Positions 1-64,000 of a stretch of 64,000 nucleotides of DNA are shown here, piece by piece. The notes beneath the pieces are model-generated. The model worked only from the letters and a program-made list of their open reading frames with translations, was not told the origin of the DNA and ran no database searches. Position 1 is the first letter of the stretch; each line of letters starts with the position of its first letter. The stretch is from NCBI GenBank assembly GCA_014584395.1, contig JACTMY010000010.1, positions 1-64,000 on the forward strand. Reading direction: 5' to 3'. This DNA is from Planctomycetota bacterium. GTDB taxonomy: Bacteria; Planctomycetota; Planctomycetia; Gemmatales; HRBIN36. The translations under genes were made by a program, and so were the position numbers.

Positions 1-356
1 ATCGATTCAATTGTTCAATGGTGGCTACGAGATAGGGATCCCTTTAAGGGGGATTCGTTTCAGGCAACGGCACGGCAATGGAGCCGCCGTTGTTGCTGAC
101 GATCGCTCCCGGTGGAAGTTGATGGGTATTACCGCCGCCGGAGTGTTGCGGGGTGGCGCGGTCGCTGCCGTCGCCAAGGCGATGGCTGTTGCAAAGTTAA
201 GAATCAAACAATTCTGGGCGATTCACTTGGCAGGCAGAGTGGTCGCCGGGCCGTGCATGATGACTATGCCCCTGTTGCTTTATGAACGTGACGTTGGGCC
301 ACGCTCACGCACGCATGGGGCTGCGGTAAGAATCGCCTGTGTCGGAAACAGTGCAC
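1..356. other. Left-edge stretch without a convincing gene
   Basis: I see no supportable complete gene here. On the minus strand a frame is open between stops at about 197-199 and 44-46. It encodes about 50 Gly/Pro/Thr/Asn-rich residues but has no start codon. It could be a scrap of the linker region of a large secreted or toxin protein, which would fit the toxin fragments immediately to the right. This is inference. Confidence 0.3.
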
Positions 357-578
357 TCACTTCTCCGGGTGGTCTGTGATTACCGTTATTTCACTCCACA
401 ACCCTTGAAGTCCATGTGCCTTCATGAAAGTGCCGAAATCCTGAAAGGTTTCGATGTTAGGCATCTCGCCGTAAGGCCATGTTGCGTCGCATTCGTCGCA
501 AACTTGTAATATGGCTCCGTTAGCCTGCACCCTGACCAACTTGATCTCACCCTGACCATCGCAACGAGGACACTGCAT
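357..578 (-). CDS. Small zinc-ribbon protein, possible immunity partner of an adjacent toxin remnant
   Basis: This encodes 73 residues with an N-terminal CPRC motif (residues 3-6) and a second pair, CDEC, at about 27-30, followed by TWPYG. Together they form a plausible four-cysteine zinc ribbon. The gene starts 15 bases downstream of the stop of an orphan toxin C-terminus (594-785) on the same strand. That is the usual position of an immunity gene in polymorphic-toxin loci. From memory, similar small CxxC...CDECD-W proteins occur beside toxins whose tails end in a TAYP motif. The immunity role is inference from position, and the protein could equally be a generic small zinc-binding protein. 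Start is the ATG with CAATG context; no other in-frame start is nearby. Confidence 0.5.
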   Translation of the reverse strand: MQCPRCDGQGEIKLVRVQANGAILQVCDECDATWPYGEMPNIETFQDFGTFMKAHGLQGLWSEITVITDHPEK

Positions 579-593
579 TGAAGCTCTCTCTAG

Positions 594-785
594 TTAAGGA
601 ACTGGATACGCTGTGATTATTTCGTTCATTCCGGGGCGAACGACAATCTTTATCTTTGTCTGTCCTCCCGTGCCAATCACCTGGCCCTGAACGTGAAGAT
701 GCAGCACCCGGCCGAAGCGTTTGAAAACCTTCAGCACTCGCCGCAGGCGCAACTCACCTGATGGGTCGCCGGCGGCAAAACATGA
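594..785 (-). pseudogene. Orphan C-terminal fragment of a polymorphic toxin (BECR-RNase-like tail)
   Basis: The minus-strand frame is open from a TAG at 786-788 to a TAA at 594-596 but contains no plausible start. The roughly 63 encoded residues include a basic stretch (RRVLKVFKRFGRV), the segment GTGGQTKIKIVV and the ending NEIITAYPVP. The terminal 'ITAYP' after a beta-strand-rich basic segment is typical of toxin tails of the Barnase/EndoU/ColicinE5-D/RelE (BECR) type; I recognise this by pattern only. With no secretion or repeat module in front, it looks like a displaced or decayed toxin cassette. The zinc-ribbon gene directly downstream may be its immunity partner. Confidence 0.45.
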
Positions 786-820
786 CTAGTGGAACGAGTT
801 CATTTTTTGGTTTCGTCGAA

Positions 821-1387
821 TTACTCTGAAACGGGAAGGAACTTGATCCCTCTAACTTGATTGGAATCAAACTTTTGCTTAATCATCTCAGAGACGAATA
901 CTTGATCAAGTGGAAAACCAGCATCGCGAGCAGCTGACCCGGGTGCCTGGTATACTTGAAAAACGTGCAGCTTAGTGTTCAAAACGCGCTGCGGAAAAAC
1001 CCATTTGTCGACCTCGACTATGTTGTCGCGCGGCATATGCACTCCGCAACTTGCATTATAGTCCAAATCAACACGAGAGAGCGGATGCATTATAAAGAGT
1101 CTCCTAGCGGGAGACGTTCGTATTGGAAGGAATTCAATATCATCGGATTTGATATCAGAAAATAGTTTCATTACTTTGTTTGTTACGACAAAAAAAAGGT
1201 TGAAGCCGTAAACATCAGGTTGCCTTATTCTGCGTTCTAATCGCAGATGAGGTGGGTGCCAAAATGCAGATAATTTCATTTGTCCGAACAGAGCATCGAA
1301 ATCGCTATCATCACCATCATGCCATAGAGCATCCCAAGGTGAACTACCATCCGAATTAAAGTCGATATCAAGGTGCCAGAAACGCAT
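821..1387 (-). CDS. Imm11/DUF1629-like immunity protein
   Basis: This encodes 188 residues, rich in aromatic and acidic residues, with no signal peptide or membrane segment. The C-terminus (VFVSEMIKQKF ... GIKFLPVSE) matches the ending typical of the Imm11/DUF1629 immunity family, in which a 'vFVS...l...gv.F.pv' motif closes the domain. Members neutralise the nuclease toxin encoded next to them. The start ATG at 1387 has an AGGTGA ribosome-binding site about 5 bases upstream. It lies 61 bases downstream of the HINT-AHH toxin tail on the same strand, the normal toxin-then-immunity order. Family assignment is moderate because it rests on motif recognition, not a profile search. Confidence 0.55.
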   Translation of the reverse strand: MRFWHLDIDFNSDGSSPWDALWHDGDDSDFDALFGQMKLSAFWHPPHLRLERRIRQPDVYGFNLFFVVTNKVMKLFSDIKSDDIEFLPIRTSPARRLFIMHPLSRVDLDYNASCGVHMPRDNIVEVDKWVFPQRVLNTKLHVFQVYQAPGSAARDAGFPLDQVFVSEMIKQKFDSNQVRGIKFLPVSE

Positions 1388-1448
1388 TAATCACCTATAC
1401 TTCAGGCCTACAACTTGACGCCAACGTCTTATCACTCATTGAGATGGG

Positions 1449-2108
1449 CTACAATAAACCCACACCGGTTAAGAGATTAGGGTCCATCCGTAACTTGGAA
1501 GCGATTCGTTCAAGCTCTTTTGCAACTGCATTATGGAGATCGTCTCCACTTTTGCCATTCGATACGCGTTTTAATCTCTGATATATCCTCTTATGATACA
1601 ATTCAGTATGTGGCCCCCAGTGAGGCGAAATATCCACTTTGTTCAGTTTGGAGTTCTTCCCAATCTTGGCCTTTTTCAAGATTTCTTGCGATTTGATCGT
1701 CCAATTCTGTGACCAGCCTCGCTTCATGTTCTTATATTTGGAAACAATAGGGTGGCAATCATTATGTGCCCAGAGGAAGGCCGTTGAGCCTGGGCCGCGG
1801 ACGAAGTACGTATGATAGTCGGCGATCCGAGCGTTGTAAACGGTCTGCCATTCGCCGGTGTCGAAGACCTTTTCGACGAGCAGTTCGCTCTCATCGAGCG
1901 TCCGCAAGCGATCGCCAGGCTGCAAATCCTTGGCTGCCGTCCAGCCTTTTCCGTGCACCCAGAAGGGATGCTCGGCGGTCGTGCGGAGGATTCTCGGGGC
2001 GCTGGCGCAACCCCGCTCGCTGCTTTGAGCGCTTATGCAACTCGGTGTGCGGGGGTATTCGAGGCGTGCTGCGCCCCGCGCTGGCGCTTGGGGCTTGTAA
2101 TGCAGATT
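1449..2108 (-). pseudogene. Headless polymorphic-toxin tail: pretoxin HINT domain plus AHH-type HNH nuclease
   Basis: The frame is open from a TGA at 2109-2111 down to 1449, about 219 residues, with no credible start. The first in-frame GTG (1958) lies inside the HINT domain. The upstream part reads RILRTTAEHPFWVHGKGW, then LQPGDRL and VYNARIADYHTYFVRG...WAHN, the blocks of a pretoxin HINT (intein-like autoprocessing) domain. After WAHN the sequence resembles an AHH-family HNH nuclease: H-x-I...K, IL..A.I, then GPHTELYHKRIYQRL. In intact systems the toxin follows a long Rhs-type protein; here only the tail remains. Decayed or waiting cassette versus assembly-split gene cannot be decided from the window, but the matching Imm11-like gene follows directly. 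Confidence 0.55.
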
Positions 2109-2456
2109 TCACGCGGTGGCGCTTGAGCTTGTGGCAGTGTAGAAAGCAAACTGATGTGCTTGCTGCGAAGGGAAATGTTTGAGCGTTTCACGCACCCACC
2201 CCCTCCCGTGAAACGATCACTTCGATGGGGTGATCGTCAACGCATGGTGTTGAAGTGTAAATGGTTACGGAAAACGGATGTCACTGAGAACGTTTTGGTC
2301 GTTTCACGGCCATGGCAAACCAATGGTGGGTTGGCTTGAGGGTCAGAATGCCTATGCGGACAGTTCAAAAACCAAGAGCACAGGATTGGCGTCCTGTGCT
2401 CTTGAGTTGATTCAAACTGTGCATTCGTTGGGCAGTAACCCGATCAGACCTGGTGT
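2109..2456. other. Gene-free stretch between toxin remnant and BBP7 gene
   Basis: No supportable coding region. The stretch contains the strong hairpin at 2373-2404, which I read as the terminator of the minus-strand outer-membrane protein gene. The remaining roughly 260 bases show short open frames in several directions but no start/RBS combination or recognisable protein. Confidence 0.5.
2367..2404 (-). terminator. Rho-independent terminator of the BBP7 gene
   Basis: A perfect 13-bp stem, CAAGAGCACAGGA (2373-2385) paired with TCCTGTGCTCTTG (2392-2404), has a 6-base loop. Read on the minus strand it is followed by a run of five T (A2367-A2371 on plus). It lies about 53 bases past the stop of the minus-strand gene at 2457. 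Confidence 0.85.
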
Positions 2457-4202
2457 TTAGAAGCGCCATTCCATGCCAGCGACCAGGCCTTGGGCCCAGA
2501 AGGTGCTGTCCTGGAAGGAGAAGGCGGGTCGCGGCGCACCGACGAGCTGCCCCGGGCCGTTGACCGTGGGCAGTTGGCTGGGATTCACGACGCGGTCGAT
2601 CTGTCGGCCCGGCCGAGCCACGTTAGTCCAGACCATGAGGTCGTAGCCAACGTAGACGCGGCAGTGATCGGTCAATTGGTAACCCAGATTGACGCCGAAT
2701 TGGGGAATCACGCTGAAGACGGTGCGCGTGTATTGCCCGCTGTTGGTATTCTGCACCAGCAAGCCACTGGGGTAGGACTGGGCACCCGCGCCGGGGATAG
2801 CGAAGGTGGTCAAGCCAGTGAGTTCGGCCCGCTGCTGCGTCGCACCGAGGGCGATCTTAGCCGACATGTTGACGAACCAGCGCCGGATGCGCAGTTCAGT
2901 CAGCAAGCCGATTTGACCGCCATAGAAGTTGTTGACCGTGGCGAAGCGGTCCTGCAGGAAAATGCGCGTTCCGGGTGGCACGCCGCGGTTCGCCAATTCA
3001 GGCGGCAAGTCCTGCACTTGCAAATCCTCGGTCACGGTCAGCGATTCATCCAAACGCATGAAGCGGAACCCGGCGATGCCATCCAGATGCCAACTATTGC
3101 AGCGTTTGGTGATGCAAGACAGGAGATTGCCGCGGAAGTTGAGGTCGGCCCCCAACAGCCGCGCCACGTTTTGCACGTGCACGGAGCCTGACAGGCCGCT
3201 GGTTCCGGTGAAGGGGTTAAGGGCGGCGACTAGTTCCGAATCTTCCTGATAATTCAACCCGTTGATGAAGGGGCGAGCATAGAGCGGATCGCCATTGGAG
3301 CCAGCGGTGAAATTCTTGGTCCGCTGACGGAGCATGAAGAAGCTGCCTTCCATGCCAAACTGTTCCGTGGGGCTGAACCAATACCCCAAGGTGACGCGGC
3401 CTCCAGGCACGCCGCCGAAACCTAAGTCATTGCCATAGAGGATCGTCGTATCCGGCCCCAGAATGCCAGCGGCGAACTGCGGGCTGCTGGTGACCAAAGG
3501 CGGCGCCACATCGCCCTTGATGGTCCAATACAGGAATTCGAAGTTCATCCGGACGCGGCCTGGGGGGCCATGCGGACTATGAGCGATGCCCATGCCGAAG
3601 GGATTATCGAAAGCGGGATCGCCCTCTGGATGAAAGACCGTGCCTTCGGGCAGCACGGGAGCATACCCCTCGGCCTGGGGAAAGGCCCCGCCATGAGAAT
3701 AGACAAAGGCCCCCGATGGCGGCACTTCGCTCAAGATAGGCGAGTGCGCTGGCGGCGCTCCCTTGGGCATGTGCAGGAGTTCGCTCGACTCCGGCTCCTT
3801 CTTGGTCTCCTGGGGAACTTCGGTGGGAACCTTTTGCTCCTTCGGAGGGTCCTCTGTTGGCCGAGGCAGCGGTTTATGGGCATCCCAGCCCGCCGCTTCG
3901 ATGATGGACGATTCCGGCATCGTCAAAGACTTGGGAGCCTGCGTCTTGAGCGGAACGGGCCGTCCCAACTTGGGGATGGGTTTGCCCAGTTTCACGAGAG
4001 GTTCACGATTGGTCTCAGGAGGGACAATCCATTGAACCGGTTGTGTATGCTCCTCCTCTGAGGCCGCGCGATAATGAGCGACCACGGGGGGCGATTTGGA
4101 TGTTTGAGGCTGGGCTACGCGCCACGGAGATTCATCCGCCCAGGCCGTCATCAACGTTGTCGATCCAAGAAGTCCAAGCAAACCGAAGCGGAGTTTGTGC
4201 AT
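2457..4202 (-). CDS. BBP7-family outer-membrane beta-barrel protein
   Basis: This encodes 581 residues. An N-terminal signal peptide (MHKLRFGLLGLLGSTTLMTAWA) is followed by a roughly 190-residue Pro-rich low-complexity linker. From about residue 215 there is a barrel domain opening with RMNFEFLYWTIKG, with many alternating aromatic strands, and the chain ends in W-R-F, the terminal aromatic expected for BAM-dependent insertion. The opening motif and the 'GxGGxPGGRVTLGYW' type block are characteristic of the planctomycete BBP7 (beta-barrel porin 7) family, abundant outer-membrane proteins of unknown precise substrate. It is monocistronic or follows the SdrD-repeat gene (4252-5979) with a 49-base gap on the same strand, and is closed by a strong terminator. 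Confidence 0.85.
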   Translation of the reverse strand: MHKLRFGLLGLLGSTTLMTAWADESPWRVAQPQTSKSPPVVAHYRAASEEEHTQPVQWIVPPETNREPLVKLGKPIPKLGRPVPLKTQAPKSLTMPESSIIEAAGWDAHKPLPRPTEDPPKEQKVPTEVPQETKKEPESSELLHMPKGAPPAHSPILSEVPPSGAFVYSHGGAFPQAEGYAPVLPEGTVFHPEGDPAFDNPFGMGIAHSPHGPPGRVRMNFEFLYWTIKGDVAPPLVTSSPQFAAGILGPDTTILYGNDLGFGGVPGGRVTLGYWFSPTEQFGMEGSFFMLRQRTKNFTAGSNGDPLYARPFINGLNYQEDSELVAALNPFTGTSGLSGSVHVQNVARLLGADLNFRGNLLSCITKRCNSWHLDGIAGFRFMRLDESLTVTEDLQVQDLPPELANRGVPPGTRIFLQDRFATVNNFYGGQIGLLTELRIRRWFVNMSAKIALGATQQRAELTGLTTFAIPGAGAQSYPSGLLVQNTNSGQYTRTVFSVIPQFGVNLGYQLTDHCRVYVGYDLMVWTNVARPGRQIDRVVNPSQLPTVNGPGQLVGAPRPAFSFQDSTFWAQGLVAGMEWRF

Positions 4203-4251
4203 CTTGATAACCCTTAGGGGGAATGGCGATCCATGAAGTCAAAAGCCGTTG

Positions 4252-5979
4252 TTACAAGTAGTATTGACGCCAAACCGAGCCGAGCAGCAGAGCCTTGCCG
4301 AAGTCCAGGTTGAGAGCCAAGAAGCCGAAATTGTAATCTCGACCGAAATCACCGACGTTGAGCATCACTTGTTGCGACATCGCCGTGGCCTGGATGCCTC
4401 CCAGGCTGCCCACGTTAATGGCCGATCGGGACCATCCCGAAGGGACTTGCCATTGCGTGATCTCGTACTGACCGGGTCGCAGTCCATCAAAGCGATACGC
4501 GCCATAAACATCCGAACGCGTCAAACGCCAGACCGCATGACCGCGATCGTCCGTGCCAGTGAGAAGCACATACAGGCCGACGACGCCGCGATCCCCCGTA
4601 TCAAAGGAGGCATTCTGGTTCAGGTCGGCATAAATGAAGCCGGACAAGGAGGCGGGCTTCAACCAGCCAAAGTTGTAATTGACGCCTTGATTGTCCGAGG
4701 TGACGGTAATTGAATTGAAGCGGTAGAAAGCGGCCACGCCACCCAAGGAGCCAACAGGATTGATGGCGCCATGCAGCAAGCCGGGAGGAGAAGCGATTTG
4801 CCCCACGATGTAAACGCCAGGTCGCAGATTGGCGAACTGATAGAAGCCGTCAGCATTCGACTTGGCGAACATCGAGACGATTTGATTCAAGTCGTTTTTG
4901 CCATAAATCTGCAGCGTGGCCCCGCCAATGCCCACTTCATCGGGTGAGCGGACGCCATTATTGTCGATGTCCAAGTAGACGTAGCCGCTGAGGCTGGAGC
5001 TCTTGATGGCCGCGAAGTTATTATTCGGGGCCACGGAATTATTGACCGCCACCACGATCTGATTGAAGCCAATGCTTCCAGGGATGACCACGTTGTTGCG
5101 CGAGAGATAACCCCGTTGGAAGCCCGGCGGGGTCGCTTCCTGAATAATGCGATAGGTGCCAGACTGCAGCGCGTTGGTGCCAACGTATTTGTAAGTGATG
5201 GTGATGTCGGCGCTGCCGGAGCTGGAGACTTGCGTCAGCAGATTGCCCCCGCCCGCGGAATTGGAGGTGGCTTGCAAAAGGAGGTCCAGCGAGAGTGTGC
5301 CCGTCCCCAAATAATGGGCCAGATCGGCGGCGTTGGTGATGCGCAGCGTGGTGCTGCCCGTCGCCGTCCGGGTCGCGAAGGTGATACCGCTGGTTCCGGC
5401 ATAATCCGTCAGGCCATCGTAGGCGGCGGCATTGAAAGACTGCGCATCCGCGGTGGCGGTCAAGCTGGTTGTTGCTCTCGGGGCTGTCAGGTGGATATTC
5501 CCGGAGACGTTCCCCGTGATGAGAGCGCTTGCGGGATCCAAATTTTCCGAGCGGATCTGACTAGTGATGCGTCCGGTCAACAGAATTTCGACTTCGATCA
5601 ACTGCCCCAAGGCCGGATTGAAGGCATTGAAGCTGCGAGTCAAAGTGACATTGGTTGGTCCAGTGGCAAACTGAATCAGTTGGGTTTGCGATTGTTGAGA
5701 AGGTGCAATGCGCGGGTCGTTCAGAAATTCGTAATAGCCATTCTGATCCGTATATGTGCTGGTGATCATCGCGCCAGCAAAACTATAGAGCAAAATGCGA
5801 CTGTTGGCGATGGGCGCCTCGCCGGGATCGCGCAAGCCATTATTGTTCAGATCGTGGAAGGCATAACCGCTAATGACGTTGGCACTGAGGAGTTCGCGGT
5901 CTTCCAGGACCTCGAGCCAGGGTCGCACGGATGGTGCTTTCGGGGAGCGCCGTTTTGTATTCCTCAGCCAACCTAACAT
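4252..5979 (-). CDS. Secreted SdrD B-like repeat protein with planctomycete LEDR N-terminus
   Basis: This encodes 575 residues. The basic N-terminus contains WLEVLEDRELLSA (about residues 22-34), the recurrent planctomycete signature at the start of large secreted or surface proteins. Three SdrD B-type (Cna-B-like) domains follow, each with the D-x-N-x-N-G-x-x-D/N-P calcium-type loop: at about 37-90 (HDLNNNGLRDPGE), about 330-420 (LDIDNNGVRSPDE) and about 440-540 (ADLNQNASFDTGD). Between the first two lies a roughly 200-residue beta-rich insertion resembling 'choice-of-anchor E' domains. A GGAGGAGGG ribosome-binding site sits 6 bases before the ATG. Likely role: cell-surface or matrix structural/adhesive protein. 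No catalytic motif is visible. Confidence 0.8.
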   Translation of the reverse strand: MLGWLRNTKRRSPKAPSVRPWLEVLEDRELLSANVISGYAFHDLNNNGLRDPGEAPIANSRILLYSFAGAMITSTYTDQNGYYEFLNDPRIAPSQQSQTQLIQFATGPTNVTLTRSFNAFNPALGQLIEVEILLTGRITSQIRSENLDPASALITGNVSGNIHLTAPRATTSLTATADAQSFNAAAYDGLTDYAGTSGITFATRTATGSTTLRITNAADLAHYLGTGTLSLDLLLQATSNSAGGGNLLTQVSSSGSADITITYKYVGTNALQSGTYRIIQEATPPGFQRGYLSRNNVVIPGSIGFNQIVVAVNNSVAPNNNFAAIKSSSLSGYVYLDIDNNGVRSPDEVGIGGATLQIYGKNDLNQIVSMFAKSNADGFYQFANLRPGVYIVGQIASPPGLLHGAINPVGSLGGVAAFYRFNSITVTSDNQGVNYNFGWLKPASLSGFIYADLNQNASFDTGDRGVVGLYVLLTGTDDRGHAVWRLTRSDVYGAYRFDGLRPGQYEITQWQVPSGWSRSAINVGSLGGIQATAMSQQVMLNVGDFGRDYNFGFLALNLDFGKALLLGSVWRQYYL

Positions 5980-6489
5980 CGCACACCCTCCTCCATAAAG
6001 GCAGCACGACGGATTTTCCGAATCCGTATGTCGAATAGATTCGGCAAGGCTGAAAGTTGCACTCCATCTGGAAACCCCTTCCCACTGGGAGGATTGCTTT
6101 CAGGACATCGAGTAATAGTTAGGAACCTAAAGGATGGTATCCTTTCGCGCCTTCTAGAGGAAATGGACCGAATGAATTGTCAAGAGGGTCACGAACTAAA
6201 AAGGGTAAGAACCGCGAATTTCAATGAGTTTGGGGTTGTACCCACGCAAGAATTCGGCATCATGGAATGGAATTGTTAAAGGGTTGTAAAGTTCAACCGT
6301 GAGCGGAAAACATCCCACCTCTAAGGCAACTCGACTAGCCATGGTACTCTCGTGAACGACTTTAGGGACTAAAACCATTGGAATTCTCGTCCTCCTTTGG
6401 GAAAAATGGACAAGCACGATGCCATTGTTGGACATCATGAACAGGTTGACGCAATGAAATGGTTCCCGCTGGCTAAAGGTTGCACGTGA
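5980..6489. other. Intergenic region upstream of the helicase-like gene
   Basis: A roughly 510-base divergent spacer between the SdrD-repeat gene (minus) and the helicase-like gene (plus). It contains a perfect palindrome, AAAGGAT-GGT-ATCCTTT (6129-6145), not followed by a T-run and so more like an operator than a terminator. It also contains a possible small minus-strand ORF (6196-6438, listed separately). No promoter could be identified with confidence. Confidence 0.4.
6196..6438 (-). CDS. Possible small protein of unknown function
   Basis: This is a candidate minus-strand ORF of about 80 residues beginning MMSNNGIVLVHF and ending IEIRGSYPF. An internal ATG preceded by AAAGGAGG (spacing about 12) would give a 60-residue product. 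No family is recognised. It lies wholly in the otherwise empty spacer before the helicase gene, and its hydrophobic/charged alternation looks protein-like, but there is no homology evidence. It could be a chance ORF. Confidence 0.25.
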   Translation of the reverse strand: MMSNNGIVLVHFSQRRTRIPMVLVPKVVHESTMASRVALEVGCFPLTVELYNPLTIPFHDAEFLRGYNPKLIEIRGSYPF

Positions 6490-9456
6490 ATGTTGGCCCT
6501 GGTTCCCCAAGAAGAACCTATCTTGAGTGATTTTCTGACCCAACCGTCCACCGGCCAAGCAACTTCGACGGATTTGCCTTCGTCGATGATGTCGCTTGGA
6601 CATGCGCTGGGAGCTTCGTTGTTTTATGCGGCATCGAAAACAGAACGTGCGCAATGGCTGCAATGCCTGGAACGTGGTGAATGGGTTTCCACTTGCCAAT
6701 TGAAAGCAACCTCTTTCCCAGCATCCTACCTTCATTTTCCCAAGCATCTATTATCTGTGTTTGATGATGCCTGGAATCCATCTTCCTTGCCCCATGGAAT
6801 CAATCAAAAGAAGTCAACGACGACACTTACCTTTCACGACGCAGACCTGAGTGAAGTGCAGCGCTGCATGGTTCAAAATGCCGTCGACAATCAGGATGTG
6901 TTTTTAATTCAAGGCTTGCCAGCAACGGGGAAAAGAAGAATTGCTCTTGAGATCATCGCTCAATGCTTGAGGAGAGGCGAGCGAGTTTTACTCTTAACAT
7001 GGCATCAAGATATTCTAGAGTCGCTGGTGCAGCGCATCAGGGGAGCGATGGAAGTCGCCTGCATCGTCATGGGTCCAAACCCGTCAAACCCAGAGGCCAT
7101 GCCCTATTCCTTGGCCTCCATGACGGACGCCTTGCTCGACACAAGTCTGAAGTCGCATCCGCGTTTAACAGCCCTGTACGAGCGACTAGATCATTGCCAA
7201 CACTGTTTGCACGAATGGCCCCGATGGCAAGATCGATTGAGACGCAATGAACAAATGCAGATGGAGCTTGAATCACTGCAAAAGGAGAAACAGGAACTAT
7301 CCGGCGTTCATCGGCATGAATGGCAGATCGATTCAATCCAGCACTTGCTGCCTGAATCCACCAAACAAGTGGAAGCGGAAACCTCTCGACACGAAGCGAT
7401 CCTGGCCGAACTTCAACAAGCCGTGAATACCGCCAAAATGAACTTTTTGGATCAAGAAGCCGCCTGTGGCCGCTGGCGTCAACAAGTGTCGCAGCAAGAA
7501 AACGTGGTGGACCTCCGCAAACAGCCCCACTGGCTGAGTTGGCGATGGTGGCGCGTGGCCTGGCAAGGCCGAGCCGAGGAGCGGCTCGCCGAATTTCGAA
7601 CGCGCTGCGAGGAAGCAGCCCAAGAGTTAATCAAGAAACAACAAGCCATCGACGAAGCGGAACAACAAATCGCCATCGAACACCATCGCCATCAAGCTGC
7701 TAAGGTTCAAATCCTGCAAATGGATTTGAGCCTGCGCATCGAGGCGTTGGAAACGAAAATCTCGGCCCTGCGTGAAGCTAGGGAAGAAGATTTACGACAA
7801 TGGTCAGAGCTATGCGCCTCTTTATCCACCGAATGGCCATTGCTACCCTTCTCCGAGTTAGGTTTGCATCAACTCCGGGATTGGCTTTATCGTGCTCTTG
7901 AAGCGATTCAGATCGAAATCAAGCAAGTTAAGCAAGATGTTTTGCCAACCCAACAGTTTGCGCTCCAGGCGGAGTTATTGAGTGCTGCCCAGCTCATCGG
8001 CGCCGCGGGGTCCGCAGCCAATCAGTTGAATCGAGATGAATGGACCACGGCCATGCCACAGGGGGTAGACCGCTTGATTTTGTTAGAAGCAGAGCAATGG
8101 CCTCGCCAGGAATTGCTGGCCGCTTGCTCATGGGCAAACCAATGCGTGTTGATCGGGCAAGCGTCATGGTGGCCTGGCCATACAGTCTCTGCCTTTCATG
8201 GACTGATCAACGCTTGGTATCAACCTCCCGCCGCGGGGTCAGCCCGGTGGTATGAAACGAGCACGCAGCTCATATGTCAACTAATCGACCCCGCATCCTG
8301 CATAGACCAACCTGTGCATTGGGAAACCTTGGCTGATCAACCCGCCGTGGAACTAGGCATCATTCATGCCGACGGCGATGTGCCTCATTTGGCGTCCGTG
8401 GTCTTTCCGAAAGCGGATTTTGCTTTGGCCACAGCCAAGAAACTCTTAACCGAGCATTTGGAAGAGTCCACTTTGGACTGTCAATCAAGGTCATTGAATT
8501 GGCAATTTCATTCAGATGGCGTTGCTCTAACGTTTCCAGAGATGGTTGAACTATCTCCCGCGATCGATGTGGAACTTGAACCGGGATTGGTGGAGAATTT
8601 AGTCGCGGTTCCTGTCCCCGATCAACCTGACATTGTGGAATGGCGAACCCGCAAAATCGTATTCAACGACCCATGGAATCGCGAACGCATCTTGGATTGG
8701 GTTCAACATAAATTGTCATGGACAGAAGTCGGTCGAGTGGGAACTCTCGACCAACGATGGGGAATCAAGAGTGAATTGAATCACCTGGTCCAGTCAGCGA
8801 TTCTGCATAAGCCGTTGATAAGGGATTTAAAAGAGCGCGGCGTGCATGAGTGGCTGCGGATTTCTCCCACGCGCTTAAAAGCCTCACGCCAGGGAAATCC
8901 AAGTCGGCCTCATCAAATGCTCATAAAAGATGCACCGGTTCAAAGCCGGTTTGATCATCAAAAAGAAGAGGCCCAGTCCCTCGTGGCGGCCTTGGAACAA
9001 TGGCTGCAAAAAGCGGACAAACCTTGTGATCCTCCGCTTTCGGTGTTAGTAATCACCAGTGAGTCAACCCAACAACGGTTGCTTCAAGAATTGTGGCACC
9101 AGCAAACCTATCAAGCGGAAGAGTCCTTCTCCATTGAGTTCTTGTCGGCCCAACAAGCCCAAGGCCGGCATGCTGATGCGGTCTTCGTTAGCCTTTGGCC
9201 GTACACGCATCAAGACGGCATGAACGATGAAGTCCGTTATCGCACTTGCGTGACGGCCTTGCTGGCAGCGCGGAACTACCTTTTATGGGTGGGTGATCTC
9301 GCCGCGGCTTTAGCTTGCGCCAGCGGGCGCGGTCTCGCCAATGATCCGCAACCTGGCCATGCCATCAGCGAAGCCACCACGCATCTCCTCAAATTGATTC
9401 AATCCCAAGTCGGCGAACCTCATTGGATAGTCATGCCCGAGGGTGCATTGGCATGA
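6490..9456 (+). CDS. Degenerate SF1 (Upf1/DNA2-like) helicase with long coiled-coil insertion
   Basis: This encodes 988 residues. Residues 1-115 are unrecognised. LSEVQRCMVQNAV (about 120-132) looks like a Q-motif, and QGLPATGKRR (141-150) is a Walker A motif. About 235-470 is an Arg/Glu/Gln-rich coiled-coil insertion. The motif II region at about 527-535 reads LILLEAEQ, so the usual Asp of D-E-x-x is replaced while E-A-E is kept. CVLIGQ looks like motif III. Near the C-terminus, FLSAQQAQGRHADAVFVSLW and TALLAARNYLLWVGD align with motifs V and VI of Upf1-like helicases. An in-frame TGA immediately precedes the ATG, fixing the upstream limit. The stop overlaps the next gene's start (ATGA), so the two are probably translationally coupled. 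An AAA-type ATPase acting on nucleic acid is likely; true helicase activity is doubtful. Confidence 0.65.
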   Translation: MLALVPQEEPILSDFLTQPSTGQATSTDLPSSMMSLGHALGASLFYAASKTERAQWLQCLERGEWVSTCQLKATSFPASYLHFPKHLLSVFDDAWNPSSLPHGINQKKSTTTLTFHDADLSEVQRCMVQNAVDNQDVFLIQGLPATGKRRIALEIIAQCLRRGERVLLLTWHQDILESLVQRIRGAMEVACIVMGPNPSNPEAMPYSLASMTDALLDTSLKSHPRLTALYERLDHCQHCLHEWPRWQDRLRRNEQMQMELESLQKEKQELSGVHRHEWQIDSIQHLLPESTKQVEAETSRHEAILAELQQAVNTAKMNFLDQEAACGRWRQQVSQQENVVDLRKQPHWLSWRWWRVAWQGRAEERLAEFRTRCEEAAQELIKKQQAIDEAEQQIAIEHHRHQAAKVQILQMDLSLRIEALETKISALREAREEDLRQWSELCASLSTEWPLLPFSELGLHQLRDWLYRALEAIQIEIKQVKQDVLPTQQFALQAELLSAAQLIGAAGSAANQLNRDEWTTAMPQGVDRLILLEAEQWPRQELLAACSWANQCVLIGQASWWPGHTVSAFHGLINAWYQPPAAGSARWYETSTQLICQLIDPASCIDQPVHWETLADQPAVELGIIHADGDVPHLASVVFPKADFALATAKKLLTEHLEESTLDCQSRSLNWQFHSDGVALTFPEMVELSPAIDVELEPGLVENLVAVPVPDQPDIVEWRTRKIVFNDPWNRERILDWVQHKLSWTEVGRVGTLDQRWGIKSELNHLVQSAILHKPLIRDLKERGVHEWLRISPTRLKASRQGNPSRPHQMLIKDAPVQSRFDHQKEEAQSLVAALEQWLQKADKPCDPPLSVLVITSESTQQRLLQELWHQQTYQAEESFSIEFLSAQQAQGRHADAVFVSLWPYTHQDGMNDEVRYRTCVTALLAARNYLLWVGDLAAALACASGRGLANDPQPGHAISEATTHLLKLIQSQVGEPHWIVMPEGALA

Positions 9457-10454
9457 CTGATTCCGCACTAGGATTCCCTTCTCACCAAGATTTGGCGACG
9501 TTGTGGGAAGCCGTGCCAGGCAAACCCTACCTCAGTGTGGGCGTGGGCTGGATTCCCATTCATGTCGTGGAATTGAAGTGTCTTTGGGAAGCCCCCAACA
9601 TCACGGGACCGCTTAGCAATGCCGTGCTTCAATGTCTGAGCCGATCCGAATTAACTTTCAATGAACTCCAAAAGAGGATGAGCCTGCCCAAGCCTTGGCT
9701 GGAAGCTATTTTGTCCAGCTTGGCACGAACCGGTTTGATCACAGACCTAAACGCGGACCGCCGCTTTGCAGCGGAGCAAATCATTCGGGCAAATCCAGGA
9801 GTGAGCGCGAGCACATTTTACAAGCGGCACCTTTTTCATTTCTTTGAATGGAGTGGTGCCAATCATCCTCTGTACATCAACATTCCTCCCCAGGTAGGGG
9901 TGGCCATGCAGCAATGGACCCTCAGCAAGACCATCTCCATGGCTTACCTCGAAGAACTGATCCAACTCCCGTTAGAACAAAAAACGGCTCTGAAATTCCC
10001 ACCCCACATCAAGCAATTAGCTCTTCCCAATCTTCAGCAATTGGACTCCCTGGTGATTCATCAAATGCAATGGTTGGCGGTGCTTTGCTTGACCACGCCT
10101 GACCAATTTCAACTCTTTAGTCTCAATCCTCAGGATTGGACGCTCGGCGAGCAAAGCCCCTTCTTGCAGAAGCCATTGAGTGAGCCAGCGGCTGAAAAAA
10201 TAATCCAACTGATACCGCAACCTGACCGCAATGCCTGGGTAGGAGCATGGGAAAGCGTTCGCCGAGCGCTCACCTTGCCCCCCGCAGCCTTAGGCGACTA
10301 TCAAGAATTAGCGACCGGACCGCAAATCAATATTAAATTGCCAGCGAGCGTCGTGGATCGGCTTCATCAACAACACCAACCAACCACGCTTTGGTTAACG
10401 GCCGGGAGCGGACGTTTTCGTCGAGCCGCCCAGGCTAAACTGACAGGAAGTTGA
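9453..10454 (+). CDS. Unknown protein coupled to the helicase-like gene; possible winged-helix segment
   Basis: This encodes 333 residues from the ATG at 9453, which overlaps the upstream stop by ATGA. That overlap is why I prefer it over an earlier in-frame start at 9423. No family is recognised. Residues about 50-110 (LSNAVLQCLSRSELTFNELQKRMSL...) resemble a winged helix or DprA-like small-helix segment, with a short helix, turn and second helix ending in ARTGLI. The rest is mixed alpha/beta with Trp-rich patches. There is no signal peptide or membrane segment. Because of the overlap the protein is probably made in fixed ratio with the helicase-like ATPase and may be its partner. Function unknown. 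Confidence 0.6.
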   Translation: MTDSALGFPSHQDLATLWEAVPGKPYLSVGVGWIPIHVVELKCLWEAPNITGPLSNAVLQCLSRSELTFNELQKRMSLPKPWLEAILSSLARTGLITDLNADRRFAAEQIIRANPGVSASTFYKRHLFHFFEWSGANHPLYINIPPQVGVAMQQWTLSKTISMAYLEELIQLPLEQKTALKFPPHIKQLALPNLQQLDSLVIHQMQWLAVLCLTTPDQFQLFSLNPQDWTLGEQSPFLQKPLSEPAAEKIIQLIPQPDRNAWVGAWESVRRALTLPPAALGDYQELATGPQINIKLPASVVDRLHQQHQPTTLWLTAGSGRFRRAAQAKLTGS

Positions 10455-10573
10455 TGTTTTTCAGCCGAGTGGCAAACCGAATCGGTGCTTGTTTCGTCTT
10501 GCAGGATGGGAGAAAATCTAAGAACCTCAGTGGATGGGGTTGGTGATGACTTTTTCTTGGGGAGTGCTCAACG

Positions 10574-12754
10574 ATGAAACCTTGGCGTTTTTTAATGGCA
10601 GCTCTAACCTCCGCGGGCCTTTTGGCCCTCAGTTCCCAATGGGATCCCATTTCCGTTTTGGCTCAGCCACCAACCACGGACGCCAAAAAAACCTCGAATC
10701 AACTGCCGATCAGCCGAGTGGTTCTCTTCACGAGCGGTGTAGGCTTTTTCCAGCGTGAAGGAGAAGTGGATGGCACGCAGAAGGTGGATTTATCTTTTCC
10801 CACCTCCAACATCAACGATTTACTGAAGAGCATGGTTTTGCAGGATTTAGGCGGCGGTCAAGTCAGCGCCGTCAATTATGACAGCTCCGATCCCATCGAA
10901 AAGACGCTGAAGAGCTTTGCCATCGATTTAACCAACCATCCAAGTCTGGGCGACCTACTCAAACAAGCTCGGGGTGAAAAAATTGAAGTGATTCTGCCCC
11001 CCAGCTCAGGCAAGCCTGGCACCTTTTCCGGCACGATCATCGGGATTGAAAAGAAGAAAGTGCCTGCCCAGGAAAAAGAGAAGGAAACAGTCGAAGTGGA
11101 GTATGTCAACCTCTTCACCTCCAATGGCATCCAAAGCCTCCCTCTCAACCAGATCGACAACATCCGCTTTCTCAATCCGGCCATGGATCAGGAATTAAAG
11201 CGGGCTTTGGAAACCTTGGCCCAATCCCATGACACCCGCAAGAAAAGCGTGTCCCTTAATTTTCAAGGCAACGGCAAACGACCCGTGGTCGTGAGCTATG
11301 TCGTGGAGCATCCTATCTGGAAAACGAGCTACCGCCTGGTCATCGACAAGAACGGCAAACCCTTTCTCCAAGGCTGGGCACTGGTCGAGAACCCGACGGA
11401 TGATGATTGGAATGACGTGAAGGTCACGCTGGTTTCGGGCCGTCCCATCTCCTTCCGCATGGATCTGTATCAACCTCTCTATGTCGGCCGACCCTTGGTC
11501 GAACCGGAGTTGTTTGCTTCCCTCCGCCCCCCTACCTACAGCAGCGCCATGGACGCCAAGGACAAAGCAACACCTACACGCACCACCGATGCCCGCCGCG
11601 CCGGCCGGCCACCAGCGTCAGGAAACGCTGTGGGCGGGTTTGCAACGCCACCGTCCGCGCCGATGGAAGCCGATGCGGCTGGAATGGCCGAGCACCTCGG
11701 CCGCATGCGCGGCAAGGAACTGCTGGATCAAGATAAACCCACGTCAACCATCGAACTGGGTCAAGGAGTCATGTCGGCCGCCACGGCTACGGAAATGGGC
11801 GACTTTTTCCAATACGCCATCAGCCAACCGGTCACCATTGCCCGCCAAAAATCGGCCATGTTGCCGATCATCAACCAGAACATCGAAGGATCGAAAATCA
11901 GCATCTACAACCAAAGCGTGCACGCCAAATATCCGCTCCTTGGCTTGCGGTTGAAGAACACCAGCGGTTTGCATTTGATGCAAGGGCCGATCACCGTGTT
12001 TGAGGGAAATAGTTATTCCGGGGATGCGCGGATCATGGATTTGGTCCCCAACGAGGAGCGCTTGCTCAGCTATGCCATTGATCTTTCGACAGAAGTCGAA
12101 CCCGTTTACACGGGTGTCCCCGACCAAATCAGCGCCATCAAGATCGTGAAGGGAGTGATGCAAGTCACGAGCAAGGCGCGCATGACCCACGCTTACAACA
12201 TCAAGAACCGCGACGACAAAACGCGCAAGCTGGTCATCGAACACCCCTTCCGCGCCGATTGGAACCTGGTTTCGCCGAACAAGGCCTCTGAGCGCAGCCG
12301 TGAAGTCTATCGCTTTGAGCAAACAGTGGAAGCAGGTCAAACCGCCAAGTTGGAAGTCACCGAGGAGCAAGAACGAAGAAACTTCATTGCGATCACGGAT
12401 CTGCAGGACGACCAAACGATTCGCTTTTATCTGAGCCAATCCGCGATGACGCCCAAGGTCAGGGAAGCCGTTACGCGAGCCATCGAACTGCGATCCGCCA
12501 TGGCGGCCACGCAGCGTCAACGAATGGAAATGGAACAACAGCTCAACGCCATTCGCGAGGATCAGTCCCGCTTGCGGGCCAACATGCGCGAAGTGCCCAA
12601 CACGTCGGCGGCCTATCGGCGCTATTTGGAAAAGTTCGATAAACAAGAAACCGACATCGAACGGCTCCAAGAACAGATCAAGTCACTTCGGGCCGAGGAA
12701 AATACCAAACGCCAGGAGTTTGAAAAGTTCTTGATGAATTTGAACGTCGATTAA
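10574..12754 (+). CDS. DUF4139 domain-containing exported protein
   Basis: This encodes 726 residues. The N-terminal signal peptide (about 1-31) ends in VLA-Q. After about residue 45 comes ISRVVLFTSGVGFFQREGEV, the start typical of DUF4139 (mucoidy-inhibitor-A-like) proteins of planctomycetes. A central beta-rich region includes PIWKTSYRLVID and GWALVENPTDDDWNDVKVTLVSGRP, the hallmark DUF4139 block. A low-complexity Ala/Pro/Gly segment lies at about 335-375. The C-terminal about 90 residues form a coiled coil (AATQRQRMEMEQQ...LQEQIKSLRAEE). It probably acts in the cell envelope; the biochemical function of the family is unknown. GGGGAG about 11 bases upstream of the ATG may be the ribosome-binding site. 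Confidence 0.8.
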   Translation: MKPWRFLMAALTSAGLLALSSQWDPISVLAQPPTTDAKKTSNQLPISRVVLFTSGVGFFQREGEVDGTQKVDLSFPTSNINDLLKSMVLQDLGGGQVSAVNYDSSDPIEKTLKSFAIDLTNHPSLGDLLKQARGEKIEVILPPSSGKPGTFSGTIIGIEKKKVPAQEKEKETVEVEYVNLFTSNGIQSLPLNQIDNIRFLNPAMDQELKRALETLAQSHDTRKKSVSLNFQGNGKRPVVVSYVVEHPIWKTSYRLVIDKNGKPFLQGWALVENPTDDDWNDVKVTLVSGRPISFRMDLYQPLYVGRPLVEPELFASLRPPTYSSAMDAKDKATPTRTTDARRAGRPPASGNAVGGFATPPSAPMEADAAGMAEHLGRMRGKELLDQDKPTSTIELGQGVMSAATATEMGDFFQYAISQPVTIARQKSAMLPIINQNIEGSKISIYNQSVHAKYPLLGLRLKNTSGLHLMQGPITVFEGNSYSGDARIMDLVPNEERLLSYAIDLSTEVEPVYTGVPDQISAIKIVKGVMQVTSKARMTHAYNIKNRDDKTRKLVIEHPFRADWNLVSPNKASERSREVYRFEQTVEAGQTAKLEVTEEQERRNFIAITDLQDDQTIRFYLSQSAMTPKVREAVTRAIELRSAMAATQRQRMEMEQQLNAIREDQSRLRANMREVPNTSAAYRRYLEKFDKQETDIERLQEQIKSLRAEENTKRQEFEKFLMNLNVD

Positions 12755-12924
12755 TCGGTTCGCTTTTGAACTCGGCCCTCAAGACGAGCGCTTTTGACCT
12801 GGTCAAGATCGTTCGTCTTTTTATTTCCCTCCCACGGACGCCTTGCGAACGCCGCCGCGCGGCGATACATTGAGGTGAAGAGTGACGTACGGATGGAACT
12901 TCGCGCCGCATGAGGAGAAGGTGC

Positions 12925-13587
12925 ATGAAACTGTTCCTCGACACCGCCAACGTGGACGAGATCAAACAAGCCGTGGATTGGGGCATTCTCGACGGCGTGA
13001 CCACCAATCCAACCTTGGTCGCAAAGTCAGGACGCCCCCATCATCAAGTGATTGAAGAAATCTGCAAACTCGTGGACGGGCCGATCAGCGCCGAAACGAC
13101 GAGTTTGGAAGCAGAGGGCATCCTTTCCCAGGGTCGCGAATTGGCTTCGATTCATGAAAATGTCGTCGTGAAAGTCCCCGTCATGCGCGAAGGGCTCAAG
13201 GCCGTCCGTCTCCTGGCGGAAGAGGGGATACGCTGCAACGTCACCCTTTGCTTTCAACCTCTCCAAGCTTTATTGGCCGCCAAAGTGGGAGCCTACATCA
13301 TCAGCCCCTTTGTCGACCGCATGAACCGCGTGGGCGAGAACGGCTTTGAAGTCGTCGAGCGCATCAAGCAAATTTATGAAAACTACCAGTTCGACACCTT
13401 GATCCTGGCAGCGAGCATTCGCAGCCCTTTGACCGTGCTGCAAGCGGCCTTGGCGGGCGCCGATATCTGCACGATGCCCTTTGAGGTGTTGTCCATGCTG
13501 TATCAGCATCCCATGACGGAACAAGGAATCGAGATTTTCCTCAAGGACGCAGCCAAGATCCCGGCGTTGCAAGCCGTTCGTTCTTAA
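12925..13587 (+). CDS. tal: Transaldolase (TalC/Fsa-type short transaldolase)
   Basis: This encodes 220 residues, the usual size for the short TalC/Fsa subfamily. It transfers a dihydroxyacetone unit in the non-oxidative pentose phosphate pathway. Visible motifs are LFLDTAN at the start, DGVTTNPTL, the Schiff-base lysine in VVVKVPV, and NVTLCFQPLQALLAAKVGA with ISPFVDR. The ISAETTS segment carries Glu where fructose-6-phosphate aldolase has Gln, favouring transaldolase over aldolase activity. The ATG at 12925 follows GAGGAGAAGG at ideal spacing; an upstream in-frame ATG at 12910 overlaps that site and is less likely. It heads a compact plus-strand run with aroDE, aroK, prepilin peptidase, hisH, hisA and an EF-G paralogue, so erythrose-4-phosphate supply sits next to shikimate genes. 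Confidence 0.88.
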   Translation: MKLFLDTANVDEIKQAVDWGILDGVTTNPTLVAKSGRPHHQVIEEICKLVDGPISAETTSLEAEGILSQGRELASIHENVVVKVPVMREGLKAVRLLAEEGIRCNVTLCFQPLQALLAAKVGAYIISPFVDRMNRVGENGFEVVERIKQIYENYQFDTLILAASIRSPLTVLQAALAGADICTMPFEVLSMLYQHPMTEQGIEIFLKDAAKIPALQAVRS

Positions 13588-13611
13588 ACCGATTCGCGGG
13601 TTGTCTTATCC

Positions 13612-15126
13612 ATGATTTGCGTGAGCATTGGTCGAACGCGCCACAAAATGTTGCTGGCGGAAATCCATGAGGCCGCCAAGCAAGGCGCCCAGATGATCGA
13701 GCTGCGGCTCGACTTCATCCCGCGCGCGCTCGACTTTCACCGCATCCTTGAATACAAGCCCTGCCCTTTTGTGGCCACGCTGCGCCGCCAGCAGGACGGC
13801 GGCCGGTTTGCGGGCAAGGAAGAACAGCGGCTCATGCTCATGAGGCAGATCATCGCCAGCGGGCAGTTTGAATGGATCGACCTCGAAACGGACGTCGCCG
13901 ATCAGATTCGCCGCTTTGGCAAGACCAAACGCATCATCAGTTATCACAACCTCAAGGAAATGCCGACCGATTTGGAGCGCATCTTTGTCAAGATGATCAA
14001 TCAGGATCCGGACGTCGTTAAAATTGCCGTCCGGGCCGAGCATCCCCTGGACAACCTGCGCGTGATGGAATTGAGTCAAAAGACCAAGGTGCCGACGGTA
14101 GCTTTTTGCCTGGGCGATATGGGAGTGCCAAGCCGCATCCTGGCCGGAAAGTTCGGGGCGCCGTTTTCCTATGCCGCTTTCAATAAGGAGCGCGGCATTG
14201 CGCCGGGCATCTTATCATACGATGAAATGAAACATGTCTACCATTATGATCAAATCAATTCAGCCACTCAAGTGTTTGCGGTGATCGGCGACCCCGTCGC
14301 GCAGAGTCTGAGTCCCCTTGTGCACAACGTGGCGTTCCGCAAACTCGGCATGAACGCGGTTTATGTGCCGATTCGCGTCCCCCGGCCTGACTTGGAATCC
14401 ACCTTGGATGGCATGAAGCGCTTGCCCATTCACGGCTACAGTGTGACGATTCCCCATAAGGAAACAGTGGTCGAGATGGCTTCGGACCGGGAAGGTCTCG
14501 TGCAGGCATGCAAATCAGCCAATACCTTGATCCCCAACGTCGAAAAAAGTTTCACGGCTTACAATACGGACAGCGAGGCCGCCATCCAAGCTCTGCAAGA
14601 AGGCATGGCGGGCATGGTGGGCGCGGGCAATCTCGCGGGCAGAACCATCTTGATTCTCGGAGCGGGCGGCACGGCCCGAACGCTGGCCTACGCTTTGCAC
14701 CGCCGGGGGGCGCTGCTCTACATCTCCAACCGCACGGACAACAAAGCACAGCATCTTGCGGAAGAGATCGGCTGCCGCTATTGCGACTGGACGGCGCGCA
14801 ACGCCGTGGTCGCCGAGATTTTCATTAACTGTACCCCGGTGGGTATGCATCCGAACGTGGACGAAAGTCCCTTGCATCCGAGCGTATTCAAGCCGGGCAT
14901 CGTCGTCATGGACGTGGTCTATCATCCCGAGACGACACTGCTGATCCGTCAGGCCAGGGAGCGCGGGTGCCGGACGATCACGGGCGTTTCCATGTTCATT
15001 CATCAAGCGGCCAGGCAATTTCAACTCTTCACCAATTGCGAACCTCCCGTCCAGGACATGACGTCAGCGTTGCGTCGTGCCTTGTCGCCGTTGACCGTGG
15101 CGGAACATGAACCCGAACCCGTCTAA
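13612..15126 (+). CDS. aroDE: Bifunctional 3-dehydroquinate dehydratase (type I) / shikimate dehydrogenase
   Basis: This encodes 504 residues, a fusion of AroD and AroE catalysing steps 3 and 4 of the shikimate pathway. Residues about 1-215 are type I dehydroquinase: MIELRLDFI, catalytic His112 in IISYHNLKE, Schiff-base Lys in DVVKIAV, and GDMGVPSR. Residues about 220-495 are shikimate dehydrogenase: VIGDPVAQSLSPLVHN, the catalytic Lys in SVTIPHKE, YNTDSEA, and the NADP loop LGAGGTARTLA. The same fusion order is found in plants and in planctomycetes and chlamydiae. It overlaps aroK by 20 bases. A second, catalytically damaged homologue lies at 61022-62524. One oddity is that the usual PGQ near the end of the AroD domain reads PGI here. 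Confidence 0.93.
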   Translation: MICVSIGRTRHKMLLAEIHEAAKQGAQMIELRLDFIPRALDFHRILEYKPCPFVATLRRQQDGGRFAGKEEQRLMLMRQIIASGQFEWIDLETDVADQIRRFGKTKRIISYHNLKEMPTDLERIFVKMINQDPDVVKIAVRAEHPLDNLRVMELSQKTKVPTVAFCLGDMGVPSRILAGKFGAPFSYAAFNKERGIAPGILSYDEMKHVYHYDQINSATQVFAVIGDPVAQSLSPLVHNVAFRKLGMNAVYVPIRVPRPDLESTLDGMKRLPIHGYSVTIPHKETVVEMASDREGLVQACKSANTLIPNVEKSFTAYNTDSEAAIQALQEGMAGMVGAGNLAGRTILILGAGGTARTLAYALHRRGALLYISNRTDNKAQHLAEEIGCRYCDWTARNAVVAEIFINCTPVGMHPNVDESPLHPSVFKPGIVVMDVVYHPETTLLIRQARERGCRTITGVSMFIHQAARQFQLFTNCEPPVQDMTSALRRALSPLTVAEHEPEPV

Positions 15127-15658
15127 GCATGTTTTTCTCATTGGGCTTCGGGGGAGCGGTAAATCCACCTTGGCGCCGCTGCTGGCGGATCGCTGGCATA
15201 GGCCTTGGCATGACACGGATGTTGAAATCATGAAGCAGACAGGTCAATCGATTCGAGCGATCATAGAAACCCAAGGCGAAGAAGCTTTCCGCGATTTAGA
15301 AAGCGCGTGTCTGGAGCGCTTGATCTGCGGGCCATCGTCCGTCATGGCCACTGGAGGAGGCATGATCCTCAGGGATTCGAATCGCAGCATCATGCGTCAA
15401 GGGGGTTGGGTGATTTGGCTTCACGCCTCCATCGACACATTATGGGAGCGCATCCATCGTGATGAACTGAGCCACGACACGCGCCCCCCCCTCTCCGACC
15501 AGCCCGGCCGAGATGAATTGCAATCGCAGATTCAATCCAGGCTGCCATTGTATGATGCCTGCGCCGATCTTATGCTAGACACCACCAATAACGACCCCGC
15601 TACCCTTGTGAACCTCATCGAGAAACATCGACCATCATGGATTCCATGTTCGATATAA
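15107..15658 (+). CDS. aroK: Shikimate kinase
   Basis: This encodes 183 residues and phosphorylates shikimate at the 3-OH with ATP. A Walker A motif IGLRGSGKST lies at about residues 12-21. DTDVEIMKQTG is the shikimate-binding Asp region, EEAFRDLES matches the FR-x-x-E motif, ATGGGMILR is the Gly-rich substrate loop, and the adenine-binding lid region contains RPPL. It starts inside aroDE (20-base overlap) and ends inside the prepilin peptidase gene (22-base overlap), so translational coupling is likely. Family length and motifs are complete. Confidence 0.92.
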   Translation: MNPNPSKHVFLIGLRGSGKSTLAPLLADRWHRPWHDTDVEIMKQTGQSIRAIIETQGEEAFRDLESACLERLICGPSSVMATGGGMILRDSNRSIMRQGGWVIWLHASIDTLWERIHRDELSHDTRPPLSDQPGRDELQSQIQSRLPLYDACADLMLDTTNNDPATLVNLIEKHRPSWIPCSI

Positions 15659-16764
15659 CCAACTTCATGCATCGTCCCTTGCAAACGCCTTGGCTGCTCG
15701 CTCCCGCGGTGTTTATCCTGGGGGCCATCGTGGGCAGCCTCCTCAACGTATGCATTTATCGCTTGCCTCTGGAAAAGAGCATTTTTTGGCCCAGTTCGCG
15801 ATGCATGAACTGCCTGACTTCATTACGCTGGTACGACAACATTCCCCTTTTGAGCTATTACCTGCTCAAGGGGCAATGCCGGTATTGTGGGGCCAAATTT
15901 TCTTCGCGGTATTTCTGGATCGAATGCTTCACGGGTCTTGTTTTCGCGGGTCTGTTTATCTATTACTTGGGGTTGAATGACCAGATCATCGATGCACTCG
16001 GGGCGCAGAATGCTTATAGGGGAGTGAGCGATCCGTCTCTGCTTTTGATGTCGGTCTATGCGTTTCTCTTTTGCTGTTTCCTGATCGTGGTCACCTTCAC
16101 GGACATGGATCATCGCGAGATTCCCTTAAGCGTCACCATCCCTGGGACCATCTTGGGTTTGGCTTTGGGCGTTCTGGCGCCATATCCTTGGCCCCTGGCG
16201 TGGACGCCGCCCCTTGGCGCAATGTTTGGCGGCCAGTTCGCGACTCCGGAACAAATTTTTATTCTTCCTTTGGCTTGGCAGCCTTGGCCCTATTGGATGC
16301 CTACGTCGGAATGGTTTCCCATGCATTCCTGGCAACTGGGCCTGATGACTTCCGTCATCGGAGCCCTCGTCGGTACTGGCCTGGTACGCGCCATTCGCTG
16401 GATCTTTTCTTGGGGTTTTGGCAAGGAAGCCATGGGGATAGGCGACGCGGATTTAATGATGATGATTGGAGCGTTTTTAGGCTGGCAAGCTGTGCTCTTG
16501 GTGTTTATCCTGGGCGTCTTCATTGCCATGAGTTATGCCTTGTGCATTTTCGTCCTAAACCGCGGCAGGGAATTACCCTTTGGTCCCTTTTTAACCCTGG
16601 CGACCGCGCTCCTACTCTGGTCCCCCTTGCCTATGCATACGGTATCGCAAAAGATCTTCTTTGACGGCTTGTTCTTGTTGATGATGGGTAGCGTCGGCGC
16701 GATTTTGGCCCTCTTGATGGCCTTTGGCATTCGCATCTTTCGCTTTATTCGAATGGCAACCTAA
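15637..16764 (+). CDS. pilD: Prepilin peptidase / N-methyltransferase (A24 family)
   Basis: This encodes 375 residues of an inner-membrane aspartic peptidase that cleaves and N-methylates type IV pilin and type II pseudopilin precursors. The first membrane segment contains GAIVGSLLNVCIYRLP. The cytoplasmic methyltransferase loop has two CxxC pairs (CMNC and CRYC). The catalytic Asps are in TFTDMDHREIP and in GIGDADLMM, the G-x-G-D motif. There are about seven further hydrophobic helices. Longer than E. coli enzymes because of a roughly 60-residue Trp/Pro-rich insertion between the two Asps. It overlaps aroK, and hisH starts 2 bases after its stop, though its function is unrelated to amino-acid synthesis. 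Planctomycetes use such peptidases for pseudopilin-like proteins. Confidence 0.92.
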   Translation: MDSMFDITNFMHRPLQTPWLLAPAVFILGAIVGSLLNVCIYRLPLEKSIFWPSSRCMNCLTSLRWYDNIPLLSYYLLKGQCRYCGAKFSSRYFWIECFTGLVFAGLFIYYLGLNDQIIDALGAQNAYRGVSDPSLLLMSVYAFLFCCFLIVVTFTDMDHREIPLSVTIPGTILGLALGVLAPYPWPLAWTPPLGAMFGGQFATPEQIFILPLAWQPWPYWMPTSEWFPMHSWQLGLMTSVIGALVGTGLVRAIRWIFSWGFGKEAMGIGDADLMMMIGAFLGWQAVLLVFILGVFIAMSYALCIFVLNRGRELPFGPFLTLATALLLWSPLPMHTVSQKIFFDGLFLLMMGSVGAILALLMAFGIRIFRFIRMAT

Positions 16765-16766
16765 TC

Positions 16767-17384
16767 ATGCGCTTGGTCATTGTCGATTACGGCATGGGCA
16801 ATCTGCGGAGCGTGCAAAAAGCTTTTGAAAAAGTGGGGGCCCAAGCACACATCAGCAATGATCCCAGCTTCATCGCCCAAGCCAAGATGCTGGTCCTGCC
16901 TGGCGTTGGAGCCTTTGCCGATGCCATCGCTTCCTTGAGACAACTTCGTCTCGATCGCGTCATCAAAGAGCATGTTCGAGCGGATCGTCCCTTTTTGGGC
17001 ATCTGTCTCGGCTATCAACTTCTATTTACTACCTCATATGAAGATGGTGAACACCAAGGCCTCGATCTGTTTCCAGGCCGAGTCGTTCCATTTCGAACCG
17101 ACACTCCTGATAAAGTTCCTCACATGGGCTGGAACACGACCCGAGGCCGATTCACCTCGGGGACGATATTTAAGGAGGTGCCTAATGAGGCATGGTTTTA
17201 TTTTGTGCATGGCTACTATGTCGAGCCAACCATTTCCTATCAGATCGCCCTTGAGACCGAGCATGCTGGGGTAACGTTTGCCGCCGGCTTTGCCAACGGT
17301 CGCATTTTCGGCACCCAATTCCACCCAGAAAAAAGCCAACAGCTTGGCCTTTCCATTCTTCACAGATTCAACACGCTGTGTTAA
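16767..17384 (+). CDS. hisH: Imidazole glycerol phosphate synthase, glutaminase subunit
   Basis: This encodes 205 residues, the class I glutamine amidotransferase subunit that feeds ammonia to HisF in histidine synthesis. VDYGMGNLRSV is at the N-terminus, PGVGAF forms the oxyanion region, the nucleophile Cys is in FLGICLGYQLLF, and the His/Glu pair is in GTQFHPEKSQ. All catalytic residues are present and the length is normal. It starts 2 bases after the prepilin peptidase stop, and hisA follows after 17 bases. hisF is not in this window. Confidence 0.94.
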   Translation: MRLVIVDYGMGNLRSVQKAFEKVGAQAHISNDPSFIAQAKMLVLPGVGAFADAIASLRQLRLDRVIKEHVRADRPFLGICLGYQLLFTTSYEDGEHQGLDLFPGRVVPFRTDTPDKVPHMGWNTTRGRFTSGTIFKEVPNEAWFYFVHGYYVEPTISYQIALETEHAGVTFAAGFANGRIFGTQFHPEKSQQLGLSILHRFNTLC

Positions 17385-17401
17385 AGTAATCATCTCCAGA
17401 C

Positions 17402-18199
17402 TTGGTCGGAAATGGAACCACAAACGTGATCTTGCTTCCAGCCATAGACCTGCGCGATGGCCGATGCGTTCGGCTGCGACAAGGCGATTTTCAACAGGAA
17501 ACGACTTACTCTGAAGACCCCATTCAAGTGGCCAAGGAGTGGGTTCGCCGCGGGGCGCAGGCTCTGCACCTGGTCGATCTGGACGGAGCCAAGGCAGGTC
17601 ATCCGGTCAACACAAGCGCCATCGCAGCCATTTGCCGCGCCGTCGCTGTTCCTTGTCAATGGGGAGGGGGACTGCGCACCCAGGAGCATATCGAAACGGC
17701 TTTCAAGATTGGAGTCCAGCGAGCCATCGTCGGCACGCGCGCAGTGAAGGAGCCCACCTGGCTGCAAAGCATGGCGGAATTGTTTCCACAACAAATCATG
17801 TTGGGTTTGGACGTCAAGGATGGCCAGGTGGCCACGCATGGTTGGCTGGAAGTGCATCTTGCGGACCCTATGGCCTTCGTTAAGCAAGTTGAACCTTTCC
17901 CCTTGGCGGGACTCGTGTTCACCGATGTGAGCAAGGATGGCATGTTGGCCGGGCCTAATTGGTCGGCCTTGGAAACCTTGATCCAGAAGACCAGCCTGCC
18001 GATCTACGCCTCGGGCGGCATTACGACGCTCAACGATGTGGTGCGGCTTGGGCAGCTTCCCCTGGCGGGGTGCATCGTAGGGCGTGCCTTATACGAAGGA
18101 ACCTTACAACTCGAGGATGCCTTGGCCACCATTGTTTCCCGGTGCGTCGAAGCGAGCGCGGACGCATCCCTATCCATTCAATCGAGGTGTGTCCCTTAG
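17402..18199 (+). CDS. hisA: Phosphoribosylformimino-5-aminoimidazole carboxamide ribotide isomerase
   Basis: This encodes up to 265 residues of a TIM-barrel isomerase of histidine biosynthesis. LLPAIDLRDGRCVRLRQGDF carries the first catalytic Asp and phosphate site. LHLVDLDGAKAG, QWGGGLRT, VGTRAV, GLDVKDG, FTDVSKDGML (second catalytic Asp region) and YASGGI follow in the expected order. The start is uncertain: TTG at 17402 or GTG at 17426, and the latter aligns better with the family N-terminus. Neither has a strong ribosome-binding site. The C-terminus has about 15 extra residues. It lies between hisH and the EF-G-like gene on the same strand. Confidence 0.92.
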   Translation: MVGNGTTNVILLPAIDLRDGRCVRLRQGDFQQETTYSEDPIQVAKEWVRRGAQALHLVDLDGAKAGHPVNTSAIAAICRAVAVPCQWGGGLRTQEHIETAFKIGVQRAIVGTRAVKEPTWLQSMAELFPQQIMLGLDVKDGQVATHGWLEVHLADPMAFVKQVEPFPLAGLVFTDVSKDGMLAGPNWSALETLIQKTSLPIYASGGITTLNDVVRLGQLPLAGCIVGRALYEGTLQLEDALATIVSRCVEASADASLSIQSRCVP

Positions 18200-18234
18200 C
18201 GCTCGACGCACCGTACCTTTCATTCGAGGACCTC

Positions 18235-20358
18235 ATGGCTCATCAACCCGAAGATATTCGCAACCTGGCAATCGTGGGACATGCCGCTTCCGGCAAGACG
18301 ACCTTGGCGGACGCGATCCTCTTCAAAGCCAAAGCGGTTGACCGCAAGGGCAGCGTGGACGATGGCACCAGCGTGAGCGATTACGACGACGAAGCCAAGA
18401 AGCGGCATCATTCCCTCGATTGCGTCCTCCTGCACTATGTCGATCAAGGCAAACAAGTCCATTTGCTCGACACGCCGGGTTACCCCGATTTCATCGGCCA
18501 ATCGTTGTGCGCGCTGAACGCCGTGGAATCAGCGATCGTGGTCGTCAATGCCAGCCATGGCATCGAGGTCAACACCCGCCGCATGTTCAAGGAAGCCAGT
18601 CAATTGGGTCTCGCTCGTTTTATGGTCCTCAACAAGATGGATGGCGAGAACATCAACCTCGATGAATTGATCGACAGCATTCAAAAGTCATTTGGATCGG
18701 GATGTGTTCCATTCAATTTGCCCGTTGGCGTTGGACCGGCATTTAAGGGCGTGGTCAACGTTTTAACGCATCAAGGCGACTTGCCAGCCGATGCTTGGGG
18801 CGACTTGGAAATGGCCAAGAATCAGATCATGGAAGCCGTGGCCGAATCCGATGATGGCTTGATGGAACAATATCTGAATCAAGGCAGCATCGCCGACGCC
18901 GACTTGCTCAAGGCCATTCCCAAGGCCATTGTTCAGGGCCATTTAACGCCGATTTTCTTCACTTCGGCCAGGAAGGATATTGGCATCGCCGAATGGATGG
19001 CCGGCATAGCCGAATATGCTCCTTCGCCCGTCAATGGTTTGGCGCGCAAAACCGTCGATGACAAGCCCGTGGAGGTGAGCGTCGCCGCCAAGCCTCTGGG
19101 TCAGGTCTTCAAGGTGCTCAATGATAAATTCGTCGGCACGATGAGCTTCATCCGGCTCTATTCTGGCAAACTAGCTGGCGACGCCCCCTTGCACAACGTG
19201 ACCAGGCAGAAATCCTCCCGCACTAGCGGCTTTCTGCTCGTGCAGGGGAAAACCAATAAGCCCATCCCCGAGGCCGTAGCGGGCGATCTGTTTGCCGTGG
19301 CCAAGGTCGAGGATTTGCACATTGGCGACACGGTGGGAGCCGAAGGCTGCAGCCAACTTCCCAAGGCTCGCTTCCCCCTGCCCATGTTTGGCTTGGCGGT
19401 CGAGCCCAAAGCGCGCGGTGATGAGCAAAAGATTTCCGGCAGCTTATCCAAGATGGCCGAGGAGGATCCGACCTTCAAGGTCGTCCGAGAAGCCCAAACC
19501 AAAGAACTAGTCATCAATGGCATGAGCCAATTGCATTTGGACATCATTCAGCAACGTTTGAAGCGCCGCTTCGAACTTGAGATCATCACCAAGGAACCTA
19601 AGATTCCTTATCGTGAAACGATCATGGCCAACGGCGAAGGGCAACATCGGCATAAAAAGCAAACGGGCGGGGCCGGCCAATTTGGCGAAGTGCATCTGCG
19701 CGTCTATCCGCTGTCCCGCGAAATCAAATCCATCGAAGAGTGCAAGGCTCAGTTCATGAACAAGCAGCATTTCCAAACGCTGCGCGAGGATTACTGCCGT
19801 TATGAACCAGAGTTCAACTTCGCGTTTATCGACACGATCGTGGGCGGCACCATCCCGAATCAGTTCATTCCCGCGATCTACAAAGGCTGCTTGGAGGTGA
19901 TGGAAAACGGCGCCGTGGCCGGCTATCGGATGCAGGACATCGCCGTCGAGGTTCACTTTGGTAAGGATCACCCCGTGGACAGCAAGGAAGTGGCCTTCAA
20001 GACGGCGGCCCGCGTGGCCTTCAAAAACGCCATCAACAACGCCAAGCCCGCCATCCTCGAACCCATCGTGAACCTCGAAGTGACCATCCCGTCTAAATAT
20101 ACAGGCACGATCTTGGGCGATCTGAATACTCGCCGAGGCCGCATTGAAAATCAGGACAGCTTGCCCGGCGACTTGCAAGTCATCAAGGCCAAGGTCCCAT
20201 TGGCCGAGGTGACGCGTTACAAAGCCACCTTGGACAGCGTCACCCAGGGGCAAGGGTTCTATACCATGGAATTCAGCCACTACGACCAGGTGCCGGGCAA
20301 CGTCCAGCAGCAGATCATCGCCAAGGCGGGCAAGATGAAGGATGAAGACGAAGAGTAA
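18235..20358 (+). CDS. Elongation factor G paralogue (EF-G2-like GTPase)
   Basis: This encodes 707 residues. The GTPase domain has P-loop GHAASGKTT (canonical EF-G: GHIDAGKTT), DTPGYPDF for G3 and NKMD for G4. Domains II-V follow, with HRHKKQTGGAGQFGEV and the terminal IV/V blocks intact. The variant P-loop and the GSVDDGTSVSDYDDEAKKR segment are typical of the EF-G2/'EF-G-like' subfamily found beside the canonical fusA in many bacteria. Its role in translocation or recycling is unclear. The ATG at 18235 has CGAGGA at optimal distance. A longer frame to 17959 only overlaps hisA in another frame and is not coding. It is followed by a tRNA-Pro gene. Confidence 0.88.
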   Translation: MAHQPEDIRNLAIVGHAASGKTTLADAILFKAKAVDRKGSVDDGTSVSDYDDEAKKRHHSLDCVLLHYVDQGKQVHLLDTPGYPDFIGQSLCALNAVESAIVVVNASHGIEVNTRRMFKEASQLGLARFMVLNKMDGENINLDELIDSIQKSFGSGCVPFNLPVGVGPAFKGVVNVLTHQGDLPADAWGDLEMAKNQIMEAVAESDDGLMEQYLNQGSIADADLLKAIPKAIVQGHLTPIFFTSARKDIGIAEWMAGIAEYAPSPVNGLARKTVDDKPVEVSVAAKPLGQVFKVLNDKFVGTMSFIRLYSGKLAGDAPLHNVTRQKSSRTSGFLLVQGKTNKPIPEAVAGDLFAVAKVEDLHIGDTVGAEGCSQLPKARFPLPMFGLAVEPKARGDEQKISGSLSKMAEEDPTFKVVREAQTKELVINGMSQLHLDIIQQRLKRRFELEIITKEPKIPYRETIMANGEGQHRHKKQTGGAGQFGEVHLRVYPLSREIKSIEECKAQFMNKQHFQTLREDYCRYEPEFNFAFIDTIVGGTIPNQFIPAIYKGCLEVMENGAVAGYRMQDIAVEVHFGKDHPVDSKEVAFKTAARVAFKNAINNAKPAILEPIVNLEVTIPSKYTGTILGDLNTRRGRIENQDSLPGDLQVIKAKVPLAEVTRYKATLDSVTQGQGFYTMEFSHYDQVPGNVQQQIIAKAGKMKDEDEE

Positions 20359-20426
20359 GACCGGTCCAGGAGCGGCGAGTTGCCGTTGACCACCATGCTG
20401 GACCGGCTATATTGAAAGCATGTAAG

Positions 20427-20502
20427 CGGGGTGTAGCTCAGCTTGGATTAGAGCGCTTGGTTCGGGACCAAGAGGTCGCTGGTTCAAATCCAGTCACCCC
20501 GA
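20427..20502 (+). tRNA. tRNA-Pro (anticodon CGG)
   Basis: A complete cloverleaf of 76 bases. The acceptor arms are CGGGGTG and CACCCCG (7 perfect pairs, discriminator A). The D-arm is GCTC/GAGC, the anticodon arm is CTTGG-TTCGGGA-CCAAG giving anticodon CGG (reads CCG, Pro), and the T-arm is GCTGG-TTCAAAT-CCAGT. No CCA is encoded. The 3' flank has no obvious terminator. Confidence 0.95.
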
Positions 20503-20752
20503 CTTGATGCCGAGGGCTTGGCGCCCGGTTTGGCGACAAGCCCTTTGTGCTATGGTGCCAATAACTTCCGTACTATCAAATCCGGATGCGCTGGTTCTAC
20601 CATCTGGCTGAGTTCATTCCAACTTTGCAGCCTAAACCGATAACCGCTTTCTGCGTAGGATGTTGCAGAGTTCAAATCCCGTTGCCAGTTCGCGGCAACA
20701 AGCCGCTGACCCACTGGGTTACGCTGCACTATGACATGATCGCCGACAGCGA

Positions 20753-21274
20753 TCACATTTCTCCCAGCACTCCGTCGAGCTGTTGATAGCTGAATTCCAT
20801 CCCGTCGGTCATGCCAGTAGCGAGCGCCGCGTCGCGATCCGCCTTCGAGGCGAATCGGATCATGGTCGTCACGTTGGTGATGCCGTTGGTCTCCTGGAAC
20901 GTGACGGTGACGATTGCTGGCTCGCTCCCCATGGAATCGGGGATGACCGCGCCTGATGAATCGGCTCCGCCCAGGTCTCCCGCATCGTAGATTTGCGTGT
21001 GCACGATTTTCGCGTGCGGAGTGACCTCCAAAACCTCTCCGGTGAATCCGAACTCCTGGCCGTTCTCGTCGCTGCGCCAGCGCCATCGATACTTTCCGCC
21101 GACGCGCATATCCATCTCGCAGACCGGCATCGACCAACCGGGGTAGCCCGAGCACCAACGCCGCATCAGGTCCGGTTCCATGTAGGCCCGCCACACCAGT
21201 CGGGCGGGTGCATCGAAGCTGCGCTTCACCATCACTTCGGTATCTGATGGCAGACTTGCTTCCGCGGGTTTCAT
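20753..21274 (-). CDS. SRPBCC (AHSA1-type) domain protein
   Basis: This encodes 173 residues of the START/Bet v1-like fold. RSFDAPARLVWRAYMEPDLMRRWCSG is the signature opening of AHSA1/CalC-like proteins, followed by MDMRVGGKYRW, FGFTGEVLEV, VTVTFQE and a C-terminal helix (QQLDGVLGEM). These proteins bind hydrophobic ligands and commonly accompany an ArsR repressor. Here the start codon overlaps the stop of the ArsR-family gene by ATGA, so the two form a coupled operon. Ligand unknown. Confidence 0.88.
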   Translation of the reverse strand: MKPAEASLPSDTEVMVKRSFDAPARLVWRAYMEPDLMRRWCSGYPGWSMPVCEMDMRVGGKYRWRWRSDENGQEFGFTGEVLEVTPHAKIVHTQIYDAGDLGGADSSGAVIPDSMGSEPAIVTVTFQETNGITNVTTMIRFASKADRDAALATGMTDGMEFSYQQLDGVLGEM

Positions 21275-21612
21275 TTCTTTCGCTCCTTTTTCTCGGCTTG
21301 TTTCAACTCATTCAGTAGTGCGTCGAGCCGCTTGTAGTTGCCTTCCCAGATCTCTTGCACTTGTTCCAGCCAGTCGGTGACCGACTTCAGTCGCTCCGGC
21401 ACCAGCTTGCAAGGCCGCGACTGCGCCACTTTGCGACGGGAAATCAGCCCCGCAGATTCCAGCACCTTTAGGTGCGAGGAGATCGTGGGCTGTGTCAGCG
21501 AGAAGTGGCCCACCAAGTCGGAAACCGATGCCTCACCTCGGGCCAGACGCACGACGATTCCGCGTCGGGTGGGATCGGCAAGAGCAGCAAAGGCTTGATC
21601 CAGTCGGTTCAT
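21271..21612 (-). CDS. ArsR-family transcriptional regulator
   Basis: This encodes 113 residues with a winged helix-turn-helix. ALADPTRRGIVVRLARGEASVSDLVGHFSLTQPTISSHLKVLESAGLI is the typical ArsR/SmtB core, with the recognition helix around TQPTISSHLKVL. No metal-binding CxC is present, so it belongs to the metal-independent group usually paired with SRPBCC proteins. A Lys/Glu-rich tail ends the protein. It is first gene of the two-gene operon with the SRPBCC gene, and a palindromic site lies just upstream, suggesting autorepression. Confidence 0.9.
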   Translation of the reverse strand: MNRLDQAFAALADPTRRGIVVRLARGEASVSDLVGHFSLTQPTISSHLKVLESAGLISRRKVAQSRPCKLVPERLKSVTDWLEQVQEIWEGNYKRLDALLNELKQAEKKERKK

Positions 21613-21616
21613 GTAA

Positions 21617-21637
21617 ATAGATTATCGTCTATATAGA
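21617..21637 (-). promoter_or_regulatory. Probable ArsR operator
   Basis: A perfect 10-bp palindrome, TCTATATAGA (21628-21637), is preceded by a further ATAGA half-site (21617-21621), which itself pairs with TCTAT across 6 bases. It lies 5-25 bases upstream of the ArsR-family ATG (21612), where an autoregulatory operator is expected. The role is inferred from position and symmetry. Confidence 0.5.
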
Positions 21638-22021
21638 GAGATGTCAATGTAAAGGCGAAGATTTTTCGGAAAGCGGAGAAGCGATCGCAGATTGGAGTTA
21701 ACTGCATAGTCGGTGCTTGCCGTTTTCAGGCTTCCGCCGTAACCCGGCTTGCCAGCCCCGCACCCCGGCCAGGAAAAGTTCAATAGCCGTCCTGTCGCCC
21801 CGACTCATGTTTAGCAACATATCTAATACTTTTTACAGTGCTGAATCTTGCCGATTCCTCGACTTTTGCCGACAGAGAAATTCGACTATTTCACCTTCCA
21901 TTTAGTCCATTGCCACCGCTTTGCCAGCTTCGGAATCAAAATCCACAAAAAAGCGCGTTTTCCTTGGCCCGGCTGCGCCTTTCGGCGTTAGATTACGCTG
22001 AATGGTCGGAGGAAAACGCCA
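21638..22021. other. Spacer before the kinase pseudogene
   Basis: No supportable gene is seen in this stretch of about 380 bases. Its right end holds a good ribosome-binding site (CGGAGGAAA, about 22006-22014) for the kinase reading frame that opens at 22022. I could not pick a promoter with confidence. Confidence 0.4.
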
Positions 22022-24562
22022 ATGAACGAACTCGACTAGTTTGCCGCCGCTATAGAAATTGCCGATCCAATTGAACGTGCCGCCCTGCTCGATCGGGAAT
22101 GCGCCGGTCGCCCCGATCTGCGTGAGCGCATTGAGCAACTGCTCGAAGCACATCGAAAATCGAATCCGCTGCTTGACCAACCGGCGCCGGCCGGCACCGT
22201 CGATTACGTCCCCATTGCCGAGAAGCCTGGTTCCAAGATCGGGCCGTACAAACTCTTGGAGCAGATCGGCGAGGGCGGTTTCGGCCTGGTTTTCGTCGCC
22301 GAGCAGCAGGAGCCGGTGAAGCGCAAAGTTGCCCTGAAGGTCATCAAGCCGGGCATGGACACGCGGCTGGTCATCGCGCGCTTCGAAGCGGAGCGGCAAG
22401 CCTTGGCGCTGATGGACCATCCCAATATCGCCAAGGTGCTGGATGCGGGAGCCACCGAATCGGGCCGACCCTACTTCGTCATGGAGCTCGTCCGCGGCAT
22501 CCCCATCACCGACTACTGCGACAAGAATCAACTCGCGCCCAAGGAGCGGCTCGAACTGTTCGTCACCGTCTGCCAGGCGATTCAACACGCCCACCAGAAG
22601 GGGATCATTCACCGCGACATCAAACCCTCGAACGTCTTAGTGACCTCGCACGATGGCAAGCCGGTGGCCAAGGTGATCGACTTCGGCGTCGCCAAAGCCA
22701 TCCATCAGCAACTCACGGATCGCAGCATTTACACGAACTTCGCCCAGATGATCGGCACGCCGCTCTACATGAGTCCCGAACAAGCGGAAATGAGCGGGAT
22801 GGACATCGACACCCGTTCGGACATCTATTCGCTCGGCGTGCTGCTCTACGAATTGCTCACGGGGACGACGCCGCTGGATCGGAAGCGCCTCGCCAAAGCG
22901 GCGTATGATGAAATTCGCCGGCTGATCTGCGAAGAGGAGCCGCCGAAGCCGAGCACGCGGTTGAGCACATCGGAATCGATCGCATCCGTCGCGGCGCAGC
23001 GGCATACGGAGCCGGTCAAGTTGTCGAAGGTCATGCGCGGCGACCTGGACTGGATCACGATGAAGTGCCTGGAGAAAGACCGCACGCGGCGCTATGAGAC
23101 GGCCAATGGAGTGGCCCGGGATATTCAGCGTTACTTGTGCGATGAGCCGGTGGAGGCGAGCCCGCCGTCGGCGACGTATCGGCTGCGGAAGTTATTTGTG
23201 CGGAATAAGGGCAAGGTAGTGGCGGCATCGCTGATACTTCTGGTATTGCTGGCTGGCATCGCTGTCAGCACCTGGCAGGCGATCAGGGCCACCCGTGCCG
23301 AACAACTCGCCCTGACTGCTGCCGAGGAGGAGCGGAAGGCCAAGCAGGAAGCCGAGGCCGAAAAGGCGAACGCCCTTGCGGCTGCCGCGGCGGAAAAGGT
23401 TGCCAACGAACAGGCGAAGAAGAACCTCGCCTTCGCCAGGAAGGGCAACGAACTGCTCGGCTCGGTGTTCGCCGGGCTGGACCCGAAGAAGATCGCCGAG
23501 AGCGGTCGGCCGCTGCAGGACGTGCTGCGGGAGAATCTGAAAAAGGCGGTGAAGGAACTGGACGGCTCGGCCATCGGCGACCCGCTGGAAGTGGCCACCA
23601 TGCAGAACACTCTGGGCTTGTCGCTATTGGGACTGGGGGAGGCTAAGCTGGCCATCGAGGTCTTCGAGAAGGCGTGGGACACGCGGAAGGCCGAGCTCGG
23701 CCCCGATCACCTCGACACCCTCAACAGCATGGGCAACCTGGCGGAGGGCTACCGGGACTCCGGGAACCTAGACAAGGCCCTGCCGCTCCACGAAGAGACG
23801 TTCAAACTCTTGAAGGCCAAGCTCGGCCCCGATCACCCGGGCACCCTCATCAAAATGCGCAACCTGGCGATACTCTACGATGAGGTCGGCCAGCGAGACA
23901 AGGCCCTGCCGCTGTTCGAGGAAACGCTCAAGCTGATGAAGGTCAAGAACGGCCCCGACCACCCGTACACTCTCGCTAGCATGAACGATTTGGCGAGATA
24001 CTACTGGTCACTGGAGAGGCTCAACGATTCCGTGCCACTATTCGAAGAGTTGCTGACGCTTCAAGATAATAAAGTCGGGTGACTGCACCCTCAAACGCAA
24101 ACGGTCGTGGCCAACCTGGGGGTGAACTACAAGGATGCCGGGCGGGTGGCGGAGGCGATCCCTCTGCTCGAGGAGGCGTACCGCTCGTCGAAGAAGATTC
24201 CTACCCTCCGCTGGGTCGGCCAACCGCTGCTGGACGCCTACGGCAAGGCCGGCCAGCCCGCCGAAGCGATTGCCCTCCATGAAAAGACGCGTGATGGGTA
24301 CAAGGCCCAACTCCCGGCGGATCATCCGAAGGTGATCATGCTCATTGTCAACGCGGCCATTCTGCAATCGCGGATGATCGCCACGGCCTACGACCCGAAA
24401 AAACAGGCCGACCTGGCCATGGCCACGCTCCGGCAAGCCGTCGCCGGGGGCTACAATAGTGTCGCGTACCTCAAGAGGGAGAAAAACCTCGACCCACTCC
24501 GCGAGCGGGTGGACTTCAAGAAGCTGATCGCGGAGTTGGAGAAGAAGGCAGAGAAAAAGTGA
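22022..24562 (+). pseudogene. Ser/Thr protein kinase with TPR tail, interrupted by two in-frame stop codons
   Basis: One continuous frame of 847 codons runs from an ATG at 22022, with a CGGAGGAAA site upstream, to a TGA at 24560. It contains TAG at codon 6 (22037-22039) and TGA at 24080-24082, with no frameshift. The product would have a short N-terminal helical region ([22 protein letters not shown]) and a kinase domain: GEGGFG loop, VALKVI lysine, HRDIKPSN catalytic loop, DFGVAK, and [11 protein letters not shown] single membrane segment ([20 protein letters not shown]), an Ala/Glu-rich coiled coil and TPR repeats follow (GPDHPxTLxxMxNLA blocks). Homology continues unbroken across both stops, indicating point nonsense mutations. 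Truncated products from the TTG at 22256 could still include the kinase domain. An ECF sigma gene follows, a typical planctomycete pairing. Confidence 0.8.
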
Positions 24563-24741
24563 ATCCTATGTTACTGTGTCCGTTATTGCAAATGATGAGC
24601 CCGCAAATGGTCGACGGTCGTCCGCCAGTTTCACTGCAGGAAACCCGCCTGATCCAGCTGTGCACCGAAACCAATAAGCCCAACGAAGTGAAGAAGTGGC
24701 AGGCCGAACAGGAGAAATATTTGCTGCCGGAGACGAAGTGA
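24559..24741 (+). CDS. Small ORF resembling the C-terminal tail of a TPR protein
   Basis: A GTG at 24559 overlaps the kinase-pseudogene stop. The 60-residue product ends LCTETNKPNEVKKWQAEQEKYLLPETK. This 'N-K-P-x-E-x-x-K-W' ending is typical of the tails of planctomycete kinase-TPR proteins, so it may be a remnant of a second TPR protein or a displaced end of the kinase. Its stop overlaps the likely start of the ECF sigma gene (GTGA), so it could serve as a coupling leader. No independent function is recognised. Confidence 0.35.
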   Translation: MNPMLLCPLLQMMSPQMVDGRPPVSLQETRLIQLCTETNKPNEVKKWQAEQEKYLLPETK

Positions 24742-25235
24742 TCCCCGCCGAACTCTTGCCACTGGTCTACGACGAACTGCGGCAACTCGCGGCGGCGAAA
24801 CTGGCGCAGGAGAAGCCGGGGCACACGCTGGATGCCACCGCTCTCGTCCACGAAGCGTTCTTGAAGCTCGGCGGCGAGCGGTCATTCGAGTCCAAAGCCG
24901 ACTACTTGAAAGCCGCCGCCCAGGCCATGCGGCGCATCCTCGTCGATCACGCCCGCGCCCGCAAGGCCGCCAAGCGCGGCGGCGGAAACCGCATCCAGCT
25001 TGAATCGGGGCACCTTGCGGTTTTGCCACCTGAGAATGATGTCGAGTCTTTGGACCAGGCGCTAGCCGCGCTTGCGATCGAGCATCCGCAACAAGCTGAA
25101 TTAGTGCAACTGCGGTACTTCGGCGGTCTGAAGCTCTCCCAATGTGCGCTAGTTTTGGGCGTGTCGGAACGAACTGCCGACACCTGGTGGGCCTATGGCC
25201 GCGCCTGGCTGGCTGTCAAATTACAGCAAGAATGA
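24738..25235 (+). CDS. ECF-type RNA polymerase sigma factor (TIGR02999-like)
   Basis: This encodes about 165 residues from the GTG at 24738; a longer start at GTG 24696 is possible. Region 2 reads LLPLVYDELRQLAAAKLAQEKPGHTLDATALVHEAFLKL, the hallmark of the planctomycete/acidobacterial ECF group TIGR02999, with YLKAAAQAMRRILVDHARARKAAKRGGG after it. Region 4 has VQLRYFGGLKLSQCALVLGVSERTADTWW as helix-turn-helix. Compared with relatives the first helix (about 20 residues) is missing or replaced, so the protein may be N-terminally shortened. Such sigma factors are normally encoded next to a Ser/Thr kinase, as here, although the kinase is broken. Confidence 0.82.
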   Translation: MIPAELLPLVYDELRQLAAAKLAQEKPGHTLDATALVHEAFLKLGGERSFESKADYLKAAAQAMRRILVDHARARKAAKRGGGNRIQLESGHLAVLPPENDVESLDQALAALAIEHPQQAELVQLRYFGGLKLSQCALVLGVSERTADTWWAYGRAWLAVKLQQE

Positions 25236-25382
25236 CGTGTACGGCATTGCGAGCATCACTAGTATTTGTCATTCATTCCGCTATGGCATTTCGAAGATAC
25301 TGATTGGGGTGATTCGTCCAGACGTAAAAGCACCCTTTGGATCGCGCCGGAGCCCTTGTCCTTGTGGATACCGAGAAGAGCT

Positions 25383-25850
25383 ATGTTCATTCGAAAAGCC
25401 GTGCTGAAGGAAAGCGATATCCTCTTGGAAATCTGGTTGCAAACAGTGCGAGCAACCCACTCATTCATTTCGGAAGCAGATATTCAAGCCATGTTGCCGC
25501 ACGTTCGCGAATATCTCTCAGCGGAAAAGACCGCTTTTTGGGTCGTCTGTGATGATTCCTCGAAAATCTTGGGTTTCATGGGCTTGTCAGGAAACAAGAT
25601 CGAGTCGATGTTTCTCGATCCTGCATATCATCGCCGAGGAATTGGCAGGAAGTTGATTCAATATGCCCAATCAATCAGTGATGAACTGACGGTGGACGTC
25701 AATGAGCAAAACCATGCTGCCTGTGCATTTTATGAGTCATGTGGGTTTGTGGTCAAAGGACGATCTGAATTGGATGAGCAGGGAAAGCCCTTTCCTCTGC
25801 TTCACATGAGGCTCTCCAATCCTCTCCATTTGGAACCTAAGCCTGGCTGA
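25383..25850 (+). CDS. GNAT-family N-acetyltransferase
   Basis: This encodes 155 residues. FIRKAVLKESDILLEIWLQTVRATHSFI at the N-terminus and the acetyl-CoA-binding block MFLDPAYHRRGIGRKLI (R/Q-x-x-G-x-G/A form) followed by NEQNHAACAFYESCGF identify a GNAT enzyme close to YjaB-type acetyltransferases. Substrate unknown. The ATG at 25383 follows GAGAAGAG; a longer in-frame start at 25266 has no ribosome-binding site. The preceding gap (147 bases) and following gap (265 bases) contain no gene that I can support. Confidence 0.85.
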   Translation: MFIRKAVLKESDILLEIWLQTVRATHSFISEADIQAMLPHVREYLSAEKTAFWVVCDDSSKILGFMGLSGNKIESMFLDPAYHRRGIGRKLIQYAQSISDELTVDVNEQNHAACAFYESCGFVVKGRSELDEQGKPFPLLHMRLSNPLHLEPKPG

Positions 25851-26115
25851 AAAGTTTGCCTCTAGCAAGAAGTCATGAGTTGACAGCACAAAGGCTTCAG
25901 CCGGACGCCCCATCGCACCCCGCTGTCTTTTCGACAAATCTGATGCATTTGGACATCTGACTGGCCCCTTCATGGACCATTGATAGATGGGCCCATGAAC
26001 GTCCTATGGCATGCATAAAACAAAGCATCACACGGAAGGTCATTGTTCATAAAACAGCCATGCAGGATGTAGCCGATTCGCCATCTTATTGCTGTCGTTT
26101 TCAAGGTATCTAAAC

Positions 26116-27690
26116 ATGAGCGACCTTCTGATTCGTAGGGCGTTAATCAGCGTGAGCGATAAACGCCACCTCATGGAATTAGCGCAAGCCCTGCAGGGTC
26201 TGCACATCGAAATGTGGTCGACAGGCGGAACGCGTCAAGGGCTGTTGCAGGCCGGCATCCAAGTCCGCGAAGTGAGTGAACTCACCCAATTTCCAGAAAT
26301 GCTCGATGGTCGTGTGAAAACGCTCCATCCACACATCCATGGAGCGATCCTCGCTCGGCGCGACCGGCCCGATCATATGCAAACCTTGGCCCGGCATGAG
26401 ATCCAACCCATCGATCTGGTGGTTTGCAATCTCTATCCCTTCGAACGGACCGTTGCCGAGGGGGGAAAAACGGAAGAAGAAATCATCGAACAGATCGACA
26501 TCGGCGGCCCCACCCTGGTCCGGGCGGCGGCGAAAAACTGGGCGGGCGTAGCCATTCTGACCAGCCCAGACCAATACGCTGGGTTTCTTGAGGAAATGCG
26601 CGCTTCCGGTGGACAGGTTTCCGCGGCATCTCGACGGCGCTGGGCGACGGCAGCGTTCGCTCTCATCGCAGCTTACGACCAGGCGATCGCCAACTATTTC
26701 GCTGCCTCCTCTCAAGAGCCGGACCCTTTCCCCGAAAGGTTGTCTTTGGCCTTCGAAAAACGCTTTGCCTTGCGTTATGGCGAAAATCCGCATCAGAAGG
26801 CGGCTTTCTATGTCACACCTGGACAGCGATATGACTGTGTCGCTCATGGCGAAGTGTTACACGGCAAGGAACTGTCCTTTAACAACCTGCTGGATCTGGA
26901 TAGCGCGCTGAATCTCGTGAGGGAGTTTAGCGATCCTGCCACCGTGGTGATTAAGCACAATAATCCGTGCGGCGCAGCCGTCAGTGATCGTTTAGCGGAG
27001 GCGTATCTCAAGGCGAACGCCGGCGATCCTCTGAGTGCATTTGGCGGGGTATTGGGGTTCAATCGTCCCTTAGACAAAGAAACGGCAGAACAGATTGCGG
27101 AGCCTAACCACTTTGTTGAGGCAATAGTCGCACCTGAATTCACGCCTGAGGCGTTCATCATCCTCACCACCAAGCCAAAATGGAAAAACAACGTCCGCTT
27201 GGTCAAAGTCGGTTCATTGACGCGCGGTCCTGAGCGCATGGATTTCCGCAGGATCGATGGCGGTCTCTTGTTGCAAACGCTTGATTCCGCCCAGGTGGAT
27301 TGGTCCAAGGTATTGGTCGTAACCGAAACGCAACCGTCAGCTGAGCAATGGCGTGATCTCAGTTTTGCCTGGAAGGTGGTCAAACACGTCAAAAGCAACG
27401 CCATCGTGATCGTTAAGGATTTACAAGTGGTTGGCGTGGGGGCGGGGCAGATGAGCCGGGTGGATGCGGTGGAGATCGCCCTCAGGAAAGCAGGCGACCG
27501 GGCGCGAGGATCAGTCCTGGCCTCCGACGCCTTCTTTCCTTTCCGAGATGGGGTGGAATTAGCGCTTCAAGCGGGAGTTCGCACGGTGGCGCAGCCCGGC
27601 GGTTCCGTCCGTGACGCTGACGTCATCGCGGCTTGCAACGAAGCCAACGCGAGCATGATCTTCACCCAAATGCGACATTTTCGACACTAA
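26116..27690 (+). CDS. purH: Bifunctional AICAR formyltransferase / IMP cyclohydrolase
   Basis: This encodes 524 residues catalysing the last two steps of purine synthesis. The cyclohydrolase (MGS-like) domain spans about 1-190: RRALISVSDK, STGGT, FPEMLDGRVKTLHPHIHGAILARR and IDIGGPTLVRAAAKN. The transformylase domain follows: LRYGENPHQKAAFY, GKELSFNNLLDLDSA, VIKHNNPCGAA with the catalytic Lys-His, DPLSAFGGVLGFNR, SDAFFPFRDG and a C-terminal RHFRH. Both active sites are intact and length is normal. I take the ATG at 26116 (MSDLLIRRALIS), which fits family starts, over the upstream in-frame start at 26089. Monocistronic, closed by a strong hairpin. Confidence 0.95.
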   Translation: MSDLLIRRALISVSDKRHLMELAQALQGLHIEMWSTGGTRQGLLQAGIQVREVSELTQFPEMLDGRVKTLHPHIHGAILARRDRPDHMQTLARHEIQPIDLVVCNLYPFERTVAEGGKTEEEIIEQIDIGGPTLVRAAAKNWAGVAILTSPDQYAGFLEEMRASGGQVSAASRRRWATAAFALIAAYDQAIANYFAASSQEPDPFPERLSLAFEKRFALRYGENPHQKAAFYVTPGQRYDCVAHGEVLHGKELSFNNLLDLDSALNLVREFSDPATVVIKHNNPCGAAVSDRLAEAYLKANAGDPLSAFGGVLGFNRPLDKETAEQIAEPNHFVEAIVAPEFTPEAFIILTTKPKWKNNVRLVKVGSLTRGPERMDFRRIDGGLLLQTLDSAQVDWSKVLVVTETQPSAEQWRDLSFAWKVVKHVKSNAIVIVKDLQVVGVGAGQMSRVDAVEIALRKAGDRARGSVLASDAFFPFRDGVELALQAGVRTVAQPGGSVRDADVIAACNEANASMIFTQMRHFRH

Positions 27691-27694
27691 AAGA

Positions 27695-27728
27695 AGCTGG
27701 CCCGCGGAGTGCACTCCACGGGCCAGCT
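27695..27728. terminator. Hairpin between convergent purH and hydrolase genes
   Basis: Nearly perfect 34-base palindrome: AGCTGGCCCGCGGAGTG followed by CACTCCACGGGCCAGCT, 17-bp arms with one mismatch. It starts 5 bases after the purH stop, between convergent genes (next stop at 27762 on minus). It likely acts as a bidirectional terminator although T-runs are weak. Confidence 0.7.
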
Positions 27729-27761
27729 CAGGCACCAGATCAACTTCCAATCATTGACTTG

Positions 27762-28490
27762 CTATCGCGCTGGATCGGTAATGATTTGCATGGCCCAGCG
27801 ATTCAGGTCGCGCATCATGTCGGCGTGGAGGCGATGTGTGGTGACATAGGTTTTTAAGTGCACATCCAACCCCGCCGTGTATAGTAAACGATAATCTTGC
27901 TTGGCCGTGCACAGCGGGATCAAGGCATTGGCAATGCCATGCCCCATCAAGACACTCACCCGCCGCGCCATGGGCAATCGCAGGAGAGGCCCGCATCTGG
28001 GGAACTGGCCGTTGAACCCTGCCACGCCCGCAAAGCGTTCGCTGTAACGAAAGGCAAGCCGATACGCGGCTTCGGCGCCTTCGCAAAAACCGGCTAGAAA
28101 AATGCGATCGGGATGGATGTTGTAGTGCAGACAGGCATCTTCGATCGCACCGAAAACATACTCTTCCATATTTCCATCAGCGTCCTCGCCCTCCCAGCTA
28201 TAGCCCCATGCCCCATCAGGTTTGAGCGTCTTGTGAGGACCTCGAAGGCCAAGGCAAATGTAATTCCGCCGGCTCACTCGGGGGGCCAATTTAAGAATCT
28301 GCCGCTCGCTGCCGCCTTGATGATGGAAGAAAACCATCAAGGGATAGGCATAGCCTGGCTCATAGCCAGTCGGCAGAAAGGTCAACACCGGTTGGGGGCG
28401 CTCCATGGACACCCAAGAGGAATAAAATCCTTCGGTGGGACGCAGCTCTCGTTCGACTTCCGTGTGCCATCGCGTGGTGGGCAAGCTCAT
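27762..28490 (-). CDS. Alpha/beta hydrolase (phospholipase/carboxylesterase-like) with Cys in the nucleophile elbow
   Basis: This encodes 242 residues of a cytosolic alpha/beta-hydrolase. PLMVFFHHQGGSERQ is the oxyanion region, and the nucleophile elbow at about 132-141 reads FLAGFCEGAEAA, that is G-x-C-x-G with Cys136 where esterases have Ser. A late His (THRLHADMM) could complete a triad. Dienelactone hydrolases also use Cys in G-x-C-x-G, so a Cys-dependent hydrolase is plausible; loss of activity is the alternative. AAGGACC lies 6 bases before the ATG. Substrate unknown. Confidence 0.75.
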   Translation of the reverse strand: MSLPTTRWHTEVERELRPTEGFYSSWVSMERPQPVLTFLPTGYEPGYAYPLMVFFHHQGGSERQILKLAPRVSRRNYICLGLRGPHKTLKPDGAWGYSWEGEDADGNMEEYVFGAIEDACLHYNIHPDRIFLAGFCEGAEAAYRLAFRYSERFAGVAGFNGQFPRCGPLLRLPMARRVSVLMGHGIANALIPLCTAKQDYRLLYTAGLDVHLKTYVTTHRLHADMMRDLNRWAMQIITDPAR

Positions 28491-29080
28491 GCGAGGTCCT
28501 TTTACACAAAATGTATGAACTCTGGCGGTCGCGCGGACTTTGCGTTGTAAGTCTCTCTCGGAATTGCATTTACGAATAGCATTTCCTCAATTGGCTGGGC
28601 AAGTCTACTGTTCCGCGAGCAGTGTGTCAACGTGGCTCTGAAGTCAAAAGCTGAAAATCACGGGCTATCCCACGTCTTTAGAATCACTTACACCGATTGG
28701 GAGAACTAGAGAGAAAATCGGCGATTTCATCGATTTGGTGGTCATTCATGGTCGGATAAAGCCTAACGTGCGGAATGTAGCTTTGCGAGGCCGGTTCGGG
28801 CCTCTCATTTGGCTGCTTCCGAAACCCTTAACCAGGCGGATAAGTTTATCTTGACTTCCCAAGTTAAAGTCTGCATAAATTATTATGATAATTATCTATA
28901 ATTTATATTATTACTTATGCGGTTATTTGCAATGAAGCCATCCTGCCTGTCGTCCGACATGGTCGAAACCAAGAAACTTGACATTTAACTTTCAGTTGAC
29001 GACTGAATCATTATATTTAAATTTATTCATTTCCCCGTGTGGGGCATGAGCTGACTTCATTGAACCAAGAGGCTCTCTCC
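28491..29080. other. AT-rich upstream region of the giant subtilase gene
   Basis: A gene-free spacer of about 590 bases. Its right half (about 28850-29035) is strikingly AT-rich compared with the rest of the window and includes long runs of A/T such as 28873-28915. That is compatible with an UP-element-type promoter or an H-NS-like silencing target. TTGAC boxes occur near 28852, 28978 and 28996, but no convincing -10 partner could be chosen. No gene is seen. Confidence 0.4.
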
Positions 29081-32000
29081 ATGAACGCAGTCAACCGGAG
29101 TTGGAATGCGGTGAAAAAGTCGAGGCGATTAGATCTTGCGCGGCGATTACACGTCCACCCTCAAGTGGAGGCCCTTGAAGATCGAGTCACTCCAAGCCAA
29201 TACACCAACTACAATGGCTTCACGGCCGATGCTGGGACGATCATTGTTCGCTTTCAACATGTTCAACCTGGCTTTGAAGGTTGGCAAATTCAGCCAGGCA
29301 CCCAAATTGGCAAGCAACTCGCCCCATTTTTGATCCCCGAACTGCGACTCGTCCATTTGGACCCTGGGGTTAGTTTGCAAACAGCCATTGCGGCCTATGA
29401 CGCCAATCCGTTTGTGGTTTATGCGGAAGCTAACACTATCGGCAGTTGGTCGTTCACGCCCAACGACCCCAGTTTCAATCAGCAGTGGGGTTTGCATAAT
29501 ACCGGGCAAACCGTGGGCGGGGTAACGGGAACAGCAGGTGCTGATATCGATGCCGTGTTGGCGTGGGATATCAACCGAGGTACAGGGCAGACCGTCGTCG
29601 GCATCATTGACAGCGGCACACAACTCAATCACCCTGATATCATCGCTAATTTATGGGTGAATCCGGGTGAAATTCCCGGCAACGGCATCGACGACGATGG
29701 CAATGGCTTCATTGACGACGTCAATGGTTATGATTTCGGCGACAACGATTCCGATCCCAATGATATTTTCGGCCACGGGACGCACGTGGCTGGCATTGCT
29801 GGAGCCGTGGGCAACAATGGCATCGGCGTTACTGGCGTCAGTCAAAACGTGAAATTGGCGATTCTCAAGATTGGCGCGGGTGCGGGGCAAGGTCCGTCCT
29901 TGGCCGGGTCCATCGCCGCCATCAATTATTGCGCGATGATGGGCATCACCATCTCCAATAATAGCTACTCCACGGGCGGCTTCTCCAACGCCCAGCGCGA
30001 TGCGATTCAAAATGCCGGTACAATGGCCAACCACGTCTTTGTCGTGGCGGCAGGAAATGCAAACAGCAACATCGACAACAATCCCGTCTACCCTGCCTCC
30101 TACAATTTGCCCAACATTGTGCGCGTGGCTGCCTCAACCAGTTCCGACACCAAGGCCAGCTTTTCCAGCTACGGCCCGAACACGGTGCAAATCGCGGCTC
30201 CTGGTGTGAACATCCTGAGCACCCTCATGGGCAGCAATTATGGTTTACAATCTGGCACTTCCATGGCGGCCCCCATGGTGGCGGGCGCTTTGTCTTTGCT
30301 CCGCGATTTACGGCCGACGTGGACCGCGGCGGAAATGATCAACCACATGCTGACTTATTCCGATGTGATTCCCGCGCTGAACGGCTTCGTGAATGGCAGT
30401 CGCCGCCTCAACGTTCATAAGATGCTGGTCAATTTGAATGAGGCGCCGGTTGCCCAAAACGACGGCCCCTACGTCGTGAATGAGGATCAGGTTCTCAATG
30501 TTTCCGCGGCGCTGGGATTGCTGGCCAATGATTCGGACATTGAAGGTGATCCATTGACCGCGCATCTCTTGGCCCAAGCCGCTAACGGCATAGCGGTCGT
30601 TAATGCGGATGGCTCCTTCACGTACACGCCCAACGCCAATTATTTTGGCCCGGATTCCTTTACTTATCGTGCCTTTGATGGGTTTTCTTTCTCCAACGCA
30701 GCCACCGTGTCGATCATCGTCAATCCCGTGAACGATGCTCCCGTGGCGCAGAATAACTTTTACTTCGTGCAAGGCGGCATGCCGTTCAACCTAGGCGCGC
30801 CCGGCGTGCTCAACAACGACTCGGACATCGATGGCGACCCATTAACGGCCGTGTGGTTCAGCGGTCCCAGCAACGGCACCTTGACCTTGAACCCTAATGG
30901 CTCTTTTACCTACACCCCCAATGCCACCTTTTCAGGCATGGATTTCTTCCAATATCGGGCCTTCGACGGCAATGACTTCAGCAACGTGGCTACGGTGACG
31001 CTGCAAGTCAACCATGCGCCGGTAGCCGTGAATGATGATTATTTTGGTTTGACCTGGAACCAGCCCTACAGTTCTAACTTCAGCGTGTTGCTGAACGATC
31101 AAGACTTGGACGGCGATCCGCTAGTGGCGGAACTAGTCGCGAATCCCTTGAATGGAACTCTCGTATTTCATGCCAATGGCACTTTCACCTATACACCCAA
31201 CAACTTCTTCTACGGCGTGGATACGTTCACTTATCGGGTGAGTGATCCCTACTTTGTGAGCAACACGGCAACGGTGCGTTTGCACGTCGGTTCCACGCCT
31301 ATAGCGGGTGATGACCATTTTAACGCCATCCGCTCCACGCTGCTCACCGTTCCTCCCAAGGGCGTCCTGCAAAACGACTTGAATTTCGATGGTTCGCCTA
31401 TGACGGCGATCTTGGTGAGCACGCCGCTTTATGGCGAAGTCGCTTTGAATTCGGACGGTTCATTCACCTATCTTCCCGTGGTGAATTTCGTGGGCACGGA
31501 TTCCTTCCAATACCGGGCCGCGGCTGACGGTCGGTTGAGTAATATCGCGACGGTCTTTATCCATGTGCAAGAACAACCCAATCGACCGCCTATCGCGGTG
31601 GATGATCCCTTCTACACCACCCTTCGGGATCAACCCCTCTCGATCCCCGCGCCGGGCGTGATGGGCAATGATTTGGATCCCGATGGCGACCTCATCAGAG
31701 CCTATCTGGTCACCGGCACGAGCCATGGTCTGCTTGGGCTTGGACAGGATGGCGCTTTTGTCTACACGCCGAATCCTGGATACGTTGGCTTGGATAGTTT
31801 TACCTATCGAGTATGGGATGGAGAGTTTTACAGCAACGTGGCAACGGTGACGATCACCATCGAAGGAGCCATCAACCCGCCGGTGGCCAACCCGGATAGT
31901 TACACCATGGAGCAGAATCAACAGCTTATCGTCGGACCGCCAGGGATTCTGCAAAACGATTGGGACCCGCAAGCCTTGCCTCTCACTGCCATCTTGGTGA

Positions 32001-33442
32001 CGAATGTGGCCAGCGGCACGCTCACTCTCAATGACAATGGCAGCTTCATCTACACCCCCAACATAAACTTCACGGGGACAGACACCTTTACCTACCGCGC
32101 CTTCAATGGCGTGCATCAAAGCGGTTTGACCACGGTGTCCATTCTGGTGACCCCCGTCATCCTGCCGCCAATCGCACAAGACGATGACTACTCCGTCGTG
32201 ACGGGTCAGAACCTTATCGTCTCGGCTCCTGGAGTGATGGGCAATGATTCCGACCCGCAAGGACTGCCGCTGACCGCACAATTGGTCACAGGACCTGCCC
32301 ACGGGTTAATGGTGTTCAACCCTGATGGCTCGTTTAGCTACACGGCCAACCTTGGCTTCACCGGTCAAGATACTTTTACATACCAGGTTCATAATGGCTT
32401 CCTGGCAAGTCAGACAGCCACGGTCCGCATCAACGTTCAACCCGTCATGGGTGGGCCGGGTCAAATCGTGGTGGTCGCTCCCGATGCTGGGTGGGAGCCG
32501 CGCGTGAAAGTCTACGATGGCCAGTCGGGAGTGGAGAAATTCAGCTTCCTGGCATACGAAGCGAATTTCCAAGGCGGCGTGCGCGTGGCCACGGCGGATC
32601 TGAACGGAGATGGGGTGATGGACATCATCACTTCGCCCGGTCCAGGCCGTTCGCCCCTGGTCCGCGTTTTTGACGGGGTGACGGGCTTGCCGTTCCTGGG
32701 CAATTTAGGAGGGTTCCACGTCTTCTCGACCACCTTCACCGGCGGCGTGTTCATCGCGGTGGGCGACATCAATCTGGACGGCACCCCGGACATCATTGCC
32801 AGCGCCGACGCCGGCGCCACGCCGAGCATCCGCTCCATTAACGGCAAAACGGGCTTGCCTTTCCTGGGCAATGTCGGTTTCTTCAACGCCTACGATACCA
32901 CGTTTACTGGCGGTGTGCGCGTGGCTGTGGGCGATGTCAACGGCGATGGTCGGCCAGACATCATCACAACCCCCGGAACGGGAGGCTCCTCGCTCGTTCG
33001 GGTATGGGACGTCACGCGTGTCATCGTGCAAGGGAATCCGGTTTTAGTACGGCAGTTTTATGGATTCGACGCGAACTACAAGGGGGGAGCGTTTATCTCA
33101 GCCGGTGACATCAATGGCGATGGTCGGGCGGAGATCATCCTGGGGTCGGGTGGAGCAATGGTCAATCAGATACGCATCTTTGGCACATCCAATACTCCCT
33201 TGTCCCAATTCACACCCTACGCCCCGAATTATATTGGTGGCGTGCGGGTCGCGGCGGGAGATGTGAATGGGGATGGCCGACTGGACCTGATCACCGCTCC
33301 TGCCAGCCAAGGCTTGGGGGTTCCTTCCCGCGTTCGCTTCTTTGATGCGATCACGCTGAGTGAAATGCTGAACCCGCCGCTGGCGCCCTTCGGCAGCTTT
33401 GGCGGCGGCCTCTTCGTAGGCGGATTTAGAACCGGCCGTTAA
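29081..33442 (+). CDS. Giant secreted subtilisin-family (S8) protease with cadherin-like and FG-GAP repeats
   Basis: This encodes about 1453 residues. The basic N-terminus contains VEALEDRVTPS, the planctomycete surface-protein signature. A propeptide-like region (ADAGTIIVRF...VYAEAN) precedes the peptidase S8 domain, with catalytic Asp in IIDSGTQLNHPDI (about 177), His in GHGTHVAGIAG (about 233) and Ser in SGTSMAAPMVAG (about 394). Seven tandem cadherin/Big_9-like repeats of about 95 residues follow, each opening with a 'PPVAxxDxY' motif and ending in 'DTFTYRxxDG...NxATVxIxV'. Then come five FG-GAP/VCBS-type calcium loops (GDVNGDGxxDIIT). I prefer the ATG at 29081 with AAGAGG upstream over a GTG at 29039. 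Probably cell-surface or secreted; closed by a hairpin at 33471. Confidence 0.88.
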   Translation: MNAVNRSWNAVKKSRRLDLARRLHVHPQVEALEDRVTPSQYTNYNGFTADAGTIIVRFQHVQPGFEGWQIQPGTQIGKQLAPFLIPELRLVHLDPGVSLQTAIAAYDANPFVVYAEANTIGSWSFTPNDPSFNQQWGLHNTGQTVGGVTGTAGADIDAVLAWDINRGTGQTVVGIIDSGTQLNHPDIIANLWVNPGEIPGNGIDDDGNGFIDDVNGYDFGDNDSDPNDIFGHGTHVAGIAGAVGNNGIGVTGVSQNVKLAILKIGAGAGQGPSLAGSIAAINYCAMMGITISNNSYSTGGFSNAQRDAIQNAGTMANHVFVVAAGNANSNIDNNPVYPASYNLPNIVRVAASTSSDTKASFSSYGPNTVQIAAPGVNILSTLMGSNYGLQSGTSMAAPMVAGALSLLRDLRPTWTAAEMINHMLTYSDVIPALNGFVNGSRRLNVHKMLVNLNEAPVAQNDGPYVVNEDQVLNVSAALGLLANDSDIEGDPLTAHLLAQAANGIAVVNADGSFTYTPNANYFGPDSFTYRAFDGFSFSNAATVSIIVNPVNDAPVAQNNFYFVQGGMPFNLGAPGVLNNDSDIDGDPLTAVWFSGPSNGTLTLNPNGSFTYTPNATFSGMDFFQYRAFDGNDFSNVATVTLQVNHAPVAVNDDYFGLTWNQPYSSNFSVLLNDQDLDGDPLVAELVANPLNGTLVFHANGTFTYTPNNFFYGVDTFTYRVSDPYFVSNTATVRLHVGSTPIAGDDHFNAIRSTLLTVPPKGVLQNDLNFDGSPMTAILVSTPLYGEVALNSDGSFTYLPVVNFVGTDSFQYRAAADGRLSNIATVFIHVQEQPNRPPIAVDDPFYTTLRDQPLSIPAPGVMGNDLDPDGDLIRAYLVTGTSHGLLGLGQDGAFVYTPNPGYVGLDSFTYRVWDGEFYSNVATVTITIEGAINPPVANPDSYTMEQNQQLIVGPPGILQNDWDPQALPLTAILVTNVASGTLTLNDNGSFIYTPNINFTGTDTFTYRAFNGVHQSGLTTVSILVTPVILPPIAQDDDYSVVTGQNLIVSAPGVMGNDSDPQGLPLTAQLVTGPAHGLMVFNPDGSFSYTANLGFTGQDTFTYQVHNGFLASQTATVRINVQPVMGGPGQIVVVAPDAGWEPRVKVYDGQSGVEKFSFLAYEANFQGGVRVATADLNGDGVMDIITSPGPGRSPLVRVFDGVTGLPFLGNLGGFHVFSTTFTGGVFIAVGDINLDGTPDIIASADAGATPSIRSINGKTGLPFLGNVGFFNAYDTTFTGGVRVAVGDVNGDGRPDIITTPGTGGSSLVRVWDVTRVIVQGNPVLVRQFYGFDANYKGGAFISAGDINGDGRAEIILGSGGAMVNQIRIFGTSNTPLSQFTPYAPNYIGGVRVAAGDVNGDGRLDLITAPASQGLGVPSRVRFFDAITLSEMLNPPLAPFGSFGGGLFVGGFRTGR

Positions 33443-33470
33443 TCAAACTACTAAAATGGCTGACACACAT

Positions 33471-33513
33471 TGCCCCATGGCTCATAGCGAGCGATGGGGC
33501 ACCTTTCTTTTGG
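33471..33513 (+). terminator. Terminator hairpin after the subtilase gene
   Basis: TGCCCCATGGCTC (33471-33483) and GAGCGATGGGGCA (33489-33501) form a 13-bp stem with one mismatch and a 5-base loop, followed by CCTTTCTTTT. It lies 28 bases after the subtilase stop, between convergent genes. Confidence 0.75.
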
Positions 33514-33543
33514 TCATGCATGGCGAGATTCCCACGCGCGGCG

Positions 33544-35919
33544 TCAGGGTGCTTTTTCCACATGACAGCGCAGAACGCCGCCAGAGAAGCCTGTTTGCAA
33601 TTCAACATCCAGCCGAAACTCCCTGGCTTTGACGGCGACAAAACGCACGACGCAATAACGATCCCGAGCGATCTCGAATTGGCTGTCGGGCGCCAAGGTC
33701 ACGGGCTTCCAGGCATCGCCCTCTTTGTAGGATAGGCTCCACCGAGCGGGCAGCCGGCATTGACCACGCCCGGTATCATCAAACCAATAAACGCGGACTT
33801 GACTCACTTCCTGTTCTTCAGGCAACTTCCAGCTCAACCATTCCTTGCTGCCGCGCCGATCCCACCACGTCATGCGCGTCATGTCGTGGTCATTGGAATG
33901 GGCTGGGGCGTTGGTTTCATTCAGGCCCGCGAGGGTGTCTCCCTGATAGCAATGCGAAGCTTGGAAGAGCACGCCTCGGGACATGGTGCCCGTATCAGAC
34001 GAGGCTTCCGCCAAAGCCGCCTTCTCGGGAAGCCAAACCACCATTTCTCCTGGGGTTCGATTATCCCAATAGGCATAAGGGATCGCCGTCAATGGCACCG
34101 GTTGAATCTGATGTGATCCAGTGTTCGACGTCGTCACGGCCAGGGTTTGCCCAGTGATTTTCACGACGCCTTGCAGCATCTCCGCATCGAAGCTGGCCAA
34201 GAGCGGCATTTCGCGCGGGAGAAGGATGTTTCTGACTTTGCCCGATGGATGGTCAGCGCCTTCCAAACAGTAGACCATGGGACCACGCATCAAGGCGACC
34301 CGCTCCTCGTTGGCTTTCACGCGCGGATCGGCATGGACCCTCACAATGGGCATGGGCAAGTGGAGTCGAACCTGGTCTCCTGGTTTCCAGGCATGGTGGA
34401 GTCGAACATACCCCTTTTCGACTTGGCTGCGGGTCATGCCGTCAGGGCCAGAAATCGTGGCGGGCAAGGTTAACCATCCGGGAAGACGCAGATAAAGATC
34501 AAACGGCATGGCGTCTTTTTCAGGATGGAGCGTGATCGTGATGTCGCCATCCCAGGGATAGCGCGTCGTTTGTTTGATTTTCACCGTGCCGGAGGGCAGC
34601 ATCAGGGCGGCCTCATTGCCCATGTAAAGCAATGTCCAAATGGCATTGCCTTTCACGGCATAGACCCGTTCGCCCATGCCGGGCAGGTAGCGGACGATGT
34701 TCGTCGGACAACAAGAGCAATCGAACCAGGGCACGCGATGGTGCGCTCCCTTGCTCGCCAGGGGATTGACGTAAAAAAACCGATCGCCGCTGAGGGAGAC
34801 GCCGCTGAGCATGCCGTTGTAAACTTCACGCTCCAGGATGTCGACGTAGCGGCCTTCCCCGGTCATGAGGAACATGCGGTGATTCCACAAAGCCATGCCG
34901 ATGGCGGCGCAGGTTTCCGCATAGGCCGTGTCGTTGGGCAGATCGAAAGGCACCGTGAACCCTTCATTGCTGGCGGACGGCCCAATCCCCCCCGTGAGAT
35001 ACATTTTGCGATCGACGACGTCATGCCAGATGGCCTTGATGGCATGCATCAATTCCGCATCTTGCACCGCGCCGGCCACGTCCGCCATGGCACAATACAT
35101 GTACATCGCCCGAACGGCGTGGCCGACGACTTCGCGCATCTGGCGGACCGGCATGTGATCCTGCGCATATTCGCCAAACAATTTGCGGCCCGTGGAAGCG
35201 TCGCCGCGCGTGTCGAGAAAGAACTTGGCAAGATGCAGATACCGTTTTTCTCCGGTGGCGTGGTGGAGCTTGACCAAGGCTAACTCAATCTCCTGATGAC
35301 CGCATGGTTCCGGCCTCTTTCCAGGGCCAAACACTCTGTCAATGTGATCGGCAAAACGGATGGCGACGTCGAGCAGCTTCCTTTTTCCCGTGGCTTGATG
35401 GTAGGCAATAGCGGCTTCGATCAAATGGCCGCCGCAATACATTTCGTGGCCGTGAGCAAGATCCTTCCATCGGTCATTTGGCTTAACCAAGGTGAAATAG
35501 GTGTTGATGTAGCCATCGGGTTGCTGAGCGGCGGCGATGAGATCAATGATGCGATCGATGCGCTCCTCGAGTTTGGGATCCCGCCATTGTTTCAGACTAT
35601 AGGCAGCGCCTTCGAGCACTTTGTAGACGTCGGAATCATTGTAGCGCGCCCCTTCATGCTTTCCTGGTTCCAGTCCCGCGGCGACGGCGAAGTTGCGAAT
35701 GCGGTGCGTGATCTCGCATTGATGGAGATTGGCCTCGAGGGTCACCTCGCGGTTCACATTGATGCGCGGCGACCAGAATGCATCCTCGATGTTGACGGCG
35801 GAAAACGGCACTGCCGTCAACGGTTGCTGGAGGGGGGAATCATGGGCCAAGCCAAGCAGCGGCAGCATGGCCAGGCTCCATGCCATGAAGGCCAAGCGGA
35901 ACCCGATGCGCGTCGTCAT
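33544..35919 (-). CDS. Exported glycoside hydrolase family 127 protein (beta-L-arabinofuranosidase-like)
   Basis: This encodes 791 residues. The signal peptide (about 1-25, ending GLAHD) precedes a DUF1680/GH127 (alpha/alpha)6 barrel: INVNREVTLEANLHQCEITHRIRNF, WRDPKLEERIDRIIDLIAAAQQPDGY, and HEMYCGGHLIEAAIAYHQATG. The catalytic region has NDTAYAETCAAIGMALW with the Glu and WFDCSCCPTNIVRYLPGMG with the cysteine cluster used by this family. A beta-sandwich region and a C-terminal carbohydrate-binding-like extension follow. It removes beta-L-arabinofuranosyl or related sugars from plant or algal glycans. glyA lies 47 bases upstream on the same strand but is functionally unrelated. Confidence 0.9.
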   Translation of the reverse strand: MTTRIGFRLAFMAWSLAMLPLLGLAHDSPLQQPLTAVPFSAVNIEDAFWSPRINVNREVTLEANLHQCEITHRIRNFAVAAGLEPGKHEGARYNDSDVYKVLEGAAYSLKQWRDPKLEERIDRIIDLIAAAQQPDGYINTYFTLVKPNDRWKDLAHGHEMYCGGHLIEAAIAYHQATGKRKLLDVAIRFADHIDRVFGPGKRPEPCGHQEIELALVKLHHATGEKRYLHLAKFFLDTRGDASTGRKLFGEYAQDHMPVRQMREVVGHAVRAMYMYCAMADVAGAVQDAELMHAIKAIWHDVVDRKMYLTGGIGPSASNEGFTVPFDLPNDTAYAETCAAIGMALWNHRMFLMTGEGRYVDILEREVYNGMLSGVSLSGDRFFYVNPLASKGAHHRVPWFDCSCCPTNIVRYLPGMGERVYAVKGNAIWTLLYMGNEAALMLPSGTVKIKQTTRYPWDGDITITLHPEKDAMPFDLYLRLPGWLTLPATISGPDGMTRSQVEKGYVRLHHAWKPGDQVRLHLPMPIVRVHADPRVKANEERVALMRGPMVYCLEGADHPSGKVRNILLPREMPLLASFDAEMLQGVVKITGQTLAVTTSNTGSHQIQPVPLTAIPYAYWDNRTPGEMVVWLPEKAALAEASSDTGTMSRGVLFQASHCYQGDTLAGLNETNAPAHSNDHDMTRMTWWDRRGSKEWLSWKLPEEQEVSQVRVYWFDDTGRGQCRLPARWSLSYKEGDAWKPVTLAPDSQFEIARDRYCVVRFVAVKAREFRLDVELQTGFSGGVLRCHVEKAP

Positions 35920-35966
35920 GAGTCAATACTCCCAGTTGAACGGGTTGGGTCTGCAAAGTCGAAATG

Positions 35967-37211
35967 TTAGTAGGGCGGCTTGGGCACGGGGAAATCCTTG
36001 CTCCATTCATGCACTTGCGATTTGATGCGCGCCAGAACGGCGGCGTCTTGGGGCTGCATGAGCACTTCGTTAATCCACTGGGCGATTTGCTTCATTTGCG
36101 TTGCTTGCATTCCCCGCGTCGTCAGCGCCGGGGTGCCGATGCGAATGCCCGAAGGATCCAGCGGCGGACGTTGATCGAAGGGGATGAGATTTTTGTTGAC
36201 GGTGATGCCTGCTTGATCGAGGGCTTTTTCAGCGATTTTGCCGCTGATGTTCTTCGACGTCACATCCACCAGCAGCAAATGATTATCCGTGCCGCCGGAG
36301 ACGATGCGAAAACCATGGCTTTGCAACTCTTGAGCCATGCAGCGGGCGTTTTCGACGGTCTGTTGCATGAACGTCTTGAAGGCGGGCTGCAAAGCTTCCA
36401 GGAAGGATACCGCCTTACCGGCAATGACGTGCATTAAGGGCCCGCCTTGCACGCCGGGAAAGACCGCGGAATTGATTTTCTTTTCCCACTCGGAGGTGCA
36501 CAGGATCATGCCGCCGCGCGGACCACGCAAGGTTTTGTGCGTCGTGGTGGTGACGAAGTCAGCCAGGCAGACCGGATCGGGGTGCAGCTTGGCCGCCACC
36601 AACCCGGCGATGTGAGCCATGTCGACCATCAACAACGCTTTGACTTCCTTGGCTATCTCGGCAAAGGCTGCAAAATCGAATAGTCGTGGATAGGCGCTCG
36701 CGCCGGTCAGGATCATCTTGGGCCGAAACTCCCTGGCCAGTTGAGCGACCTGTCCCATGTTGATGCGTTCGGTGTCGCGATCGACGCCGTAGTGAATAAT
36801 CTTGAAATATTTGCCGGAGAAATTCAGCTTCATGCCATGCGTGAGATGACCGCCATGGGCTAAATCCAAGGACAGAATCAGATCACCCGGATCGAGAGCC
36901 GCCAGGTAGACCGCCATGTTGGCCTGAGCGCCGGAATGGGGCTGGACGTTGGCATGCTGGGCGCCAAAAAGTTGCTTGGCGCGATCGATCGCTAGCTGTT
37001 CGACCACGTCCACGTTTTGGCAGCCGCCGTAATAGCGACGGCCGGGATAACCTTCGGCGTATTTATTCGTGAGCACGCTGCCTTGGGCCATCATGACGGC
37101 CGTGCTCGTGTAATTTTCGGACGCAATCATTTCGAGGCCTGCTTCCTGGCGTTGTACTTCAGCCTGGATGGCATTCCAAATGGCGGGATCTTGACTGGCC
37201 AGGGGATTCAT
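35967..37211 (-). CDS. glyA: Serine hydroxymethyltransferase
   Basis: This encodes 414 residues, a PLP enzyme interconverting serine and glycine with tetrahydrofolate. [62 protein letters not shown] and the PLP lysine in [17 protein letters not shown] are all present, with full family length. It is divergent from uppS with about 124 bases between starts, which must hold both promoters. I see no riboswitch-sized leader. Confidence 0.96.
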
Positions 37212-37335
37212 GCTTGATTTTCCTGCTCATCACCGGGAGGGGAAGAAATTCGACTCGCATCCGTTACAATAGCAAGGCCATGGAGAATTACCAGCGGTAA
37301 AAGCAACCTGTGGTTCGTGCGGACTCGAGAATCTC

Positions 37336-38097
37336 GTGCCCTTACAGCAACCCTACAGCGATGAGCAACTCGCAGCACTTGAATTGCGCCGTGCGGCACT
37401 TCCGCGCCACGTGGCCATCATCATGGATGGCAACGGCCGCTGGGCGGCGCAGCAGGGATTGCCGCGCGTGGAAGGGCATCGACAAGGCGTGCGCAGCGTT
37501 CGCGCCGTCGTCGAGGAAAGTGGCCGGCTCGGCCTGGAGCAACTCACGCTCTACTGTTTAAGCATCGACAATTGGAAGCGTCCCCAATCCGAATTAGATT
37601 TTCTCATGCTTCTTCTCCAACAGTATCTGATTGAGGAGCGTGCGGAAATCATGGAGCAGAATATTCGCTTTGGCAGCATCGGCCGCCGCGAAGGCCTCCC
37701 CCCTCATGTTTTGCAGGAGCTTGATCGCAACGTGGCCTTAAGCGCATCGAACACGGGACTGCGATTATGTCTGGCGATCAATTATGGAGGCAGGACCGAG
37801 ATTGTGGATGCGGCGCAAAAATTGATGCGCGAAGCTCATGCGGGCCAAATACAACCTGAAAAGCTCGACGAAGACCTGTTCAGCCAGCACCTGTACACCC
37901 ATGGCATGCCCGATCCCGACCTGTTAATCCGAACGGCGGGCGAGATGCGCGTCAGCAACTTTTTGTTGTGGCAAATCTCCTATGCTGAGCTGTGGGTTAC
38001 TCCGCGATGTTGGCCTGAATTCGACCAGGCGACTTATCACGAAGCCCTACGTGATTTTGCCCGCCGCGAAAGACGGTTTGGAGGCCTCAACACATAA
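37336..38097 (+). CDS. uppS: Undecaprenyl diphosphate synthase (cis-prenyltransferase)
   Basis: This encodes 253 residues making the C55 lipid carrier for cell-wall and glycan synthesis. HVAIIMDGNGRWAAQQGLPRVEGHRQG carries the catalytic Asp and FPP-binding residues. YCLSIDNWKRPQSELDFLM, LCLAINYGGRTEIVDA and LIRTAGEMRVSNFLLWQISYAELW follow as expected. The usual 'SGExRxSNF' reads AGEMRVSNF, a Ser-to-Ala change next to the conserved Glu, and NW replaces NF/NW of the family. The start is a GTG at 37336. The 3' end overlaps the open frame of the lipase remnant that follows. Confidence 0.92.
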   Translation: MPLQQPYSDEQLAALELRRAALPRHVAIIMDGNGRWAAQQGLPRVEGHRQGVRSVRAVVEESGRLGLEQLTLYCLSIDNWKRPQSELDFLMLLLQQYLIEERAEIMEQNIRFGSIGRREGLPPHVLQELDRNVALSASNTGLRLCLAINYGGRTEIVDAAQKLMREAHAGQIQPEKLDEDLFSQHLYTHGMPDPDLLIRTAGEMRVSNFLLWQISYAELWVTPRCWPEFDQATYHEALRDFARRERRFGGLNT

Positions 38098-38155
38098 AGC
38101 ACATCTTCGTCGTGTGATTCAAGACTGCACGCCATCGCAATTGCGGCATGGTGAA

Positions 38156-38884
38156 ATGATCTTCCCCTTGGCCGTCTTGCCCGACCGCACCCACGGCTCG
38201 ATCATCACGCCGGAGGATAGCGACGTCGCTTCAACGAACGCCAACCAGGCACGTTTGAGCCAACTTTTGTTACAAGCTTTGCGTTGCGCAAACATGGCCG
38301 AATACCGCACCATTCAAAAAGAATGGCAGGTGCTCAGCGAAACGACAGTCGAATTAGCCGATAATGAGGCGCAACTCCATGCTGTCTTCCCCAAACCTGC
38401 GCTGCTGCCATGGAATGAAACGAGCCGAAAACCTGAAAATTATCATCAATACATGCAAATGATCGTGCACGTCGTCGATGATCATGGTGCGGAAGTGCCT
38501 GACTTCTTTTTAGAGTTTTACGGGCCTGAGGATTGGCGATTGGATCTGGATGCCATTTATTTTCAAACGGAAGTTCTGGAGAACGTGCACGTCAATGGGC
38601 CGCGCCGCTGCTTTTACGTGGACCGAACGGACTTAATGAACACCTTCTATCCCAAGGTAATCCCGAAAGATAAAGAGAAAGTGGTATCCATGAGCATCGC
38701 GGCCACGTCGCCTGGGGATAACATCGACTTCTTTAGCGATCGCAAAAAGGGGCCGGCTGGCCGCCTGATCATTCATCGCGCCGCGGAGGATCAACGGTGG
38801 ATGAAGCGCAACAGCACCCACTTCGTCAAGATCATCATTCCGCGTCATCCCAAGGACAATGTGTTTAAGCTAACGGAAGCTTAG
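38156..38884 (+). pseudogene. C-terminal remnant of a lipase/esterase-like protein
   Basis: The frame is open from about 37982, inside uppS, to 38884. I mark the likely independent part from the ATG at 38156, about 242 residues. It contains HGSIITPEDSDV, then LLLQALRCANMAEYRTIQKEW and a beta-sandwich-like tail (MIVHVVDDHGAEVPDFFLEFYG ... HFVKIIIP). That order, a post-catalytic His/Asp-type segment, helix, then accessory beta-domain, resembles the C-terminal half of bacterial lipase/PGAP1-like hydrolases. No GxSxG nucleophile or N-terminal half is present, since uppS occupies that place. It may be a truncated gene or an unrelated standalone protein; the family call is tentative. Confidence 0.4.
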
Positions 38885-38995
38885 GGGCACTTGTGCTACT
38901 AGCTCACGAATCTTTGCTACTGAAGCCGAACCTTTTGAAATCCATCAGTGACTTGCCACTTCAAGGCGGCTGGGGAATGTTGCGCCAACAATCCC

Positions 38996-39526
38996 TCACG
39001 CCGCTTCGGGCGCGGGTTCAGGCGCTTTGGCAAGGTAGGAGTGCAGCAGCAACAGGCAGGCGCCGACGACTAGGCAAACATCCGCCCAATTGAAGACGGC
39101 ATAATCAAGCCTGCCCAGACGCTCCGACTCGTGGTGGAACCAGAGGAAGTCCCGGACGCCTTTGAAGACGAGCCGATCGTAAAGATTGCCCAGAGCACCG
39201 CCGCTGATCATGCCCAGCGTAAACAAGAGCAGTCGATCACGGCGGACGTGCTCAAGCCCGCTCCAGTAGATAATGAACAGAACCGCCAAGGCGCTGAAGG
39301 CGGCGAAGGCATAGTTCGAAATCAGGCCATAATCCTTGCCGAAGCCAAACACAGCGCCTTGATTGAGTTGGTTGTGGGTGAAATGAAACCAATTGGGAAT
39401 GATTGAAAAGTGCTGCCCCAGGTCCAGCCAGGCAAAGACGGCATACTTACTGACCTGGTCGATGACAAAAACCAGCCCCGCGACGAGCCAAACCCAATGG
39501 CGATAGGATGGCGTGGACGTGTTCAT
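38996..39526 (-). CDS. lspA: Lipoprotein signal peptidase (signal peptidase II)
   Basis: This encodes 176 residues of an inner-membrane aspartic peptidase that removes prolipoprotein signal peptides. Four hydrophobic helices are visible. The catalytic Asps are in GALGNLYDRLVFKGVRDFLWF and in FNWADVCLV; NQGAVFGF corresponds to the conserved N-x-G-x-x-F/W-G region. A His/Glu-rich loop (HHESERLGRLDYA) expands the periplasmic part. Monocistronic. Confidence 0.93.
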   Translation of the reverse strand: MNTSTPSYRHWVWLVAGLVFVIDQVSKYAVFAWLDLGQHFSIIPNWFHFTHNQLNQGAVFGFGKDYGLISNYAFAAFSALAVLFIIYWSGLEHVRRDRLLLFTLGMISGGALGNLYDRLVFKGVRDFLWFHHESERLGRLDYAVFNWADVCLVVGACLLLLHSYLAKAPEPAPEAA

Positions 39527-39725
39527 GTCATCTCCATCTTATTCCTGGATCAACCAGCGGATATATCCTTTTATCCGTAAACCTGCGGTCAGGAATTCCT
39601 GGTCATCCGTCTTTGGTGCCAAGTGTTTACTGGGGCACTTTACTCAACGAGGACAGGAAGTCATAACCATGCCAGCCCGTTCTGTCTAGGCGAATCCCTG
39701 ATCCATACCCCCTACCCCTCCCCGA

Positions 39726-42152
39726 TTACCTTTTTGGGTCGGATCGGCGCGGCTCCACGTCGAGCAAATGGCGGACGAAGAAATCCTTCATTCTTCGCTG
39801 GGCGTAGGGATGGCCGGTGGCGCCATGGCCGACTCCAGGCATGACGAGCAAATCAAAATCCTTGTCGGCTTTGATGAGCGCGTTGGCGACTTGCATCGTG
39901 GAAGCGGGGTCGACGTTGCGGTCCAATTCGCCAACGACCAAGAGCAGCTTGCCCTTCAGTTGCGACGCCATGGTCACGTTGGAGTTGCGCTCATAGCTGT
40001 CATCCACAGGCCAACTCATCCATAGTTCGTTCCACCAAATTTTATCCATCCGGTTGTCGTGGCAACCGCAGTCAGCTACGCCGACCTTGTAGAAATCGCC
40101 ATGCTGCAATAAACCGGCCAGGGCGTTCTGGCCGCCCGCGCTGCCGCCAAAGATACCGACCCGATTCAGGTCCATCCACGGCCGCGTCTTGGCGGCTTCC
40201 TTCATCCAGGCGATGCGATCCGGGAAGCCGGCGTCGGCAAGGTTCTTCCAGCACACGTCGTGAAACGCCTTGGAACGCCAGTTTGTGCCCATGCCATCGA
40301 TCTGCACGACGACGAAGCCCAACTCCGCCAATTGCACTTTCCGCAAATGAACGTTCCAGGACTTGGGGACAAAGGCCCCTTGCGGACCGGCATAGATTTC
40401 CTCAATGACGGGATATTTTTTCTTGGGATCGAATTGGGTGGGCTTGATGATGATGCCGTAAATGTCGGTCTGGCCGTCGCGACCCTTGGCGACGAAACGC
40501 TCGGGCATTTGCCAACCCGCTTCGATGAGCCGCTTGGCGTCGGCTTCCTCCAATGGACAGATCAACTTCCCTGAATCGGAACGCCGCAGTTCGACGACGG
40601 GCGGTTGATCGACCCGCGACCAGGTGTCCAGAAAATACTTCTGGTCCGGGGAAAAGCGGACCTGATGCGTGCCATCCCCTTCCGTAAGGGTGATCATGCC
40701 GGTGCCATCCAGGTTGACCCGGCACAGATGCATGTGATAGGGATCCTGCTCGGGCCGCACGCCCATGGCCCAGAACCAAACTTGTTTGGCATCGGCGTCG
40801 ACGCGCTCCACCCGGCGCACCACCCAAGGACCTTGCGTGAGCTGCCTTTTCAACTTGCCCGTGTCGGCATCGAAGATATACAAATGGTTCCAACCATCGC
40901 GCTCCGACATCCACAAGATTTCCCGGTCTGCCGTCAGCCATTGCAGGAAGCTTTTGTGGGCATAGTCGACGAAGGTTTTGCTTGATTCTTCGATCAAGTC
41001 GTCGACCTTTCCCTCAGTGGACACGGCAAGCAAGCGCAGCACCTGGTGGCCGCGCTGATTGTAACGGAATGTGAACCGCGAACTGTCTGCTTCCCAGCGA
41101 ATTTGGTCGATCGCCCAGGGATTTGAGAACAGCTCCTCCGCCACGGGAATCATTTTCTTACTGGCCACGGAGAAGAGCCGGGGGCGAGGATGGGAGATGC
41201 GGTCGCCGGGCTTCAAATAGTCCATCGTGATGAGTTGTGGTTGGAGCTGCTGTCGAGGTGAAGATTCCACAATATGGACTTTGCGTTCCTGGGGCGGCTT
41301 GGTTTGCATAACGACCAGATACTGGCTGTCAGGCGACCAATAATACTGTGGCTGAAAGGGGTCCTCGGCCGACCCGGTCGTGCTGAGGGGCGATTCTTCC
41401 TTGCTTTCGACGTGGCGCAGCCACACGTTAGCTTCCTTGATGAAGGCCTCCCATTGACCGTTGGGACTCCGTGATCGGGAGCCTGCGCTGCGCGGACCTT
41501 GCCCAGTGGCTCCGGAGGCTGGCGAGCGGCCCGATCGCGCGGTCGGGAGCGGCTTGCCGTCCAGCACCACGGTCCGCCCTCCCTCCCGGGCTTCGATCAA
41601 GCCCATTTCCTGGCCTTGCTCGTTTTCGATCAGCCAAACGTGCCCAGCAAAGGTGTGTTGTTCATGATCCTTGTTCGGTTCGATCGTGCCATAAGCTTGC
41701 CTTTGACCATTGGTGTCAAACCAAAAGAGACGCATCACGCCTTCTGACCGATTGCGAAAGCGAAGGTAGGTTTCATCACCGGTGCGCCGGCTCCGCCGAG
41801 GCACGGCATCGCTTTGGTTGGCCTCGCTCTCCTTGGGACGCTCTTCGGGCTTCAAGGATTCGATCAGCTTATCTTGGCTCGTAAAGGTTTCTTTTTTACC
41901 CGAGGCGGCATCGACCAGGACGTATTCGGACTTCCCCTGGGCGATGGTGACGCGATACCAAAACTTCGTTCCCCCCGGCAGCCATTGGGGATCGACCTGG
42001 CTGCGAAATACCGTGTTGGCGAATCGGCCTCCCAGTTGCTGAGCGCGTTGATAGTCGCTGGCCGTGCCTTGGGCAGCGACTGGACCGGTGATCAAAACCA
42101 GCCCAACGAAGGCTCCGAGAAGCGATAGCGCGGCAATGCGCATTACGAACAT
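39726..42152 (-). CDS. Exported S9-family (DPP IV-like) peptidase
   Basis: This encodes about 808 residues from the ATG at 42152, chosen because GGAG lies 6 bases upstream and a clean signal peptide follows (MRIAALSLLGAFVGLVLITGPVAAQG). Longer in-frame starts to 42224 exist. An N-terminal eight-bladed beta-propeller of DPP IV type (FQPQYYWSPDSQYLVVMQT, MSERDGWNHLYIFD) precedes the alpha/beta-hydrolase domain. The catalytic Ser is in GIFGGSAGGQNA, the Asp is in GELDRNVDP and the His is in PGVGHGATG. It probably cleaves after Pro/Ala in periplasmic or external peptides. The Arg/Ser/Gly linker at about 200-225 is unusual. Confidence 0.88.
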   Translation of the reverse strand: MFVMRIAALSLLGAFVGLVLITGPVAAQGTASDYQRAQQLGGRFANTVFRSQVDPQWLPGGTKFWYRVTIAQGKSEYVLVDAASGKKETFTSQDKLIESLKPEERPKESEANQSDAVPRRSRRTGDETYLRFRNRSEGVMRLFWFDTNGQRQAYGTIEPNKDHEQHTFAGHVWLIENEQGQEMGLIEAREGGRTVVLDGKPLPTARSGRSPASGATGQGPRSAGSRSRSPNGQWEAFIKEANVWLRHVESKEESPLSTTGSAEDPFQPQYYWSPDSQYLVVMQTKPPQERKVHIVESSPRQQLQPQLITMDYLKPGDRISHPRPRLFSVASKKMIPVAEELFSNPWAIDQIRWEADSSRFTFRYNQRGHQVLRLLAVSTEGKVDDLIEESSKTFVDYAHKSFLQWLTADREILWMSERDGWNHLYIFDADTGKLKRQLTQGPWVVRRVERVDADAKQVWFWAMGVRPEQDPYHMHLCRVNLDGTGMITLTEGDGTHQVRFSPDQKYFLDTWSRVDQPPVVELRRSDSGKLICPLEEADAKRLIEAGWQMPERFVAKGRDGQTDIYGIIIKPTQFDPKKKYPVIEEIYAGPQGAFVPKSWNVHLRKVQLAELGFVVVQIDGMGTNWRSKAFHDVCWKNLADAGFPDRIAWMKEAAKTRPWMDLNRVGIFGGSAGGQNALAGLLQHGDFYKVGVADCGCHDNRMDKIWWNELWMSWPVDDSYERNSNVTMASQLKGKLLLVVGELDRNVDPASTMQVANALIKADKDFDLLVMPGVGHGATGHPYAQRRMKDFFVRHLLDVEPRRSDPKR

Positions 42153-42325
42153 GGGCAACTCCATTAAGTGCATCCAAGGCGGGGGTCGCAGGGCACGGCA
42201 TCGTTTAGGGGCATGAGCAGTCATCCTCCATTCTACTTGGGGAACTGCGGAAAAACAGCGATTTCATCGCACCCGACGCGGGAAATCATCGGATGGACGT
42301 TAAGAAATGTTCATGTCAAGGGTTG

Positions 42326-42961
42326 TCAATCGCGCGGTTTGCGCTTGGTCGTGTAGCGGATTTTGCAGCCCCGGGGATTGGTTTCCATAACGGTTGGCTT
42401 CTTGCCCGATAAGAGGGCTTGCACCGCATCCTCCAAATACATCTTTCCAGGCTGGGCGGGCGGGTCGCGGTCATCCATCGCTCCCAAGTAAGCGACCTTG
42501 CGCTCCGCGTCCAGGACGAAAAACTCAGGAGTGTAGTTCGCTCCATAAGACTTGGCGATCTGTTGGCTCGGGTCGTGCAGATAGGGAAATGGAAAGCCTT
42601 TCTCCTTGGCCTTGGCTTTCATGGCAGGCAGTTGATCGGATTCGATGTTGTTGACGCAAATGGCCACCACGCCAACTTGACTCCCCGGCCCAGCATACTC
42701 TCGGCAGAAGGCCAGCAGCCGATCTTCATAGTCCACGGCACAAGGGCAGCTATTACAGGTAAAAACCAGGACGATGATGGCCTTGTCCTTCAAGTCCGAC
42801 AGGGAATGCTTGCGGCCATCGACGCCCTCAAGGTCGGCCCAGGCCGGCGCTGCATCTCCCACAGCCAACACATCGTTGTACTTGCCCTTGCCTGGCCCCT
42901 GCTTGTCCTCGCTGATTAAGCCAAGGAATGCTATGCCACAAATGACCAAACAGCCTTTCAT
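42326..42961 (-). CDS. Thioredoxin-like (redoxin/AhpC-TSA) protein, exported
   Basis: This encodes 211 residues. A short hydrophobic N-terminus (KGCLVICGIAFLGLIS) may be a signal or lipobox-like segment (C4, C8). The redoxin fold starts at VLAVGDAAPAWADLEG; the active site is FTCNSCPCAVDYEDR, a C-x-x-C with an extra Cys. SYGANYTPEFFVLD contains the cis-Pro region. This is the planctomycete 'thioredoxin family' often found as stand-alone periplasmic redox proteins. GGAAAGGGA lies upstream of the ATG. Confidence 0.85.
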   Translation of the reverse strand: MKGCLVICGIAFLGLISEDKQGPGKGKYNDVLAVGDAAPAWADLEGVDGRKHSLSDLKDKAIIVLVFTCNSCPCAVDYEDRLLAFCREYAGPGSQVGVVAICVNNIESDQLPAMKAKAKEKGFPFPYLHDPSQQIAKSYGANYTPEFFVLDAERKVAYLGAMDDRDPPAQPGKMYLEDAVQALLSGKKPTVMETNPRGCKIRYTTKRKPRD

Positions 42962-43036
42962 TCAATCCCTTTCCACAATTGGATCGAAGACTCCATTTCA
43001 GCCATGATAGTGTATTCTCTCTCGATTTTTTTGGAG

Positions 43037-43525
43037 TTAGGTAGAATAGCGGCCAAACTGTTTTTGCAGATGCAGTGGAAAGCGGGCGAGGAAACGCGTC
43101 TTCAACCGAACCAGGATTTCACTGCCATGCCGGGTCCAATCCACAGTCCTGACGTTGGGGATAAGGAGGGTAACACACGCATGCAGCCAAATGGTCATTA
43201 AAACCATTGTGACCAAGTTCAGCCAATTGAGGAGCATGAAAATGCCCATCAGTCCAAGACTGAGCAACGCCCAGATCAGTCTGATCTCACGGCGCCAGAG
43301 GAGTAATGAGGGCACCGTCAGAGCGGTCAGCAAGAACACGACCCACTTCGTGATCCAAAGCCATTCCGCCTTGAACAAATAGGTCGATAACAACACGATC
43401 CATGCTTGCAGCCCTGCTATGACCAATACCACTGCCAGGGCCAATCCACCCATCAAGAAGAGGCGGCGTTTGACAATGCGTTTAATGAAGGTTCCTTGCG
43501 TGGTTGCCACGAACAGGACCAACAT
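43037..43525 (-). CDS. Small four-helix membrane protein in the TIR operon
   Basis: This encodes 162 residues with no recognised family. Four hydrophobic segments (about 23-48, 58-75, 83-100, 103-125) are separated by short basic loops. The C-terminal tail is Arg-rich (LVRLKTRFLARFPLHLQKQF). It starts 30 bases after the upstream zinc-ribbon gene on the same strand, which in turn follows the TIR gene by about 33 bases, so the three form a probable operon. Confidence 0.6.
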   Translation of the reverse strand: MLVLFVATTQGTFIKRIVKRRLFLMGGLALAVVLVIAGLQAWIVLLSTYLFKAEWLWITKWVVFLLTALTVPSLLLWRREIRLIWALLSLGLMGIFMLLNWLNLVTMVLMTIWLHACVTLLIPNVRTVDWTRHGSEILVRLKTRFLARFPLHLQKQFGRYST

Positions 43526-43555
43526 ACCCCATAGGAGACAAGAGTGGAAGACGCT

Positions 43556-45403
43556 TCAAAACGTATCGACCATGTTAAAACTAAGATTCACGTCCAGAGC
43601 CATGATGTGATCGTTCAAGTATTCAAGCCAAAAATAAAAGAGTACGGTACTTGCAAATCCAGGAAGTAAACCGACCAGACCACGCCAAATCGGCAGCTTG
43701 AACAGGGCGGCCGAGAAAGTTCCAGTAGCGACATAAAACCAACCATATGAAAGCCAAGCCCATTTAGGCTCTTTGACATCATCGAAGTCGATACCCGTGC
43801 AAAGAACCGCCAAACCCGAAAGAATCATTGGCAGCCAATACGCATGAATCCGTTCCTTGCCGCCGACCATGAGAGCCGCAGCCAATAAACCAAGGGGCAT
43901 CAAAATCGTTAAAAGCGTCCGACTATGGTTTTCCGATTGAATGGCCGTTCCCAACCAAGGGTAAAGGGTTCCTTGGAGCAGGACGATGACGACGATGAAC
44001 AACTGCCATTCGATCGCCATGGCGGTGTTTTCAACGCGCTGCTGATGCGCCATGGGGTTCGTGGAAAACAAGTCGTCGATTCGACTCGCCTCCGAGTTGG
44101 TTAGTTCTTGCAAAATCACAGGAGAGAGGTCGTCATCTTTTGAATCGACTTTAGCGTGGACCGCTTCTCTCGACGCGCCGCCTGATGCATCATCTAGTTC
44201 TTCCAACTTGATGATGTCCAACTGCTGCGCTTTCGTCAGTTCTGGCAAAGGCACGATGCGCACGGACGAGACGTCGATCACGGCAGCCTGACCTGCGGCA
44301 CTTCCCCCAACGCCAATTTCATCGGGTAAAAGTTGTACTAATTCATCCTTGCGACGCCGCCCCAGTTTCACAGAGTGGACATGACACCTTAAGACTTGCC
44401 CTTTATTGGACATCGACAGCAACACGATGCCGAGCAAAATGATCGAGCCACATCCCCAAATAATGATCGGTACACCAATAAACTGCAGCAACCCTTGACG
44501 CGACCGCGCTTCGGCGAATGGTGGGTAATACAGCGCAACGATCAGTCCTGACAAGATTACGATCAGGATGATGATGCGCAAGATCCATACAAAGGAGTAA
44601 ATTTTACCGATTTCCTCCTGAACACGAGCGCGGATTTTGGCCATCCGCGGATCGGCCAAGAAGGATTCATCGATGTCCTTCAAGACATGATCGGCTTTCA
44701 CCCAATTCCGCCGCCGAACGATTTCTTCTAATTGAGCGACCCGTTCCGTCACATCGCCCGTCGAGCGAACCAGCTCCAAGGCGCCTTCGTGATCGGCCAC
44801 GGCCACCAGCACGCTGCGGGCAAAGCGGTTCGCATTCTTCAAATGGCCGGCTGAAAACTCGGCTTTGGCCCGGGCATACAACGCATTGGCGGCGGCAATT
44901 TTCTGCCGCACGGCCTTGCTGATCGGCATTAGCTTGGCCACTTGTATCCGCTGGGCTTCGAGCCATGCGATCTCGCGCTCCAAGGAGATCAGTTTTCTTT
45001 GCGCCAGCAATTCACGCACGTCGTCGCCCAGGAGGAGATTCGCGCGCTCCATGACGACTTTGCATTTTTGCTCTAATTCCGCAATCTGCGCATCCGCAGG
45101 AAACGCATGGCGCAGCGATTCAAGCAATAGTGCCGCTTGCTTGTAGGCACCTTGAGCCATCAATGCGACAACGGCTTTCAGCTTCTTTTCGTGGTAATGG
45201 TGGATCGACTTAACGCGCGCTTTGGGAATGTCCGTTCCGCACTTGGAACAAAAGCGCACTCCCGCCGCGATGAGGAAGGAACATTGCGGGCAGTTCTGCC
45301 ACAAGGCCGCGCCGCAGGAGTCGCAGAATTGAGCATCTCGCGGATTGAACCGCTTGCACCCTGGGCAAACCACAGAACTGCTTGCGTCGCCTTGAACAGG
45401 CAT
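43556..45403 (-). CDS. Double zinc-ribbon, multi-pass membrane protein in the TIR operon
   Basis: This encodes about 615 residues from the ATG at 45403; a TTG at 45418 is an alternative. The N-terminus has tandem zinc ribbons, CPGC...CDSC and CPQC...CSKC (about 12-55). A helical/TPR-like region follows (about 65-260: QGAYKQAALLLESLRHAFP, ELLAQRKLISLEREIAWLEAQ). Then come two membrane helices (about 275-330), a cytoplasmic segment rich in Asp/Ser, and about six more hydrophobic helices to the C-terminus. No known family is recognised beyond the zinc ribbons. Position between a TIR protein and a small membrane protein suggests a membrane component of one system. Confidence 0.6.
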   Translation of the reverse strand: MPVQGDASSSVVCPGCKRFNPRDAQFCDSCGAALWQNCPQCSFLIAAGVRFCSKCGTDIPKARVKSIHHYHEKKLKAVVALMAQGAYKQAALLLESLRHAFPADAQIAELEQKCKVVMERANLLLGDDVRELLAQRKLISLEREIAWLEAQRIQVAKLMPISKAVRQKIAAANALYARAKAEFSAGHLKNANRFARSVLVAVADHEGALELVRSTGDVTERVAQLEEIVRRRNWVKADHVLKDIDESFLADPRMAKIRARVQEEIGKIYSFVWILRIIILIVILSGLIVALYYPPFAEARSRQGLLQFIGVPIIIWGCGSIILLGIVLLSMSNKGQVLRCHVHSVKLGRRRKDELVQLLPDEIGVGGSAAGQAAVIDVSSVRIVPLPELTKAQQLDIIKLEELDDASGGASREAVHAKVDSKDDDLSPVILQELTNSEASRIDDLFSTNPMAHQQRVENTAMAIEWQLFIVVIVLLQGTLYPWLGTAIQSENHSRTLLTILMPLGLLAAALMVGGKERIHAYWLPMILSGLAVLCTGIDFDDVKEPKWAWLSYGWFYVATGTFSAALFKLPIWRGLVGLLPGFASTVLFYFWLEYLNDHIMALDVNLSFNMVDTF

Positions 45404-45436
45404 GCCAGGATGAGCCAAACGGGCTAACTCATCTTG

Positions 45437-45955
45437 TCAGACTTTTTCTTCCTGTCGGGCCTTTTCCTCCAAGCGCAGCCGTTCTTCGAGTCGATCCCGT
45501 ATTCTTTTGATTTCTAGGATCAACCGATTGACGTCTTCCTTGAAATAGGGGTCTCCTCTGACTTCGGTGACATGGATGTCCAATAGCCAATGCAATGACG
45601 CTGGGATTTGATCGAGGCGAGGAAAAGGCGCGTTTTTCACGATGATGGACATCACCAAGCGTTTGTTGCGATTGGCTGCTTCCAACTCGTAGCGCACCCA
45701 ATCATCGTCATTCATGATGCGCGGCTGACCCGACTTCTGATCGACGCAACTCGTCCACTGTTTGCCGATCAGCGCTAATACAATGTCACTCTTCGATACG
45801 GACTGCTCAAGGACCCGTTTCCATTTTTGGCCTGGTCGAATGGAATCCAAGTCTTTGAACAGATTCTCACTGCCGAATTCCACGACTAACCGATCATAGA
45901 GACGACCCGCCAGATCGTCGGTATCTTTTCGTCGATAATTGATGAACAGCTTCAT
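45437..45955 (-). CDS. TIR-domain protein
   Basis: This encodes 172 residues. MKLFINYRRKDTDDLAGRLYDRL and NLFKDLDSIRPGQKW are the box 1 and box 2 motifs of bacterial TIR domains of the 'FISYRR' type. DDWVRYELEAA carries Glu90 at the position of the catalytic glutamate of NAD-cleaving TIRs. The C-terminal 40 residues form a charged coiled coil (IKRIRDRLEERLRLEEKARQEE). TIR proteins act as NADases in antiphage defence or as signalling adaptors. Here it heads an operon with a zinc-ribbon membrane protein and a small membrane protein. NADase activity is inferred, not shown. The 256-base spacer upstream (45956-46211) holds no gene that I can support. Confidence 0.85.
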   Translation of the reverse strand: MKLFINYRRKDTDDLAGRLYDRLVVEFGSENLFKDLDSIRPGQKWKRVLEQSVSKSDIVLALIGKQWTSCVDQKSGQPRIMNDDDWVRYELEAANRNKRLVMSIIVKNAPFPRLDQIPASLHWLLDIHVTEVRGDPYFKEDVNRLILEIKRIRDRLEERLRLEEKARQEEKV

Positions 45956-46211
45956 GAATGAATCAGGGCAAAGATATCTTGTTGAATCGCCCCTAGTTCA
46001 CCACGCTTGAAGTGCAGAGTCAAAAGCAAACTTACGAAGACGAAGAGCCGTCTCTAGCTCAAGAATGGCAGGTAACTTTGATGCTAGATCGTTTGATCAC
46101 CTGATCGACAGCTGATTCATGCCCAGGGGCAAAAGTCCATCAAAATCGATGATGGTCATCTGCAAAGGCTGTGATGTTGATTGCAATATCGTAGCAGGGA
46201 TATCGTCCCTG

Positions 46212-46538
46212 TTATTTGGTTTGAAGGAGTCCGTGGTCGCGCATCCAAGAAAAGATGGCCACAGCCGAGGGCAAGCCGATCGTGCTGGCTGAGAGGGCCA
46301 CCAGTTGCTCGATGGCGGCAGGAGGCACGCCCGCCGCCAAGGCTTTGCGAATGCCGGCATGCACGGCCCCCTCCTTCATGGAACCGATGGCGATGGCGAG
46401 TTTAACCAGGCGAATCGCATGCTCGTCCAGCGGGCCTTGCCGTTCGGCCTCGTGAATTTTGTCCCATGCCTCGCCCAATTGCGGATAACGCTCGATAAAG
46501 GCGAAATACGTGGGAGGAGGGCCAGCGGGTTCGGACAT
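46212..46538 (-). CDS. Carboxymuconolactone decarboxylase-family protein, last gene of the NXR-like operon
   Basis: This encodes 108 all-helical residues: LVKLAIAIGSMKEGAVHAGIRKALAAGVPPAAIEQLVALSASTIG. This is the CMD/AhpD fold core, but the redox C-x-x-C of AhpD is absent, so peroxidase function is unlikely. AAGGAG lies 8 bases before the ATG. It follows the hemerythrin gene by 40 bases on the same strand and ends at a 6-bp hairpin (46195-46211) that may be a weak terminator. Role in the operon unknown. Confidence 0.8.
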   Translation of the reverse strand: MSEPAGPPPTYFAFIERYPQLGEAWDKIHEAERQGPLDEHAIRLVKLAIAIGSMKEGAVHAGIRKALAAGVPPAAIEQLVALSASTIGLPSAVAIFSWMRDHGLLQTK

Positions 46539-46578
46539 GATGGGACTCCTTGCGATCGTGGACGATCCGTGTTGGTCC

Positions 46579-47205
46579 CTAGCTTACAACCCCTCCATGG
46601 GAATGTCCACACCCGCATGCCCCGGTCTTGGCGATTTCGCTCACCCGATCCCGCACTTGGAAATGCTGGGCCAACTCCTCGGCCAAGGCCAGGTATTTTT
46701 CATGCACGCCGGTCCCAATGTCGTCTGCCTCCACGCGCGCATAGGCCTCGAGCAATTGCTGATCATCCTCCGCCGTGGCCACCTGATCCGCCATGGCGAA
46801 CAGGCAATGATCTTCCTTGTGGATATGTTCGCGCAGCAGTTGGACATAGGCTTTGGCATGATGGCAAAAGGATTGAACGTCGCTGTCGATGCCCTGCCCC
46901 GCTCCGGGAATGGCCCCGCTCATTTGTTGGATATAGTGACGACCCAGCGTGTGTTCGCGGAGCATCACACCCGTCGGCCCCATTTGGCGGGAGAAGCCGC
47001 GCTGCTCCAGCCAAGGGAAGAGATGATCCTCCTCCTTGCCATGGTGGCATCGGTCCGCGAAGGCTTTCAGAAAATCCACGATTTGGTCGGCGCGATCCGC
47101 TTCCAGCCGGCCGGCGGTTTGCGTCCTGTGCACCAAGGCTTCCAGGCAATCCAGGACCTGCTCAATGACGCGGTGTTCCTGCATCAGAATCTGAGTCGCT
47201 TGCAT
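46579..47205 (-). CDS. Hemerythrin-like (HHE) domain protein
   Basis: This encodes 208 residues of an alpha-helical di-iron binding domain. Ligands are visible in order: LMQEHRVIEQVL, CHHGKEEDHLFPWLE, LREHTLGRHY and LLREHIHKEDHCLFAMA. The tail CGCGHSHGG is Cys/His-rich and may bind another metal. HHE proteins bind O2 or NO. Within an operon for an oxygen-sensitive molybdo/Fe-S enzyme a scavenging or sensing role is plausible. AAGGAG lies before the ATG; the upstream chaperone gene ends 59 bases away. Confidence 0.88.
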   Translation of the reverse strand: MQATQILMQEHRVIEQVLDCLEALVHRTQTAGRLEADRADQIVDFLKAFADRCHHGKEEDHLFPWLEQRGFSRQMGPTGVMLREHTLGRHYIQQMSGAIPGAGQGIDSDVQSFCHHAKAYVQLLREHIHKEDHCLFAMADQVATAEDDQQLLEAYARVEADDIGTGVHEKYLALAEELAQHFQVRDRVSEIAKTGACGCGHSHGGVVS

Positions 47206-47264
47206 GTCTCTTCTCCTTCATGGCCGGGGCATCGCCAAGATGCCTTGAGGGTTGCCGTTCGCAA

Positions 47265-48047
47265 TCACGCACGACGCTGCTCCGCGCACCCTGCGCAGTC
47301 CAAGCCCGCGTCGGCTTCCAAATCGGGCGTGGGCTGCATGGGAGCTTGGGGTGCTTCCAAGCCGAACCATCTGCGTTCGAAGGTGACGAACGAGGCCAAG
47401 ACTTGGGCCAATTCGGCATAATACCCTTCTCCCGCTTTAAATCGCAAACCTTTGGCGAAAGAGGGCACCCACCATGCCAGATGGGCTTCAAAAAAGGACT
47501 TGGCCGCTTCCGCGCACAGCCAACCCCGCGACCGCCCCAGATCATCTGCGCTGGCCAAACGCTCTTTCATAAGCAGCAAGGCCATGAATTCCAGTTCGAG
47601 AGTCAAATGGTCCGGCCGTTCCGAGGCGTTCGCGGGAGCCTGCACGCCAAAGGCATGGTAAAACCCCGCGATGTCGGCTAACTGCTGCGTCCGAAAGAAC
47701 GGTTCGTTATTCGGCTGAAACTCGGTCTCAAAAGGCGGACATTCCCGGCAACTCATCAACCCAAAGACGCGTTCGTATTCGGTCCGCCATTCTTCGAAGG
47801 AAAGATCGTGAAACAACGTCCATAGCGTGCGGAAGTTGAGCCGTTCGGGGCCGATTTCACCGAACCCCAATTGATCGGTGAACGCCGCCGATTCCAAGCG
47901 GAGCAGTTCCGCGGCGGCTTGAAGGTAATACAGCGATTCGGGGTTGAAGAAATCGATGCGCGAGGGATGACGCGGATCCGTCAAGGCCGATGCCAGGAAT
48001 CGGTAGATGCCCTCGCGAGCCAATGGCAGAGAGATGTTCGCAACCAT
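47265..48047 (-). CDS. TorD/NarJ-type molybdoenzyme chaperone
   Basis: This encodes 260 residues from the ATG at 48047, which has a perfect AGGAGG 6 bases upstream; this start decides against the longer frame to 48107. The fold is all-helical: REGIYRFLASALTDP at the start, then EEWRTEYERVFGLMSCRECPPFETEF, which matches the TorD-family E-Y-x-x-x-F...PPYE region, and LELEFMALLLMKER. The C-terminus has a CAGC. Such chaperones bind the catalytic subunit during molybdopterin insertion and hold it back from Tat export. It lies directly after the Fe-S subunit gene (10-base gap), the normal order in Nar/Nxr/Pcr/Ebd operons. Confidence 0.86.
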   Translation of the reverse strand: MVANISLPLAREGIYRFLASALTDPRHPSRIDFFNPESLYYLQAAAELLRLESAAFTDQLGFGEIGPERLNFRTLWTLFHDLSFEEWRTEYERVFGLMSCRECPPFETEFQPNNEPFFRTQQLADIAGFYHAFGVQAPANASERPDHLTLELEFMALLLMKERLASADDLGRSRGWLCAEAAKSFFEAHLAWWVPSFAKGLRFKAGEGYYAELAQVLASFVTFERRWFGLEAPQAPMQPTPDLEADAGLDCAGCAEQRRA

Positions 48048-48057
48048 GATCCGCCTC

Positions 48058-49350
48058 CTAGATCGAGTTCGCATGCTTGGCGAACGGGCGTTTGTGGATG
48101 GGTTCATCGATCGTCACGCGCACGACTTCCTTGCCGAATTTGTTGAAGCCCATGACGGTGTCGTTATAAAGATGCTGCACCTTGATTTGCCCATTCGGCA
48201 TCTTGATCGGTACTTCCGCCACCTTGGGGCCCTTTTCGATCTTGAATTTGAACAGAATTTGCCGCTGTGCTCGGAAGAGCTGCAAGACCGCCAGCAGTTC
48301 CCGGTCCGGGCAGCAATACTGTTCGATCGCCCGGTCGACGCCGGGACCGAACATTTGCTGCAGATATCCCCGCGGGACCCAACGGGGCGGGATGTAGAAG
48401 CCGTTGGGCTCCGTGCCGAATTGCGGATAGAGCGGCAACGCCACCTGCCGTTCGCGGATGAGATAGCAGAGCGGGTTTTCGGGATCATTGGCCCATTTCC
48501 CATCGTCGCCGATCTTGACCAGTCCCTGCATGCGAATCTTGCCGACGCACACGGACATGCAGCGGGTTTCGACCGGTTCGCCATTGGGACTGAGTTCGGG
48601 ATCCTTGCCTTCGATGCGGGGATAGCAACCGACGCACTTTTCACTGGTGCGGGTGTTCGGCCGGAACATCACCTTTTTGTAGGGACAGCCCTCGACGCAT
48701 TTGCGGTAACCGCGGCACCGCTCCTGGTCGATGAGAACGATGCCGTCCTCGGGCCGCTTGTAGATGGCTTGGCGGGGGCAGGCTCCCAAACAGCCGGGAT
48801 AGGTGCAATGATTACAAATGCGAGCCAAGTAAAAGAACCAGACTCGGTGTTCGGGCAATTGCGACGTTTGATCGAAGGCGCCGGGCTGATACTTCATTCC
48901 CTGAGCGGCATCCTCATGCAAATTGGGCGTCCGCCATTCCGCTTCCGTGGGCTGATAACCCAGAACCGCCTGCGGACCTTCCGGTCCGACGTATTTTTTA
49001 GCCGCGTCGAAGATGGTCATGCCGGTGAATTCCCCATAGGGTTTTTCCCGGCCGTTCTTGGCGGCGGCATCCCACGATTGCTGGCCCGGATTAACCCCTT
49101 CCAGCATCGACAACAGCTTGGCGTCCCAGTTTCTCGGGTAGCCGCCGAAGGGCTTCGTTTCGACGTTGTTCCACCACATCGATTCTTGCCCTTTGGCAAA
49201 CGTCCACGTGCTTTTGCACGCCATCGTGCACGTCTGACAGGCAATACAACGATTGATGTTGAACACAAAGGCGAATTGCCATTGCGGATGCTTCTCCTCG
49301 TAGGGGTAGCTCATCGGCCGGCCAAGTTGCCAGTTATAGACCATTGCCAT
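48058..49350 (-). CDS. nxrB: NXR/NarH-type Fe-S electron transfer subunit
   Basis: This encodes 430 residues, the size of NxrB. Four Fe-S cluster motifs are visible: CIACQTCTMACKSTW, CNHCTYPGCLGACP, CRGYRKCVEGCPYKK and EKCVGCYPRIE followed by CMSVCVGKI. In the third motif Tyr sits where NarH has Trp, the [3Fe-4S] position. GQESMWWNNVETKPFGGYP and YKRPEDGIVLIDQERCRGY are close to nitrite-oxidoreductase beta subunits of Nitrospira and anammox bacteria as I remember them. There is no signal peptide, so export would be by hitch-hiking with the Tat-tagged catalytic subunit. It carries electrons from the Mo subunit to the cytochrome/haem gamma subunit. Confidence 0.88.
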   Translation of the reverse strand: MAMVYNWQLGRPMSYPYEEKHPQWQFAFVFNINRCIACQTCTMACKSTWTFAKGQESMWWNNVETKPFGGYPRNWDAKLLSMLEGVNPGQQSWDAAAKNGREKPYGEFTGMTIFDAAKKYVGPEGPQAVLGYQPTEAEWRTPNLHEDAAQGMKYQPGAFDQTSQLPEHRVWFFYLARICNHCTYPGCLGACPRQAIYKRPEDGIVLIDQERCRGYRKCVEGCPYKKVMFRPNTRTSEKCVGCYPRIEGKDPELSPNGEPVETRCMSVCVGKIRMQGLVKIGDDGKWANDPENPLCYLIRERQVALPLYPQFGTEPNGFYIPPRWVPRGYLQQMFGPGVDRAIEQYCCPDRELLAVLQLFRAQRQILFKFKIEKGPKVAEVPIKMPNGQIKVQHLYNDTVMGFNKFGKEVVRVTIDEPIHKRPFAKHANSI

Positions 49351-49362
49351 GGCAAGTTCCTT

Positions 49363-49767
49363 TCACGAGAGAGGTTCACCCAAGATTTCCCGCCGCCGCA
49401 GCGAAAGTTGTATCAAACCCATGTCGTCGTCTTCCTCGATCAGGTCCGGGTCGGGCGTTTCATCCACGATCGCCGTGACGCGGATGCCCCCCATCTGGCG
49501 ATCCAATTCGTCTATGGCCCGACGGACTTGTTCGGAACCGAAACGCTGCAGCAAATCCTGAAGCATCGGATATTGAGGGTCCTCGAACAGTCCAAAAAGC
49601 TGCTCGGGGGGCCAGCCCATCCAAAGGTACTCTTCGACCATGCATTGCAGCATGTACCCCGGATCGCCCATGGCCGCGTTGGCCATCAATTCCATGGGGT
49701 CCTCGGGGAACATTTCACGCTCGAGGGGATGCACCTTGGGGACCCATGATTCAGAGGAAGCTTGCAT
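49363..49767 (-). CDS. Unknown acidic protein encoded between the NXR-like alpha and beta subunits
   Basis: This encodes 134 residues of no recognised family. It is helical and Met/Asp/Glu-rich, with HPLEREMFPEDPMELMANAA and a motif VEEYLWMGWPPEQLFGLFEDPQY, then a variable acidic tail (DETPDPDLIEEDDD). There are no cysteines in cluster motifs, no signal peptide and no membrane segment. Gaps are 18 bases from the alpha gene and 12 bases to the beta gene, so it is made together with the two structural subunits. A dedicated assembly factor or small subunit is the natural inference from position. Confidence 0.65.
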   Translation of the reverse strand: MQASSESWVPKVHPLEREMFPEDPMELMANAAMGDPGYMLQCMVEEYLWMGWPPEQLFGLFEDPQYPMLQDLLQRFGSEQVRRAIDELDRQMGGIRVTAIVDETPDPDLIEEDDDMGLIQLSLRRREILGEPLS

Positions 49768-49785
49768 GGCCTGCCGCCTTAAAGA

Positions 49786-52700
49786 TTAACCACGGATTTT
49801 GATGAAGCCGCCGCTGAGATACTGCAGATTCAAGGGAGCGTCATTGCCCGGCGTGAAGGGCGTTTCCGCGACTTCCCACGAACCTTTGCCGCCCAAGCCG
49901 CCATCCTCGGCCTTGACGATGCGAACCAGCGTTTCCTTGGGGACGGTGTTGATGGCGTGATTGTCGGCCTCGCCGCCGAACATAAAGGCCATTTTCACCT
50001 TGGCCTTGTGAAACAACGTGTCGGTCTGGTGCATAGGCATGAGCCAATTGCGGGTGCACGATTGCTGGGCGCCGTAGCGCAAGTTGGCCTGGTAGCCCGT
50101 GTCCGCCGACCGCGCTCGACCGTCGGGGCTGTTTTCATGGGCATGCACCGTTTTTTCCGTGGCGATGAAGGGGGCATGCTTGATCATCACGACGCCGCGC
50201 GGATAACTCGGATTATAAATCACCCGCAGCATCAACCGGGCCACCTTGGCCCGCGCCGGATCCTGCTGCCAACCCCGGAAGGGCCGGTCCGCGGGATTGG
50301 AGTCCACATAGGCATAATCCCCGTTCTTCAACCCCAAGTCCTTGGCGTCATCCGGATTCACGTGCATCTGGTGATCGCCATAACCGGGCAGACGCTTGTC
50401 GGTCCGGAAGGGATCGCCATGGTTCGAATCCCAGATGATGTGCCAATCGACCGTCGACCACGAAGAGTGAACGCGGTGCCGGCTCTTCGGCGTCAACAGG
50501 AAATAGCGATATCCCGCTTCCCACAAGGGATTCTTGGTCTGCTTCACTTCCTGCCAGGGCAGTTTGACGTTGCGAATGGTCCTCTCGTCCCAATGCATCG
50601 CGTCGCGGGGGATGCCGAAGTCATCGGGGCGGATCAGCGGGTTCGTGCTCACGATAACGTTAGGCAAATAAGGCGTTGCTTCCGGCCCCTCGCGATGGAC
50701 GATGAAGTTTTCGCCATGCAGGATCGCTTCGGGAATATCACAATAACTGTTCAGCCGCCCCGTATCGGTCCAGAACGGCACCCCGTCGTGCAAGTTCTCA
50801 TAGAACGGAATGCGCGGATAGGTGCGGAAGAGCATAAGGGCCACGCCAGATTCGCCGTACTTGCCGGCCATGATATCGTCCACGGTATAGCCGCGCGTCG
50901 TCGTCGAGGCATCGAGCAACCGCTGGATATAGACTTTCGCTCCATCCTGGCGGTCTTTCACCAGGAAATGCCAGTAGTCCGCAAAGCGCCGGTCGCCCGT
51001 TTCCTTGGTCAGCGCCTCGGCGGCCTCGGCCAAGATCAAGGAATCATCCCGCGTATCATGGACGGGAGGAATTCCCCCTTTCCATATGTTCAGGAAGGGA
51101 TTGGAACAGGAGGCGGTGATCTCCAGGTTCTGAAACTCCATCCAAGTATTGACGGGGTAGACCAGATCGGCGTACTCGCAGGAACTGGTCATCTCGCAAT
51201 CCTGCGCGATGATGCAATCGATCTTCGGATTGACCACGAAGAACATGTCATAGGCATGCTTGGCGTTGTTGAACAGATTGACGTTGGTGAACCACAGGAA
51301 CTTCGTCGGCGTGGGCATGTGGGTCTGGCCGGTGAAGCACTTGCGGCCATACTTCGGCGTGTTCACGACCAGGGGCCGCTCGCCATGATTCCAATAGGCT
51401 GGCTCCTCGTCCTTGGAATATTTCTTGACCTTGACTGCCTTGCCATCGGCCTTCGGATCGAGATTGGGATGGAAGGGGTCTTCCGCGATCCAGCCCAGAA
51501 AGCCCGGCAAGTCGCCCGAACCTTGGAACAGGGCTGCTTTGTAATTCCCCGCCCAGGTGAAACAGCCCGCGCCCGGCCGGCCCAACTGACCGGTCAGCAT
51601 GAGGGGAAGGTACTGAGCGCGATTGGCCAGCGTGGCGTGGAACCAATGGTTGATCCCCTCGCCCACGTGGATGGCCACGGCGTGCCCCCGCTCAGTGGTC
51701 TCCCAAATATCGCGCGCCAGTTGCGCGATCAAGTCTTGCCGAGAGCCGGTGATCTGCGAAACCGTCTCGAGATCGTAGTCCTTCAGATTGATCTGATAGG
51801 CGTCCCACAAGGTCATGACTTCAACTTCACTGCCATCCACCAATTTGATCTTGCCCCGATAGGACAAAGCCGGATCAATGCCAGCCTGCGCCAAACGTTC
51901 ACCCATCTGATCCCGAGTCAAGGGGCGCAAAGCCTTTTGCTTCTCGTCATAGATCATGAAATCGCCGATCTTGGCGTATTGCTCGTCGGTGAGATGTTGG
52001 TAGGCGTAAGAGGGTCCGGTTTTCTCCAGGCCGGGTTGGTAACCTTGAATCACGTCGCTAGCGCGCAGCCGCTTGAGGGTGTCGGTGCGGATGAGCAGCG
52101 GGAAATCGGTATAGGCTTTGACGAAGTCGGCCTTGTACCAACCCTGGTCGATCATGTGTTTGGTAACGCCCAAGAACAAAGCCGTGTCCGTGCAACCGGG
52201 ACGCACCTGAATCCAATAGTTGGCCTTGGTGGCGGGAGGTCCGTATTCAGGCGTGATGACCACGATCTTGCCGCCGCGCTCCATCAGTTCGTTGAACCAA
52301 TGGTTGTCGGGCATCTTGTTCTCGACCAGGTTCTTGCCGCATTGAATATGCAGCTTGGCATGGCGCATGTCGTTGAAATCGCAATCGGACGTTTGCAGGC
52401 CATGGACAAAGGGATGGCCCGGGGCCTGATCGCCATGCCAGGTGTAATTTGACCAAAGCCGCCCGCCTTGAGCGTCCTTGGGATCGACCTTGCGCACGTT
52501 TTGATCAAGCAGGGCGAGCATGTTGGCCCAACGATACATGCCATACTTGCCAATGACGCCCAGCAGTCCCATGCCGCCGCGCAGCTTGAACGTCCTGGTG
52601 CCCGCGCCATGGCACTCGTCGATCATCTCCGGTTCATAACCATCCGCCTTGAAGCGGCGCACACCCTCCGGGCCGCTATACGTCTTGGCGATGGCCACGG

Positions 52701-53241
52701 CCGCTTTCGCATGATACCGATACATGTCCTCCCAGGAGACGCGAACAAACGTGTCCGTGCCCCGGCTGTTGAAGCGGTACTTGTCGCGCAACGATGGATC
52801 ATCGGAAAGCGAAGGGAAACCGGCGTCCGCCCATTCCTTCCATCCCTTGCGGATCAGGGGCCATCGCAAGCGGTACGGCCCATACAACCGCCGCTGCTGC
52901 GAGAAACCCTTCGCACAGCCGCGCGGATTCCAATGTTCCGTGTCGCAGTGGCCGTAAAGATCCTTGATCTTCCCGCTTTCATATTGCTGCTCGGAACGGA
53001 GCACGATGCCATTGCGAACGTAGGCGATCATGCGGCAATTGTGCGTGTCGTTCGGCGCGCAGACCCATGAGAAGGAACGATCATAACGGTATTGATCGCG
53101 GTAGGTTTCCTCCCAGCCCCGATTCGGATAGACTCCGAGCGGATTGGCCACGTTCACTGGCTGCAAGCCATACAACTTAGGCAGCATCAACGATTGCGAG
53201 GTCAAGGTCAAACTGGCCGTTAGGAAGTCGCGGCGATTCAT
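49786..53241 (-). CDS. nxrA: NXR-type molybdopterin oxidoreductase catalytic subunit (nitrite oxidoreductase / Nar family)
   Basis: This encodes 1151 residues, the size of NxrA. The N-terminus MNRRDFLTASLTLTSQS is a Tat signal (RRDFL), so the active site should face the periplasm. The proximal cluster region is C61-x3-D65-x3-C69...C109 (WVCAPNDTHNCR ... WNPRGC), as in periplasmic NXR-type enzymes, where NarG has His-x3-Cys-x3-Cys. GLQTSDCDFNDMRHAKL aligns with the NarG segment carrying the Mo-ligand Asp; here Asp291. YGPYRLRWPLIRKGWKEWADAGFP, NHGERPLVVN and later blocks follow NXR enzymes more closely than E. coli NarG. GGAGGAG precedes the ATG. Reaction direction (nitrite to nitrate, or reverse, or another oxyanion) cannot be settled from sequence. 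Confidence 0.88.
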   Translation of the reverse strand: MNRRDFLTASLTLTSQSLMLPKLYGLQPVNVANPLGVYPNRGWEETYRDQYRYDRSFSWVCAPNDTHNCRMIAYVRNGIVLRSEQQYESGKIKDLYGHCDTEHWNPRGCAKGFSQQRRLYGPYRLRWPLIRKGWKEWADAGFPSLSDDPSLRDKYRFNSRGTDTFVRVSWEDMYRYHAKAAVAIAKTYSGPEGVRRFKADGYEPEMIDECHGAGTRTFKLRGGMGLLGVIGKYGMYRWANMLALLDQNVRKVDPKDAQGGRLWSNYTWHGDQAPGHPFVHGLQTSDCDFNDMRHAKLHIQCGKNLVENKMPDNHWFNELMERGGKIVVITPEYGPPATKANYWIQVRPGCTDTALFLGVTKHMIDQGWYKADFVKAYTDFPLLIRTDTLKRLRASDVIQGYQPGLEKTGPSYAYQHLTDEQYAKIGDFMIYDEKQKALRPLTRDQMGERLAQAGIDPALSYRGKIKLVDGSEVEVMTLWDAYQINLKDYDLETVSQITGSRQDLIAQLARDIWETTERGHAVAIHVGEGINHWFHATLANRAQYLPLMLTGQLGRPGAGCFTWAGNYKAALFQGSGDLPGFLGWIAEDPFHPNLDPKADGKAVKVKKYSKDEEPAYWNHGERPLVVNTPKYGRKCFTGQTHMPTPTKFLWFTNVNLFNNAKHAYDMFFVVNPKIDCIIAQDCEMTSSCEYADLVYPVNTWMEFQNLEITASCSNPFLNIWKGGIPPVHDTRDDSLILAEAAEALTKETGDRRFADYWHFLVKDRQDGAKVYIQRLLDASTTTRGYTVDDIMAGKYGESGVALMLFRTYPRIPFYENLHDGVPFWTDTGRLNSYCDIPEAILHGENFIVHREGPEATPYLPNVIVSTNPLIRPDDFGIPRDAMHWDERTIRNVKLPWQEVKQTKNPLWEAGYRYFLLTPKSRHRVHSSWSTVDWHIIWDSNHGDPFRTDKRLPGYGDHQMHVNPDDAKDLGLKNGDYAYVDSNPADRPFRGWQQDPARAKVARLMLRVIYNPSYPRGVVMIKHAPFIATEKTVHAHENSPDGRARSADTGYQANLRYGAQQSCTRNWLMPMHQTDTLFHKAKVKMAFMFGGEADNHAINTVPKETLVRIVKAEDGGLGGKGSWEVAETPFTPGNDAPLNLQYLSGGFIKIRG

Positions 53242-53279
53242 AACGTGCTCCTCCCGGAGAGTAACATCGAGGCGTCCGA

Positions 53280-54923
53280 CTACTCCACCGTCAATTCATG
53301 CCAAATGGAGATTTGCTTTTGACCATTGCGATCCCGGGCCGCTCCATCCCAGATCGAGAAGGCAATGAAGCACTTCTTACCCGAGTTTAAGCTCACGCCT
53401 TCATTTGGTTTCAGGGCCAAGGGACGCACAAACGTGACCGACCATTGCCCCGTCTGATATTGAGCTTCAGCCTTGACCCACTGAGAACCTCGGGGGCGGA
53501 ACGTGGTGCTGCCCAGACCCGACGCCATCAGATGGCTCGCGCTTTGTCCAGCCTCGGAGGCGCTGTTTTGGTTGTTCGCAGCCCTGGCTGTATAAAAATT
53601 AGGCGGCGGACGATCCGACTTGGGCAAGCGCTTCAACAACTCGAAATAAAGCGGCAGGTCAAATGGATAATCATCGAGGATGTGCTTCGCCTTGGTTTGA
53701 TCCACGGCCTGGCTGGCTTTCCACAGCCAGATGTCGACCACGCCAAAACCGTGTGCCCCCATGCCAATGAACGGTTCTTGCTTGCCATCGAAGATTTGAA
53801 CGGAAGCCTGGTCCTCATAGTCCTCGGGCCGCAGAATCACGTCGTTTTTCGAATCATCCTTCCACGTCAAGCGGATGGCCAACTGCTGGCCGTCATGCAG
53901 CGCTTGCACCTGAAGTTCGGGGTTTTTCCATTCCCGCCACCAGAGGGGAGCCGTGACAATGAAAGTCGACCCAACGCTATTCCAATCGGCACCTTCCAAG
54001 CGGTCCACGCGGCGGGCCGCCAATTGCTGCCGCTTGAATTCGACCTTGGCTTGGGTCTCTTCCGGCGCCAGGGAGCGGATGAAATGCACCATGTCGGCGA
54101 TTTCCGCCGGCTTCATATGCGGGCTGCCGGGCATGGGCGTGCCGGGCATGCCGATGTAAGTGCGACGAAACAGGGAGGCCACGTCCCGCCCGCCTTTAAA
54201 GATGCCCTGTGTAAAATCGCGGGGACGGGTGGGCGTGCCATCGTCATCCCTCTGATCTTTGCCGCCTTCGCCCCGCCCTGTTTCTCCATGACAAGTCGCA
54301 CAATGGGTCATGTACAGATCCCTGCCCCTCATCACGCTCGCCTGATCCTCCGAGGGCAATTGGCCAGGAAGCGTCAAGAGGTCCCCCGGCGTCGTTTGCC
54401 GCAGGGCTTCCTTTTTGATATGTTCCTCATCCACATCATCGCCAGAGTCCTCATACGCTTTCCTCAACCGTTTTTCGATGCCTGCTCGAGAAAGCCAGCG
54501 CACATACTGCACTAGCGAGTTCAGCTCCGGTTCTGACAAGTGGCCAAACGCCGTCATCGCCGAGCCGGGCATGCCGCGCCGGATCACCTGCATCAAGTCG
54601 TCATCGGTTGGGATGCGATTGACCGTGGAGATGACGCGGTATTTGCCTTCCTGGAAGTTGCGCGGCTTGGGGTAAAGAAACTGCGCCGCAATTCCCAATC
54701 CATCTCCAGCATCTCCGTGACACGCCGCACAATGGCGAGTGAAAAGGGCTTTCCCCATTTCCAACAGGGGAGAAGGAGTGTCTGGTTGCGTGGCCGAGGC
54801 CGCCGACGATGGATGAACGATCACTTCCACGGACGCACCGGCCTTCGTCCAGGCCATCATGCCACAGGCGCATCCAATCCCGATCCCCAGGATGACTAGT
54901 CCAGTCTTGATGGGTTGTGTCAT
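53280..54923 (-). CDS. nxrC: NXR gamma-like subunit: two cytochrome c domains fused to an ethylbenzene-dehydrogenase-type haem domain
   Basis: This encodes 547 residues. The N-terminal hydrophobic segment (about 7-27) is a signal/anchor. Cytochrome c domain 1 has C65-x2-C68-H69 (HCAACHG) and a Met-rich MPGSAMTAFGHL. Domain 2 has C208-x2-C211-H212 (HCATCHG) and MPGTPMPGSPHM. From about residue 320 (WWREWKNPELQVQALHDGQQLAIRLTWKD) to the end is an EB_dh/DMSO-reductase gamma-like beta-sandwich that binds a b-type haem. It would take electrons from the Fe-S subunit and pass them through c haems to soluble carriers or an oxidase. First gene of the operon; the alpha gene follows after 38 bases. A sigma-54 promoter lies about 50 bases upstream. 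Confidence 0.85.
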   Translation of the reverse strand: MTQPIKTGLVILGIGIGCACGMMAWTKAGASVEVIVHPSSAASATQPDTPSPLLEMGKALFTRHCAACHGDAGDGLGIAAQFLYPKPRNFQEGKYRVISTVNRIPTDDDLMQVIRRGMPGSAMTAFGHLSEPELNSLVQYVRWLSRAGIEKRLRKAYEDSGDDVDEEHIKKEALRQTTPGDLLTLPGQLPSEDQASVMRGRDLYMTHCATCHGETGRGEGGKDQRDDDGTPTRPRDFTQGIFKGGRDVASLFRRTYIGMPGTPMPGSPHMKPAEIADMVHFIRSLAPEETQAKVEFKRQQLAARRVDRLEGADWNSVGSTFIVTAPLWWREWKNPELQVQALHDGQQLAIRLTWKDDSKNDVILRPEDYEDQASVQIFDGKQEPFIGMGAHGFGVVDIWLWKASQAVDQTKAKHILDDYPFDLPLYFELLKRLPKSDRPPPNFYTARAANNQNSASEAGQSASHLMASGLGSTTFRPRGSQWVKAEAQYQTGQWSVTFVRPLALKPNEGVSLNSGKKCFIAFSIWDGAARDRNGQKQISIWHELTVE

Positions 54924-54972
54924 GGCATTTCTCCACGGGGCCGATGCGAGTTCAAAATAACGGATTCAACCA

Positions 54973-54990
54973 TTGCAAAGAGGATGCCAA
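54973..54990 (-). promoter_or_regulatory. Sigma-54 (-24/-12) promoter of the NXR-like operon
   Basis: On the minus strand the sequence TTGGCATCCTCTTTGCAA matches the sigma-54 consensus (TGGCAC-N5-TTGCW) with GG and GC elements exactly 10 bases apart. The GC element is about 50 bases upstream of the gamma-like subunit ATG at 54923, giving a leader of about 40 bases. Confidence 0.75.
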
Positions 54991-55079
54991 TTCTCAACAA
55001 TGCCGTCGCTCGCAATCATCTGGAAAAGGAATTCGTTTTCTTTGTTCTGCCCTGCGCCACTTCGACCCATCGGTCCAAA

Positions 55080-55098
55080 CCGCACAGTTCCTGTGCGG
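55080..55098. promoter_or_regulatory. Palindrome at enhancer distance from both sigma-54 promoters
   Basis: CCGCACAG-TTC-CTGTGCGG is a perfect 8+8 bp inverted repeat. Another half-site CCGCACA follows at 55102-55108. It lies about 92 bases upstream of the -24 element of the NXR-like operon and about 122 bases upstream of that of the copper-protein gene. That is the usual range for NtrC-type activator sites. It is the best candidate upstream activating sequence for the response regulator at 56244-57707. Confidence 0.55.
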
Positions 55099-55191
55099 GT
55101 TCCGCACACTGGACGTGGGCTTTGACTCATCGGTTGGGCTAACCAATGGATCGGATGTCGCCAAAACAAATCGGTCTGATGGATTCGTAAG

Positions 55192-55208
55192 AGGTCACAT
55201 TGTGACCT
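55192..55208. promoter_or_regulatory. Palindromic operator candidate next to the copper-protein promoter
   Basis: AGGTCAC-ATT-GTGACCT is a perfect 7+7 bp inverted repeat ending 12 bases before the -24 GG of the plus-strand sigma-54 promoter. It is too close for a classical enhancer, so it may bind a different regulator (for example a CRP/FNR-like or GntR-like protein) or a repressor. Identity unknown. Confidence 0.45.
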
Positions 55209-55217
55209 GGTCAAGGA

Positions 55218-55235
55218 TTGGCATGGAAACTGCAA
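55218..55235 (+). promoter_or_regulatory. Sigma-54 (-24/-12) promoter of the copper-protein gene
   Basis: TTGGCATGGAAACTGCAA has GG and GC 10 bases apart and matches the sigma-54 consensus well. It lies about 75 bases before the ATG at 55311 and is divergent from the NXR-like operon promoter at 54973-54990. Confidence 0.7.
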
Positions 55236-55310
55236 TATTCATTTCAGCAGAACAAAGGTGTATGGCTTGAGATGGTTTCATTCAGCAACATTGAAAGTGA
55301 GGGGCCGATC

Positions 55311-56078
55311 ATGTTACGAACCGCAATAAGACGGATGGGACATGTCTTGGGAGTGACGGGAGTCATCCTTGCCGTGAGTCTGATGCCGCTGCAAGCAACC
55401 ATGCCCATGGCGGATGGCTGGGGCACGATCAAGGGCCAAATTGTGTATGATGGCACTCCTCCCACCCCGGAACAACTCAAGGTCGACAAGGACACGGATC
55501 ACTGCCTCGCCAAGGGGCCGCTCATGAGTGAAGCCTGGACGGTCGACGCCAAAACCAAGGGGGTTAAGTGGGCGGCCGTTTTTCTCAAGCCAGCGCGGGG
55601 TCAACCCTTGCCGGTTCATGACACTCTCAAGGCCGTCCCCAGCGAACCCGCCTTGCTGGATCAACCTCTTTGTATGTTCTCACCTCATGTCCTGGCCTTA
55701 AGAGAAGGACAAAAGCTGCTCGCCAAGAATCCCGCCCCAATCCCGCACAACGTCATTTTGTCGGGGTTGAGCAACACGGCCAACGTCACGACGCCGGCGG
55801 GGGGTTCCTACGCCTTCAATCTGAACTACGAACCTGGCCCCGTCACTATTAGCTGCGGCGCGCATCCCTGGATGAAAGGGTACGTTTGGGTCTTCAAGCA
55901 TCCTTATTTCGCCATCACCGACGCGGAAGGGCGCTTTGAAATCAAGCTCGCTCCAGCCGGCAAACGTCAATTGGTCTTCTGGCATGAGGTCGCAGGTTAC
56001 TTTCCCGACAAGAATGGACAAATGATCGATGTCACCCCCAATGGCGTGACCGACCTGGGCGTGATTAAAGTCAAGTAA
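55311..56078 (+). CDS. Exported type-1 copper (plastocyanin/cupredoxin-like) protein
   Basis: This encodes 255 residues. A signal peptide (about 1-35) is followed by GWGTIKGQIVYDG. The copper ligands can be read as His146 (PIPHNVIL), Cys182, His185 and Met188 (CGAHPWMKGYV), the classic H...C-x2-H-x2-M type-1 pattern. The C-terminal third (TDAEGRFEIKLAPAGKRQLVFWHE) is a carboxypeptidase-regulatory-like beta domain, as in 'methylamine utilisation' type cupredoxins of planctomycetes. The ATG at 55311 follows GAGGGG; longer in-frame starts lack support. Divergent from the NXR-like operon with a matching sigma-54 promoter, so it is a good candidate periplasmic electron carrier for that enzyme. Confidence 0.85.
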   Translation: MLRTAIRRMGHVLGVTGVILAVSLMPLQATMPMADGWGTIKGQIVYDGTPPTPEQLKVDKDTDHCLAKGPLMSEAWTVDAKTKGVKWAAVFLKPARGQPLPVHDTLKAVPSEPALLDQPLCMFSPHVLALREGQKLLAKNPAPIPHNVILSGLSNTANVTTPAGGSYAFNLNYEPGPVTISCGAHPWMKGYVWVFKHPYFAITDAEGRFEIKLAPAGKRQLVFWHEVAGYFPDKNGQMIDVTPNGVTDLGVIKVK

Positions 56079-56180
56079 ACCCGGTCGGCGTTGGTCTCCG
56101 CATCCCGCCATGATCACAGGTTCATCGATCGTGCCTGATCTGATAAAGTATAGGAAAGGAGCAGATGACTCGCCGCCGCG

Positions 56181-56221
56181 TCCCCTCCCGAGCGTGATGG
56201 CGGGAGGGGATGGCACTTTTT
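56181..56221 (+). terminator. Rho-independent terminator after the copper-protein gene
   Basis: TCCCCTCCCG (56181-56190) and CGGGAGGGGA (56201-56210) form a perfect 10-bp stem with a 10-base loop. TGGCAC and five T follow (56217-56221). It separates the copper-protein gene from the response regulator. Confidence 0.8.
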
Positions 56222-56243
56222 CCTTCAACCGGAAAGCACGGTC

Positions 56244-57707
56244 ATGGTCAGTCCCAAGCCAGAAACGGAAATCGCTTCGACGCCAGCCGTTGAACCGGCT
56301 GGACCGAGGGAAGCGCTTCCCGTTTCAGGCTCGCCGCCGCTGAACCTCCTTCTCATCGACGATGATGATGACTTTCGCGGCATCGTGGCGCGGCGGTTTC
56401 TGCGCCGCGGCCATGAGGTGAACCATTCGGGATCGCCTCTCGAAGCTTTGAGCTGGATCGAACGACAATCCTTCGACGTCATCGTTCTCGACATCTCCAT
56501 GCCCGAGATGGATGGCGTCACGGCCTTGGCCCAAATCAAAAAATTAGCCCCAGAGACGCAAGTGATCATGCTGACGGGCCAGGCCACACTGGAGACGGCG
56601 GTTCGAGCGATGAAGCTGGGCGCCTACGATTATTTGACCAAGCCCTGCGAACTGGCCGAGTTGGAAATGCACGTTCAACGAGCGGCGGAGAAAGCTCGCC
56701 TGGCCAGGGAAAACCGCAATCTGAAAGCGGTCCTGCGCAAGCAAACACCCGCGGTTCAGTTGATAGGCCATTCCTCCGGCCTGCGGCAAGTCATGCACAT
56801 GATTCAACGCGTTGCACCGACTGCCAATGCCGTGCTAATCCTGGGCGAGAGCGGCACGGGCAAGGAGTTGGTCGCGCGCGCCATCCATCAAAGCAGCCCG
56901 CGTTCGGAACAACCCCTGGTCACCGTTAATTGTGCCGCGCTGCAGGACAGCTTGCTGGAAAGCGAATTGTTTGGCCATGAAAAGGGCGCCTTCACCTCCG
57001 CCCAGTCCGCCAAGCCCGGATTATTTGAAGTGGCCAATGCCGGTACGTTGTTTATTGATGAGGTCGGAGAGCTTTCTCCCACCTTGCAAGCCAAACTGCT
57101 CCGCGTTCTTGAAGATGGCCGCATTCGCCGCGTGGGAGCGGTCAAGGAGATTAAAACCGACGTTCGCATCATCGCGGCCACGAATCGCGATCTGGCCAAG
57201 GCCGTCGAGGAAAAACGTTTTCGCGATGACCTCTATTATCGGCTGAACGTCGTGCCCATTGTCGTGCCTCCTCTACGAGAACGACGCGAAGACATTCCCT
57301 TGCTTGTCGAACATTTCCTTAAGCTCAGCCCGGATGGCCCCGCCGCGGTGTCGCCGCAAGCGATGGATGCGCTCACGCGCTATGCCTGGCCTGGCAACGT
57401 CCGGGAACTCAGCAACGTCATCGCTCGAGCCAAGATTCTCGCCGAGGGGCAGCGCATCGAGTTGATGGATCTACCCGACCACGTGGCCAACGCCCAATCC
57501 CTCGCCGATCTGGACGGTTCGACGCCCCCCGTTTCGTCGCCGGCCAATCGATTCGAGGAGAATGAAAGGCAGATCCTTGTCCGTGTCTTGAAACAACACC
57601 ATGGGAACAAGGTGCATGCTGCCGCTGATCTGGGCATCAGCCGGCGCAAGCTCTATCGCTTGTTGGAGAAACATGGTCTGAAAAACACGGAGTGGTCCAA
57701 TCATTGA
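56244..57707 (+). CDS. Sigma-54-dependent response regulator (NtrC family)
   Basis: This encodes 487 residues. A Pro-rich N-terminal extension (about 30 residues) precedes the receiver domain, with acidic pocket LLIDDDDDF, phospho-acceptor Asp83 in VLDISMPEMDG, the Thr in MLTGQ and the Lys in YLTKP. The AAA+ domain has Walker A GESGTGKE, the sigma-54 contact loop GAFTSA (a common variant of GAFTGA), Walker B LFIDEVGEL and YAWPGNVREL. The C-terminal Fis-type helix-turn-helix reads NKVHAAADLGISRRKLYRLLEKHGL. It lies between the copper-protein gene and a globin-coupled kinase, and the two nearby sigma-54 promoters are its likely targets. It overlaps the convergent kinase gene by 7 bases. Confidence 0.93.
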   Translation: MVSPKPETEIASTPAVEPAGPREALPVSGSPPLNLLLIDDDDDFRGIVARRFLRRGHEVNHSGSPLEALSWIERQSFDVIVLDISMPEMDGVTALAQIKKLAPETQVIMLTGQATLETAVRAMKLGAYDYLTKPCELAELEMHVQRAAEKARLARENRNLKAVLRKQTPAVQLIGHSSGLRQVMHMIQRVAPTANAVLILGESGTGKELVARAIHQSSPRSEQPLVTVNCAALQDSLLESELFGHEKGAFTSAQSAKPGLFEVANAGTLFIDEVGELSPTLQAKLLRVLEDGRIRRVGAVKEIKTDVRIIAATNRDLAKAVEEKRFRDDLYYRLNVVPIVVPPLRERREDIPLLVEHFLKLSPDGPAAVSPQAMDALTRYAWPGNVRELSNVIARAKILAEGQRIELMDLPDHVANAQSLADLDGSTPPVSSPANRFEENERQILVRVLKQHHGNKVHAAADLGISRRKLYRLLEKHGLKNTEWSNH

Positions 57708-58936
57708 GGCAAAATGATATGAAAGGCGGTTCCCTCCTGCAGTCGCGACGTGCACCAAATGCGCCCCCCTTGCTCCTCGACGATTTGCCGCACCATGTAA
57801 AGTCCCAACCCGTGGCCCGGCAAATGTTCGTGCTGTTTGAGTCGTCGGAAAGGCGCGAAAATGCGCTGCTGGTCGGCGTCGCTGATCCCCGGGCCGTTGT
57901 CCCCAACGGCCAACTGCACCTGCTGCCCCTCGCCATGGGCCGAGACCCAGATTCGACCAGGGCTTTTATCCATGAATTTCACGGCATTCGAGATGAGGTG
58001 ATACAGCACTTCACGCAGACGAGCCGGGTGGGTAAGCAGATCGGGCATGGTTTCTTGAATTTCAAACTGAATCGGCTCCGTGTCGAAATCCAGGCGGATG
58101 CGCTCCAGGACTTCATCGACCAAGGTGCGCAATTTGACTCGTTGCCGCTGACTTGGTTGCGCCGCGGCTTCGCTCATCGACAGCAATTCATCGATCATGC
58201 CCTTCATGTGGCGCGTGCGGTTCAGGGCGGCCTCGATCAATTGGCGGGCTTCGACAGGCACCGTTTGGCCAAACTCATCGATAAACTCCTCGCAGAAACC
58301 CGAGATCGTCGCCAGGGGCGTTTTGAGATCATGGGAAGCCATGCGGGCGAACTCGCGCAGTTCCGTATTGGACTGCGTGTACAGCGCCAGCGCTTGTCGC
58401 AGGTCCATCGTGGAGCGTGCATAATACGAATCCAAGGTCAAGCCGATGTCCAGCAGAATGTGCTTCATCAGCGAGGCCAACCCCGCTTCGAAGCTGCCCC
58501 GAGCCTCGGGGGGAACGTCGCGAACTTGTTGAAAGGCCAGTTGGATATATTGATTGAATGCCCCCAAGAACCAGGCAGGCTCAATGCCCGCGGCAGCATG
58601 GCGGTCGCCAATGCGGCGCCGCTCGGCCACCCGCGAGCCATCCATCCGCGCATCAAAGAGACTCACAAAATACTGCAATTGGGCTGCTTTCAAACGCTCC
58701 ACCAAACGTTCATCACGCAAGAAAAACGCCGTGGCGGAAAATTGCAGCAAGTGGGCGTAAAACTGGTCGACAAAAGCCCGGTTGACCGCTTCGAAGATCG
58801 GCTTCAGTGCTCGGACACGTTCGACGTCCTCCGAGGTCAACTGCAAAAATGCACACCGTTCGTCAAGCAGCGCTTCATCGGAAAGGTGAATCGTCTCTTC
58901 CGTCGTCGATGCGTCCCAATTTGGCTGATGGCTCAT
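57701..58936 (-). CDS. Globin-coupled sensor histidine kinase
   Basis: This encodes 411 residues. Residues about 20-175 are a protoglobin/globin-sensor domain: LKPIFEAVNRAFVDQFYAHLL, then RRRIGDRHAAAGIEPAWFLGAFNQY, in which His113 is the proximal haem ligand. The dimerisation/phospho-acceptor domain has His202 in MASHDLKTPLATISGF. The HATPase domain has LYHLISNAVKF (N box), VGDNGPGISDAD (G1) and GHGLGLYMVRQIVEEQGG (G2). There are no membrane segments, so it should be a cytosolic sensor of O2, NO or CO. The gene is convergent with the sigma-54 response regulator (stop codons overlap by 7 bases), its probable partner. Confidence 0.92.
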   Translation of the reverse strand: MSHQPNWDASTTEETIHLSDEALLDERCAFLQLTSEDVERVRALKPIFEAVNRAFVDQFYAHLLQFSATAFFLRDERLVERLKAAQLQYFVSLFDARMDGSRVAERRRIGDRHAAAGIEPAWFLGAFNQYIQLAFQQVRDVPPEARGSFEAGLASLMKHILLDIGLTLDSYYARSTMDLRQALALYTQSNTELREFARMASHDLKTPLATISGFCEEFIDEFGQTVPVEARQLIEAALNRTRHMKGMIDELLSMSEAAAQPSQRQRVKLRTLVDEVLERIRLDFDTEPIQFEIQETMPDLLTHPARLREVLYHLISNAVKFMDKSPGRIWVSAHGEGQQVQLAVGDNGPGISDADQQRIFAPFRRLKQHEHLPGHGLGLYMVRQIVEEQGGRIWCTSRLQEGTAFHIILPQ

Positions 58937-59036
58937 AGGATGCTTTCTGACTCATGGCATGAACAGTGAATGAGGTCTCGCGCCGATCAAGTCGACTCGA
59001 TTTCAGGGTATTACTAGCATGTTCAAGGATTTCCTC

Positions 59037-60392
59037 ATGACTTCAATCCATCCCAACGGCTTGGCTCCCCGATCGCTCCGGGCGATCCAGCTTGGAGCAT
59101 GCCTCCTTATCTTAGCGGCCTCGCTTGGCTCGCTGCAAGGCGATGATCTCGAAGCAGAACCGATTCGCTATTCCGAATCGACGCCGCGCAATCTTATCAG
59201 CCGGCTCCAAGAGCGCATCAATGCTGGCACCTTAACGTTGTCCTATGATCCGCAGCGCGGTTACTTGCCCTCGGTGCTCAAAGCCTTGGGAGTCGATCCC
59301 TCCTCGCAAATGTTGGTCTTCTCCAAAACCAGCCTGCAGCGCCATCGCATCGGCCCCAAAACACCACGGGCTCTTTACTTCAACGATGAGGTCTACGTCG
59401 GCTATTGCCATCAAGGGGACGTCATGGAGTTTTCCGCCGTCGATCCGATGCTCGGCACGGTGTTTTACACCTTGGATCAACAAGACCAGCCCAAACCGGT
59501 CTTCCGCAGGCAATGGGATTCTTGCTTGATCTGTCATGGTTCTTCCGCCTTGCAAGGGTATCCTGGCCACTTGGTCCGATCCGTCTATCCCGATTCGCAG
59601 GGTCATCCGATCCTGTCCACCGCCACGTTTCGTACCGATCAGTCCAGCCCCTGGAAGCAACGCTGGGGCGGTTGGTACGTCACCGGCACCAGCGGCCAGC
59701 AATGGCACATGGGGAATCTGATCGTCGAAGATAAACGCCGCGTCGATGCGTCCGATCTAAAACCCAGCAGTCATCGCGCCAAGTTGGATGAATTCTTCGA
59801 CGTGCGTCAACACCTGACGCCGCAGAGCGACGTGGTGGCCTTGATGGTCTTCGAACATCAAACGGAAATGCACAATCGCCTTACCCGTGCCAACTTGCAA
59901 ACCAGGCGCGCCTTGCATGAAGCCAGCGAACTGCGACGCGAGTTAAAATTGCCAGCCCATCATGAATTCGAAAGCACGAACAGCCGCCTGCGTGCCGCGG
60001 GTGAACCCTTGGTAAAATATCTCTTTTTCGTGAAAGAAACGCCATTGGGCGAGCCGATCCAGGGGACGTCCGCGTTCGCCCGCCATTTTCCCGCCGCCGG
60101 TCCGCGTGATGATCTTGGACGTTCGCTCAGGGATTTGGATCTACAAAGGCGGCTGTTCAAATATCCATGCAGTTACTTGATCTATTCGGAAGCCTTTGAC
60201 GCCCTGCCTGAGCCGATGTTGGATTATGTCTATCGCCGCATGAATGAGATCCTGTCAGGCCAAGATCGTTCCCCGGAGTTTGCCCATCTCTCGCCACCGG
60301 ATCGTCGAGCCATACTCGAAATCCTCCTCGCCACCAAGCGAACCATTCCCCCTGTTTGGCGAAAGGCCATGGAAGCGACGTTGCGCCAATGA
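59037..60392 (+). CDS. Exported monohaem c-type protein of the planctomycete 'CxxCH' family
   Basis: This encodes about 451 residues from the ATG at 59037 (AAGGA 8 bases upstream); an in-frame ATG at 59019 lacks such a site. A signal segment (QLGACLLILAASLGSLQG) is followed by the conserved blocks LYFNDEVYVGYCHQGDVMEFSAVDP and TVFYTLDQQ. A haem-binding motif CLICHGSSALQGYPGHLVRSVY lies at about residues 163-167, and RWGGWYVTGTSGQQWHMGNLI follows. This combination recurs in planctomycete and acidobacterial proteins of unknown function. It could relay electrons for the adjacent NXR-like system, but no direct evidence links them. It is divergent from the globin-kinase gene. Confidence 0.75.
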   Translation: MTSIHPNGLAPRSLRAIQLGACLLILAASLGSLQGDDLEAEPIRYSESTPRNLISRLQERINAGTLTLSYDPQRGYLPSVLKALGVDPSSQMLVFSKTSLQRHRIGPKTPRALYFNDEVYVGYCHQGDVMEFSAVDPMLGTVFYTLDQQDQPKPVFRRQWDSCLICHGSSALQGYPGHLVRSVYPDSQGHPILSTATFRTDQSSPWKQRWGGWYVTGTSGQQWHMGNLIVEDKRRVDASDLKPSSHRAKLDEFFDVRQHLTPQSDVVALMVFEHQTEMHNRLTRANLQTRRALHEASELRRELKLPAHHEFESTNSRLRAAGEPLVKYLFFVKETPLGEPIQGTSAFARHFPAAGPRDDLGRSLRDLDLQRRLFKYPCSYLIYSEAFDALPEPMLDYVYRRMNEILSGQDRSPEFAHLSPPDRRAILEILLATKRTIPPVWRKAMEATLRQ

Positions 60393-60577
60393 CGAATTGG
60401 CGGGCATAAAATCCCTCGACCACGAACGGGTCTTGCTTGCGTTCATCCCTATTTCGGGGTTAAATGACTCTACATCGGTCCTGTTGATCAAATGAGGGTA
60501 TTCTGAACCCTTGGCATCAGGTCCGACGACCTTTCTGGTGCGTTCCGTTTATACTTTGTACGAGGAGTCACGATCAC

Positions 60578-60919
60578 ATGACCCCATCCCATGCCAATCA
60601 CGACCATGAACACGGCCCGCAATGCGGCCATACGCCGATTCAACACAATGAACACACGGACTATTTACATGATGGCCATATGCACCATCCAAATGGAAAT
60701 CAGGTCGAGGAACATCGATTGGACGTGAATGCCACGAATCCCGATCAATGCACACCGCAACATCAATGCGGCGAACATGATGCGTCCCATCAGCACGGCC
60801 CCCAATGCGGCCATGAAGCCGTGCCGCATGGGAATCACGTGGATTACATCGTCCAGGGACACTTGCATCATCCGCATGGCGATCATTGCGATGACCACGG
60901 CCCGGTGAAAACAGGCTAA
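60578..60919 (+). CDS. Histidine-rich metal-binding protein with internal duplication
   Basis: This encodes 113 residues, about a quarter His. The sequence is an internal tandem repeat. HEHGPQCGHTPIQHNEHTDYLHDGH-HHPNG (about 11-40) recurs as HQHGPQCGHEAVPHGNHVDYIVQGHLHHPHGDH (about 72-104), linked by a Cys-containing spacer (CTPQHQCGEH). There is no signal peptide. The pattern is seen in small proteins annotated near zinc or copper handling; a Zn/Ni/Cu buffer is plausible. GAGGAG lies before the ATG. It precedes the second AroDE-like gene by 102 bases. Confidence 0.75.
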   Translation: MTPSHANHDHEHGPQCGHTPIQHNEHTDYLHDGHMHHPNGNQVEEHRLDVNATNPDQCTPQHQCGEHDASHQHGPQCGHEAVPHGNHVDYIVQGHLHHPHGDHCDDHGPVKTG

Positions 60920-61021
60920 TTCCGTAAGCGCCGGTTCATCGGCTCGCCAAGCTGTGCCTTGACGGGCCGCCTGTTACGAAGATGCCACCGCCAGTCATTC
61001 GACGAGCCACGACCGTTCTGG

Positions 61022-62524
61022 ATGTCGACCATGATCTGCATTTCCATTGTGCAAGAATCGCGACGGTTCGCATTGGTGGACATGCTCAATGCCGCCCCGC
61101 AATGCGATCTGATGGAAATACGTCTGGACCGCTTTGAAAAAGCGGTTGATCTCAAGGAGTTTCTCAAACGCAAGACCAAACCGGTCATCTTGAGTTGCCG
61201 CCGAGTCCAAGACGGCGGCGATTGGACCGGGTCCGAGCATGAACGCCTCACGCTTCTCCGGCAAGGGATCATCGATCAGGCGGACTATGTCGAAATCGAA
61301 TTAGACGTTGCCGACCAAATCCGCCCTTTCCCCGGCTCCAAACGCGTAATCACCTACACCAACCTCAACGAAACCCCGAACGAGATCGATGAGATTTACG
61401 CCCGGGCTTGTGAAAAGCAGCCCGACGTGGTCAAGCTCATGACCCGGGCGGAAACGCCCGAGGAAGCCTGGCCCTTGGTGCAAATCGTCGCCAAAGCCAC
61501 CGTCCCGACGGTCGTCGTCGGCATCGGCAAACCCGGTCTAATGCTCACCGTCTTGGGACAGCGTTTCGGTGCGCCTTGGGTGTATGCCGCATTGGAAAAA
61601 GGCTTGGAAGCCTATCCGGGACAGCCCTCCGTCCGAGAACTACGAGACATCTATCACCTTGACGCCATCGGCAAGGGCATGCGCTTCATCGGCGTCACGG
61701 GCTTCACACCCGACATGATCGCCCTGACGGCCATGCTCAACGACGGCTTGGCCAAAACCGGCGTAGCCTTGCGTTGTCTGCCTCTCAACGTGGGTTATCT
61801 CAACACCTTTCGCAAAATTCTGGAAGCGGTCAAAGTGCAAGGGGTCGTCGTCGCACCGCCCTTTCAGCGACAGCTTTACGAGATCGCCGGACAGGCGGAC
61901 CCCATGGCGGAAAAATATCGCCAGACCGACTACTTGGGTCTGAACGAGGAGAAACTGTGGCAAGCTTACTATCTATATAGTCGCGCCGCGATGGGCGCCA
62001 TCGAAGCCTTCATCGCCAGAAAGAAGCCCAGCGACAAACCCCTGAAGGGTCGGCTGACGCTCATTGTCGGCTCCGATCAAACGGCGCGCATGTTGGCCTG
62101 GGCCGTGCGCAAACGCGAAGGCGTGCCCATTGTCGCCAGCATGAATCGCGACGTGGCCCATGCCATCGCTGAAGACAATAAGTGTCGTTTTGTCCCATTT
62201 GAAGCGATCTACTCAACGGCCCATGACCTGCTGCTGCTTTGCGGGGAAGCAGACACGGAAGGCATGGAAGAGAAGAACCTTCACTTGCGCGAGAAAGACG
62301 TCCATCCCAATATTTTAAAATCGACCACGACGGTCGTCGATCTGCGCTCCTTCCCTAACCTCACGGGGTTTCACCATGAAGCGGTGATGCGGGGATGCCC
62401 CGTGGTTTCTCCTCATGAAATTCTGCTGCAATACGCCCAACTCTACCTTCGGCTGATCACTGGACGACAATTGGATGCGGAATCGTTCCGGCCTTCCATG
62501 GCCAAGGTTCTTGATGAGTCGTAA
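61022..62524 (+). CDS. AroD-AroE fusion paralogue lacking catalytic residues (probable pseudoenzyme)
   Basis: This encodes 500 residues, collinear with the true AroDE at 13612-15126. In the dehydroquinase part the catalytic His is replaced by Thr113 (VITYTNLNE instead of ISYHNLKE). The Schiff-base Lys (DVVKLM) is kept and GDMGxxSR is lost. In the shikimate dehydrogenase part the Lys of VTIPHK is replaced by Gln (VVAPPFQR), NTD is missing, and the NADP loop GAGGTA reads GSDQTA. Despite this the frame is intact over its whole length, which suggests selection for another function such as regulation or scaffolding. Start: ATG 61022, or 61031 to match the MICxSI start of the paralogue; no clear ribosome-binding site. 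Confidence 0.8.
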   Translation: MSTMICISIVQESRRFALVDMLNAAPQCDLMEIRLDRFEKAVDLKEFLKRKTKPVILSCRRVQDGGDWTGSEHERLTLLRQGIIDQADYVEIELDVADQIRPFPGSKRVITYTNLNETPNEIDEIYARACEKQPDVVKLMTRAETPEEAWPLVQIVAKATVPTVVVGIGKPGLMLTVLGQRFGAPWVYAALEKGLEAYPGQPSVRELRDIYHLDAIGKGMRFIGVTGFTPDMIALTAMLNDGLAKTGVALRCLPLNVGYLNTFRKILEAVKVQGVVVAPPFQRQLYEIAGQADPMAEKYRQTDYLGLNEEKLWQAYYLYSRAAMGAIEAFIARKKPSDKPLKGRLTLIVGSDQTARMLAWAVRKREGVPIVASMNRDVAHAIAEDNKCRFVPFEAIYSTAHDLLLLCGEADTEGMEEKNLHLREKDVHPNILKSTTTVVDLRSFPNLTGFHHEAVMRGCPVVSPHEILLQYAQLYLRLITGRQLDAESFRPSMAKVLDES

Positions 62525-62778
62525 GCCTGTCATCTCGTCCAAGGGAAAATGGCATATAAGAACGCTTGAGCGAGGGGGCGGATGGAGCGCGTCGCAACCG
62601 GCGTGGACAACCCGCGGACTCTCACAACGCTTTCATGACGGGAAAATTCACTCGACTCGAATCCCTACATTTTGTTGCCAGCGGTCAAGTGCTCGTGTAT
62701 TGTGAATGTGCCGTACCGCTCTGCCCGTGGTGCCGAAAGTAAGACGGAACTTGAGCAGCCCTGGAGGTAGGGTGCGCC

Positions 62779-64000
62779 ATGCCGGATCATGATCCACAGT
62801 CTCCCCTGAATCCACCCAGAGGGAAGAAGCCGAAGCAGCCCGACATCTTCGGGTCCATGCTCGGCGACATGCCCATCTCCGCAGAAGAGCGTGCCCAGGC
62901 GGAGCGGCAAATTTGGCTCGATGATCTGCGGCAACAGCAAATGCGCCATTGGGCGGCCGGCCTCACCGTCCTGGTGGAAACCTACATTCAGCAAAACCCC
63001 AAGTTGCGCAGCGATCCCGAGGCCGTGCTCATTCTCCTTGCCGGTGAAATCAAGTACCGGTTCGACCGCGGACAAAATCCAACGGTCGAGGAAATGAAGC
63101 TACGGTTTCCCGAACATGAGAGGGCCATCCGTGAATTCCTCGCCAAGGAACAAGCGGCCCGCGCCAGCCAAGACACGGATCCATCAGTAACTCCCAACAC
63201 GCGCCGCAACCCCGGCGATGGCCCCAAGTCCCCTTCCTCGCAGATTCGCGCCGGCAAGCTCTCCAAGACCGGCTCCCACACAGCGCTCCACTTCGTCGAA
63301 TCCGCCAGCGCCATGGGTTATGAAATCATCGAGGAGTTGGGTCGAGGCGGCATGGGTGTTGTTTACAAAGCGCGGCAAACCGGACTCAAGCGCCTCGTCG
63401 CTCTGAAGATGATCATTTCCAGCATCCATGCTAGCGATGAACAAATCGACCGCTTCCGAGCGGAAGCTCAGGCCGTGGCGCGACTTCATCATGAAAACAT
63501 TGTCGCAGTCTATGACGTCGGGGAGTTCGAGGATAACCCCTATCTCGCACTCGAATACGTCGACGGCGGCAGCCTGGCCGATCTGCTTCATAAAGAGCAT
63601 CACCTGTCCCCCATCCAGTCCGCCACCATGCTCGAGCAACTGGCTCGCGCTTTGCAAGCCGCCCATGCCCAGGGCATCGTCCATCGCGACATCAAGCCCG
63701 CCAACATCCTGCTCACCCGCGACGGCGTGCCGAAAATCAGCGATTTTGGCCTGGCCAAACGCATGGACGAATCGAGCGGTTGGACCCGTACGGGCGACAT
63801 CATGGGCACGCCCTGCTACATGGCCCCGGAACAAGCCGAAGGCAAAATTCGCCTGATCGGACCTTGCACCGACATTTACTCTCTGGGATCGATTCTTTAC
63901 GAAATGCTGGTCGGCCAGCCTCCCTTCAAGGGCGCCACCACCCTCGAAACTCTCGAACAAGTTCGCCTCCAAGACCCGGCTCCCCCGAGCCGCCTTCAAA
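62779..64000 (+). CDS. Ser/Thr protein kinase (cut by the window edge)
   Basis: The first 407 codons lie inside the window; the gene continues past 64000. The N-terminal about 185 residues are a Pro/Gln-rich linker with a helical segment (ETYIQQNPKLRSDPEAVLIL) typical of planctomycete kinases. The kinase domain starts at YEIIEELGRGGMGVVYKARQ, with VALKMI lysine, HRDIKPANIL catalytic loop, SDFGLAK and GTPCYMAPEQA, all intact. GGAGGT lies about 12 bases before the ATG at 62779. A membrane segment or repeat tail would be expected downstream. The 254 bases before it (62525-62778) hold no gene that I can support. Confidence 0.88.
   Translation, partial: MPDHDPQSPLNPPRGKKPKQPDIFGSMLGDMPISAEERAQAERQIWLDDLRQQQMRHWAAGLTVLVETYIQQNPKLRSDPEAVLILLAGEIKYRFDRGQNPTVEEMKLRFPEHERAIREFLAKEQAARASQDTDPSVTPNTRRNPGDGPKSPSSQIRAGKLSKTGSHTALHFVESASAMGYEIIEELGRGGMGVVYKARQTGLKRLVALKMIISSIHASDEQIDRFRAEAQAVARLHHENIVAVYDVGEFEDNPYLALEYVDGGSLADLLHKEHHLSPIQSATMLEQLARALQAAHAQGIVHRDIKPANILLTRDGVPKISDFGLAKRMDESSGWTRTGDIMGTPCYMAPEQAEGKIRLIGPCTDIYSLGSILYEMLVGQPPFKGATTLETLEQVRLQDPAPPSRLQ

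Follow-up and report, generated by a model that had tools for sequence, protein, structure and literature searches.

A divergent TIR protein with a SARM1-like predicted fold encoded beside a zinc-ribbon membrane protein in a planctomycete genome

Analysis of the window (the whole stretch of 64,000 nucleotides studied here) revealed a small protein with a genuine TIR_2-type TIR domain, in which the conserved glutamate is present and for which the predicted fold resembles that of SARM1; its gene is followed by those of a zinc-ribbon membrane protein (P2) and a small membrane protein (P3). The most likely account of this arrangement, put forward tentatively, is a divergent TIR module, specific to this lineage, that has a membrane partner, and the TIR protein is predicted from its residues to be probably NAD-cleaving.

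The three genes and the membrane proteins P2 and P3

The three open reading frames (ORFs) are consecutive on the minus strand between 45955 and 43037, separated by 18 and 30 bp, and their coordinates were as originally given. The features of the locus are as follows:

45437..45955, minus strand: TIR_2 domain protein, 172 aa, ATG start, standalone; PF13676 E 5.1e-11, model pLDDT 93.5, SARM1 TIR Z 17.5
45686..45688, minus strand: codon of Glu90, the putative catalytic glutamate, in the stretch D85-W86-V-R-Y-E90
43556..45418, minus strand: P2, double zinc ribbon, TPR-like helical region and multiple transmembrane (TM) segments, 620 aa from the TTG at 45418
45239..45367, minus strand: P2 double zinc ribbon, residues 18-60; PF12773, four CxxC knuckles
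44654..45223, minus strand: P2 TPR-like helical region, residues ~66-255; TPR_14 below cut-off, helical hairpins in the single-sequence model
44405..44593, minus strand: P2 first TM pair, residues 276-338; hydropathy 2.92 and 2.56
43625..44035, minus strand: P2 C-terminal TM block, residues 462-598, from hydropathy; search for relatives without result
43037..43525, minus strand: P3, small protein with about four TM helices from hydropathy, 162 aa, ATG start, without a family

The start of P2 is ambiguous, as the TTG at 45418 (620 aa) and an in-frame ATG at 45403 are equally possible. The trio had been described as an operon, a term for which the shared strand and tight spacing are the sole basis; the scan of the locus gave nothing above shuffled sequences, with 2 promoter-like sites against 2.8 expected from shuffles and 4 terminator-like sites against 5.2 expected.

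P2 matched the Pfam family DZR (PF12773) with 37.5 bits against a cut-off of 27.3 (E 2.7e-9), and its four CxxC knuckles start at residues 18, 32, 43, and 57. The ~190 residues after the ribbon were TPR-like (TPR_14, E 6.7e-4, below cut-off), and a single-sequence model of P2 alone showed helical hairpins in this region, with pLDDT of ~46-88 by block and 51.8 overall. Hydrophobic segments were found by hydropathy near residues 276-294, 316-334, 462-491, 502-520, and 580-598, and the charges flanking the first TM pair were compatible with a cytoplasmic N-terminus, without being proof of it. The ribbon, the knuckles, and the hydrophobic segments bear out the description of P2 as a double zinc-ribbon multi-pass protein.

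The first ~280 residues of P2 matched a planctomycete protein of 1017 aa (locus L073, genome G011) with 23% identity over 273 residues. This protein consists of a Ser/Thr kinase, a DZR, TPR-like helices, and ~ten TM segments by hydropathy; its gene adjoins the gene for a protein with FHA, ABC-ATPase, and ABC2-membrane parts (L073, 3732-9333). When the G011 part was used as the query, DZR-bearing matches appeared in 53 of the 294 phylum genomes, its own genome counted, which makes proteins of the DZR-helical type common across the phylum. P2 itself had matches in 16/148 other relatives, most of them spanning the ribbon or the ribbon and the first helices, and one (L008/L073) reaching into the helical region. 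The ribbon also resembled ~870-aa proteins in other families of the class (L071 and L072). Both of these ORFs carry a double zinc ribbon, and L071, when scanned, also showed a PilM-like domain. Among plasmids, P2 was matched in 8 records, at the ribbon end, with no match covering more than 15% of its length.

A search of 392 phylum genomes with P2 lacking its ribbon returned its own gene and one weak match, with no credible relative of the TM part, and single-sequence scans for P2 in genome and viral contig collections gave no confirmed relative. The match of ribbonless P2 in genome G356 (E 3.9e-5) was by eye an unrelated permease and was taken as chance. P2 had been said to have no recognised family, which is right for its TM parts only, because the N-terminal half has kin (DZR in the first ~60 residues and TPR-like helices in the next ~190) and the 392 phylum genomes held no credible kin of the TM parts.

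The 162 residues of P3 contain ~four hydrophobic segments, and hydropathy thus fits the four-helix membrane protein that had been proposed. Searches of P3 against Pfam, PADLOC, and PHROGs gave no match, and NCBIfam gave one sub-threshold match. The phylum search with P3 returned a single marginal match (E 8.9e-4), taken as chance. The membrane segments appear to be orphans.

The TIR domain and its active-site-type residues

The TIR protein matched Pfam TIR_2 (PF13676) with 43.6 bits against a cut-off of 28, and its gene was the only one in the genome (3.7 Mb, 20 contigs, 87% complete) to match this family; a search of the same genome with PF01582 gave no match. The AlphaFold model had a mean pLDDT of 93.5 and included a charged C-terminal helix (residues 138-171). 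Its best match among solved structures was the SARM1 TIR (Z 17.5, rmsd 1.9, 135 residues, 22% identity). The first 20 rows of the VIA fold list were all SARM1 or TIR-1, with Z from 17.5 to 15.3, followed by plant TIRs at 14.6 and below, and Foldseek agreed; families missing from this list, such as ThsB, are not excluded by their absence there. The SARM1 TIR is placed inside a bacterial lineage in a 2026 preprint (PMC13142454), so a SARM1-like bacterial TIR is no surprise in itself.

The catalytic-type glutamate between strand C and strand D was present as E90. It was identical in 76/76 rows of alignment A5, built from the best 80 of 233 relatives, and in 17/17 rows of alignment A2. The rows of A5 comprised the query TIR (P0001) and 75 of the 80 loci, as L100, L116, L119, L124, and L150 gave no TIR ORF with the crude ORF caller used. 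Motifs within the first 35 TIR residues served to find the 80 loci, so conservation at those motif positions is a selection effect; E90 lies outside them. Glu90 also aligned with the glutamate of DWVxxEL (DWVHKE) in C. elegans tir-1, in a weak alignment (E 0.11). Trp86 stands four residues ahead of Glu90, and tryptophan occupies that column in only 12 of the 76 A5 rows; in SARM1, W71 and E75 (survey numbering) bind the ligand, according to a survey (PMC7075850). The original prediction of a TIR protein with a putative catalytic Glu90 is upheld by the family match above cut-off and by the presence and alignment of this residue, which was not missing in any row of A5.

The TIR is divergent but, on its sequence, retains active-site-type residues. 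Its branch length in the tree was 2.23 against a median of 0.41, and it departed from near-invariant columns at W45, N95, and S103, being the sole row of the 76 with N95 or S103. With this long branch and these odd residues, the protein could be altered in function or decaying. Its position in the tree was loose, with weak or open forks and the long branch, and for this reason no origin was inferred. An enzymatically inactive TIR scaffold for protein-protein signalling with P2 would agree with the divergence and the unusual N95 and S103, and, according to the survey (PMC7075850), this glutamate is critical for TIR NADase activity, yet how often it occurs is not always a guide to activity. However, Glu90, Trp86, and most near-invariant positions are retained, and we regard such a scaffold as very improbable.

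Conservation of the trio and its genomic setting

Conserved order of the TIR gene and the membrane genes, as originally supposed, did not emerge from the comparison. No relatives of P2 or P3 were found at E up to 1 in any of 85 TIR loci, a set made up of 80 genome loci (the best 80 of 233 relatives), chiefly from Anaerolineae and other Chloroflexi, together with five viral-collection loci; the best-80 set may omit the window's own genome. Another 15 TIR loci from relatives (L054-L068) likewise yielded no P2-like ORF. In counts that relied on a crude ORF caller and on hydropathy to score TM segments, a gene with at least three TM segments lay directly downstream within 100 bp in 1/72 cases for TIR against 53/598 for controls (best 80 of 233), so the TIR gene of relatives is not tied to multi-TM neighbours.

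Instead of a separate membrane gene, 41 of the 78 TIR ORFs of relatives (best 80 of 233) had a TM segment after the TIR within the same ORF, so that attachment to the membrane is a common trait of such TIRs. The Pfam scan and alignment A6 covered 61 of these 78 ORFs and the query, 62 proteins together. The relatives were mostly fusions, with FGE-sulfatase in 19/62, UDG in 6/62, and TPR in a few (best 80 of 233). The six proteins with TIR and Pfam UDG (uracil DNA glycosylase superfamily; L079-L158) are TIR-glycosylase fusions. FGE/C-type-lectin and TIR domains occur in predicted conflict systems, as described in two papers (PMC10907252, PMC7159879).

TIR matches were scattered, appearing in 11/148 other relatives and as one weak match among the 6 same-family genomes. 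Genome G078 (11.6 Mb, 520 contigs) held 21 TIR matches, several near-identical, and most relatives held none. Phages gave no TIR match, and plasmids gave four distant ones. A search of the open-access literature found no paper on a trio of TIR, zinc-ribbon, and membrane genes, in a title listing that cannot exclude a mention. This scatter, the order that is not conserved, and the kinase-type kin of P2 that lack TIR would all suit a TIR gene that lies by chance, perhaps after horizontal acquisition, beside an unrelated P2-P3 pair with no joint function. The single strand, the 18 and 30 bp gaps, and the low GC3 common to TIR and P2 argue against chance neighbours, which we consider a plausible though rather unlikely explanation.

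Base composition hints at acquisition of the trio without establishing it. GC content was 0.49-0.53 in the trio against 0.52-0.61 in the other 17 genes measured, and the GC3 values of TIR and P2 (0.584 and 0.607) were the two lowest of 20 window genes, with P3 ordinary at 0.675. The redoxin gene downstream of the trio had matches in all 6 same-family genomes; in the five same-family regions it was not beside the DPP-like peptidase gene or a TIR trio, and it was unlisted by the ORF caller in L185 and L188. The hemerythrin gene had no match in the 6 same-family genomes. Acquisition is thus not established, because these genomes offer no clean empty site.

The genes from the nar-type gene (53241) to the DPP-like peptidase gene (39726) are mainly on the minus strand. 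The stretch directly upstream of TIR (46212-54923, minus strand) contains, by eye, a nar-type nitrate/nitrite oxidoreductase cluster (large subunit, beta subunit, and chaperone) together with hemerythrin-like and carboxymuconolactone-decarboxylase-like genes. PADLOC was run on nine window genes; the five nearest (33544, 37982, 42326, 46212, and 46579) were without a match, and elsewhere there were kinase matches at 22256 and a histidine-kinase-type match at 57701. At 6490-10454 on the plus strand, two adjacent overlapping ORFs of 988 aa (helicase-like by eye) and 343 aa gave weak partial PADLOC matches of the Mokosh type (MkoA, E 8.4e-8; MkoB, E 5.2e-4).

The TIR and membrane genes had been likened to an abortive-infection unit. 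The features are real, but the trio was absent from the TIR loci examined and the system is not established; as the three genes were not found together elsewhere among those loci, an anti-virus label is a guess. A rare genuine anti-phage abortive-infection system, with TIR sensing or signalling and P2 and P3 as the membrane effector, would be consistent with a catalytic-type Glu TIR adjoining membrane genes, with the weak similarity of TIR to ThsB (PADLOC) and ThcB4 (NCBIfam), and with the lowest GC3 of 20 window genes in TIR and P2, as acquired genes may have. On the other hand, none of the TIR loci examined held the trio, P2 and P3 are without a defence family, the surroundings look metabolic by eye (nar-type genes, hemerythrin, redoxin, and DPP), and the GC3 of P3 is ordinary. 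Such a system is unlikely; a role in immunity is conceivable but unsupported.

Proposed module and comparison with known systems

The divergent TIR module with a membrane partner is favored by the TIR_2 match above cut-off, Glu90 in 76/76 rows, Trp86, the SARM1-type fold, and the likeness of P2 to a kinase-DZR-TPR-TM signalling protein. Against it stand the unconserved gene order, the long branch and odd residues of TIR, and a glutamate that does not always mean activity. In this module, TIR would cleave NAD+ or produce a signal derived from NAD. P2 would expose its zinc-ribbon and TPR-like part to the cytoplasm and use it to bind TIR, perhaps through the charged C-terminal helix of TIR, a predicted contact that is pure conjecture. 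P2 would keep TIR inactive or cluster it at the membrane, and P3 may stabilise or extend the membrane part. Under stress, possibly phage, TIR would oligomerise and NAD+ would fall. A separate partner protein may thereby do here what a TIR-fused TM segment does elsewhere. Should TIR prove active and under the control of P2, the locus would represent a two-protein way of keeping a TIR NADase at the membrane, a task handled in relatives by a single fused chain, and it would connect planctomycete zinc-ribbon/TPR membrane signalling proteins with NAD-based signalling. Otherwise, this is just another scattered TIR gene.

The planctomycete kinase-DZR-TPR-TM protein of G011 shares with P2 the order of DZR, TPR-like helices, and TM segments, but differs in its N-terminal Ser/Thr kinase, in a genome without a TIR match, and in TM parts that cannot be confidently aligned. 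That a SARM1-like bacterial TIR stands under a separate zinc-ribbon/TPR membrane receptor, derived from such a protein by kinase loss with the kinase output swapped for a TIR output, is a speculative idea to which we give little weight.

Among defence systems, PADLOC gave no defence family in P2 or P3. Thoeris ThsB resembles the window TIR in being a TIR as the first component and in a weak HMM match (PADLOC ThsB, E 1.2e-6, partial, residues 2-63); the NCBIfam ThcB4 match of 32 bits was far below the cut-off of 220. The ThsA-type effector of Thoeris is a SIR2-SLOG or TM-macro protein (in part after PMC11204291). No ThsA-like SIR2 or macro effector domain was found in P2 or P3. In the TIR-STING and TIR-SAVED proteins of CBASS, TIR is fused to a cyclic-nucleotide sensor, and the 172-aa protein holds TIR alone. 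SPARTA short Argonaute systems pair TIR-APAZ with Ago; the same protein is TIR only, and P2 and P3 contain no Ago.

The closest sequence relatives of the TIR are the TIR-TM-FGE and TIR-TPR fusions of Anaerolineae and other bacteria (31-46% identity, best 80 of 233), whose domain sets are similar to those of the conflict-system effectors described in PMC10907252 and PMC7159879. They differ in having TIR joined to other domains in one chain, other neighbours, and no DZR-TPR-TM partner. SARM1 and C. elegans TIR-1 are alike to the window TIR in the closest solved fold and the W-x-x-x-E spacing, whereas the latter is bacterial and standalone, with neighbouring genes in place of ARM or SAM domains.

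What the first reader, a model, noticed from the sequence alone, without database searches (positions are those of the whole stretch)
46212..54923. NXR-type nitrite oxidoreductase-like operon in a non-anammox-looking planctomycete
Seven minus-strand genes with gaps of about 10-60 bases encode a diheme-cytochrome-fused gamma subunit, a Tat-exported 1151-residue Mo subunit, an unknown 134-residue protein, a 430-residue Fe-S subunit, a TorD/NarJ chaperone, a hemerythrin and a CMD protein. Alpha and beta subunit motifs (WVCAPNDTHNCR, CIACQTCTMACK, WWNNVETKP, CRGYRKC) resemble Nitrospira/anammox NXR more than NarGH, and no NarI-type quinol-oxidising cytochrome b is present. The surrounding genome looks Gemmata-like, not anammox. 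This could be a nitrite oxidation, nitrate/chlorate respiration or novel oxyanion module.
Basis: partly seen in the sequence, partly recalled or inferred. Interest (0 to 1): 0.85.

Follow-up and report, generated by a model that had tools for sequence, protein, structure and literature searches.

The report
Nitrite/nitrate enzyme in non-anammox planctomycete
A planctomycete that lacks the key anammox gene carries a complete nitrite-to-nitrate enzyme operon of the kind used by anammox bacteria and Nitrospira; such operons were already reported in this phylum, but this one contains a small conserved protein between its two catalytic genes for which no published description was found.

Summary
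Minus strand 46212-54923 encodes a Tat-exported NxrA (59% identical to Kuenenia NxrA, full length), an NxrB with the FeS cysteines, a gamma subunit (diheme cytochrome c fused to the heme-b domain, both heme-b ligands kept), a TorD chaperone, a hemerythrin, a CMD protein and a 134-aa protein (p134). Trees place NxrA and NxrB in the periplasmic NXR clade with anammox bacteria and Nitrospira, far from NarG. The host genome (87% complete) shows no hydrazine synthase, RuBisCO or acetyl-CoA synthase, but has aa3 and cbb3-like oxidases, NrfHA and NorB. NXR in non-anammox Planctomycetota is already published (Suarez 2023). Added here: (1) 89 of 393 sampled Planctomycetota genomes carry such an alpha subunit; (2) the non-anammox operons share NxrC(diheme)-NxrA-p134-NxrB-TorD; (3) p134 is an uncharacterised family in 32 of 40 non-anammox NXR genomes, 0 of 31 anammox-side and 2 of 304 NXR-less genomes; (4) a divergent amicyanin-like cupredoxin, homologous to the gene beside Kuenenia nxrA, belongs to the module and was missed. 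Direction cannot be settled from sequence; I lean slightly to nitrite oxidation, with reverse nitrate reduction possible.

The parts
53280..54923 (-). nxrC: gamma subunit, 547 aa; N-terminal signal/anchor, two cytochrome c domains (CxxCH at residues 65 and 208) fused to an EB_dh heme-b domain with ligands Met388 and Lys536
49786..53241 (-). nxrA: Mo-bisMGD catalytic subunit, 1151 aa; Tat motif MNRRDFL; Cys61/Asn64/Asp65 and Asp271 equal to Kuenenia Cys67/Asn70/Asp71 and Asp275
49363..49767 (-). p134: uncharacterised small helical protein between nxrA and nxrB, conserved in the non-anammox NXR operons; no evident signal peptide, no heme motif
48058..49350 (-). nxrB: iron-sulfur subunit, 430 aa; 14 cysteines conserved in 44/44 homologues and Cys45 in 39/44
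47265..48047 (-). TorD/NarJ-family chaperone (probable start at Met21 of the 280-aa ORF)
   Evidence: start is inference
46579..47205 (-). hemerythrin HHE protein, distantly YtfE-like; recurs beside nxr in several relatives (e.g. L016, L019, L030, L033)
46212..46538 (-). carboxymuconolactone-decarboxylase-family (CMD) protein; also beside nxr in L016
55311..56078 (+). probably secreted amicyanin/plastocyanin-like cupredoxin, divergent from the operon; type-1 Cu ligands conserved; homologue of the gene next to nxrA in Kuenenia and other anammox loci
56244..57707 (+). NtrC-type sigma-54 response regulator; NtrC-type genes also lie beside Nitrospira and f79 nxr loci; role in nxr control inferred
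57701..58936 (-). soluble protoglobin-sensor histidine kinase, candidate gas sensor partner of the NtrC protein; role inferred

Best explanation
This is a periplasmic nitrite oxidoreductase (NXR) of the anammox/Nitrospira type in a planctomycete that appears to be a heterotroph. Shown by sequence: family membership, Tat export signal, active-site, FeS and heme-b ligands, a diheme c extension, a dedicated chaperone and a linked cupredoxin. Inferred: TorD loads the Mo cofactor and NxrB travels out with NxrA. Nitrite is oxidised at Mo; electrons pass FS0, FS1-4 and heme b (Met/Lys) to the two c hemes, then to the cupredoxin or a soluble cytochrome, and on to the aa3 or cbb3-like oxidase. Nitrite would be an extra electron donor rather than the basis of autotrophy. 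The enzyme can probably run backwards as a nitrate reductase when oxygen is low. p134 most likely acts in assembly or export of the NxrA-NxrB pair or is a small fourth subunit (inferred from position, lack of a signal peptide and strict association only).
For: Full-length match to structurally solved Kuenenia NxrA, NxrB and the C-terminal part of NxrC. Window NxrA sits in a 100/100 clade with anammox and Nitrospira, apart from the ~41% clade that holds probable Thermogutta terrifontis and from NarG; NxrB agrees. Mo-ligand Asp, substrate Asn, FS0 Asp and Tat motif present. Heme-b Met in all 59 gammas that cover it and Lys in 61/61. Cupredoxin with conserved Cu ligands shared with the anammox nxr neighbour. 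aa3 and cbb3-like oxidases present; no HZS, RuBisCO or CdhC. Kuenenia NXR works in both directions in vitro (PMC8387239). Confidence that it is an NXR-type enzyme, whatever the direction: about 0.95.
Against: Sequence does not fix direction: Suarez et al. state the same. The host also has NrfHA and NorB and no second NarG-like Mo enzyme was found in the own-genome search, which would suit a nitrate-to-ammonium route. Genome is 87% complete, so absences are not proof; reductive TCA enzymes, bc1 and NirS were not tested. No expression or activity data.
Confidence: 0.52

Rival explanations
1. Same NXR-type enzyme, but used in the cell mainly as a periplasmic nitrate reductase: electrons come from quinol through a bc1, NrfD-type or similar complex and cytochromes or the cupredoxin, via the diheme gamma, to nitrate; nitrite goes on to ammonium by NrfHA, with NorB removing NO.
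For: Intact NrfHA and NorB in the genome; no other NarG-like enzyme at E<=1e-3 in the genome; no RuBisCO or CdhC; an NrfD, FeS and tetraheme cytochrome operon on the same contig; hemerythrin and NO-related genes; Thermogutta, a nitrate reducer, has a related enzyme beside complex III plus Nrf (PMC5673643).
Against: The probable Thermogutta enzyme lies in the other, ~41% clade. NrfA is not enriched with this NXR across the phylum: 7/37 against 70/304, p=0.68. The characterised members of the clade oxidise nitrite.
Confidence: 0.38
2. The enzyme acts on another substrate of the type II DMSO reductase family (chlorate, perchlorate, selenate, dimethyl sulfide or a hydrocarbon).
For: Gamma has the EB_dh domain and the models TIGR03479, TIGR03478, EbdA and EbdB are hit.
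Against: All those hits are far below cut-off, while the match to Kuenenia NXR is about ten times stronger and full length; the active-site stretch HGDQAPGHPF is identical to anammox NXR.
Confidence: 0.04
3. The operon belongs to another organism (misbinned contig) or is a very recent import with no function in this host.
For: None of 39 relatives in the family and order has it, so it is sporadic.
Against: 331-kb contig; operon GC and tetranucleotide profile among the closest to the rest of the genome; a Gemmataceae MAG (L086) carries the closest NxrB; all frames intact.
Confidence: 0.04

Closest known systems
Kuenenia stuttgartiensis NXR (kustd1699-1713; PDB 7b04)
   Same: NxrA 59% identical over full length, NxrB 63%, same active-site and heme-b ligands, TorD chaperone and cupredoxin neighbour in the cluster
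   Different: Kuenenia NxrC has no c hemes (22.5% identity); gene order C-B-TorD-orf-A-cupredoxin; no p134; NXR-T, the tubule protein, has no homologue in the window or five other stretches searched
NXR-type operons of non-anammox Planctomycetota MAGs (Suarez et al. 2023, PMC10732223; L032 and L094 here are OFTM MAGs)
   Same: Same enzyme clade and operon order NxrC(diheme)-NxrA-p134-NxrB-TorD
   Different: The window adds another lineage; p134 and the fused gamma were not mentioned in the passages of the paper read here
Nitrospira and Nitrospina NXR with alt_NxrC (PMC6606698, PMC3578206)
   Same: Periplasmic Tat-exported NxrA; alternative gammas with a heme-b domain plus c hemes, and cupredoxins, are known there
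   Different: In Nitrospira nxrAB lie apart from nxrC and no p134 lies between A and B; NxrA only 52% identical
   Same: Planctomycete, Tat-exported alpha, EB_dh gamma
   Different: 40% identical alpha in a separate clade, gamma without CxxCH, no p134

Membership tests
Periplasmic NXR (anammox/Nitrospira clade) | NxrA groups with anammox and Nitrospira NxrA, apart from NarG | tested here: met
   NxrB
Periplasmic NXR (anammox/Nitrospira clade) | Twin-arginine signal on the alpha subunit | tested here: met
   MNRRDFL at the N-terminus, read by eye
Periplasmic NXR (anammox/Nitrospira clade) | Mo-ligand Asp, substrate Asn, FS0 with 3 Cys and 1 Asp | tested here: met
   Asp271, Asn64, Cys61/Asp65 aligned with Kuenenia residues from PMC8387239
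Periplasmic NXR (anammox/Nitrospira clade) | Beta subunit with the set of FeS cysteines | tested here: met
   14 columns 44/44 and Cys45 39/44
Periplasmic NXR (anammox/Nitrospira clade) | Gamma subunit with Met/Lys heme b | tested here: met
   Met388 and Lys536
Periplasmic NXR (anammox/Nitrospira clade) | Nitrite oxidation activity | not testable with these tools
   needs enzyme or culture
Anammox metabolism | Hydrazine synthase | tested here: not met
   No PF18582 in G000; found in all f31, f98 and f79 genomes tested; genome 87% complete
Anammox metabolism | NXR-T tubule subunit | tested here: inconclusive
   None in the window or five other stretches; whole genome not searched
Membrane-bound NarGHI | NarI-type cytochrome b subunit in the operon | tested here: not met
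   Gamma is cytochrome c plus EB_dh
Ethylbenzene dehydrogenase / type II DMSO reductase equivalogs | Scores above the curated cut-off | tested here: not met
   EbdA 151 against 2000 bits; TIGR03479 293 against 985 bits

The most novel reading that the evidence does not exclude
p134 is a previously unrecognised component (assembly factor or fourth subunit) that marks a whole class of non-anammox NXR systems; these are widespread in Planctomycetota and are genuine, uncultured nitrite oxidisers outside the known NOB lineages, from within whose NXR diversity the anammox and Nitrospira enzymes branch.
Probability: 0.25. Interest if true: 0.8.

Novelty: new variant of a known kind. Interest (0 to 1): 0.52.

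Why it matters
nxrA is used as a marker for nitrite oxidisers and anammox; one ODZ study found that most nxrA-bearing organisms in two ODZs were Planctomycetota (PMC10359470). If 40 of 393 sampled Planctomycetota genomes carry this non-anammox form, marker-based budgets may be assigning nitrite oxidation or anammox wrongly. The gene pair p134 plus diheme-fused nxrC gives a simple sequence test that separates the non-anammox operons from Brocadiales and Nitrospira (f79 shares only the fused gamma). p134 is a tractable unknown: a small conserved protein next to a Mo enzyme whose assembly is poorly understood.

Tried and rejected
NrfA as an indicator of direction: present in this genome, but not enriched with NXR across the phylum (7/37 against 70/304, p=0.68). 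A sigma-54 -24/-12-like site at 54975-54989(-) ahead of nxrC: not conserved in relatives, 1 hit against 0.47 expected. Sigma-70 promoter and terminator scans: at or below chance. p134 by Pfam, PDB sequence profile and fold search: no credible match; the top PDB sequence hits are designed repeat proteins covering 22 residues. Protoglobin kinase as a conserved nxr neighbour: the five relatives' kinases checked have PAS, GAF or HAMP domains or no recognised sensor, so the globin is particular to this genome in that sample. A literature search for Gemmata with NXR found nothing.

Full report
What is there. The minus-strand block 46212-54923 encodes seven closely spaced genes, in transcription order nxrC, nxrA, p134, nxrB, torD, a hemerythrin and a CMD protein. 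Pfam and NCBIfam give cytochrome c plus EB_dh for the first, Molybdopterin for nxrA, Fer4 for nxrB, Nitrate_red_del/TorD, Hemerythrin and CMD, and nothing for p134. The TorD ORF overlaps nxrB by 50 bases as listed; a start at Met21 (48047) leaves 10 bases (inference). Base composition of the operon matches the rest of the genome.

It is an NXR. The alpha subunit matches Kuenenia NxrA (7b04_B) over its whole length with 1592 bits; the next best solved relatives (PcrA, EbdA, NarG) reach about 130-171 bits. Over an alignment it is 59% identical to Kuenenia NxrA, 52% to Nitrospira, 40% to probable Thermogutta terrifontis and 26% to E. coli NarG. The beta matches 7b04_A at 574 bits and is 63% identical to Kuenenia NxrB. 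L129 is taken as the Kuenenia locus because its NxrA N-terminus equals the PDB chain. With the residue numbers of Chicano et al. (PMC8387239), the FS0 Cys and Asp (window Cys61, Asp65), substrate Asn64 and Mo-ligand Asp271 are conserved, and the Tat motif MNRRDFL is present. In NxrB, 14 cysteine columns are invariant in 44 homologues and Cys45 is kept in 39. In NxrC the heme-b ligands correspond to Met388 and Lys536; the Met is present in all 59 gammas that cover it and the Lys in all 61.

Where it sits in the family. A 41-row tree (LG+C20) puts window NxrA with two Planctomycetota MAGs (100/99) in an 11-row clade of non-anammox sequences, nearly all Planctomycetota (100/100). The wider NXR clade (100/100) also holds anammox (f31, f98) and Nitrospira and is separate from a ~41% clade with probable Thermogutta. 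The f79 genomes (about 2 Mb, HZS-positive, basal NxrA; probably Ca. Bathyanammoxibiaceae, compare PMC9723696) branch deepest. Anammox and Nitrospira are thus small branches among many non-anammox planctomycete sequences, but the deep order within the clade is only moderately supported and differs in part between NxrA and NxrB.

How common. In 393 sampled Planctomycetota genomes, 89 have an NXR-type alpha at E<=1e-60. I group them as 31 from anammox-side families (f31, f98 and f79; HZS was found in every member tested), 18 of the ~41% band, and 40 non-anammox of the main clade. None of 39 relatives in the window's own family and order has one, so in this order it is sporadic, presumably moved horizontally (inference).

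Operon architecture. Gene maps show NxrC with two CxxCH, then NxrA, p134, NxrB and usually TorD in most non-anammox planctomycete loci. An Acidobacteria MAG (L072) has the same order; its p134 was found inside a longer reading frame. Anammox loci (L126, L128, L129) run NxrC without c hemes, NxrB, TorD, an orf, NxrA, cupredoxin. Nitrospira has nxrAB pairs without p134. f79 has the fused gamma but no p134. Gammas with a heme-b domain plus c hemes are already known as alt_NxrC in Nitrospira and Nitrospina (PMC6606698, PMC3578206); what is distinctive here is that this form is the operon's own gamma.

p134. The family (alignment A1, 41 sequences) has a conserved core of about 75 residues, no Pfam or credible PDB match, and a confident four-helix model (core pLDDT above 90) without a fold match. 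Across the 393 genomes it occurs in 32 of the 40 non-anammox main-clade NXR genomes, in 0 of 31 anammox-side genomes, 0 of 18 ~41%-band genomes and 2 of 304 without NXR (Fisher p=3e-35); the test ignores relatedness of the genomes. Seven of the eight NXR genomes without it have an nxrA match cut short. It lies within about 140 bases of nxrA in the 19 cases measured. Lacking an evident signal peptide and sitting between the two genes whose products must pair before export, it is most likely an assembly factor or small subunit (inference).

Cupredoxin. The divergent gene (55218 as ORF; likely start 55311) is homologous to the gene beside nxrA in Kuenenia and other anammox loci and to one near nxrB in a Gemmataceae MAG. 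His146, Cys182, His185 and Met188 are invariant, and its model matches amicyanin and other cupredoxins. Nitrospina work already listed cupredoxins in the conserved NXR gene set. It is the best candidate electron carrier.

Host. No hydrazine synthase alpha, NirK, RuBisCO or CdhC was found (genome 87% complete). Present are an aa3 oxidase, a cbb3-like oxidase, NorB, and NrfH with NrfA. An NrfD, FeS and tetraheme cytochrome operon lies on the same contig. The host therefore looks like a facultative heterotroph (inference).

Direction. The clade's characterised members oxidise nitrite, and the electron exit is built from carriers expected to be of high potential, which favours nitrite oxidation coupled to an oxidase. 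NrfHA, NorB and the lack of another detected nitrate reductase favour nitrate reduction. NrfA does not track NXR in the phylum, so it is weak evidence. Kuenenia NXR runs both ways (PMC8387239). I put nitrite oxidation slightly ahead.

Prior knowledge. Suarez et al. [quoted passage not shown] they too could not assign direction. The headline of the finding is therefore known. p134, its strict association and the shared operon plan were not seen in the passages of the papers read here; supplementary files were not searched.

Noticed in passing
window 57701-58936 (-) and 56244-57707 (+): A soluble protoglobin histidine kinase and an NtrC-type sigma-54 regulator lie beyond the cupredoxin; NtrC-type regulators also flank nxr in Nitrospira and f79 loci, but the five relatives' kinases checked carry other sensors or none recognised.
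   Followed up: partly
window 54975-54989 (-): TGGCATCCTCTTTGC, one mismatch from the sigma-54 -24/-12 consensus, 52 bases ahead of nxrC; not conserved in relatives.
   Followed up: yes
window 59019-60392 (+): 457-aa protein with one CxxCH heme motif and no Pfam match; a strong homologue (479 bits) lies in the nxr neighbourhood of L016 (14641-15954).
   Followed up: partly
L166 9727-12572 (G000 contig C14, about 268-271 kb): NrfD-type membrane protein, ferredoxin-like FeS protein and tetraheme cytochrome in one operon on the same contig; possible quinone-to-periplasm link.
   Followed up: partly
G438 (genome of L023): 28 matches to the hydrazine synthase alpha middle-domain family in one non-anammox planctomycete genome, an odd expansion of HZS-like proteins.
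   Followed up: no
L133 (G247, family f79): An HZS-positive genome that carries both a main-clade NXR (L132) and a ~41%-clade NXR-like operon with an adjacent cupredoxin.
   Followed up: no
window 45437-45955 (-): 172-aa protein just downstream of the operon that reads like a TIR-domain protein (by eye; no search run).
   Followed up: no

Follow-up and report, generated by a model that had tools for sequence, protein, structure and literature searches.

A putative sigma-54 enhancer region between the NXR-type operon and the copper-protein gene of a planctomycete, with a protoglobin kinase as candidate sensor

NXR makes nitrate and can run backwards, its enzyme class being bidirectional (PMC8387239), and the signal that controls it is poorly known. 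In the 64,000-nucleotide stretch of Planctomycetota DNA analysed here (the window), an NXR-type operon and a gene for a copper protein diverge from a short intergenic gap (54924-55310), which raises the question of what drives transcription on its two sides. Judged from its sequence features, the gap is highly probably a bidirectional enhancer-controlled region, in which the NtrC-type regulator encoded at 56244-57707 would drive both promoters, with a protoglobin kinase acting upstream of the regulator.

The NXR-type operon and its divergent neighbour

The genes on the two sides of the gap were assigned as follows:
53280-54923, minus strand: NXR gamma-like subunit, the operon's first gene, with two cytochrome c domains and an ethylbenzene-dehydrogenase-type haem-b domain
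49786-53241, minus strand: NXR alpha (molybdopterin) subunit
48058-49350, minus strand: NXR beta (Fe-S) subunit
47265-48107, minus strand: TorD/NarJ-type chaperone
55311-56078, plus strand: cupredoxin-like exported protein with a PHNV...C-x2-H-x2-M motif

By sequence comparison the operon is genuinely of the NXR type, its alpha and beta subunits being nearest to NXR-A and NXR-B (Nitrospira/anammox clade) and not to NarGH, PcrAB or EbdAB. The alpha subunit matched Kuenenia NXR-A (7b04) with 1592 bits over 1141 residues, the next family (perchlorate reductase) reaching 171 bits, and the beta subunit matched Kuenenia NXR-B with 574 bits (next, 208 bits). A scan of the genome contigs with the gamma-subunit protein returned remote cytochromes only. 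Of 398 genomes sampled from the class, 21 had such an alpha subunit, and most of the class's NXR loci that were examined share the gamma-alpha-beta-torD order. The NXR of Candidatus Kuenenia stuttgartiensis shares a haem-b gamma domain with the present one and has alpha and beta subunits homologous to it, but Kuenenia is an anammox organism with a 15-gene cluster, whereas the operon described here consists of gamma, alpha, beta and chaperone genes and encodes a gamma-like subunit with two cytochrome c domains (PMC8387239). Non-anammox Planctomycetota metagenome-assembled genomes are reported to carry NXR-type genes, with NxrA matching Kuenenia NxrA at more than 1000 bits; in the accessible part of that study one figure legend places sigma-54-interacting regions near some of the clusters, and this part contains neither a promoter or enhancer analysis nor a globin sensor (PMC10732223). 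On the other side of the gap, the cupredoxin-like protein matched amicyanin weakly in sequence. Downstream of the NXR operon, in the interval 43556-45955, a TIR-domain protein (45437-45955) was found beside a zinc-ribbon/TPR protein, possibly a defence or signalling pair.

Promoter boxes and dyads in the gap

Five elements were resolved between the two start codons, of which the initial annotation had missed the last two:
54974-54989, minus strand: sigma-54 -24/-12 box TGGCATCCTCTTTGCA, assigned to the NXR operon (score 17.4)
55219-55234, plus strand: sigma-54 -24/-12 box TGGCATGGAAACTGCA, assigned to the cupredoxin-like gene (score 17.1)
55080-55098: exact 19-bp palindrome CCGCACAG-TTC-CTGTGCGG
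55092-55108: dyad TGTGCGGGTTCCGCACA (TGTGCGG-GTT-CCGCACA), the proposed enhancer (UAS)
55192-55208: perfect 17-bp palindrome AGGTCACATTGTGACCT (AGGTCACA-T-TGTGACCT), 10 bp upstream of the plus-strand -24 box

Both boxes follow the consensus TGGCAT-N5-YTGCA with GG-N10-GC spacing and are correctly oriented, each with a start codon downstream; TGGCATCCTCTTTGCA is 51 bp away from the first ATG of the NXR operon (54923), its -12 GC about 50 bp, and 77 bp separate TGGCATGGAAACTGCA from the ATG at 55311. The divergent boxes, their strands and their spacing were as given in the initial annotation, and rpoN, on whose presence that annotation had made its reading depend, was found in the genome (G000:C15). 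Exact matches to TGGCAYN5YTGCA numbered 11 in the 3.7-Mb genome, and the two within the window were the divergent pair alone. With a score cutoff of 14.5 or more, three boxes and one divergent pair were obtained in the window, while 100 shuffled windows together produced a single divergent pair. Another exact box (G000:C1:313302-313317, L021) was located 62 bp upstream of a GroEL-like gene.

The 19-bp palindrome had been described previously as perfect and as lying about 90 and 120 bases from the two -24 elements; it proved exact, with measured distances of about 92 and 121 bp, and the genome search suggested for further sites gave 55080-55098 as the sole exact copy. It is unlikely to be a terminator, because it lies between divergent genes, is not followed by a T-run and is absent from the terminator scan. 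The dyad at 55092-55108, also unique in the genome, is separated from the two -24 boxes by 119 and 127 bp and overlaps the palindrome such that a central half-site is common to both, making three alternating half-sites in all, the third being added by the palindrome (similar third half-sites were seen in loci L146 and L152). The conserved operator is likely to be this inward-facing dyad and not the 19-bp palindrome itself, as read from the recurrence of the motif described below. For the 17-bp palindrome, no other copy was found in the genome at fewer than 2 mismatches, and it is a possible operator for another factor. Two perfect palindromes with 8-bp arms occurred within a 387-bp gap in 1 of 1000 shuffles. 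A direct repeat, CTTCGACCCATCGGT (55060-55074) and CTTTGACTCATCGGT (55120-55134), spaced 60 bp apart, is almost symmetric around the half-site cluster.

The dyads might instead be operators for a repressor or some other factor, with coincidental -24/-12 matches and promoters of another type. Matches to the consensus are possible by chance, and the gap has an additional perfect palindrome at 55192-55208; however, a divergent pair such as this one is very rare by chance, as the shuffled windows indicated, a scan of 54900-55330 found no sigma-70-like promoter, and the layout recurs in a distant genome (G284, see below), so that this explanation is considered extremely improbable.

A protoglobin kinase, its candidate regulator and a proposed mechanism

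Two further genes follow the copper-protein gene, the second of which had gone unmentioned in the initial annotation:
56244-57707, plus strand: NtrC-type response regulator with receiver, sigma-54 AAA+ and Fis-type HTH domains
57701-58936, minus strand: protoglobin sensor histidine kinase (protoglobin domain, HisKA, HATPase), convergent with the regulator

Walker A and B motifs and the arginine finger are present in the sigma-54 AAA+ domain of the regulator, and its sigma-54 loop reads GAFTSA, in contrast to the GAFTGA or GSFTGA of those relatives whose motif could be read. A NorR variant with Ser at the Gly position of GAFTGA was active without signal, yet still partly regulated (PMC2941729). 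The GAFTSA loop may make the activity of the regulator partly independent of its signal. The copper gene and the regulator gene downstream of it are 166 bp apart, no plus-strand terminator-like site was found between the two, and the plus-strand box probably serves the regulator gene as well. In the kinase, the haem ligand His113, the distal Tyr60 and the phospho-acceptor His202 were invariant in 31 of 31 sequences, and in an alignment with HemAT and other globin-coupled sensors His113 fell on the position that binds haem. Divergent from the kinase gene is 59019-60392, which encodes an exported protein that carries a CxxCH haem motif and matched no Pfam family.

From the boxes, dyads, rpoN, protein domains, invariant catalytic and haem residues, recurrence of dyad plus box and the layout in G284, all read in sequence, we infer binding, phosphotransfer, looping, the identity of the ligand, polarity and co-transcription of the regulator as follows. 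The haem-ligand state (O2, possibly NO) would set the activity of the kinase, and is the likely input because the convergent protoglobin kinase would phosphorylate the regulator. The phosphorylated regulator would assemble on the half-site cluster at 55080-55108, centred near 55100, and loop to sigma-54 polymerase on both sides, opening the promoters of the NXR operon (minus) and the copper-protein gene (plus); the plus transcript would probably also feed the regulator gene, giving positive feedback. As the neighbouring pair consists of a haem-globin kinase and its predicted sigma-54 activator, oxygen (or nitric oxide) is the probable switch for NXR.

Such a chain resembles the NmpRSTU system of Myxococcus xanthus, in which a protoglobin kinase acts on an NtrC-like regulator with dyad enhancers and sigma-54 promoters, and which likewise has autoregulation, universal stress protein targets and a link to oxygen (PMC11841059). 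It differs in its multi-step phosphorelay via the hybrid kinase NmpS and in its dyad, GCGCA-N5-TGCGC, and no NXR target is reported for it (PMC11841059). NmpU has been modelled as active with oxygen, the intermediate kinase inverting the signal, which has NmpR acting when oxygen is low (PMC11841059). No intermediate kinase was apparent in the window, which makes an oxic signal as plausible as a hypoxic one, and with either polarity plausible, the role of NXR may be to oxidise nitrite or to reduce nitrate.

Control of NXR by sigma-54, called unexpected in the initial annotation, has a precedent that makes this wording overstated. In Nitrospira moscoviensis, sigma-54-dependent regulators adjoin nxrAB and NXR-specific regulation has been proposed, so that there, as here, periplasmic-type NXR genes stand beside sigma-54 activators (PMC6606698). 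That organism belongs to a different phylum, and the paper, as far as its accessible text goes, names regulators but not sites, describing neither promoter boxes nor enhancer sites nor a protoglobin kinase; the word "promoter" is absent from it (PMC6606698). Sigma-54 regulators next to nxrAB, planctomycete NXR, and the route from protoglobin kinase through NtrC-like regulator to sigma-54 are each already known separately, and in the literature covered, which leaves out most subscription journals, no paper uniting NXR, sigma-54 and a protoglobin kinase/NtrC pair was found. What appears to be new is the predicted link of a globin sensor to NXR, together with a cis-motif that would predict its targets. 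Sequence alone here names a candidate sensor, activator, enhancer and both promoters, as well as the cis-motif for other targets, and whether NXR works as nitrite oxidase (oxic) or nitrate reductase (low oxygen) in non-anammox planctomycetes becomes directly testable.

Recurrence of the layout and the dyad in the class

A locus from another family of the class (L100, genome G284) also carries an NXR operon, a divergent copper-like gene, the kinase and the regulator, with NxrA 56%, kinase 44% and regulator 51% identical. Its control elements were:
7697-7712, minus strand: sigma-54 box TGGCACGCAATCTGCG
7978-7993, plus strand: sigma-54 box TGGCACGCCGTCTGCA
7833-7846: palindrome GTGCGAATTCGCAC, between the two boxes

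A distance of 318 bp separates the minus-strand box from the copper-like ATG, which calls for caution on the match in layout. The kinase/regulator pair was found beside NXR in two genomes and the divergent sigma-54 layout in both, while the divergent pair of boxes was absent from the other 20 NXR loci or contigs. Since most NXR operons of the class have neither dyad nor sigma-54 box, this kind of control is not general. The NXR operon of L086 (G203) is a possible third case; a 1-mismatch dyad, TGTGCCAATTCGCACA (11439-11454), lies upstream of the gamma gene, and the sigma-54-like box there is only weak.

Kinase relatives (E < 1e-50) were present in 28 of the 398 genomes, mostly with a regulator relative alongside. 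The dyad TGTGCG-N4-CGCACA (at most 1 mismatch) preceded 12 of 60 sigma-54 boxes at a distance of 60-200 bp; these cases came from 10 kinase/regulator loci, and 118 control dyads of the same letters gave a mean of 0.03 and a maximum of 1. NXR loci without the kinase/regulator yielded no such case. The idea for the motif came from the window and L100, and the remaining loci constitute an independent test, though they are related to each other. Exact N4 dyads counted genome-wide showed no enrichment with the kinase (10 of 28 genomes versus 86 of 370; p = 0.17); as these counts do not tell kinase-bearing genomes from the others, the dyad carries information only when accompanied by a sigma-54 box. 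Among the dyad-linked targets were the regulator's own gene (L139, L144, L155, L158) and genes for universal stress proteins (L138, L155, L157), which suggests a planctomycete regulon of kinase/regulator relatives and sigma-54 promoters. These data and the layout in G284 support the shared central activator proposed in the initial annotation, with the difference that its operator would be the dyad at 55092-55108. The further claim, that planctomycetes have a protoglobin-kinase/NtrC family with its own TGTGCG-N4/5-CGCACA enhancer, linked elsewhere to universal stress protein genes and to the gene of its regulator, and coupled to NXR in at least two distant lineages, is held to be evenly balanced. 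If it is true, NXR would be gated by oxygen or NO, and the cell might choose its direction according to oxygen supply.

The window version of the dyad (TGTGCG-GGTTC-CGCACA) has a 5-bp spacer, compared with 4 bp in the other genomes, and the recognition helix of the regulator differs by S to K. The spacer could be taken to mean that the boxes are real sigma-54 promoters driven in trans by an activator encoded elsewhere (for example, a nitrogen- or nitrite-responsive one), the adjacent pair acting at other sites; sigma-54 activators commonly act in trans, and the regulator's relatives frequently act on genes for universal stress proteins. This is unlikely, however, given that the only TGTGCG/CGCACA dyad found in this genome with a suitably spaced sigma-54 box is the one in this gap, where it would serve both promoters, and that the divergent layout was found in both NXR genomes bearing the pair and in 0 of the 20 NXR loci without it. 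The same N5 spacer, together with a GAFTSA loop that is unique among relatives with a readable motif and a Ser that in NorR gives signal-free activity, would also fit an ancestrally functional region whose regulator has since become impaired or deregulated, so that NXR would be near-constitutive or silent. This is judged very unlikely, in that the remaining AAA+, receiver and HTH features of the regulator and the haem and phosphate sites of the kinase are intact, both boxes are still near consensus and the dyad arms are perfect. A working two-sided enhancer read by the adjacent regulator is the preferred explanation.

Kinase/regulator relatives near sigma-54 promoters of universal stress protein or regulator genes were also seen in L151 and L140, in addition to L138, L155 and L157, and some of these promoters were divergent (6017/6207 in L140 and 7907/8152 in L151).
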